Source: a virus. Taken from it: 20,835 nt of DNA. Under the pieces are notes generated by a model. It worked only from the letters and a program-made list of their open reading frames with translations. It had not been told where the DNA came from and did not search any database. Location of the stretch: positions 1 through 20,835 of the IMG/VR virus record IMGVR_UViG_3300023180_007447; one strand, written 5' to 3'. The position numbers and the translations under genes are program-made. Positions 1-20,835 of this stretch are shown here, piece after piece (positions within the stretch are counted from its first letter, which is position 1; each line of letters begins with the position of its first letter).

Positions 1-29
1 AGTGCGATTGTGTTAATGACTTTTTGCAT
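1..29 (-). CDS. 5' end of an unknown gene, cut by the window edge
   Basis: Only the first nine codons are inside the window (MQKVINTIA). An ATG at 29-27 is preceded by an AGGAG Shine-Dalgarno that overlaps the TAG stop of the preceding gene, so the start is well supported and the gene continues the same minus-strand transcription unit. The N-terminus is too short to classify, although its composition would fit the start of a signal peptide. Confidence 0.55.
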
Positions 30-38
30 TTGATTCTC

Positions 39-341
39 CTACTTAAGTTTTCTCCAAAGTATAATCAAAAATGCTATAGCAGCAACAATACCAATAGATT
101 GTAAAGTACCAAACTCATTTAAACAAGTTTTCAGTGGTCCTATTTCTATAGCACCATCACATACTTCTCTTGTTGTGACAGAACCATCTGGATTAACAGT
201 CCTATCAATCACTTGTTTATCTATCTGTATTTGTGTTTCTGGTTGGGGTGTGATGGTAATTCCTTTACGAATAATCATACTACCATTCGGTGAAGAAGTA
301 GGAGGAATCCTAATCTGCTGTTCCATTATGTGCCCATCCAT
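39..341 (-). CDS. Unknown 100-aa protein with a C-terminal membrane anchor
   Basis: I do not recognise this family. The first two thirds are polar (QIRIPPTSSPNG, then a V/T/D-rich stretch) with two cysteines around residues 60-75. The C-terminus is one hydrophobic helix (IGIVAAIAFLIILW) followed by the basic tail RKLK. This suggests a tail-anchored or inner-membrane protein with its N-terminal domain on the periplasmic side. I start it at the ATG whose bases overlap the TGA stop of the 50-aa gene before it (TGATG), which implies translational coupling. A second in-frame ATG five codons later (MEQQ) is possible. A GTG one codon upstream would also be in frame, but it is less likely. Confidence 0.6.
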   Translation of the reverse strand: MDGHIMEQQIRIPPTSSPNGSMIIRKGITITPQPETQIQIDKQVIDRTVNPDGSVTTREVCDGAIEIGPLKTCLNEFGTLQSIGIVAAIAFLIILWRKLK

Positions 342-360
342 CACTCTACAAGGGTTCCGT
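341..360. repeat. 20-bp direct repeat, copy 1
   Basis: The + strand sequence tcactctacaagggttccgt occurs here and again at 495-514 without mismatch. Each copy encodes the last residues GTLVE plus the TGA stop of a different minus-strand gene. Confidence 0.9.
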
Positions 361-493
361 ATGCATAGGGTTCTAATTCATTCAATATTTTAGTTAATCT
401 TACATATTCAGAACGATCATATGTAGTACCAAGCATATTTCTTTGGTACTTTCTCACAATGGTAAAAACTTCTTGCCATTGTCTTTGGTCCAT
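341..493 (-). CDS. Small unknown 50-aa protein sharing its C-terminus with the adjacent nuclease
   Basis: This is a 50-codon ORF (MDQRQWQEVF... ending YAYGTLVE) between the nuclease gene and the membrane-anchored protein. It begins one base after the nuclease stop and its own TGA overlaps the next ATG, so it fills the gap as phage genes usually do. It is soluble, charged and rich in aromatic and basic residues. Its last five residues (GTLVE) and the DNA encoding them repeat the 3' end of the nuclease gene exactly over 20 bp. Function unknown. The perfect packing is the main evidence that it is real. Confidence 0.6.
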   Translation of the reverse strand: MDQRQWQEVFTIVRKYQRNMLGTTYDRSEYVRLTKILNELEPYAYGTLVE

Positions 494-494
494 A

Positions 495-514
495 TCACTC
501 TACAAGGGTTCCGT
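495..514. repeat. 20-bp direct repeat, copy 2
   Basis: This is identical to 341-360 and forms the 3' end of the nuclease gene. The flanking bases diverge immediately on one side (gtgctc against atgcat after two bases), so the shared block is discrete. Confidence 0.9.
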
Positions 515-956
515 GTGCTCTACGAATCTCACGAAGTTCTTCAAAGTTCTTTTGCTTGGTTCCACCATCGTATGCCCAAGCATATCCTTCAGTAATCATC
601 ATTTCGTTGAGTGAGAGGTCGGCATCACCGATGTATAACCATCCCAATAGACGACCATATTTTCCAACGCCCCCAACAAGCTCAGTACGAATAACAAGAT
701 CATCTTCTCCTTCAATCGCACCTTCCAGTTTTTCTTTGAGCCAATTTGTTGCGTCATAACCTAATTCTTTTTCTTCAAGATCTCTTGTTCTCTTTTCGGG
801 AGTATCAACTCCAGCAACTCTAACTCTTTCTTTCTTATAAAGATCAAATCCCAAATCAATTGTTACATCCAGCGTATCTCCATCAAGGACACGATTTACC
901 TCCACTACTCTAAAATTGTAACAGGACTTTCTGCTTGGTGGTTGCATAGCACCCAT
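495..956 (-). CDS. Thermonuclease-like (SNase fold) nuclease
   Basis: This is a 153-aa protein of the staphylococcal nuclease / thermonuclease family, a calcium-dependent phosphodiesterase. All catalytic landmarks are visible: DGDT at 25-28, then RVRVAGVDTPE with Arg46, Asp51 and Glu54 (equivalents of Arg35, Asp40 and Glu43 of the staphylococcal enzyme), and KYGR with Arg102 (equivalent of Arg87). It has no signal peptide, so it probably acts in the host cytoplasm, for example in degrading host DNA, or is packaged. I chose the first ATG because GAGG lies seven bases upstream; another Met is at codon 4. It lies behind a GATAAATA motif, which suggests late expression. Confidence 0.9.
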   Translation of the reverse strand: MGAMQPPSRKSCYNFRVVEVNRVLDGDTLDVTIDLGFDLYKKERVRVAGVDTPEKRTRDLEEKELGYDATNWLKEKLEGAIEGEDDLVIRTELVGGVGKYGRLLGWLYIGDADLSLNEMMITEGYAWAYDGGTKQKNFEELREIRRAHGTLVE

Positions 957-976
957 AACTAATCCTCATTTTTTTT

Positions 977-984
977 TATTTATC
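977..984 (-). promoter_or_regulatory. T4-late-like promoter motif upstream of the nuclease gene
   Basis: On the minus strand the sequence GATAAATA lies about 20 bases before the nuclease ATG, in the only short non-coding gap of this block. T4-type late promoters, read by the phage sigma factor gp55, have TATAAATA at -10 and no -35. One mismatch from that and the correct distance to the start make a late promoter likely. Confidence 0.5.
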
Positions 985-1005
985 GCATTTCTCTTTCTCG
1001 CTTCA

Positions 1006-1197
1006 CTAATTTTTCTTTAGTTGTAACAACTCTTCCTGTTCGGCGGCAGCATCTTCCCCATCTTCCAACTCCTGGTATGCTATCTTCATTATGTATGCAA
1101 TATAATACGCCACACCAAAAAGCAGTATCACCATACACCAGATGATACTCCAAGTTACATCATTAACATCATTTAGAGGACGAAGAATCAGATTCAT
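1006..1197 (-). CDS. Small single-helix membrane protein
   Basis: This is a 63-aa protein with one strong transmembrane helix (IIWCMVILLFGVAYYIAYIM, about residues 18-37) and an acidic cytoplasmic tail rich in E, D, A and Q (QELEDGEDAAAEQEELL) that may form a short coiled coil. Family not recognised. The start is the ATG at 1197, since the reading frame extends upstream only to a TTG. It overlaps the end of the preceding gene by about 30 bases. The strong overlap and the clear helix-plus-tail pattern argue that it is real. It belongs to a run of small membrane proteins and could take part in lysis or assembly, but nothing proves this. Confidence 0.6.
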   Translation of the reverse strand: MNLILRPLNDVNDVTWSIIWCMVILLFGVAYYIAYIMKIAYQELEDGEDAAAEQEELLQLKKN

Positions 1198-1501
1198 CAA
1201 AAGTAGAAATGCTAATAATATCTAGCCCTTCTACTTCAGATGGTGTTGATTTGATAACAGGTTTCTTCTCTTCCTCTTCCCATTGTTTTCTTATTTCTTC
1301 TGCTTGCTTATCAACATCCCTAATGACTGCTTCAATCTTTGCATCTATCCACAGTTCTTTCAACCAAGTAATAAATCCTAAAGCAAGATGATCGATGGGA
1401 AACTTTTGTTTCTTTGCCCATCTCTCTGCTTTTAAATACCAAGTATCTTCACCACCCCAATGGTGTTCAAAGTTTATTTCTACCTTTTTATCAGCAGTCA
1501 T
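1169..1501 (-). CDS. Unknown 110-aa soluble protein
   Basis: The first 60 residues look folded (NFEHHWGGEDTWYLKAERWA, then hydrophobic WLKELWIDAKIEAVIRDV). They are followed by a highly charged helix (DKQAEEIRKQWEEEEKKP) and a low-complexity serine tail (DESDSSSSK). No known domain is recognised. The ATG lies inside the 3' end of the preceding gene (11-base overlap) and the 3' end overlaps the next gene, as is usual in this operon. Conserved cyanophage-type hypothetical protein. Confidence 0.6.
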   Translation of the reverse strand: MTADKKVEINFEHHWGGEDTWYLKAERWAKKQKFPIDHLALGFITWLKELWIDAKIEAVIRDVDKQAEEIRKQWEEEEKKPVIKSTPSEVEGLDIISISTFDESDSSSSK

Positions 1502-2120
1502 TAAATGCAGACCCTACTTCAGATCCAATAGTTTCTCCAACTTGATTTCCGAGAAGAGATGCCCATCCTGCTGCTAACCATCCAATGTAAGGAATATTCA
1601 TTACTGCAGGAACTAAGACACCAGTGCTAATTGCTGTCCCTGCCATTGCACCTTGTGATCGTGCTCCAGCGTCCGCGATCAAACACTCTACGTCTTTTGC
1701 AGACTTTCCCTCAGCATCAGTTGCACCTCCACCTATGTTACGTGTTCCGTCCATAGTGTATTGGTCACGACGATATTCATTTCTTTTTTCAGTTCCACCA
1801 CCAAAAAATCCTTTCTTGGTTTTATCAATATTTAAAGATCTCTCAGACTCTAATACTTTAGGGTCATTTGCACGATACTCAATCTCATATCCATCCTTTC
1901 CAGCTTTGATTTTGTAGGATGAATAAGGACCTCTAGGAAGATTAATTGTAGGTGCTGGTTGAACTGGTGGTTCTTTCTTAATAAGATGTCCAAGAACACC
2001 AATGTGTGCTAAAGCAATAACCCCACCAACACTCAAAGCAACCCATTTAAAAGGACTGCTCTTTGGTTCTGATGGGGATTCACTTACAATTTCTGTGGAT
2101 TCTTTTGATGTCCATTTCAT
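1491..2120 (-). CDS. Membrane-anchored protein with a C-terminal glycine-rich hydrophobic domain
   Basis: This 209-aa protein begins with a short cytoplasmic Ser/Glu/Pro-rich segment, followed by one transmembrane helix (WVALSVGGVIALAHIGVLGHL, about 26-46). A proline-rich linker and a polar central domain (about 60-135) come next. The C-terminal region (about 150-209) is rich in Gly and Ala (GAMAGTAISTGVLVPAV, GWLAAGWASLLGNQVGETIG), like glycine-zipper segments that insert in or pack against membranes. Function is unknown; a structural or membrane-perturbing role is possible. Its ATG overlaps the TGA of the preceding gene (ATGA), pointing to coupled translation with the 110-aa membrane protein. 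Confidence 0.65.
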   Translation of the reverse strand: MKWTSKESTEIVSESPSEPKSSPFKWVALSVGGVIALAHIGVLGHLIKKEPPVQPAPTINLPRGPYSSYKIKAGKDGYEIEYRANDPKVLESERSLNIDKTKKGFFGGGTEKRNEYRRDQYTMDGTRNIGGGATDAEGKSAKDVECLIADAGARSQGAMAGTAISTGVLVPAVMNIPYIGWLAAGWASLLGNQVGETIGSEVGSAFNDC

Positions 2121-2449
2121 TGTTTGTTAGGCTCAACGGCAGAAACTACAGGTGGTTCTTCTTTCTTTGCTACTGGTGATGATGTTTTTCCATTACCATT
2201 ACCATTACCATTTCTAGCAGGACTCAAACCGAAGGCAGCTAACGAACCAGAAAAGACCGAAGCTATGAATGTGGGGTCAAAATCTAAGATCTTCTGACCG
2301 TTTGGAAGTCTAACGTAACTAAAAGTGAGGAGAGATGCAGACCAAATAAGTACAACAACTTTCACCAAATTACCAAGAACTTCATTTTTATCTTCATGAT
2401 GATCATGATGGTCTTTCTCTTCTACTTTTGCTTTGGATTTGCCAAGCAT
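2117..2449 (-). CDS. Small membrane protein with His-rich N-terminus and (GN) repeat; holin-like topology
   Basis: This is a 110-aa protein. The N-terminal 23 residues are charged and histidine-rich (DHHDHHEDK). A first hydrophobic helix lies at about 27-46 (LVKVVVLIWSASLLTFSYV) and a second at about 60-75 (FIASVFSGSLAAFGL). The tail is polar, starting with NGNGNGNGK and rich in Pro, Lys and Glu. Two helices in about 110 residues with a polar tail resemble class II holins, but no holin family signature is visible, so this is only a suggestion. It is coupled to the next gene by an ATGA overlap. Confidence 0.6.
   Translation of the reverse strand: MLGKSKAKVEEKDHHDHHEDKNEVLGNLVKVVVLIWSASLLTFSYVRLPNGQKILDFDPTFIASVFSGSLAAFGLSPARNGNGNGNGKTSSPVAKKEEPPVVSAVEPNKQ
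2191..2214. repeat. Hexanucleotide tandem repeat inside a coding region
   Basis: The hexamer CATTAC is repeated three times plus a partial copy on the + strand. On the coding strand it encodes the alternating Asn-Gly stretch of the 110-aa membrane protein. Such in-frame 6-bp units can expand or contract without shifting the frame. Confidence 0.85.
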
Positions 2450-2470
2450 GAGTATAGAGTAAGGCAGTGC

Positions 2471-2477
2471 TATTTAG
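2471..2477 (-). promoter_or_regulatory. Possible late promoter (CTAAATA)
   Basis: The minus strand reads CTAAATA at the stop codon of the 64-aa gene, about 20 bases before the next ATG. It resembles the T4-late -10 element only in part, so it is a weak candidate for expression of the 2449-to-1006 gene run. Confidence 0.25.
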
Positions 2478-2668
2478 GGAACCAATGCATCAACTGTTAA
2501 GTTTGTGCTAACAATTTTATTGTATTGCTTACAAAGTTCTTCACTTGATTCATGTTCCCATTTGTGATAGACATTCTTAAGTTGTTTTGTATAATCAGAA
2601 CCATCACTGTTTCTCATTTCATTGGCAACAATGGCTTTGATTAATACATCTCTTGTTAAGTTAGTCAT
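2474..2668 (-). CDS. Unknown 64-aa protein
   Basis: This is a small soluble, mostly helical protein (TRDVLIKAIVANEM, then YHKWEHESSEELCKQYNKI). It has no known motif and a single cysteine. It stands as a single gene between a long inverted repeat upstream and a weak CTAAATA motif downstream. The 24-base gap to the next gene and 96-base gap from the previous gene are large for this genome. I see no clear Shine-Dalgarno before its ATG, so the start is provisional. Confidence 0.5.
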   Translation of the reverse strand: MTNLTRDVLIKAIVANEMRNSDGSDYTKQLKNVYHKWEHESSEELCKQYNKIVSTNLTVDALVP

Positions 2669-2690
2669 TCTAGATTTCTTGTATCCAACA

Positions 2691-2735
2691 AAGAGTTCCC
2701 AAATATAACATGAAGAGAAATCTCACGGAACTCTT
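2691..2735. repeat. Nine-base inverted repeat with a 27-nt loop
   Basis: The arms aagagttcc (2691-2699) and ggaactctt (2727-2735) are perfectly complementary. They flank a loop that contains a smaller GAG/CTC inverted repeat. It sits in the largest gap of the left block, between the end of the putative protease gene and the 64-aa gene. No T-run follows on either strand, so a simple intrinsic terminator is not supported; an RNA-stability or processing hairpin is possible. Confidence 0.6.
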
Positions 2736-2764
2736 CTTGGCTGGTTTTCCTGTGTAGGATTTTA

Positions 2765-3499
2765 TTATTTAGCAATAAATCTTTGTTCAACTAACCACTT
2801 ACGGGTCAATGGTGTTGGTTCATAAACTTCCCACATCGGTGTAGGTGATGCACATGCCTTTAGAGCATTCATAGTCATACCTTCAGTATGTCCTGCCCAG
2901 AATGCTTCTTTCTCCCATGGCCATGCTGCTTTAGGATAGGTATCCTCCACAACATTCTGCCAATACTTTGGAACTTTCTCTTCTGGATTGATAAGAGCAA
3001 CGAAAGAGTTATCAATACTTCCTGCCATACAATCTTGGGCGGCATGATAACCTTCATGTCTCATCACTGACATTAAAGCACTGGGGCGTCCCATAAATGC
3101 TTTATTGAGGAAAAATTTATTTTCTTTAGTGTGATATAGTCCCCTAGTAGCTACAACAAAATACTTTTGGTCTGCTAGAAACACGTCAATTCCGATTTGA
3201 TTGAGATAAACGAGCATGGAGTTGAACTCGTTAGCAATGTGAGTATAACGAGTAGGATTATCATACTCAGAAGATACATCAAGTAAACTGAAGACTTGTT
3301 TGACTCCATCTGTACACTCTCGGAGAACCATACATCCAGTGGCATCGGGAGTATAAAACTTAACTTCTGGATCAGAAGTTTTGCTGCTGACATTTCCACC
3401 AGTCAGACCACCACCTTGGGCAAGTTCTGGATTCTTGTTAGCAAGGGCAGGAGCAGCAAGTGATGCTGCAGCAAGTAGACTAATAAAAAGTTTTTTCAT
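2765..3499 (-). CDS. Secreted HEGYH putative zinc metallopeptidase
   Basis: This 244-aa protein starts with a typical signal peptide (MKKLFISLLAAASLAAPALA, cleavage probably after residue 20). Around residue 148 it carries RHEGYHAAQD, a full HExxH zinc-binding signature with His148, Glu149 and His152. A glutamate in the later EKEAFW segment (about 196-198) could be the third zinc ligand, as in gluzincins. Four or more cysteines in the mature part fit an exported, disulfide-bonded protein. The substrate is unknown. The gene is last in the operon that begins with the lysozyme-like protein and overlaps its predecessor by ATGA, so a joint role at the cell envelope is a reasonable inference. The assignment rests on the motif alone. 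Confidence 0.65.
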   Translation of the reverse strand: MKKLFISLLAAASLAAPALANKNPELAQGGGLTGGNVSSKTSDPEVKFYTPDATGCMVLRECTDGVKQVFSLLDVSSEYDNPTRYTHIANEFNSMLVYLNQIGIDVFLADQKYFVVATRGLYHTKENKFFLNKAFMGRPSALMSVMRHEGYHAAQDCMAGSIDNSFVALINPEEKVPKYWQNVVEDTYPKAAWPWEKEAFWAGHTEGMTMNALKACASPTPMWEVYEPTPLTRKWLVEQRFIAK

Positions 3500-3711
3500 G
3501 CGTAATAAGCCTCATAATATTTTACGATACCATTAGTATTTACATTACCTTGTGAAACCCAATCATGGACACATTCGTAAATACTTTGATTAGTGTATCT
3601 AGGTATTCCGTCAGAAGAAAGTTGATGTCCAAACTTCTTAAGAAGAACGTTGAGAGCACTAGTTCTTAGTGCCATTCTATCATCAGAATACCGCCAGTCT
3701 TGTTCAGTCAT
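3496..3711 (-). CDS. Unknown 71-aa protein
   Basis: This is a small soluble protein (MTEQDWRYSDDRMALR...). It is aromatic-rich at the C-terminus (GIVKYYEAYYA) and has a central helical segment (TSALNVLLKKFG). The frame stays open 11 codons upstream, but I start at the ATG that forms an ATGA overlap with the stop of the preceding gene, the pattern used throughout this operon. Its own stop overlaps the ATG of the putative protease. No domain recognised. Conserved small proteins of this kind are common in cyanophages. Confidence 0.6.
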   Translation of the reverse strand: MTEQDWRYSDDRMALRTSALNVLLKKFGHQLSSDGIPRYTNQSIYECVHDWVSQGNVNTNGIVKYYEAYYA

Positions 3712-4175
3712 CGATACTGCCCCATACCAGTGCCAGAGTTCCAACCCTCTTGGAAGTTCTCAGACCCGCCCATAGATTGTTTTGTTTCATCTACGGTGTT
3801 CCAATTACTGGTCGCAATCTCATACATCACTTGGTGAATGTTTTCAGGTTCTTGAGTCTCCTCTTTCCTTTGGTCTTGTTCAATTTGAGATTCTGCGGCA
3901 ACTGTTTCTTCATAATCGTTTTGCTTTTCAGATTTAGGTGCTGGTCCGAACCAAGAGTCATCTTCAAGAACTTTAGGTGCAGGGATACCAACATAGTTTT
4001 CTGCATGTCCCAACCATCCATAACCTTGTGTGAAATGACCGGGACCACACTCATGAATAGGTGCTTCCAAACTTTCACAATTAACAATTTGATCGTCAAC
4101 TGCACACTCAAGTTCTTTTTCGGAAGTCACTGTCTTCACGGCAGACTGAATCATAGATGCAAATCGTTTAATCAT
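3708..4175 (-). CDS. Unknown 155-aa acidic protein between lysozyme-like and protease-like genes
   Basis: The N-terminal 70 residues have a possible folded region with three cysteines and several Gly, His and aromatic residues (HECGPGHFTQGYGWLGHAEN). The second half is low-complexity and acidic (SEKQNDYEETVAAESQIEQ) and probably disordered. It has no signal peptide, and no family is recognised. It overlaps both neighbours by ATGA, so it is translationally coupled within the operon that starts with the secreted lysozyme-like protein. Confidence 0.6.
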   Translation of the reverse strand: MIKRFASMIQSAVKTVTSEKELECAVDDQIVNCESLEAPIHECGPGHFTQGYGWLGHAENYVGIPAPKVLEDDSWFGPAPKSEKQNDYEETVAAESQIEQDQRKEETQEPENIHQVMYEIATSNWNTVDETKQSMGGSENFQEGWNSGTGMGQYR

Positions 4176-4744
4176 GCTAGTACCAGTTTCTTAGTGTAAT
4201 TGTAGGCATACTGCTCTCGGTATCCCTTAATGCCCCATCCTAACCAATAATAGGCGGGAACCATGTATTGGGAGACAGTTTTTCCACTGCCCTCAAACTC
4301 AGGTAGATACCGTTGGAAGACACTCTCATTAATCATGTATCGTGTCTGTCCTTCCAGACTGCTGGGGTCGCAGTCGTACTTATCACAGAACTTACCTAGA
4401 TTATTGTATCGTCCTAGGCTGGTCCACTGAATAAGACCATAACCCCCGCTATAGCAACGGTTGTAAGGAACTCTAGCCCCTCCCTCGCATATGTTGGGAA
4501 TGAAGTTGCTTTCAGACTTAATGTTTCCCATGATCGTAGCAAGTGCATTGCGATCTGAGATTCTGGTTTTTTCTTGGAGTTGTGCAAGGACATATTGTTC
4601 GTTAGGAGTGCAGTCCTCACACTTCCAAGTAGGTTCATAGGGAATAACAGGAATCTCTACTGGAGGGGGTGCTGTGGCGATTGTAGACGCACATGCAGAC
4701 CCTGTGACGCCCATCATTAGAAGTGTTAGGATTCGTTTGAGCAT
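4172..4744 (-). CDS. Secreted phage tail-lysozyme-like peptidoglycan hydrolase
   Basis: This is a 190-aa protein. The N-terminal hydrophobic signal (about 1-19, ending near SACAS) is followed by a Pro-rich linker and then a domain matching the phage tail lysozyme family. The family pattern is IMGNIKSESNF with the probable catalytic Glu78, followed by GYGLIQWT (101-108) and SLEGQTRYMINE (129-140). It would cleave the glycan strands of peptidoglycan in the periplasm. Several cysteines (42, 45, 86, 97, 120, 125) fit export and disulfides. It is first in an operon with two unknown proteins and a putative exported protease. The ATG follows a hairpin and T-run directly with no Shine-Dalgarno, so initiation is unusual here. 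Confidence 0.8.
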   Translation of the reverse strand: MLKRILTLLMMGVTGSACASTIATAPPPVEIPVIPYEPTWKCEDCTPNEQYVLAQLQEKTRISDRNALATIMGNIKSESNFIPNICEGGARVPYNRCYSGGYGLIQWTSLGRYNNLGKFCDKYDCDPSSLEGQTRYMINESVFQRYLPEFEGSGKTVSQYMVPAYYWLGWGIKGYREQYAYNYTKKLVLA

Positions 4745-4771
4745 AAAAAATGGGAGACCATTGAGTCTCCC
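4745..4771 (-). terminator. Intrinsic terminator ending the hli operon
   Basis: On the minus strand the stem GGGAGAC / GTCTCCC (7 bp, 6-nt loop) is followed by ATTTTTT, immediately before the lysozyme-like ATG. A sigma70-type promoter lies directly upstream, and its expected start point falls inside the 5' arm of this stem. Transcripts that begin there would therefore lack part of the hairpin. Confidence 0.8.
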
Positions 4772-4772
4772 T

Positions 4773-4801
4773 ATAATAGGGTATTTTATCTAGGTTGTCA
4801 A
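4773..4801 (-). promoter_or_regulatory. Early sigma70-type promoter for the lysozyme-like operon
   Basis: A perfect -35 TTGACA (4801-4796), a 17-bp spacer and a -10 TATTAT (4778-4773) are present on the minus strand. The TGA inside TTGACA is also the stop codon of the 41-aa gene upstream. The start point would be near 4767. Confidence 0.75.
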
Positions 4802-4923
4802 GGGGTAGGGACGGCAACAGGAACCATCATTCCACCTTGGTGGTCATCGTCATCATCAACATCATCTGTTAGAGCACTACCAAAAATGAATGCTCCTACC
4901 AGGATAGTTGCTAATAACAACAT
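4798..4923 (-). CDS. 41-aa membrane protein with Asp-rich linker, coupled to hli
   Basis: This tiny protein has a hydrophobic N-terminal helix (MLLLATILVGAFIFGSAL), then an acidic run (TDDVDDDDDHQGG), then a hydrophobic Pro/Val tail (MMVPVAVPTP). The ATG overlaps the TGA stop of the preceding hli gene (TGATG), so it is probably translated by re-initiation together with Hli. Function unknown. Position and coupling suggest a partner of the Hli protein in the thylakoid membrane. The frame is open further upstream across hli, but that part simply overlaps the real hli frame. Confidence 0.65.
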   Translation of the reverse strand: MLLLATILVGAFIFGSALTDDVDDDDDHQGGMMVPVAVPTP

Positions 4924-5030
4924 CACCAAATACCCGGAATCAGGTCGCCGGTAAGGGCATAGGATCCCATAGCAGCCATGATACCGATCATTGCTGCCCA
5001 ACCATTAATGCGTTCTGCTTTTTCGTTCAT
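4923..5030 (-). CDS. hli: High-light-inducible protein (short, 35 aa)
   Basis: This is a single-helix chlorophyll-binding-type protein. It is too short to be caught by a 60-aa cutoff, but the family core is clear: AERINGWAAMIGIMAAMGSY followed by ALTGDLIPGIW. The Glu and Asn of the ERING segment are the usual pigment-ligand positions; the Arg normally following Asn-Gly is Trp here. Phage Hli proteins are thought to protect host photosystems during infection. It overlaps the preceding 49-aa gene by ATGA and the following one by TGATG, in the middle of a coupled operon. Confidence 0.9.
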   Translation of the reverse strand: MNEKAERINGWAAMIGIMAAMGSYALTGDLIPGIW

Positions 5031-5176
5031 TGTTTTTCCTCTAGTGTTTTGTTAGTGATGATGATCTTTTGACCATCGTGAGTAAATTGTAGCACATCGT
5101 CTGGGTGCCACAGTAGCTCTTCATACAGATCATCTAATTTCTGCATGTCGATATAAAGTTGGTCTGGATTAGGCAT
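5027..5176 (-). CDS. Unknown 49-aa acidic protein
   Basis: The protein is MPNPDQLYIDMQKLDDLYEE followed by a WHPDD segment and a Lys/Glu-rich end. It is likely one helix plus a short hydrophobic strand (KIIITNKTL). I start at the ATG that lies eight bases inside the end of the thioredoxin-like gene. The longer in-frame version would run through that gene's coding region. The stop overlaps the hli ATG by ATGA. No family recognised. Confidence 0.55.
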   Translation of the reverse strand: MPNPDQLYIDMQKLDDLYEELLWHPDDVLQFTHDGQKIIITNKTLEEKQ

Positions 5177-5459
5177 ACTGGTCAAATAACTTTCTAATGT
5201 TTTGAGTGATTTGCATTCCTCCAACTTTCTCTTCGAGTTTGATGCCATCAGCATCAGTGATGATAAGGACAGGAGTTGCCGTTACACCATACTTAGAAGC
5301 AAGGTCAAGGTTCTCCTGTGGAATTGGAATGTCGCTGAAATCTTCAAGGTCTACTTTCTCTAAAAGAGAAGTGCGTTCATCCTTGATAGAATTCATGTAT
5401 TTGTCAACAAGAGCGCAAGGTCCGCATGACTTTTTAGAAAAAAGATAAAATTTGTTCAT
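5169..5459 (-). CDS. Thioredoxin-like protein with CGPC active site
   Basis: This 96-aa thioredoxin-fold protein begins FYLFSKKSCGPCALV, with the redox pair Cys12 and Cys15 after the first strand. The cis-proline loop ATPV lies at about 61-64, followed by the strand LIITDADG. A CGPC centre is that of thioredoxins rather than glutaredoxins (CPYC). It probably reduces protein disulfides in the host cytoplasm, and may serve phage nucleotide metabolism or a redox-controlled photosynthetic partner, given its position between hli genes. It overlaps the preceding gene by ATGA. Confidence 0.85.
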   Translation of the reverse strand: MNKFYLFSKKSCGPCALVDKYMNSIKDERTSLLEKVDLEDFSDIPIPQENLDLASKYGVTATPVLIITDADGIKLEEKVGGMQITQNIRKLFDQYA

Positions 5460-5671
5460 GAGAGTTCAAGAAAAAATTTAGTGTTATCTCCACGGGTATT
5501 TTCGTAGATGGAACTATCACCATAAGTTTTATGGTCTTTGTATCCTACCATACGACCCTTCGTATTTTGAAGAGCAGGCATAAATGCAATAAGGAAGAAT
5601 ACTGCAGGTGCTCCAATCAAAAGAGCACCACCAATAACATAATAAGTAAGGAGTTCAGCAATGTCAGGCAT
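5456..5671 (-). CDS. Small membrane protein in the hli operon (71 aa)
   Basis: One long hydrophobic segment (YYVIGGALLIGAPAVFFLIAF, about 10-30) is followed by a 40-residue polar, Tyr/Asn/Asp-rich tail (YKDHKTYGDSSIYENTRGDN). Family not recognised. The size and layout recall the small single-helix subunits of photosystems or NDH complexes, but I cannot match it to any particular one. It precedes the thioredoxin-like gene with an ATGA overlap. Confidence 0.65.
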   Translation of the reverse strand: MPDIAELLTYYVIGGALLIGAPAVFFLIAFMPALQNTKGRMVGYKDHKTYGDSSIYENTRGDNTKFFLELS

Positions 5672-5685
5672 TAGATTTAAAATAA

Positions 5686-5979
5686 TTAAGAATGATGTGC
5701 TTTGAGTTCTGGATTGGGTTGAGATTTACTCAAGTCCCTACGAGTTTGATTTTTGATTACAATAAAAGCATCTTTGTTGATTTTGCGAGTACCAAGAGGT
5801 GATTGCCACTTCTTATTATACTCTTCACCAACATCAATACCTGATACTTGAGTTCCTGCCATTTCAACAGAAATCTCATCACCTTCTTCCCATCCAAACT
5901 TTTGAATGAGAGAAGCAACTTGTTCATACAAGGACGGAGATTCCATCACTCGATCTTCAGGTTCAAGTTTACCAATCAT
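5686..5979 (-). CDS. Unknown 97-aa protein of the hli operon
   Basis: This soluble acidic protein has a helical N-terminal region (SLYEQVASLIQKFGWEEGDE), followed by strand-like segments (ISVEMAGTQVSGIDV) and a basic end. No family recognised. Its ATG shares a base with the TAA stop of the 28-aa gene before it (TAATG), so it is coupled to that gene. Being in the hli operon suggests early expression. Confidence 0.6.
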   Translation of the reverse strand: MIGKLEPEDRVMESPSLYEQVASLIQKFGWEEGDEISVEMAGTQVSGIDVGEEYNKKWQSPLGTRKINKDAFIVIKNQTRRDLSKSQPNPELKAHHS

Positions 5980-6065
5980 TAGTAAGTCTCACAGAGTTTT
6001 TCTACAGAAAATCCTAGCAGAACAAAGAATAAAATGCTAGTAAGTGTAAAGATAGTTTCGGTCAT
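5979..6065 (-). CDS. 28-aa single-helix membrane peptide
   Basis: This 28-codon ORF (MTETIFTLTSILFFVLLGFS then VEKLCETY) starts in a TGATG overlap with hli and ends in a TAATG overlap with the next gene. It is therefore framed on both sides by the coupling pattern of this operon. It is a single transmembrane helix with a short polar tail, like the tiny subunits of photosystems and cytochrome b6f, but no specific match is recognised. Confidence 0.55.
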   Translation of the reverse strand: MTETIFTLTSILFFVLLGFSVEKLCETY

Positions 6066-6274
6066 CAGACAATGCCGAAGAACAGTTTACCAGTTGCTGC
6101 GTAAGAAATCAAGGCGGCAACAAATCCAAGCATAGCAGTACGACCATTCAGTTTTTCTGCTCTCTCAGCATATGGCTCATAACCATAACGCTCCATTGCT
6201 TCTTTGGTCATGTACATGGTGGGTTCTTTAGCAAACATATTCATTTGCCCGAACTCATTCTTTGTTACAGTCAT
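6065..6274 (-). CDS. hli: High-light-inducible protein (69 aa)
   Basis: The N-terminal half is variable and polar. The C-terminal half is the canonical Hli helix: AERAEKLNGRTAMLGFVAAL, then ISYAATGKLFFGIV. The chlorophyll-ligand motif ExxNGRxAMxGF is complete. I start at the ATG preceded by AGGAGG with a five-base spacer; the frame is open upstream but crosses a terminator and promoter. It heads an early operon of eight small coupled genes under a strong sigma70-type promoter. In cyanophages, Hli helps keep photosynthesis going during infection. Confidence 0.93.
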   Translation of the reverse strand: MTVTKNEFGQMNMFAKEPTMYMTKEAMERYGYEPYAERAEKLNGRTAMLGFVAALISYAATGKLFFGIV

Positions 6275-6302
6275 TGTTACCTCCTGTAATAATTCTTTAC
6301 AT

Positions 6303-6331
6303 AGTATATAGCAAAAAGGGGGTCTTGTCAA
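6303..6331 (-). promoter_or_regulatory. Early sigma70-type promoter of the hli operon
   Basis: A perfect TTGACA (6331-6326), a 17-bp spacer and TATACT (6308-6303) are present on the minus strand. The -35 box lies in the loop and 3' arm of a terminator hairpin, and the spacer contains its U-run. The expected start is near 6296, giving a leader of about 20 nt with AGGAGG before hli. Confidence 0.8.
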
Positions 6332-6338
6332 GTCCCCC
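6313..6338 (-). terminator. Intrinsic terminator overlapping the hli promoter
   Basis: On the minus strand GGGGG pairs with CCCCC. An A/A mismatch and an inner CTT/AAG pairing around GAC follow, and then TTTTT. It would end transcripts of the porin-like and 62-aa genes. Confidence 0.75.
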
Positions 6339-6353
6339 CCTGTCTCATTATTA

Positions 6354-6542
6354 TCAGTAATCACTTACATAACTGACACATATGTCTTGGTTCTTCTTAC
6401 AAAACTGACGAACATAAGAGTCAGTGTCTCGCTCCATAGTATGATGGGCGTGGTTATGTACCAACCCCACCACAATAAAAAATCCAACCAGTAACAAGTT
6501 AATCTGTGTTACTGGATGGAGGAATACCTTTAAGTATTTCAT
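6354..6542 (-). CDS. Unknown 62-aa single-helix membrane protein
   Basis: The basic N-terminus (MKYLKVFLHP) is followed by one transmembrane helix (INLLLVGFFIVVGLVHNHAH) and a polar tail with two cysteines (FCKKNQDIC). That topology would place the tail outside the cytoplasm if the N-terminus is inside, where the cysteines could pair. Family not recognised. It lies right behind a very stable tetraloop hairpin that separates it from the porin-like gene. Confidence 0.6.
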   Translation of the reverse strand: MKYLKVFLHPVTQINLLLVGFFIVVGLVHNHAHHTMERDTDSYVRQFCKKNQDICVSYVSDY

Positions 6543-6548
6543 GGTTTA

Positions 6549-6566
6549 AGGGGACCGAAGTCCCCT
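6549..6566 (-). terminator. C(UUCG)G hairpin between two genes
   Basis: The minus strand forms AGGGGAC-TTCG-GTCCCCT, a 7-bp perfect stem closed by the extra-stable C(UUCG)G loop. It lies just after the porin-like stop and just before the next ATG. It lacks a T-run (TTAAACC follows). It may therefore terminate weakly, protect the 3' end of the upstream mRNA, or shield the next start. Such CUUCGG hairpins are known from T4 intercistronic regions. Confidence 0.7.
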
Positions 6567-6574
6567 AGGAAGGA

Positions 6575-6946
6575 TCAGAAGCTGTACTTCACACCTGCCT
6601 TAGCACCATAACCACGGTCGATGTCGCTATCGCCGGAACCAACGAACGAGACTTCACCATAGAAACCGAGGGCATCGGTAGCAGCGAAACCAAGACCTGC
6701 CTTACCGGAAGGAACAGTGTCAGCATCACCACCGTCAGGAGTCACTAGGGTAGCACCACCTTGGACGTAGTAGGAGGTACGCTCGCCAAGAGCACCTTCG
6801 TAGCCAATGTGAAGATCGGTAGCAGCACCATTGTAGTCCGAACCAGTCCAACCAGCATTGGTTTCGACGTTAACATAGGGACCAGCAACAGCGGCACCAG
6901 CGAAAAGGGGAGCAGCAGCAAGGGCTGCGAAAGCGGATTTGATCAT
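6575..6946 (-). CDS. Secreted porin-like outer-membrane beta-barrel protein
   Basis: This is a 123-aa protein. A signal peptide of about 21 residues ends AGAAVAG or AVA. The mature part consists of alternating-polarity strands typical of small outer-membrane barrels (PYVNVETNAGW, TDLHIGYEG, TSYYVQGGATL, AGLGFAATDALGFYGEVSFV). It ends in an aromatic C-terminal strand, GAKAGVKYSF, whose terminal Phe is a usual barrel-assembly signal. It may insert in the host outer membrane late in infection or modify it; the function is unproven. GAGG lies nine bases before the ATG. It has two upstream promoters and a leader of up to about 150 nt, and is visibly more GC-rich than the glycan operon next to it. 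Confidence 0.75.
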   Translation of the reverse strand: MIKSAFAALAAAPLFAGAAVAGPYVNVETNAGWTGSDYNGAATDLHIGYEGALGERTSYYVQGGATLVTPDGGDADTVPSGKAGLGFAATDALGFYGEVSFVGSGDSDIDRGYGAKAGVKYSF

Positions 6947-7022
6947 TTGTTTAAACCTCGTAAATTTACTTGTGGAATTTCACCCACAGATGAAGGGGGA
7001 TTCGACGTTTCCCCGCGTGTGT

Positions 7023-7031
7023 ATTATAACA
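7023..7031 (-). promoter_or_regulatory. Extended -10 promoter for the porin-like gene
   Basis: TGTTATAAT on the minus strand is a consensus extended -10 element (TGnTATAAT). No good -35 is found 16-18 bp upstream, as is allowed for this class. It would give a leader of about 70 nt containing a GGGG/CCCC and a TGTGG/CCACA pairing. Confidence 0.6.
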
Positions 7032-7101
7032 TAACCAGGCAGCGAGTAATTGAGGCTTTCAGGTTTGTTACAGTTCGTGAAGCAATTGCCTCCCGAACAC
7101 T

Positions 7102-7109
7102 TATTTATA
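7102..7109 (-). promoter_or_regulatory. Exact T4-late promoter motif TATAAATA
   Basis: TATAAATA on the minus strand matches the T4 late consensus without mismatch and overlaps the -10 of the early promoter. The same site could thus be read early by host sigma70 and late by the phage late sigma. Confidence 0.6.
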
Positions 7110-7135
7110 ATAACAGAAGACTAGGGTCTTGTCAA
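7107..7135 (-). promoter_or_regulatory. Early sigma70-type promoter behind the glycan operon
   Basis: Perfect TTGACA (7135-7130), 17-bp spacer, TATTAT (7112-7107). The TGA inside TTGACA is the stop codon of the last glycan gene. The spacer contains a small AAGAC/GTCTT hairpin that could act as a weak terminator. The 13-mer CTTGACAAGACCC is shared with the hli promoter. Confidence 0.75.
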
Positions 7136-7845
7136 GCAGTTTCTTTCTTTTGGATTATGTATGCCCTACCATGCTCATCAAATCCATCAATGTCGATGTA
7201 ATGAGGTTCTCCAGTGAAGTTATCAACAGGAGATACGAGAAGATAAGGACCAGGAACTCTATCATCATTTGGATGATAAGTCCTCCAGTTTGTTGGATGG
7301 AAATGAATTGTAACTACTTTCTTTCCAGGATTTCTACAGGTATAACCAAGTTCCCTCATGTGATAAGTAATCTTATTATCACATCCAGGCTTACCCATTG
7401 TGTAATTCATTTTTTCAGAAACAGCAATCGGTGCCTTAAAAATCCAAGAGTCTTGTGATGCTGGATTCTCATAAGGTTCAATTTCCCAATTCTTTCCATC
7501 AGGACTAGAAATTTCCCAACGACTTAATGCATAGAAAGTTTTATCCATGTTGATACTCTTAAAGTATCTGAGAGTATCATCGAAGATAATATCTGCATTT
7601 GCAATCACACAAATTTCTCCCTTCAAGTTCTCATTACAAAACTTGAAAAGAGATTCATAAGTAGGTCTATCTTTACTTATTATCTTCTTAATTTTTGGTG
7701 ATTCAAAATTGAGTTCAGTATCTTCTTCCATAAAAAGATACACATTCTCAATTAAATCATTTCCGAGATTTTGATGAAGACAATACAAGTATTCACCGTT
7801 CCTCATGTGATTTGAGGAATTGAAATATTCTAATAGTAAATTCAT
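7132..7845 (-). CDS. Putative GT-A-type glycosyltransferase
   Basis: This 237-aa protein has no signal peptide. It carries the pattern of small GT-A enzymes: a strand ending in IANADIIFDD (about 80-89), where NAD takes the place of the metal-binding DxD, an acceptor-loop region with NPASQDSWIF, and GKPGCDNKITY, typical of phage and picocyanobacterial glycosyltransferases acting on glycan chains. It is the last gene of the 17-gene operon, one base after the cupin stop. The donor sugar cannot be predicted. Assignment is from motif resemblance only. Confidence 0.65.
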   Translation of the reverse strand: MNLLLEYFNSSNHMRNGEYLYCLHQNLGNDLIENVYLFMEEDTELNFESPKIKKIISKDRPTYESLFKFCNENLKGEICVIANADIIFDDTLRYFKSINMDKTFYALSRWEISSPDGKNWEIEPYENPASQDSWIFKAPIAVSEKMNYTMGKPGCDNKITYHMRELGYTCRNPGKKVVTIHFHPTNWRTYHPNDDRVPGPYLLVSPVDNFTGEPHYIDIDGFDEHGRAYIIQKKETA

Positions 7846-7846
7846 T

Positions 7847-8221
7847 TTAATTGCCCTTTATTATTCTACAAGAATCTTCTTCAAAATGTTGTGTAGAAAA
7901 TTCAAATAATTCAGTATCTTCCACTGCAAACATTTGATGGCGAAGTCCTATAGGAACTTCAAATTTATCTCCCTTATTTAAAAAGATATAGTTTGCATCT
8001 TCTAAAGAATCGCCAAAAGAGTAAAACAACTTTATAGATCCAGACTGAACATAAAAAGTTTCTCTTTTAATTTTATGATAGTGCCAAGAACATTTCATTC
8101 CTTTAACAATGAAAAGTATTTTTCCACAATAATCTTCATTGTTAACAATCCACTTTTCATATCCCCACCCTTTGGATACAAAATTATTCAAAGAAGTTTC
8201 TATCTGATATTCCTTTGTCAT
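7847..8221 (-). CDS. Cupin-domain protein, sugar-isomerase-like
   Basis: This 124-aa protein is a single beta-barrel cupin. The first cupin motif is exact, G41-(x5)-His47-x-His49-(x4)-Glu54-(x6)-Gly61, and the second contributes His95 (PIGLRHQMF). The barrel and the GWGYEKWIVN start resemble the small mannose-6-phosphate-isomerase-like cupins of polysaccharide clusters. It could isomerise or epimerise a sugar, or bind one. The 5' end overlaps the HAD phosphatase gene by 38 bases, an unusually long overlap that may couple their expression. Real substrate unknown. Confidence 0.75.
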   Translation of the reverse strand: MTKEYQIETSLNNFVSKGWGYEKWIVNNEDYCGKILFIVKGMKCSWHYHKIKRETFYVQSGSIKLFYSFGDSLEDANYIFLNKGDKFEVPIGLRHQMFAVEDTELFEFSTQHFEEDSCRIIKGN

Positions 8222-8504
8222 CTATAAAAAAATCTGCGTTTGGTTTTCCAAGTTGAAGTTCATGAAATTTACAATTCCATTCTTCCAATTGAATCAATGT
8301 AAAATTATACCACATTTTATTTGCTTTTAATAGATCACCATTACAGGTTCCCATACCTCTAGCAGTAAAATAGATTATATAATTTCCTTCATTATATAAT
8401 CTATTTACCACTTCTATCCTTCCTTCAATTGGAACTGCTTCTTCATACTTTCCCCATGTATTATCACAAATAGTTCCATCAATATCAAAACAATATCTTT
8501 TCAT
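8184..8504 (-). CDS. HAD-superfamily phosphatase (capsule-biosynthesis type)
   Basis: This is a 106-aa HAD protein. Motif I, FDIDGTICDN, has the nucleophile Asp7 and the acid/base Asp9. Motif II is the Thr of YFTARG. Motif III/IV is LGKPNADFFIDDKGISD, with the Lys and the Asp pair that hold magnesium. At this size it has no large cap, which fits small phosphatases of sugar-phosphates or other metabolites in LPS clusters. A likely job is dephosphorylating a sugar intermediate; in this operon a nonulosonate-9-phosphate is one possibility. It starts in an ATGA overlap with the glycosyltransferase gene before it. Confidence 0.8.
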   Translation of the reverse strand: MKRYCFDIDGTICDNTWGKYEEAVPIEGRIEVVNRLYNEGNYIIYFTARGMGTCNGDLLKANKMWYNFTLIQLEEWNCKFHELQLGKPNADFFIDDKGISDRNFFE

Positions 8505-9319
8505 GAATATTTTTCTATCAACATTTCAGTAAGTTTAAAAGATCCCATAGGAGAAGCATTTCTCTCATACCAACTTCTACATGCATTATGCATGTATTCC
8601 CACTCATTCTTAGAAACATTAGAAATTTTTTCTAATGCTTCTTCTGGAGTTTTTACTCCTATGTAATGAATTCCTTCAATCCATGGTTCATGGTAATTGT
8701 TTACATCACATCCACTAACTACAATCGGAACAGTTCCATGAGCCATACATTCAATGTCTCTGTTACACTTCGGACCATATCCAGGAAGAAGAAGTCCAAA
8801 TTTGGAAGATGCCAATCTATCTTGATATTCTTCCTGAGTATAAGGATAAGAATTAGGACCTCCTCCTTGAAGAGGCATTACAAATTCATCTATGCAGGTA
8901 GACCAATCATAGTTCAATCTACCTTTTGCTTGAATTTGATTTTCAACTTTCCCCATAAAAATAGAAAGAATAGATCTTTCATCATAAGAATTAATTCCCC
9001 TCTCAACACGTTCACATACTTTTCTAGGATGTCTAGAAAAAAATGTCCATGGATGAATCTGTGGATGATCTGGAACCGTATTGGCAAATAGACCAACTCT
9101 AAAAGGAGGTACTGGTCTATCATCAACTCTCGCTCTATCCCAAATCAAAAATTCTTTATTTTCATCTGCCCAGATATAATCACCTTCAATGTAAGAAAAT
9201 TCTACAAGATCAAGTTCTTTCCACATTGCCATCATCTCCCTACAATTATTTTCATAAGTAGGGTTTTCCGCATACCCAGGATATTCTGGTTTATAAATTT
9301 TTAATTTTGTCATTTTCAT
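8501..9319 (-). CDS. Exostosin-like glycosyltransferase
   Basis: This is a 272-aa protein. The C-terminal half matches the donor-binding part of exostosin-like (GT47-type) enzymes: YQDRLASSKFGLLLPGYGP, then RDIECMAHGTVPIVVSG, where a conserved glutamate binds the nucleotide sugar. The N-terminal half has a plausible acceptor domain with RVGLFANT. It has no membrane segment. The start could be codon 1 or Met3; neither has a good Shine-Dalgarno. It lies 17 bases after the methyltransferase gene. The linkage and donor cannot be read from sequence. Confidence 0.7.
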   Translation of the reverse strand: MKMTKLKIYKPEYPGYAENPTYENNCREMMAMWKELDLVEFSYIEGDYIWADENKEFLIWDRARVDDRPVPPFRVGLFANTVPDHPQIHPWTFFSRHPRKVCERVERGINSYDERSILSIFMGKVENQIQAKGRLNYDWSTCIDEFVMPLQGGGPNSYPYTQEEYQDRLASSKFGLLLPGYGPKCNRDIECMAHGTVPIVVSGCDVNNYHEPWIEGIHYIGVKTPEEALEKISNVSKNEWEYMHNACRSWYERNASPMGSFKLTEMLIEKYS

Positions 9320-9336
9320 AATATCAATAACTTAAA

Positions 9337-9951
9337 TCACTTATATGCATTTACACATAATTGCCCAGGTCTTTTATGTTTTTCCATATCAGTTAAGTCA
9401 GTTCTTTCAATTTTAGTAAATCCAACATGAGAAAGTAACCTATACAACATTTCATAATCATAAGCCATAATGTGAGAAAGATTTCCAATTTGCATTTTTT
9501 TACTTGAAGTAAATACTGGATTTTCTTGACACCTTTCCAAATTATGCGAAGTAACTATATTGGCAACAAACCAACCACCAATTCCCATTATCTGATAATG
9601 TGGAGGAGCACTACCCCATGCATTCTTACCCCCAAACTCATCACTTTGCCTATTCACATAAGCAACAGCACTTGCGTAAAGATCTGGACACACTGTCCTC
9701 AACTTTCCACCTGGTTTCAATTTATCATACATCTTTCTCAAAGTAGGGGCAATGACTAGAGCAGGTATATGTTCTATTGTGTGAGACCAATAAAACTCAT
9801 CAACAGAATTGTTTTCAAATGGTAGTTCTTGCTCAATAATATCAAATTGATTATCTCGTATTCCCAAAGTTGTCCATCCATCCATGGGATCACCAGTGCC
9901 TACAACACCAAATCGATCACCGCCGATTTCAACTTTTAATGCATCAGTCAT
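9337..9951 (-). CDS. SAM-dependent methyltransferase, type 11-like
   Basis: This 204-aa protein contains the post-I region of class I methyltransferases: LPFENNSVDEFYWSHTIEHI, then LRKMYDKLKPGGKLRTVCPD. The glycine-rich motif I is poor (VEIGGDRFGVVGTG), as in the predicted methyltransferases that accompany LPS and capsule genes. It could methylate a sugar of the phage-directed glycan. It lies four bases after NeuB-like and upstream of the exostosin-like gene. The degenerate SAM site leaves some doubt about activity. Confidence 0.7.
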   Translation of the reverse strand: MTDALKVEIGGDRFGVVGTGDPMDGWTTLGIRDNQFDIIEQELPFENNSVDEFYWSHTIEHIPALVIAPTLRKMYDKLKPGGKLRTVCPDLYASAVAYVNRQSDEFGGKNAWGSAPPHYQIMGIGGWFVANIVTSHNLERCQENPVFTSSKKMQIGNLSHIMAYDYEMLYRLLSHVGFTKIERTDLTDMEKHKRPGQLCVNAYK

Positions 9952-9955
9952 AAAA

Positions 9956-10780
9956 TCATTTCTTTCTTAGTTTATTTAGAATAGGAAGTTCACTGTCATA
10001 TACTCTCTTTACACCATCTCCCAACATTTTTTCCATGTTAAAAATTCCATTAACAAGTTTTTTGCTGTCTTGAATAGAAGCTGCTTGATCAGATCCATAC
10101 GCAGTTCTATCTTCCGTAATGTGGAATTCAATGCATTCTGCACCCAAAGCAACTGCACCAAAACTTGCCTCAAATCCACTATAGTGATTAGAAAATCCAA
10201 TTTTAAAATTAGAATACTTATCCTTAAGTGTTTGAATGTATCTAAGATTCAATTCATCAATTGCAGATGGATAAGTGCTAGTGCAAGCAAGAATGTATTC
10301 TAAATTTTTAGAAAGTATTCTCACAGAATTATCAACCTGATCTTCGGTAGACATTCCTGTGGAAAGAATGATTGGTTTTCCAGTATCTACCAAATCTTTC
10401 AAGAACTTTTCATCAGTAACAAGAGCAGAAGCAACCTTATGATAATCTACCTCAAGATTATCCTCAATCAATTGAATGCTTTTTCTATCCCAACAAGAAA
10501 CAATAAAATCCATTCCCAAATTTTTAGTGTAGGAATAAAGTTCTTTATATTGCTCAATAGAAAATTCTAATCCTTCTTTTTGCTCCCTATTCGTTGTTCC
10601 CCAAGGAGATTCTCTGTATCTATCAAGTTCTTCTTGAGAGTACACAGACTCAATGTCTCTTTTCTGAAATTTTACTGCATGGCACTTTGATTCAAATGCT
10701 TGGTCAATAAGACGTTTTGCATAAAACATGGAACCATTATGATTGATTCCTATTTCTGCAATTACATAAGTGTTGGTCAT
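9956..10780 (-). CDS. neuB: NeuB-type nonulosonic acid synthase lacking the SAF domain
   Basis: This is a 274-aa TIM-barrel enzyme of the sialic acid synthase family, which condenses phosphoenolpyruvate with a hexosamine to give a nine-carbon acid. Family motifs run in order: EIGINHNG (9-16), FQKRDI, STGMST, CTSTYPS, then SNHYSG and EFHIT, whose histidines match the two metal ligands. The usual length is about 350 because a C-terminal SAF (antifreeze-like) domain follows; here the protein stops right after the barrel. Substrate choice (Neu, Leg or Pse type) cannot be read. It lies three bases after a methyltransferase gene and two genes after the CMP-transferase. Confidence 0.88.
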   Translation of the reverse strand: MTNTYVIAEIGINHNGSMFYAKRLIDQAFESKCHAVKFQKRDIESVYSQEELDRYRESPWGTTNREQKEGLEFSIEQYKELYSYTKNLGMDFIVSCWDRKSIQLIEDNLEVDYHKVASALVTDEKFLKDLVDTGKPIILSTGMSTEDQVDNSVRILSKNLEYILACTSTYPSAIDELNLRYIQTLKDKYSNFKIGFSNHYSGFEASFGAVALGAECIEFHITEDRTAYGSDQAASIQDSKKLVNGIFNMEKMLGDGVKRVYDSELPILNKLRKK

Positions 10781-10783
10781 AAT

Positions 10784-11566
10784 TTATTTTACACAAAAAA
10801 TTGTCATTTTACTTCCATAAAATGGTGGACTATTATCTATCTCATTTTTATCCTTTAAAACTTTGAGTAAATTATCTTGGTTAAAATACTCCGTTTCAAA
10901 ATATGGAAACTCAGAATGTCTAATAGACAATCCAATATCTCTCACCATTCTTTTCAAACTATCCAAACTAAAAAGTGAAATGTGTGTCTGATCATGCAAA
11001 AATCTAAACTTATTCCCATATCTTCTAGCGATAGGAGAATCAAAATCTGGAGTTCCTATGATTAAAAGAGATCCTTTTCTCATCTTATCATAAACAGTTT
11101 TGATTGTAAAGAAGGGATCTTCCAAATGCTCTATTACATGATATAAAAGAATTACATTATAAAAATCAATATGATTATTGCTAATATAATTCTCAATGTT
11201 TGATTCTTCTCTTTTTATCTTATGGTTATTCATTCCATAAGAATCATAGTACCTACTAAGAACAACATCCACTCCAAGATAATTATCAACTCCATCTAAA
11301 CAAGATGCTGGTGAGTATCCACATCCCAAGTCTAAAAGATTAAACTTATCAACATTTAATATTTCAGTAATATTTTTAGAAAGATAATTTAGATTAGCAA
11401 TCCTTCTATTTCTTTCAATCTCACTCTCCATGTATCTTAGGACACCATCAGGATCTACCCTATTAGATTCAGAGTACAGTTCTTCAGACGTAACTTGAGT
11501 ATTTCTTTTTACAAAGTAATCATTTGTTAAATACAAATTTCTTATTTCCGAATTTAAATCAAACAT
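10784..11566 (-). CDS. SAM-dependent methyltransferase, 260 aa
   Basis: This is a class I methyltransferase with a complete motif I (NLLDLGCGYSPASCL, about 74-88), followed by DNYLGVDVVLS and the post-I segment NVILLYHVIEHLEDPFF. That is the Methyltransf_23/11 pattern seen in polysaccharide clusters. The first 70 residues form a helical extension. It lies between the NeuA-like and NeuB-like genes, so O- or N-methylation of the nonulosonic acid or of a neighbouring sugar is a possible role. The actual acceptor is unknown. Confidence 0.75.
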   Translation of the reverse strand: MFDLNSEIRNLYLTNDYFVKRNTQVTSEELYSESNRVDPDGVLRYMESEIERNRRIANLNYLSKNITEILNVDKFNLLDLGCGYSPASCLDGVDNYLGVDVVLSRYYDSYGMNNHKIKREESNIENYISNNHIDFYNVILLYHVIEHLEDPFFTIKTVYDKMRKGSLLIIGTPDFDSPIARRYGNKFRFLHDQTHISLFSLDSLKRMVRDIGLSIRHSEFPYFETEYFNQDNLLKVLKDKNEIDNSPPFYGSKMTIFCVK

Positions 11567-11575
11567 TTTAAAATA

Positions 11576-12259
11576 TTACAAAAGATAATTTTTCATAATT
11601 ATAGAACAAAGTTTTAAGTCTTCAAAAGTATCAACTTCAAAAGACTTCCATTCCTCCATTTCAACTACTCCAATTTTACCATACATTCTATTATTATACT
11701 TCCGTAAATTATCTGGTTTGAACATGTAGAATGATCCATTTTCAATGTATTGAGTCGAACTATCTTGCCTACGTTTCCTATTCTTCCAGTCATAACCAAT
11801 ACTACTCAAACCTTCAGATGTATCTTCCCATAAAGAACAATGAAATGTTTTGTGGGCAGAGAATAATGAATCATGATCTCCTTTTCTTGCGATAGAAATT
11901 GCATTCACTATGTCTGAAGATTCTCTTATTGGAGATGTTACCTGAGGAGCAAAAATCCAATCAGACTTTATGCCATTAGATTCCAAGTAATCAATCGAAT
12001 AAATCCAAGAACTCTCAGATGTTGTTGTGTCATTTGAAACTTCTGCTGTTCTTAGAATACTACCAACACCATATCCGCTTCCAATTTTTAAAATTTGTTC
12101 GGAATCTGAACTAACAAAAATTTGCTCCTTGTCAATTCCAGCATCAATACATTGCTCAATTGTCCAAGAAATTAAAGGTTTGCCACAAAAATCAATTCTA
12201 TTCTTATTTGGAATTCCTTTAGAACCACCTCTAGCCAAAATTATTGCAGATACATTCAT
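11576..12259 (-). CDS. neuA: NeuA-type CMP-nonulosonic acid cytidylyltransferase
   Basis: This 227-aa protein activates sialic-type acids as CMP sugars. The CTP-binding P-loop AIILARGGSKGIPNKN (5-20) is diagnostic for CMP-sugar synthetases. QVTSPIR (about 109-115) and the magnesium-binding FEVDTFEDL near the C-terminus complete the pattern. Length is normal for the family (about 225-230). KDO cytidylyltransferase (KdsB) is a related alternative, but the GGSKGIPNKN form and the nearby NeuB-like gene favour sialic, legionaminic or pseudaminic acid. It starts two bases after... the end of the GT29-like gene. Confidence 0.9.
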   Translation of the reverse strand: MNVSAIILARGGSKGIPNKNRIDFCGKPLISWTIEQCIDAGIDKEQIFVSSDSEQILKIGSGYGVGSILRTAEVSNDTTTSESSWIYSIDYLESNGIKSDWIFAPQVTSPIRESSDIVNAISIARKGDHDSLFSAHKTFHCSLWEDTSEGLSSIGYDWKNRKRRQDSSTQYIENGSFYMFKPDNLRKYNNRMYGKIGVVEMEEWKSFEVDTFEDLKLCSIIMKNYLL

Positions 12260-12261
12260 AA

Positions 12262-12999
12262 TTAAATTCTCAACAATTCAATAATTTCTTTATCTAAAAT
12301 GATTGTGTCTTGATTTGAAACAAAAAGATTGCGAATAAAACTTATTTGTTTCAAAGCAGCGTGTCTACCGTGTCCACCATCAATTCCAAATTTTCTTCCC
12401 CCATAATCAATTTTATCCATATGTCCTTCACAATATAAATCTTGGTATGTATTTCCTTCTAAGTAAAAAGTAAATCCAGAAATTTTTAAAGATCTTATCG
12501 AATAATTCATCAATAAACAAATACTAGCAATTCCTGTATTAAATTCCACTCCAATTGCCGAGTAAAGTTTTCTATAATTTTCTTTTCCTATCCAATAAAA
12601 TGGCAAATCATATTGATTTATACTATCAAAATTTTTTGGTATTGGACTAATGTAATTGTCAGAAAAAATGTTATCTCCGTGCGTACCCCTAATAGCAGTT
12701 CCAACCACCATCTTTAAATTTTTGAAGTGTTCTACATGATCATCTAAAGAAATTCTTCTTTTAATTCCTGGCATCCAGGGAGTTCCAAAATTGCAAGTGT
12801 AGATGTCAGTTTTACTTCCATAATCTTTACGAAGAGATCTTATAGGTATCAAAGAATTTGGTCTAACAATAACGTCTGCAGAATCAAACTCATCTCCTCT
12901 TTCTTTACCTTGAAGATAAGGAGCTGGACCAATTAAAACAACATCTTTACCATCCAATAAATTCTCCAATCTTTCGTCAGTGTCCAATTCAATTTTCAC
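12262..12999 (-). CDS. Sialyltransferase-like protein of the GT29 type
   Basis: This 245-aa protein resembles eukaryote-type sialyltransferases. The L-sialylmotif is recognisable near the N-terminus: VVLIGPAPYLQG, then DSADVIVRPN and KDYGSKTDIYT (CMP-donor binding). The S-motif is NTGIASICLLMNYSIRSL followed by KISGF. The region GHGRHAALKQISFI fits the VS motif with its essential histidine. It lacks the membrane anchor of animal enzymes. With NeuA and NeuB-like genes directly behind it, it is the obvious transferase for the CMP-acid. It starts at GTG (12999-12997) with AGGAG six bases upstream; the GTGA overlaps the preceding stop. Confidence 0.72.
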   Translation of the reverse strand: MKIELDTDERLENLLDGKDVVLIGPAPYLQGKERGDEFDSADVIVRPNSLIPIRSLRKDYGSKTDIYTCNFGTPWMPGIKRRISLDDHVEHFKNLKMVVGTAIRGTHGDNIFSDNYISPIPKNFDSINQYDLPFYWIGKENYRKLYSAIGVEFNTGIASICLLMNYSIRSLKISGFTFYLEGNTYQDLYCEGHMDKIDYGGRKFGIDGGHGRHAALKQISFIRNLFVSNQDTIILDKEIIELLRI

Positions 13000-13700
13000 A
13001 TGTATCTCCTTTCTTGTGGATTTGGCATACCCTCAGACATAACATCTCCATTAGGTCTAACTCTATGAAATTCTATAAAAAAAGTTTTAATTTTTTTTGT
13101 TCCGAGATGCTTATCAAGATGCAATCTAGTATTAGTCTCTGCATGTACAAAACCAGAAATAGATTGATACTCCCTCACATGATTACTCATTTGAGAATAA
13201 ATTGTCATGTATTCTTGATTAGAAACAGCAAATCGATCATGATAACCATTTAACCAATGATGCCAATTAGGCAACCACAATTTATTCATATCTAAAGATT
13301 CTATAGATTTATTTACAGGTTCACTATAAATTACATCTTCTCTAGACATAATAACTCTATCATACTTTTTACCAAAACTGTTCATGAATTCACAAACTAA
13401 TGTCTTAGATTTAAACATTCTTAGTGTAGACTGAACAGTACAGAGTCTATCAGGTCCAGTTATAGATGGATGAAGAACAATTCCTTCTTCATCTATGTCG
13501 TCTTCTTCTTGAACTTTTACCTGACATCCATCAATTTCTTTAAATAGTGTTTCAGCAAGAGAAGATGTTTTACTCTTACCAAGTAAAACATAAACATCTC
13601 TATCTTCCCAACAATCAATTAAATTTGTTTTTAAATTTTCAAAAGTATGTTCAATAGATCTACCAATTCCTGGTATACAAATAGCAGTTTTCATAATCAT
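12996..13700 (-). CDS. Glycosyltransferase-like protein of unknown specificity
   Basis: This 234-aa protein starts with a Rossmann-like strand (TAICIPGIGRSIEHTFENL), then DVYVLLGKS. It has YDRVIMSREDVIY at about 112-124, where RED could replace a DxD. NGYHDRFAVSNQEYM and FHRVRPNGD follow. This pattern is seen in uncharacterised glycosyltransferase-like proteins of picocyanobacteria and algal viruses. No named family is certain. It overlaps its predecessor by ATGA (Met3 is an alternative start) and directly precedes the sialyltransferase-like gene. Confidence 0.55.
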   Translation of the reverse strand: MIMKTAICIPGIGRSIEHTFENLKTNLIDCWEDRDVYVLLGKSKTSSLAETLFKEIDGCQVKVQEEDDIDEEGIVLHPSITGPDRLCTVQSTLRMFKSKTLVCEFMNSFGKKYDRVIMSREDVIYSEPVNKSIESLDMNKLWLPNWHHWLNGYHDRFAVSNQEYMTIYSQMSNHVREYQSISGFVHAETNTRLHLDKHLGTKKIKTFFIEFHRVRPNGDVMSEGMPNPQERRYM

Positions 13701-14554
13701 TCTTCAAAGTAATTGTTCTTCATTTCCGAAAATACTTTCTCTATCCCATCTTCAAGAGAAACTTTTGGTTCCCACCATTTTTTTATAAATGGATCTGGTT
13801 TATTTTTTGCATCTTTTTGAACAGAGTCTTTGCAATTTACTGGATTTATTTGCACATTATCTATGTTATTTTTTTTAAATTCAGTTTCAATTATTTTTGC
13901 CAGATCTTTAATTGATGTGGACTGAAACGATGTAATATGTAAAGGATCATCGGATTTAATATTCTCATATTGATTCATTATTATTTCAAAGGCGTCACAG
14001 CAATCACTAACGTATAAAAATTCCCTTTCTTCTTCACCATCCGTTAGCATGTTAAAGTTTTTTTCTTCAAATCCTTTACGAATAAAATCATTTATAACAT
14101 GCATTTTTTCGGGATCTTTTTCTATGCCATAAACATTCCATATCTTAGTTACTCTCCCACCAAGTGCTTGAGTATAAAGTTCTCCCATTCTCTTAGAAAC
14201 ACCATAGGATGAATAAGACATATTACTCATCTGAGACGATGCAAAAATAAATCTCTTATTATACTTTTTCAAAATATTAAATACATTTACCATCATTGAT
14301 GTATTGTTATTAATAAACTCAAAAGTATCTTGGTATTTCTTTAAGTACTGTGATCCACCAAGATCATACGCAAGGAAAAAAACAAAGTCCGATTTTTTTA
14401 TTTGCTCATCTACATACAAATTATCACTCTTCCTAAGGTCATTTTCTGATCCATCAAGCAAATCAATCCCACAAACTTCATGGCCCTTTTCTATTAAGTG
14501 CTTTGTAAGAGGTTCTCCAATTTGACCTCTTGATCCCAAAACTACGATTTTCAT
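13697..14554 (-). CDS. NAD-dependent sugar epimerase/dehydratase (extended SDR)
   Basis: This is a 285-aa Rossmann protein. The nucleotide site is VVLGSRGQIGEPL (GxxGxxG at 7-13). An acidic residue for NAD ribose is in GIDLLDG, and the catalytic pair is in YGVSKRMGE (YxxxK). The first catalytic Ser is in the ASSQMS stretch. Late segments (EREFLYVSDCCDA and WWEPKVSLEDGIEKVF) are typical of nucleotide-sugar epimerases. The substrate could be a GDP-deoxysugar made by the genes upstream, for example as the second enzyme after the ColD-like dehydratase; this is inference. It overlaps both neighbours by ATGA. Confidence 0.8.
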   Translation of the reverse strand: MKIVVLGSRGQIGEPLTKHLIEKGHEVCGIDLLDGSENDLRKSDNLYVDEQIKKSDFVFFLAYDLGGSQYLKKYQDTFEFINNNTSMMVNVFNILKKYNKRFIFASSQMSNMSYSSYGVSKRMGELYTQALGGRVTKIWNVYGIEKDPEKMHVINDFIRKGFEEKNFNMLTDGEEEREFLYVSDCCDAFEIIMNQYENIKSDDPLHITSFQSTSIKDLAKIIETEFKKNNIDNVQINPVNCKDSVQKDAKNKPDPFIKKWWEPKVSLEDGIEKVFSEMKNNYFEE

Positions 14555-15426
14555 TTATAAACCTCAGTTATTTTTTCTTCTGGGTATTCTGTCATTTTTT
14601 TTGGATCATACTTCCACTCACCCATCTTATAGTAATCATCAAACTCAAATAAATGCAAATTTACTGATGGATTAAAGATTTTAAATTCATCCCCACCATT
14701 AAAAAAACTTGGGTAGTAAATATCTGAACAGTTTTTGTTTATATATGAAGATGTTAAACTAAAAGTAGATACTCCACCCACTACAATTTTTTCTGAGTGT
14801 GATAAGATATAAACATCTTCTGGTAATGACTTAATTCTATAGTCTATAGAAATACCTTGATCAATGCAATAATTTACAATCTTATCATAACATGGATTCA
14901 TATTAGAATTTTGATAACCAAATCCAGTACAAAGGATTACTTTCTTTGGTTGTTCTTTTTCTATAATCTTTTTAAAGTAAGACCAAGGTGATTGAACGTA
15001 AGCTGGATGTGGATTAGTTGTTGTTGCGTCACCAGATCTAAAGTGTATAGAAAGAGTATCCTTTAAATCTAAATCATTAAATTGATTGAAGTTAAATGAT
15101 TTATCAAGCAGATCATAAATTTCATTCTTATATGTAGAGATAATATTCTTATTTAAAAATTGTTTATAATTTTCAAGATCAACATAGTCCAAAATTGAAT
15201 TGTAGTAATTATGAGTTCCCCATGTTAAAGAGGAAATACTTTCAACTTCAAAATTAAATTCATTCTCAATTTCTATTTCAGAATCTATTTTAAAAAAATT
15301 ATTTTTTGGAGATCTTATTACAGTTCTCTCTTTGCAACATTTTGCATAAAAAATAGCGCCTGCTAATTGCATCAGATTATTTCCAAATAATCCATACCAA
15401 TGATCAATGTTAATGTAATTTTTCAT
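14551..15426 (-). CDS. Fucosyltransferase-like protein (GT11 type)
   Basis: This is a 291-aa protein. The start has YGLFGNNLMQLAGAIFYAKC, matching the GGLGNQMFQYA opening of alpha-1,2-fucosyltransferases. The GDP-fucose motif HxRxGD appears as IHFRSGD (127-133). The C-terminal motif appears as DVYILSHSEKIVVGGVSTFS, comparable to the NSTFSWW loop. Together with a complete GDP-fucose route (gmd, fcl) in the same operon, fucose or a related GDP-sugar is the likely donor. Sequence divergence from bacterial GT11 is high, so donor and linkage are uncertain. Confidence 0.7.
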   Translation of the reverse strand: MKNYINIDHWYGLFGNNLMQLAGAIFYAKCCKERTVIRSPKNNFFKIDSEIEIENEFNFEVESISSLTWGTHNYYNSILDYVDLENYKQFLNKNIISTYKNEIYDLLDKSFNFNQFNDLDLKDTLSIHFRSGDATTTNPHPAYVQSPWSYFKKIIEKEQPKKVILCTGFGYQNSNMNPCYDKIVNYCIDQGISIDYRIKSLPEDVYILSHSEKIVVGGVSTFSLTSSYINKNCSDIYYPSFFNGGDEFKIFNPSVNLHLFEFDDYYKMGEWKYDPKKMTEYPEEKITEVYK

Positions 15427-15427
15427 T

Positions 15428-16306
15428 TTACTTCAACATTTCACTAATAGTTTCTTTAAGAGAATTTATATCCGTAAAGTAATCAAAAACAAATTCAGAA
15501 TTAATGTCTAGCATGTAAGGAAAAGAATCAGTAACTTTTTCACCAAAAGATAAAAACTTTTTGTCTGAACTGTTTATGTTTTCTTTAGTTACTGCAAAAC
15601 AAAAAGGTCCAGAATTTCTACCAACAATCAAATTGCAAAACTTAGAGATGTAAGATATTTCGTTCAAGTCACAAGTATTAGAATTAATTATATCATCAGT
15701 AAATTTTATATTTGGAATAGAAGTTTTAAATTTTTTAGTCAAAATAAAAACTTTGTCTTGATGCAATTGTGCCAAAGGTTCTATAATTTCAGACATGTCA
15801 GAATTATATCTAGTTTGTCCAGAAAGAGAGGGTCCATTACAAATCAAAACCTTATCATTGGTATTATCAGAAATAAATTTATCAATAGAATCACAATCAA
15901 ATTTAGAATAGTCTATAGATGGAAAATATTCATTCACATTCCTTATTTTCAAATTCGAATTAAAAATAGTATTTATTTTATTATAAATGATTGAAAACAT
16001 TCTATGAAATCCTCTAAGAGAACATTCCATATTATACTCATTATCAGGTGAAAAGTATCCACCAATCCACGTATTCACATACAAACAATTTTCAGTATCA
16101 ATAAATTTAGTATAATGTTTTCCTGCCAGTAAAGGAACACTAGAAATATTTAAATACTCAACATCAAGATCATGCGTTAGTAAAGAACTATTCCCATGTG
16201 CAACATAATATTTTGTTTTTAATTGAGAAGAAATGTCGATCAAAAATTCTTTTATGTGATAAATATCACCATTATGAAAATGGCAGAAAAAACATATTGA
16301 TTTCAT
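15428..16306 (-). CDS. Putative glycosyltransferase, GT-B-like
   Basis: This 292-aa protein has an N-terminal segment SICFFCHFHNGDIYHIKEFL, like the start of heptosyltransferase-type GT-B enzymes. The middle of the chain has LICNGPSLSGQ and the C-terminal half FCNLIVGRNSGPFCFAV, a typical sugar-nucleotide loop. It is AT-rich, with many Asn, Lys and Ile, and no membrane segment. It lies four bases after the DUF4254-like gene and one base before the fucosyltransferase-like gene. Family assignment is tentative; it may be a divergent GT9 relative. Confidence 0.5.
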   Translation of the reverse strand: MKSICFFCHFHNGDIYHIKEFLIDISSQLKTKYYVAHGNSSLLTHDLDVEYLNISSVPLLAGKHYTKFIDTENCLYVNTWIGGYFSPDNEYNMECSLRGFHRMFSIIYNKINTIFNSNLKIRNVNEYFPSIDYSKFDCDSIDKFISDNTNDKVLICNGPSLSGQTRYNSDMSEIIEPLAQLHQDKVFILTKKFKTSIPNIKFTDDIINSNTCDLNEISYISKFCNLIVGRNSGPFCFAVTKENINSSDKKFLSFGEKVTDSFPYMLDINSEFVFDYFTDINSLKETISEMLK

Positions 16307-16309
16307 TTA

Positions 16310-16651
16310 TCAAACACCCTTATATAATTTTACAGAATCTTCTCTAAGTCCTTTACTTTGTGCAATAGCATCATCAACTAAAAGATTAATTGCTTGAACA
16401 AGTTTTGGTCTCTTAGACTTAAAACAAATATCAATTTTTCTTTTTAGATTTGCAATTTCTTCATCAGTTTCAGCTTCTTGAATTGCATCTTCTAGCATCC
16501 AAGTTCTGATATGAAGAATTGACAACTTCTCTACAATTTCCCCAAGATTGTCAGTAGCAATATATTCTACTTCGGGGACTTTATTTTCAGACAAAACTTT
16601 ATTTACCGTTTGAAAAATAATTTCTTCAATGGTTTCTCCAAGATTTTTCAT
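16310..16651 (-). CDS. DUF4254-like helical protein
   Basis: This is a 113-aa all-helical protein. The segment LHIRTWMLEDAIQEAETDEE, then IANLKRKIDICFKSKRPKLV, follows the spacing of the DUF4254 family (LhxxnfxLWhxED, then KRxIDxlNqxRNxxIExID). Members of that family lie in LPS and glycosyltransferase clusters without a known reaction. Here the usual Asn-Arg-Asn residues are changed (FKSKRPK). It overlaps the preceding PLP-enzyme gene by ATGA. It may be a chaperone or partner of one of the glycosyltransferases, but this is a guess. Confidence 0.55.
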   Translation of the reverse strand: MKNLGETIEEIIFQTVNKVLSENKVPEVEYIATDNLGEIVEKLSILHIRTWMLEDAIQEAETDEEIANLKRKIDICFKSKRPKLVQAINLLVDDAIAQSKGLREDSVKLYKGV

Positions 16652-17814
16652 TTCAATTCCTCAATGACTTTTTTAATTAGATTAATTTCTTTATTTGTAA
16701 TAAATTGATTGTTACCTATATATACACAATTCTCGTGCAAAATATCTACATTCAAATTTTTACCTGCACATTCAACTTGATATCCTTTCATGTATGGTTG
16801 TTTGAGTAAATTTCCTCCGACGACAGGACGATATTCTATACCATAATTATCAAATAGTTTTAGCAGTTTAAACTTAGTGTCTTTATTTTTGCACAAAAAT
16901 GGAAAACAAAAAGAACTATTTCCTTCTTTAAATTGTATTTTATAAAAACATTCGTTAGAGTTATGAAGTTCTACAAATTTCTTGTAGTATTTTTTACGAA
17001 CATCAATAAAAGAATCTAATCTTTTGAGTTGTCTAATTCCCAAGACTGCATTCAGTTCAGTATTTCTAAAGTTATACCCATCACTAACAAATAAAAATGT
17101 TTTTTCAATTTCAGGATTTTTGGAGGCATACTCATCAAACTTATTTGAAGCTCTAGCAAGCCCATGTGTTCGCTTCATTTTCATAAGATCATAAAGATCA
17201 CTATCATTAGTAGAAACCATCCCTCCTTCAATAGTGGACATATGATGCCCAAAATAAAAACTGAATGTAGACCCTAAACTATCAGAACCTACTTTACTTC
17301 CATCAAAGTTTGTGCATCCATGAGATTCACAAACATCATCTATAAAAATAGCATTTGGAAAATACTTCTTATAAGAATCAACATTTGCTGGTATGCCCAA
17401 AAGATGCGTCACAAAAACCATCTTAATATCTGGATGCTTTTCTGAGATTCTTTTTAGATTATCCAAATCAAAACTATAATCTTCAAAAGTAATATCACAA
17501 AAAATAGGAGTTAATCCAAGTTGAAAAATAGGATTAATGTTAGTAACCCAAGTACAGGATGGTAAAAGAACTTTATCTCCTTTCTTTAGATTGTACTTAT
17601 CAATAACTGCAGATACTAATAAAAAATTTGCAGTACTTCCGGAAGTCACAAATAAAGAATGCTTACATCCTAACCATTTTGACCATTCACTTTCAAACTC
17701 TTCAACCTTTTTTCCCTGAGTAAATTTATCTGAGGTAAGGATAAATTTAGCAAGATTTACCCTATCTAGAAAAGATAGTGTATTCTTCATCAATGGCCAA
17801 TTATAATTTTTCAT
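16648..17814 (-). CDS. PLP-dependent sugar 3-dehydratase, ColD-like (DegT/DnrJ fold)
   Basis: This 388-aa fold-type I PLP protein has TSGSTANFL (phosphate loop), DDVCESHG (Asp binding the pyridine N) and the loop SFYFGHHMSTIEGG. In sugar aminotransferases of this family the loop carries the catalytic Lys; here that position is His (His190 with this start). This is the hallmark of GDP-4-keto-6-deoxymannose 3-dehydratase (ColD) and the related E1 enzymes. Length equals that of E. coli ColD from memory, and its substrate is exactly the product of Gmd encoded upstream. I start at the ATG 17814 because AGGAG lies five bases before it; the frame is open ten codons further. It overlaps the fcl 3' end by 14 bases. 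Confidence 0.82.
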   Translation of the reverse strand: MKNYNWPLMKNTLSFLDRVNLAKFILTSDKFTQGKKVEEFESEWSKWLGCKHSLFVTSGSTANFLLVSAVIDKYNLKKGDKVLLPSCTWVTNINPIFQLGLTPIFCDITFEDYSFDLDNLKRISEKHPDIKMVFVTHLLGIPANVDSYKKYFPNAIFIDDVCESHGCTNFDGSKVGSDSLGSTFSFYFGHHMSTIEGGMVSTNDSDLYDLMKMKRTHGLARASNKFDEYASKNPEIEKTFLFVSDGYNFRNTELNAVLGIRQLKRLDSFIDVRKKYYKKFVELHNSNECFYKIQFKEGNSSFCFPFLCKNKDTKFKLLKLFDNYGIEYRPVVGGNLLKQPYMKGYQVECAGKNLNVDILHENCVYIGNNQFITNKEINLIKKVIEELK

Positions 17815-18745
17815 ATGTACTCCTATTCTTAAGAAACCAATCAATAGTAATTTTTAATCCCTCTTCCAAAGATGTTTTTGGTTTCCAACCAAGTGCATCC
17901 ATTTTAGAAGTATCTAATGCCCTACGAGGTGTGCCATTTGGTTTTGACGTGTCCCAAGTAATTTTTCCAGTATATCCAATAATATCAGCAACTATTTCAG
18001 AAAGTTCTTTAATACTTACTTCCCTGTGAGGACCAATGTTAATAATCTCTGGATTGTCATATGTATTCATTAAGAAAATAAGTGCTTCTGCTAGATCATC
18101 AGAAAAAATAAATTCTCTAGTTGGAGAACCATCTCCATAGCAAACTACTTCCTGAAGTCCATTTTCTTTTGCATTTAAAAATTTATTAATAAAACTGGGA
18201 AGAACATGACATTGCTCAACATTAAAGTTATCATTAATACCATACAAATTATTAGGCATTACTGAAATAGTAGACATTCCATATTGCTCTGTGTATTTTT
18301 TACACATAACATGTCCAGCAAGTTTTGCTAAAGAATATCCTATGTTAGTTTCTTCAAGTTGTCCCGTCATAAGATATTCTTCTTTGATAGGAACTGGTGC
18401 AAGTTTAGGATAAATGCAGGCAGATCCTAAAAATAAAAGTTTTTTGCATCCATACTTATAAGAAAAATCAATTATATTAGTTTGAATGTTTAAATTATCT
18501 CTAATAAAATCTGCTGGATAGTTTTTATTGTGCCCAATACCACCTACTTTTGCTGCTGCTAGAAAAACATATTCTGGTTGGTTTAGATTAAAAAACCTTT
18601 CAACATCATATTGTTTTCTCAAATCAAAATGAGATCTCGGAGATGAAACAATATTATGATATCCTTGAGATTTTAAATTTCTAACAATAGCAGATCCTAC
18701 TAATCCAGTATTTCCAGCAACGTAAATTTTACTATCAAAGTTCAT
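17801..18745 (-). CDS. fcl: GDP-L-fucose synthase (GDP-4-keto-6-deoxymannose epimerase/reductase)
   Basis: This is a 314-aa extended SDR. The NADP site is [13 protein letters not shown]. The catalytic Ser and Cys are in LGSACIYP, the YxxxK pair in YSLAKLAG, and the epimerase histidine in EQCHVLPSF. These match E. coli Fcl (WcaG) residues Ser107, Cys109, Tyr136/Lys140 and His179. The product is GDP-L-fucose. In the presence of a ColD-like enzyme a ColC-like role is an alternative. I choose ATG 18745, ten bases after AAGGAG, rather than the GTG two codons earlier. It overlaps the end of gmd and the start of the ColD-like gene. Confidence 0.9.
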
Positions 18746-19736
18746 TTTCACACATCTCCTTTACCAAATCATCAAATGAAATTTCTGGTTTCCAACCTAG
18801 TTCATTCCTTGCTTTTGTAGAATCTCCCAATAGAGTTTCTACTTCCGCAGGACGATAGTATTTAGGATTGACTGCAATGATTGTTTTTTTGGTATTCTTA
18901 TCCATACCAATTTCATCTTCACCTTGACCATACCATTCAATGTCAAATCCAAAGTATGGTGCTGCTTTCTCAACAAACTCACGAACTGAATACTGTTCAC
19001 CAGTAGCAATCACATAATCTTCTGGGGAATCTTGCTGGAGCATCATCCACATTCCTCTTACAAAATCTTTTGCATGTCCCCAATCTCTTTTTGCATTTAA
19101 ATTGCCAAGATAAAGAACATTTTGTTTTCCTTCAGAAATTGCTTTAAGACCTATCGTAATCTTACGAGTTACAAATGTTTCACCACGACGAGAAGATTCA
19201 TGGTTGAAGAGAATACCTGTGCAAGCATACATTCCATATGCTTCACGATAATTCTTAGTAATCCAATATCCATAAATTTTAGCACATCCATAAGGAGAAC
19301 GTGGATAGAAAGGTGTAGTTTCTTTCTGAGGAATTTCTTGAACAAGACCAAACAGTTCAGAAGTTGATGCTTGGTAGATACGAACCTTTTCTTCCATGCC
19401 CAACAAACGGACTGCCTCAAGCACCCTCAGGGTGCCTAGAGCATCAACCTGTCCAGTATATTCGGGAATTTCGAAAGAAACTTTCACATGACTCTGAGCA
19501 CCAAGATTATAAATCTCATCTGGTTGAACTTGCTGAATAACTCTCACAAGACTTGTAGAGTCAGTCAGATCTCCATAGTGAAGATTAATTTGTTCATAAA
19601 TGTGATCAATGCGATGAGTATTAATCAATGAGGCACGGCGAACAATACCATGAACTTCATAACCTTTTTCAAGGAGAAGTTCTGCAAGGTATGAACCATC
19701 TTGTCCCGTAATACCAGTAATTAGAGCAACTTTCAT
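18735..19736 (-). CDS. gmd: GDP-mannose 4,6-dehydratase
   Basis: This 333-aa enzyme makes GDP-4-keto-6-deoxy-D-mannose from GDP-mannose, the shared precursor of fucose, colitose, perosamine and rhamnose. NADP site [24 protein letters not shown] loop, catalytic STSELFG and YGCAK, and the signature [18 protein letters not shown] are complete. It is slightly shorter than E. coli Gmd (373). It is first in the glycan operon, directly behind a strong early promoter with a leader of about 15 nt and no clear Shine-Dalgarno. Its base composition is less AT-rich than that of the genes after it. Confidence 0.95.
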
Positions 19737-19757
19737 AAACTATTCTATAACTTTACC

Positions 19758-19786
19758 ATTATACAAAAAAAGCAGAGTTTATGCAA
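19758..19786 (-). promoter_or_regulatory. Early sigma70-type promoter of the glycan operon
   Basis: TTGCAT (19786-19781), a 17-bp spacer and a perfect TATAAT (19763-19758) are present on the minus strand. The -35 lies across the loop and arm of the terminator hairpin, and the spacer contains the 3' arm and T-run. The start point is expected near 19751, a short distance before gmd. Confidence 0.75.
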
Positions 19787-19794
19787 CTCTGCTT
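19765..19794 (-). terminator. Strong intrinsic terminator before the glycan operon
   Basis: A perfect 10-bp stem, AAGCAGAGTT / AACTCTGCTT, with a 5-nt loop is followed by a run of seven T on the minus strand. It ends the transcript of the 72-aa gene and the structured RNA region. Confidence 0.9.
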
Positions 19795-20010
19795 CAAAAG
19801 GTCTTTACATGCACGCCAAGTTATTTTTGAAGAGTAATAACTAAATCTCTGCGGGAGTTACCTCCATCCGCACCAACTGCCCTTGAGAGAGGCAGTAAAC
19901 TCATAATAGGGTCATATTGACTCCACCACTTACTTTTTAAAGAAGTAAGAAACTTCGGGATTGAAGGGGATCCTTCACCGACCAGTGCTTTTTAAGTCTC
20001 TCCGTGACTA
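19795..20010 (-). ncRNA. Candidate structured RNA region, seven small hairpins
   Basis: This gene-poor stretch is dense in perfect inverted repeats. The arms are 20006-20009/19995-19998 (GACT), 19972-19977/19962-19967 (tgaagg/ccttca), 19943-19949/19929-19935 (7 bp), 19918-19921/19911-19914, 19891-19896/19876-19881 (ACTGCC/GGCAGT), 19851-19871 (GGAG-GTAA-CTCC within GCG/CGC, a GNRA loop) and 19836-19842/19819-19825 (7 bp). A strong terminator follows. It lies in the transcript of the 72-aa gene. It could be a 3' UTR, a processed small RNA or a cis-regulator; a possible small ORF overlaps it. No known family was matched by eye. Confidence 0.45.
19821..19904 (-). CDS. Possible 27-aa peptide coupled to a 4-codon leader ORF
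   Basis: A 27-codon ORF starts MSLLPLSRAVGADGGN and ends VITLQK. Its ATG overlaps by ATGA the stop of a mini-ORF (ATG ACC CTA TTA TGA, 19915-19901), and that mini-ORF has GGAG five bases before it. This is the coupling pattern used throughout the genome. Three hairpins of the structured region lie inside it. It may be a real micro-gene, a leader peptide, or chance. Not recognised. Confidence 0.35.
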   Translation of the reverse strand: MSLLPLSRAVGADGGNSRRDLVITLQK

Positions 20011-20014
20011 TTAA

Positions 20015-20233
20015 TCAAGAAACCTCTACAGGTTGTTCAAGATCTGCATAAAGGTAGTCCATCATGATTTCATAATCGTCACCAGGATCACCAGAGAACA
20101 CAACACCACTATTTTCATAATAGCGTCGAACCTTTTTGAAAAGTTTCGGATTCTTTACATCAAGGAAGAAGTCCCCATTTGCAGCACCACGAAGAGTATC
20201 GAGGTCTTTTTTGAACTTAGAAGTGAGAGTCAT
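20015..20233 (-). CDS. Unknown 72-aa protein, early gene
   Basis: This small, highly charged soluble protein has the pattern MTLTSKFKKDLDTLR, NPKLFKKVRRYYENSG, VVFSGDPGDDYEIMMDYLYA. It is probably a small alpha/beta fold with an acidic C-terminal end. I have the impression of similar small proteins in cyanophages, but cannot assign a function. It stands directly behind a strong early promoter with a very short leader and no good Shine-Dalgarno, and is followed by the structured RNA region and terminator. Early expression and small size fit a host-takeover factor, as inference only. Confidence 0.7.
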   Translation of the reverse strand: MTLTSKFKKDLDTLRGAANGDFFLDVKNPKLFKKVRRYYENSGVVFSGDPGDDYEIMMDYLYADLEQPVEVS

Positions 20234-20255
20234 TTGTTTGATTGTTTACCTTGTT

Positions 20256-20284
20256 ATTATAAGGTGTATGACTTATAAAGTCAA
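20256..20284 (-). promoter_or_regulatory. Early sigma70-type promoter of the 72-aa gene
   Basis: TTGACT (20284-20279), a 17-bp spacer and TATAAT (20261-20256) on the minus strand. The -35 and spacer include the inverted repeat GACTT-TAT-AAGTC. A hairpin lies immediately upstream. Confidence 0.8.
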
Positions 20285-20286
20285 GA

Positions 20287-20306
20287 GGACAGAAATAGTT
20301 CTGTCC
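20287..20306 (-). terminator. Hairpin after tRNA-Met
   Basis: GGACAG / CTGTCC (6 bp, 8-nt loop) follows the tRNA 3' end by two bases and directly abuts the next -35. The T-run is poor (TCTTGACTTT), so it may serve in tRNA 3' processing or weak termination. Confidence 0.55.
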
Positions 20307-20308
20307 AA

Positions 20309-20381
20309 TGCTCCTTGAGGGGATCGAACCCACCTTAACCGAATTATGAGTTCGGTGCATTCACCAGATTGCTAAAGGAGC
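20309..20381 (-). tRNA. tRNA-Met (anticodon CAU)
   Basis: This is a 73-nt cloverleaf read from the minus strand. The acceptor GCTCCTT/AAGGAGC has discriminator A, the D arm closes as GCA/TGC, the anticodon stem is CCGAA/TTCGG with loop CTCATAA, the variable loop is TTAAG, and the T arm is GTGGG-TTCGATC-CCCTC with one T-T mismatch. The 3' CCA is not encoded. The G1:C72 pair argues against an initiator tRNA. It may be elongator Met, or Ile with a lysidine-modified CAU; I cannot separate the two by eye. Confidence 0.9.
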
Positions 20382-20390
20382 AATAACAAC

Positions 20391-20564
20391 TTAAGATGCT
20401 TCGTTGTTGAGTTCTGTATAAATCTTTATCAAATCATCATTAGCAGGCACCATCACTGCTGCTTTTCCATCCTCATTTACAATCCCTATCGTTTCACCGT
20501 TCTCCACTCTCTCAAACAGTTCGTCAAACTTTTCTTCCCACTCAGCCACTGTGTAAATTTCCAT
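20391..20564 (-). CDS. Phd/YefM-like antitoxin-fold protein without a toxin partner
   Basis: This 57-aa protein, EIYTVAEWEEKFDELFERVE, NGETIGIVNEDGKAAVMVPA, has the core of the Phd/YefM family: a strand, the helical FDELFERVENGE, then a strand with G-K-AAV-VP. In toxin-antitoxin modules this domain forms dimers and binds operator DNA, while the C-terminus neutralises a toxin. Here the tail is only about 14 residues (NDDLIKIYTELNNEAS). No toxin gene is adjacent; it sits between two tRNA genes. I start at the ATG after tRNA-Pro; the longer frame would run through the tRNA. It has no clear Shine-Dalgarno. Confidence 0.68.
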   Translation of the reverse strand: MEIYTVAEWEEKFDELFERVENGETIGIVNEDGKAAVMVPANDDLIKIYTELNNEAS

Positions 20565-20578
20565 TCGTGTAGTTGATG

Positions 20579-20586
20579 TATTTATT
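20579..20586 (-). promoter_or_regulatory. Weak late-promoter-like motif AATAAATA
   Basis: It lies between tRNA-Pro and the antitoxin-like gene, 14 bases before its ATG. One mismatch to the T4 late element. It would give an almost leaderless mRNA. Low certainty. Confidence 0.25.
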
Positions 20587-20605
20587 TGTAGGAGAAAACT
20601 CCCAA

Positions 20606-20679
20606 TCGGAATGACACGATTCGAACGTGCGACCCCTGCTTCCCAAAAGCAGTGCTCTACCAAACTGAGCTACATTCCG
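20606..20679 (-). tRNA. tRNA-Pro (anticodon UGG)
   Basis: This is a 74-nt cloverleaf. Acceptor CGGAATG/CATTCCG with discriminator A, D arm GCTC-AGTTTGGTA-GAGC, anticodon stem CTGCT/AGCAG with loop TTTGGGA (anticodon TGG), T arm GCACG-TTCGAAT-CGTGT with one G-T pair. CCA is not encoded. It is first in a tRNA-Pro, antitoxin-like, tRNA-Met transcript behind a consensus promoter. UGG reads the A/U-ending proline codons favoured by AT-rich phage genes. Confidence 0.95.
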
Positions 20680-20687
20680 TTGCATTA

Positions 20688-20716
20688 ATTATACTACTTC
20701 TCATGCCCCTTGTCAA
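20688..20716 (-). promoter_or_regulatory. Consensus sigma70 promoter for the tRNA unit
   Basis: Perfect TTGACA (20716-20711), 17-bp spacer, perfect TATAAT (20693-20688) on the minus strand. It is embedded in the 3' end of the 42-aa gene: the -35 is coding and its TAG stop lies in the spacer. The start is expected near 20681, about two bases before the tRNA. Confidence 0.85.
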
Positions 20717-20822
20717 ATGGTTCCCAGTGCTGCCATCCATAATGATGCACTGCCCACATACCAAGGATAGGAACAAACACAAGAAGAAACCCCATCACTC
20801 CAAGGCACCAAGGAGTCTGCAT
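20694..20822 (-). CDS. Small membrane protein, 42 aa
   Basis: One transmembrane helix (CLGVMGFLLVFVPILGMWAV, residues 6-25) is followed by a His/Trp-rich tail (HHYGWQHWEPFDKGHEK). The frame stays open to the window edge, so a longer form cannot be excluded; the ATG at 20822 lacks a strong Shine-Dalgarno. Its 3' end carries the promoter of the tRNA unit. Family unknown. Confidence 0.55.
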   Translation of the reverse strand: MQTPWCLGVMGFLLVFVPILGMWAVHHYGWQHWEPFDKGHEK

Positions 20823-20835
20823 AGTTGCTCTAACG

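Follow-up and report, generated by a model that had tools for sequence, protein, structure and literature searches.

A surface-sugar gene cluster in a marine cyanophage contig

The window, by which we mean the whole stretch of DNA analyzed here, is a 20,835-base IMG/VR record that comes from a marine cyanobacterial phage and represents a 20.8-kb fragment of a cyanomyovirus-like genome. Positions 1-7000 encode a high-light-inducible protein, a thioredoxin and several proteins that match cyanophage families in a PHROGs search, and this part of the window matches 245 cyanophage records by megablast. From 7132 to 19736 there follow 17 minus-strand genes with sugar functions that make up one surface-sugar cluster (G+C content of 25-39% versus 38-45% in the flank). 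Hydropathy analysis finds no membrane segment in any of the 17 encoded proteins, all of which are soluble. A second viral contig (L002) shares the region with 99.99% identity over 14,054 bases. The locus is thus a multi-gene run of sugar and glycosyltransferase genes within a cyanophage genome, as is typical of cyanophage LPS/glycan clusters.

Four consecutive genes are the focus of this study (Table 1). A first-pass annotation had singled them out as a sialic-type acid module, and a check of open reading frames and Pfam matches confirmed that they are adjacent, that their order and coordinates are correct and that all lie on the minus strand.

Table 1. Features of the surface-sugar cluster and of the GT29-family protein.
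Feature	Position	Strand	Details
HAD phosphatase, capsule-biosynthesis (EcbF/BcbF) type	8184..8504	-	TIGR01689 E=6e-11, below cut-off
Exostosin/GT47-like glycosyltransferase	8501..9319	-	PF03016 E=3e-6, below cut-off
Second SAM-dependent methyltransferase	9337..9951	-	PF08241 E=9e-5
NeuB-type synthase without C-terminal SAF domain	9956..10780	-	274 aa; PF03102 E=3e-62
SAM-dependent methyltransferase	10784..11566	-	260 aa; PF13489 E=4e-16
NeuA/PseF-type CMP-nonulosonate cytidylyltransferase	11576..12259	-	227 aa; PF02348 E=1e-17
GT29-family CMP-acid sugar transferase	12262..12999	-	245 aa, GTG start, soluble; PF00777 E=1.3e-4, AlphaFold, Foldseek
VS-equivalent segment H210-G-R-H213-A-A-L-K-Q218	12346..12372	-	alignments A2 and A6
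Sialylmotif S region, residues 150-179	12463..12552	-	alignment A2 with bacterial GT29
Sialylmotif L, residues 18-70	12790..12948	-	G24, D39, D42, R46, N48, D59-Y60-G61-S62-x-T64-D65
DUF7796-like protein, neighbor of GT29 gene	12996..13700	-	PF25072 E=1.6e-4, below cut-off
NAD-dependent epimerase/dehydratase, close upstream of GT29 gene	13697..14554	-	PF01370
ColD-type PLP dehydratase, His for catalytic Lys	16648..17844	-	PDB 2gms ColD E=1.5e-61
Fcl/ColC-like GDP-sugar epimerase-reductase	17801..18751	-	NF047922 405 bits, below cut-off of 500
GDP-mannose 4,6-dehydratase Gmd	18735..19736	-	TIGR01472 560 bits, above cut-off of 415

Beyond these four genes, the combination of Gmd with ColD-type and Fcl/ColC-like enzymes suggests that the cluster makes a GDP-colitose-like or related deoxy sugar. 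Homologs of the epimerase/dehydratase upstream of the GT29 gene (44-81% identical) adjoin GT29 in five other loci (L003, L004, L005, L035 and L062), and the DUF7796-like neighbor is kept in the same five. The gene at 14551-15426 was suspected by eye to encode a GT11 enzyme, a candidate that we rejected as it has no Pfam support.

The transferase is predicted to adopt a GT29 fold

The first-pass annotation had assigned the 12262-12999 product to GT29 and proposed a profile search and a comparison of the predicted structure with human sialyltransferases as checks. The profile search falls just short for the window protein itself, which PF00777 (GT29) scores at 21.9 bits, through the L motif only, against a Pfam cut-off of 23 bits (1.1 bits short). 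Its relatives nevertheless pass: all four close viral homologs match PF00777 (best E=3e-7), and the phage relatives L062 (34.4 bits), L064 (30.9 bits) and L068 (36.1 bits) lie above the cut-off. Searches of PHROGs and NCBIfam returned no family for the window protein.

An AlphaFold model of the transferase, built from a 12-sequence alignment (pLDDT 83, pTM 0.84), has the GT-A variant fold of sialyltransferases. Foldseek comparison of this model with the PDB places GT29 structures at ranks 1-21 (probability 1.0, TM about 0.55), led by human ST8SiaIII (E=4.8e-8) and followed by the GT42 enzymes CstII and CstI. A model of a different protein, predicted with the same confidence, served as a control and showed no GT29-like matches, so we consider the match to GT29 structures specific. 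Profile comparison with all PDB sequences gives a concordant picture, with a phage-only profile (A6) retrieving eight distinct GT29 sequences first (E=6.6e-5) and then GT42. A second profile (A2) reaches E=1.5e-11 to GT29 structures but includes bacterial GT29 sequences, so the phage-only value is the fair figure. The assignment to the GT29 family and fold is thus supported, with three relatives above the Pfam cut-off and no different fold ahead of the sialyltransferases.

Claims about individual sialylmotifs fared less evenly. The L motif is clear: it aligns with those of ST8SiaIII, ST6Gal1 and ST3Gal1, and its key residues are invariant in eight phage sequences. The S motif (FNTG...ISGFTFY) is present by alignment with bacterial GT29 proteins; PF00777 does not score it separately. 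The VS motif, on the other hand, is degenerate. Human GT29 enzymes have an H-x4-E consensus in which the His is the catalytic base (PMC8433944), whereas the window protein reads H213-x4-Q218, with Gln in place of Glu and a second His at position 210, and fails the strict consensus. For this reason, we refer to it as GT29-fold or GT29-related and not as a canonical GT29. H-x4-Q also occurs in the distant phage relatives L009 and L011 and in L013, and bacterial GT29 members have H-x4-E. In five close phage relatives, H213 is replaced by Asn, Arg or Met and H210 is kept; L035 has a single VS-segment His, aligned to H213. The segment thereby retains a His in 8/8 phage sequences. Profile alignment matches the VS-segment His of the window transferase to the VS His of ST3Gal1, and it is probably the catalytic histidine. 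At the place of sialylmotif III, for which the consensus is (H/Y)-Y-(Y/W/F)-(D/E) (PMC8433944), the window protein has G-H193-M-D, and H, F or Y occurs there in relatives. A low-confidence stretch of the model (residues 182-209) directly precedes the VS segment; instability of this region is also described for ST6Gal1 (PMC8433944).

Two alternative views of this protein bear on its fold and its activity. That it is a degenerate or non-catalytic relative, retained for nucleotide-sugar binding only, would fit the replaced VS Glu and the variable His position; the GT29-like gene (dN/dS ~0.21), like NeuB (0.08), is nonetheless under purifying selection, and the invariance of key L-motif residues together with the universal VS-segment His makes a loss of catalysis very unlikely. 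The least probable alternative is a GT42 or MptE-like kinase fold. CstII (GT42, E=6.6e-5) and an MptE-type HPPK structure (1.5e-4) do appear lower in the fold search, but the sequence profiles and the best 21 structures are all GT29, GT42 ranks below them and the L motif contains a GT29-like DYGSKTD block.

The closest relatives of the transferase are in phages and bacteria

The transferase had initially been described as eukaryote-like, a description that our comparisons do not bear out. By sequence comparison, its nearest relatives are found in other phages and in bacteria. In phmmer searches, it scores 72 bits against L013, encoded on a contig filed under a Flavobacteriaceae MAG, and, on a common scale, 50 bits against the bacterial GT29 L014 and 33-38 bits against others (including L016/L017), versus 16.8 bits against human ST8SiaIII. 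PF00777 is found in 7 of 386 genomes of the phylum to which the L014 genome belongs. Hydropathy analysis of the window transferase identifies no hydrophobic segment that could serve as a type II membrane anchor, its alignment contains no Cys at the place of the eukaryotic L-motif Cys, and its VS motif departs from the human one as described above. Bacterial GT29 enzymes have been reported before: Petit et al., 2018 describe 23 bacterial sequences without the membrane anchor and disulfide cysteines and infer a bacterial origin for GT29, with eukaryotic members derived from bacteria (PMC5811610).

Phage GT29 genes are linked to CMP-acid synthesis

We compared viral loci of at least 10 kb that were fetched by the GT29 profile alone (n=29) with control viral loci around relatives of the window's Gmd gene (n=61). 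A CMP-acid cytidylyltransferase of NeuA or SpsF type is encoded in 26/29 GT29 loci versus 4/61 controls (Fisher P=3e-15), and the four control loci with a cytidylyltransferase are exactly the four with a GT29-like gene. Grouping at 80% identity leaves the pattern in place (19 of 22 GT29 groups contain a cytidylyltransferase). The coupling of the transferase to a CMP-acid pathway, suggested from the window's gene order, is therefore borne out by the computed linkage.

NeuB is found in 9/29 GT29 loci and in 0/61 control loci. Among close GT29 relatives, it is present wherever the contig extends far enough; in the four close relatives without it (37% identity or more), the contig stops 0.2-3.7 kb past the GT29 gene. 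For distant phage GT29 relatives (25-30% identity), NeuB is missing from the entire record. Records of outer relatives encode a KdsA-type synthase in two cases and an HpaI-type aldolase in four, so the phage GT29 family, taken as a whole, is not specific to nine-carbon acids. The safest statement is that phage GT29 enzymes use CMP-activated 3-deoxy-ulosonic acids, which in the clade of the window protein would be sialic-type acids.

We also considered whether NeuB loci carry four alternative transferase families, represented by clusters 28 (GT29), 7 (MptE/CST-I-like), 21 and 29. These never co-occur in 50 NeuB loci (permutation P<1e-4). We give this exclusivity little weight because equal exclusivity is seen in 248 of 20,475 arbitrary four-cluster sets, lineage structure accounts for part of it and the cluster 29/21 model (pLDDT 85) has no significant structural match to sialyltransferases.

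Donor synthesis involves a NeuB clade without the SAF domain

The best-scoring models for the window NeuB are those of N-acetylneuraminate synthases (NeuB_NnaB E=5e-66), and it matches PDB 6ncs, a 290-residue protein named sialic acid synthetase, at 2e-31. Its catalytic barrel is present, and both metal-binding His residues align to SiaC. No PF08666 match to a SAF domain was found in the window or in 13 larger viral records, and viral NeuB homologs are mostly 271-282 aa long. This SAF-less clade spans ~50 marine viral contigs (close relatives of the window NeuB occur on at least 49 of viral origin), and only 3/50,697 phage records are matched by the window protein.

The accompanying cytidylyltransferase has the conserved ARGGSKGIPNKN and QxTSP motifs of PF02348 enzymes. 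It matches the PseF model TIGR03584 (E=1e-29, below the equivalog cut-off), and its PDB matches are CMP-Neu5Ac synthetases (best 6e-28).

It had been pointed out that no NeuC-type UDP-GlcNAc 2-epimerase is present and that the hexosamine precursor would have to come from the host. The former is true for the 20.8-kb window and extends to 26/27 related viral records searched, the exception being L060, where neuB, neuA, a weakly GT29-like gene and neuC lie within 4 kb. The latter does not follow in unchanged form, as most related loci have aminotransferase, SDR and TIM-barrel isomerase genes beside NeuB. These common partners suggest that the acceptor sugar of the viral NeuB differs from NeuC-made ManNAc. 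With NeuC absent from 26 of the 27 records, the genes do not fix the exact acid.

A proposed make-activate-transfer pathway

Taken together, the cyanophage cluster probably holds a set of enzymes that make, activate and transfer one acidic sugar. In the proposed pathway, NeuB would condense PEP with a sugar of six carbons, probably an amino-deoxy sugar, and so form a 3-deoxy-ulosonic acid of nine carbons. The NeuA/PseF-type enzyme would convert the acid to its CMP form, and the soluble GT29-fold enzyme would add it to a growing glycan with inversion, presumably using the VS-segment His as base. The methyltransferase encoded between NeuA and NeuB may modify the acid. On the glycan, the acid would most likely form a charged cap, alongside the GDP-derived deoxy sugar from Gmd, ColD and Fcl/ColC. 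Family, fold, gene linkage and purifying selection are computed results, whereas catalysis, the acid's identity, its methylation and the acceptor are inferred.

Several observations weigh against a make-activate-transfer set. In the enzymes, the VS Glu is a Gln, H213 is variable and NeuB lacks the SAF domain of characterized synthases. As to the locus, it is without NeuC, and no flippase, polymerase or initiating transferase gene is found within the window.

The nature of the donor and the target of transfer both admit other readings. The donor could be another CMP-activated 3-deoxy acid (Kdo-like or eight-carbon), with the SAF-less NeuB using a different sugar. The missing SAF domain, in the clade and in the 13 whole viral records, and the KdsA-type and HpaI-type genes in outer-relative records would be in keeping with this. 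The window NeuB is nonetheless best matched by N-acetylneuraminate synthase models and by 6ncs, which is of similar length, and the window NeuA matches PseF and CMP-Neu5Ac synthetases. A donor of another kind is therefore rather unlikely. Considerably more plausible, though short of an even chance, is that these enzymes modify phage structural proteins within the cytosol and so place the acid on the particle. The enzymes have no membrane segments, genes of lipid-carrier, flippase or ligase type are absent from the window, and glycosylation of mycobacteriophage virions is documented, according to a citation in PMC12691614 (Freeman 2023). Yet host lipid-carrier enzymes could serve, and similarly composed cyanophage clusters are regarded as modifiers of the host O-antigen (PMC7824862). 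On this analysis, we lean weakly toward the host envelope as the glycan target, with virion proteins a close second.

Relationship to known systems

Elements of the module are already known, namely cyanophage glycan clusters, published bacterial GT29 sequences and a phage GT29 database entry (BFVD A0A6J5NLG3, "Glycosyl transferase family 29 [uncultured Caudovirales phage]"). This entry has a virus-encoded GT29 fold in common with the window transferase, as do the GT29 proteins of herpesviruses, poxviruses and mimiviruses. With CAZy GT29 (ST8SiaIII, ST6Gal1, ST3Gal1) and bacterial GT29, the window transferase shares the GT-A variant fold, L and S motifs, a VS-region His and coupling to CMP-acids; compared to CAZy GT29, it is phage-encoded, lacks the membrane anchor and L-motif Cys and has H-x4-Q. 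The GT42 enzymes CstI and CstII have a related fold that is a weaker structural and profile match than GT29, and they also occur with NeuB/NeuA genes. Bacterial neuBAC operons likewise place NeuB and NeuA beside a sialyltransferase-type gene, and L060 resembles them further in its UDP-GlcNAc 2-epimerase, whereas the window has no NeuC and its NeuB no SAF domain. The long SDR/cupin/HAD/methyltransferase/glycosyltransferase run of the cluster resembles the P-SSM2-type LPS/capsule clusters of cyanomyoviruses (PMC7824862), to which the window adds NeuB, a CMP-acid synthetase and GT29. In searches of an open-access library, we found no report of a phage NeuB-NeuA-GT29 module, phage GT29, cyanophage sialic acid or a SAF-less viral NeuB clade.

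We tentatively suggest that the SAF-less NeuB clade, a sugar made by the phage aminotransferase/SDR/isomerase enzymes in place of NeuC-made ManNAc, the CMP-synthetase and a phage/bacterial GT29 branch from a prokaryotic pool ancestral to animal sialyltransferases could together constitute an undescribed marine-phage ulosonic-acid pathway. Because GT29 and CMP-acid synthesis are tightly linked over a large number of viral contigs, the nature of the donor can be tested directly, and the module would offer small soluble enzymes that are readily expressed and assayed. Phages would join the prokaryotic side of the GT29 family, which bears on the origin of animal sialyltransferases. If the proposed pathway is correct, viruses of cyanobacteria would be able, while infecting, to add a charged sugar of the sialic type to cells or particles, and phage competition, grazing and adsorption would change as a result.

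GDP-sugar genes and base composition of the window

Taken together, the Gmd, Fcl/ColC-like and ColD-like genes of the window suggest that the phage encodes a pathway for GDP-colitose, a 3,6-dideoxy sugar. G+C content is 25-39% in the sugar cluster versus 38-45% in the cyanophage flank, and this lower value indicates that the cluster is probably a horizontally exchanged cassette.

Coordinates of features in the window and in related loci
Feature	Locus	Positions
Sugar cluster	window	7132-19736
Gmd, Fcl/ColC-like and ColD-like genes	window	16648-19736
MptE-like protein	L077	1143-1880
Cluster 21/29 proteins	L033	11139-11813
	L069	12110-12778
Clusters with two NeuB-type genes	L064	6615-8819
	L068	8001-14309
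Sialic acid operon layout	L060	4058-7864
Fused GT29 proteins	L009	6891-8843
	L010	6891-8843

Possible transferases and synthases in other NeuB loci

MptE-like proteins are encoded in 18 of the 50 viral NeuB loci (L077 and 17 others). Their profile matched GT42 structures, and they co-occur with the GT29-like gene in none of the 50 loci. The MptE-like protein is possibly an alternative transferase. Other NeuB loci (L033, L069 and relatives) encode members of two related protein families, clusters 21 and 29; comparison of a confident model for these families with PDB structures gave no significant match.

Two loci, L064 and L068, each contain two NeuB-type genes. The second shares only ~28% identity with the window NeuB, and phages of this type perhaps make two acids each. 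On the viral contig L060, genes for a UDP-GlcNAc 2-epimerase, neuA, neuB and a weakly GT29-like protein all lie inside 4 kb, a virus-borne full sialic acid operon layout.

Distant and fused GT29 relatives

L013, a GT29-carrying contig assigned to a Flavobacteriaceae MAG, is densely packed with genes in one direction, as are the phage loci, and may represent phage DNA that was binned wrongly. Proteins of L009 and L010 have ~360 extra N-terminal residues fused to the GT29 domain. The records of six outer phage GT29 relatives contain no NeuB; instead, a DAHP/KdsA-type synthase (L100, L103) or an HpaI-type aldolase (L099, L105, L107, L112) is present, and these relatives may thus transfer other 3-deoxy acids.

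Follow-up and report, generated by a model that had tools for sequence, protein, structure and literature searches.

The RNA motif wcaG appears, in the cyanophage DNA studied here, to be one part of a longer row of pseudoknots which would make up the 3' untranslated region (UTR) of an early phage transcript. We give a probability of roughly 0.55 to the reading that this array, restricted to phages, caps that transcript and probably stabilises it, or else gives rise to a stable RNA. From 2010 onwards wcaG has been listed among the orphan riboswitch candidates, with exopolysaccharide and high-light genes as its presumed targets. Should it instead form the 3' end of an early transcript, the search for a ligand would have been aimed at the wrong gene, and a well-known marine phage family would be using tandem pseudoknots as mRNA tails. 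The laboratory Synechococcus phages Syn9, S-PM2 and S-SM2 carry the array at one place each and their hosts are culturable, so that the question can be put to the test at once.

The element in the window

The window, that is, the whole stretch of DNA analysed, is a 20,835-base virus record with the gene set of a cyanophage. The element lies on its minus strand between an ORF of 72 amino acids (20233–20015) and gmd (19736–18735), and runs from 20009 down to a T run at 19765 (Table 1). A sequence-only reading had described a hairpin-dense region at 19795–20010, and the inverted repeats, the GUAA loop, the terminator and two short ORFs are all present there as it claimed, the 3' end of the element lying beyond those limits. 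The repeats occupy 19770–19779/19785–19794 (10/10), 19929–19938/19940–19949 (9/10), 19819–19825/19836–19842, 19876–19881/19891–19896 and 19962–19967/19972–19977, and the GGAG-GUAA-CUCC loop sits in the linker hairpin at 19871–19851. The description of an RNA that is structured, closes with a strong terminator and lies beside glycan genes was likewise borne out, with the terminator on the minus strand. Terminator-like sites number three in 1.2 kb against 0.8 expected.

The suspicion that this might be a wcaG RNA was confirmed with the Rfam covariance model: RF01761 matches the minus strand at 19904–19805 over model positions 1–98 [73.5 bits against a gathering cut-off of 42, E 2.8e-12], which places the element in that family. 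A second, sub-threshold copy (25.1 bits, 20026–19914) lies directly upstream of the main match. The glutamine riboswitch families, which the same reading had named as candidates for the search, gave no match in the region even at E 5, nor did any other Rfam family down to that value save a chance lncRNA match. The glnA and Downstream-peptide RNAs (RF01739 and relatives) resemble the element in being structured RNAs of cyanobacteria and cyanophages, glnA sometimes in tandem, but differ in layout.

Folding energy is only moderately unusual, with z scores of –1.98 (minus strand) and –3.30 (plus strand), and therefore neither proves the element nor gives its strand. For both, the evidence is the minus-strand Rfam match together with covariation among relatives. 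An element on the plus strand, which by energy folds equally well, was rejected, since the family match and the pseudoknot geometry (a 3-nt loop across a stem of 6–7 bp and a 6-nt loop across a stem of 4 bp) fit the minus strand only.

Table 1. Positions of the pseudoknot units, linkers and flanking signals and genes, in the order of the minus strand
Feature	Position	Strand	Remarks
Sigma-70-type promoter, TTGACT-17-TATAAT	20256..20284	-	11/12 matches; for the transcription unit ending in the array
Early gene, 72 aa, phrog_552 of the conserved block, T4-like GC 249	20015..20233	-	E 2.6e-27; function unknown
Unit 1 (type II), hairpin AGUC-ACGGAGA-GACU + UAAAAAGCAC-UGG	19982..20009	-	Likely pseudoknot CGG/CUG
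Linker hairpin CGG-UGAAGG-AUCC-CCUUCA-AUC-CCG	19956..19980	-	Same linker in loci L011, L055, L059 and L120
Unit 2 (type I pseudoknot), AAG-UUU-CUUACUU-CUU-UAAA-AAGUAAG-UGG	19926..19955	-	Inside the sub-threshold wcaG match 20026–19914
Linker hairpin GG-A-GUCA-AUA-UGAC-CC	19909..19924	-	Contains the start of a non-conserved four-codon ORF
Unit 3 (type I pseudoknot), GAG-UUU-ACUGCC-U-CUC-UCAAG-GGCAGU-UGG	19873..19902	-	First half of Rfam wcaG
Linker hairpin GCGGAUGGAG-GUAA-CUCCCGC	19851..19871	-	GNRA-type loop; outer pairs nearly invariant
Unit 4 (type I pseudoknot), AGAG-AUUU-AGUUAUU-A-CUCU-UCAAA-AAUAACU-UGG	19816..19850	-	Second half of Rfam wcaG
Rfam RF01761 wcaG match	19805..19904	-	73.5 bits, gathering 42
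Intrinsic terminator AAGCAGAGUU-GCAUA-AACUCUGCUUUUUUU	19765..19794	-	10/10 inverted repeat; scanned as terminator-like site 19795–19769
Promoter of the next operon, TTGCAT-17-TATAAT	19758..19786	-	Overlaps the terminator
gmd (GDP-mannose 4,6-dehydratase)	18735..19736	-	First gene of the glycan operon; PF16363, E 2.9e-152

Pseudoknot fold and its covariation

Relatives were collected by two pattern scans of IMG/VR, which gave about 92 real loci (the first scan was too loose, about one third of its matches being real), and by blastn against phage records, which added many named cyanomyoviruses. With the relatives aligned by eye, the Rfam motif proved to be a portion of a longer chain of H-type pseudoknots joined by hairpins. 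The Rfam consensus (cmscan) has three hairpins over 98 nt; here these hairpins are pseudoknot halves, further units lie upstream, and the fixed neighbour is an upstream block of gp205/gp206-type genes. What is common to both is the last two pseudoknots with their linker, the UGGUGCGGAUGG...CCCGC block, the cyanophage origin and the adjoining exopolysaccharide genes. The pseudoknots may already have been drawn by Weinberg et al. (2010, PMC2864571). The same paper describes the STAXI motif, a pseudoknot in two or three tandem copies in bacterial or phage DNA; by this description STAXI is set apart, being adjoined by genes for DNA-binding proteins and possibly acting as single-stranded DNA.

Each type I unit is built as GUUU, stem, A-rich loop, stem and UGGYG, in which the nucleotides just ahead of UUU pair with the central part of the loop, the arrangement of an H-type pseudoknot. 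In the last unit this crossing stem (S1) reads AGAG/CTCT in the window; among relatives it is CTGG/CCAG, CCTG/CAGG, CAGG/CCTG, CCAG/CTGG, CTAG/CTAG, CTGAG/CTCAG or CGAG/CTCG.

To test the fold, 94 distinct sequences were aligned with MAFFT without use of structure, the structure itself being taken from one aligned sequence; it comprised the stem of the first unit, the linker hairpin and the two stems of the last unit. Pairing was retained in 97.0% of cells, compared with 77.9% in shuffles and 31–53% for structures slid by 1–3 columns. The compensatory changes for which the sequence-only reading had recommended a search were abundant: both partners had changed in 386 cells, compared with 110 for shuffles and 17–47 for slid structures. 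All four S1 pairs of the last unit showed two-sided changes. As expected of wcaG, the conserved stems had 95–100% of their cells paired, with two-sided changes in the variable stems. As an independent check, S1 strands were swapped between loci; three-base matches, 25 of 26 in the last unit and 37 of 63 in the penultimate one, then dropped to means of 8.8 and 15.6 respectively. We regard the RNA fold of the last two pseudoknots as demonstrated by this comparison of sequences.

The 5'-most units (type II) differ in layout, being composed of AGUC, loop, GACU, tail and UGG; their hairpin stems vary with the pairing kept, and for unit 1 the variants include AGTC, AGAC, CGTC and CGTG. Pairing of the type II loop with the tail (CGG with CUG, UGG with CC) is only suggestive. 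Taken together, the minus strand of the window is predicted to fold as a chain of four pseudoknots and joining hairpins, unit 1 being the less certain, with Rfam wcaG as its last two.

Among the named complete records 28 of 30 contained a match, nearly all at one place per genome (S-PM2 has one); P-SSM2 and P-SSM4 of this set gave none. The distribution is that described for wcaG, in cyanophages and marine samples, the carriers here belonging to the Kyanoviridae. A family search of cyanobacterial genomes gave 0 of 292, in a sample where no positive control genome matched. Host origin was set aside; a pattern scan of genome contigs hit unrelated, mostly GC-rich bacteria, apparently by chance. 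On these searches the array is restricted to phages.

Early genes upstream and a putative 3' tail

Of 109 loci, 103 encode proteins of the gp205/gp206/GC249/Phd block within 1.8 kb upstream of the array; on the downstream side the count is 0 of 105. A promoter with at least 10 of 12 consensus matches precedes the first matched gene of the block in 71 of 92 loci, usually 34–35 nt ahead of the point where the alignment to that gene starts; shuffled sequences gave 1.05 and random stretches 34 of 460. In the window the stop codon of the phrog_552 gene lies 5 nt before the array, and in many relatives the stop codon of the block is found inside the first pseudoknot. Counting ORFs of at least 55 codons, we found a stop codon in the interval from –28 to +8 relative to the parsed start for 74 of 116 arrays, compared with 74 of 313 tRNA genes on those contigs and 47 of 460 randomly chosen places; array starts came from a home-made parser which missed some first units, and phage genes are tightly packed, so that such proximity is partly expected. 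From the loci compared, the block is established as a fixed upstream neighbour, and the promoter and terminator patterns are established too, although the synteny could reflect a conserved genome neighbourhood instead of a shared transcript. In Syn1, S-SCSM1 and S-SCSM2R a different gene lies directly ahead of the array.

Several small “hypothetical proteins” overlie the array in deposited genomes, namely syn9 gp208, S-SM2 SSM2_190, S-RSM4 SRSM4_042 and Syn1_206; these are probably spurious gene calls. Between tRNA-Pro and tRNA-Met the window encodes a Phd-like antitoxin (20391–20582, minus strand; phrog_375, E 3e-14), beside which no toxin gene was recognised. In many cyanophages the block that precedes the wcaG array includes this phrog_375 antitoxin as well.

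The order seen is promoter, gp205/gp206-type genes, stop codon, pseudoknot chain, terminator or tRNA, and new promoter. Because the chain usually begins, by sequence pattern, at the last stop codon of the block and ends in a terminator, we consider it the probable structured tail of the early-block transcript and not a switch for sugar genes. We infer the borders of this transcript from sequence: it would start at the promoter near 20256, carry the 72-aa phrog_552 gene and stop at the terminator at 19794–19765, with the pseudoknot chain as its whole 3' untranslated tail, while the glycan operon would start anew from the promoter overlapping the terminator. Stacked, compact pseudoknots would offer a hard entry to 3'-to-5' nucleases and could keep a terminator-ended tail alive, the outcome being either a protected early mRNA or a stable RNA released from it. 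Where the stop codon lies within the first pseudoknot, that unit would presumably refold after each terminating ribosome.

The upstream pseudoknot domain of the tobamovirus 3' UTR consists of consecutive H-type pseudoknots placed directly after a stop codon. The cyanophage array resembles it in that a row of pseudoknots follows a stop codon, here in a putative 3' UTR, and in some phages a tRNA comes next; it differs in belonging to an unrelated virus and sequence, and in being followed by a bacterial terminator or a true tRNA gene, so that the analogy is one of working only. By analogy with these plant-virus stalks, nuclease protection seems the likeliest function. A bolder proposal, which we hold only tentatively, is that wcaG is the end piece of a modular, phage-only pseudoknot chain at the 3' end of an early transcript, serving either to protect it or to supply a stable RNA directed at the host, and would thus be a bacterial-virus counterpart of the plant-virus stalks rather than a glycan riboswitch.

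Downstream genes and other readings

In Rfam and by Weinberg et al. (2010, PMC2864571) wcaG is classed as a likely 5' cis-regulator of exopolysaccharide and high-light genes. In those parts of the literature naming wcaG that were accessible, no functional test was found and the same view is repeated. Such a regulator would be a metabolite-sensing riboswitch, or an attenuator gating read-through into glycan or high-light genes. Consistent with this, the downstream genes of the IMG/VR loci are mostly those of nucleotide-sugar and glycan metabolism, as first published, a terminator stands between the RNA and the gene, and the second promoter might serve as an alternative start. On the other side, the next gene in most of the 27 named phages is something else, such as a tRNA, hli, an oxygenase or a tail fibre. 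Passing over some spurious annotated “genes” across the array, we counted a glycan gene in six (S-SKS1, DSL-LC03, S-SM2, Bellamy, S-SRM01 and SynMITS9220M01), a tRNA in nine (S-CAM1, S-RSM4, S-CREM1, S-RIM8, S-CAM3, S-WAM2, S-RIM50, S-IOM18 and S-H9-2), a 2OG-Fe(II) oxygenase in three, hli in one (syn9) and others in eight. The earlier placement of the RNA “upstream of the glycan operon” is thus right as to position in this window but does not hold in general, where the constant neighbour is the preceding gp205/gp206 block.

A terminator was found in 72 non-identical loci, typically 47–61 nt past the core (104–111 nt in three); some phages have no terminator after the array and a tRNA instead. 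Past the terminator, 48 of 71 loci have a perfect TATAAT, mostly 5–8 nt beyond the stem, and 17 nt away, within the terminator hairpin, is a –35 element, TTGCAT in 34 loci or TTGACA in nine. Such composites of terminator and promoter number 39 at arrays against three elsewhere in 829 kb. Since promoter and terminator overlap, the glycan operon seems to start afresh after the RNA, and with the promoter lying after the terminator in most loci the downstream gene's own transcript would lack the RNA altogether. Furthermore, pairing of the terminator arm with the RNA scored 7.17 observed and 7.07 (sd 0.09) with arms swapped, 32 of 200 swaps being as high. The alternative antiterminator that a transcription-attenuating riboswitch would use was rejected on this ground, and the suggested attenuation of read-through into the glycan operon found no backing. 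A 5' UTR of exopolysaccharide or high-light genes does not fit the named phages either, given the six glycan neighbours, the single hli and the downstream gene's own promoter in most glycan-type loci. The published role does not appear to be what the wider sample shows, and we consider a 5' regulator unlikely.

Alternatively, processing of the early transcript at its 3' end might yield a stable small RNA that acts in trans, such as one that sequesters an RNA-binding protein in the manner of CsrB. GGA is present in the loops or bulges of several units, with ANGGA-like loops in those of type II; the array is single-copy and modular, has its own terminator and keeps its unpaired blocks highly conserved (UGGUGCGGAUGG); and RNase P cleavage would free a 3' end where a tRNA follows. 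The GG of the type II loops is, however, predicted to pair in the pseudoknot. Any trans role we infer in a conditional sense, and a purely trans-acting RNA strikes us as improbable beside the protective or RNA-yielding 3' tail.

The sequence-only reading had also raised coupled micro-ORFs acting as a leader-peptide attenuator. The four-codon ORF (ATG at 19915) and the 27-codon ORF (ATG at 19904) are both in the window with a GGAG upstream, but this GGAG belongs to the linker hairpin GGAGUCA..UGACCC, the four-codon ORF with its ATGA overlap recurs in only 5 of 92 loci, the 27-codon frame has an ATG start in 12, lacks it in 80 and is interrupted in 41 by frame shifts and stops, and core lengths modulo 3 fill all three classes (36, 30 and 26), so that a leader peptide, lacking in these loci any short ORF conserved in start, frame and codon bias, is scarcely credible. 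Both ORFs are best read as by-products of an RNA.

The glycan genes of the window (9956–12259 and 16648–19736, minus strand) include Gmd, a GDP-fucose-synthase-like epimerase and a NeuB-family synthase (PF03102), and the operon also carries a CTP_transf_3 cytidylyltransferase (PF02348) and a DegT aminotransferase; this set points to sugars of the fucose and nonulosonic-acid types. At 1998–2820 of the S-CREM1 locus (L199), wcaG, manA and an RNA annotated as abiF lie interspersed among tRNA genes, an arrangement which hints that manA may also not be a 5' switch. A longer type of array, in loci L066, L098, L187 and L198 (S-RSM4), continues 3' of the wcaG core with CCCCTTCCGTGTGGTTG, a GTTG/CAAC pseudoknot and GTGGCGTGCATG, and precedes tail-fibre-like genes in several IMG/VR loci.
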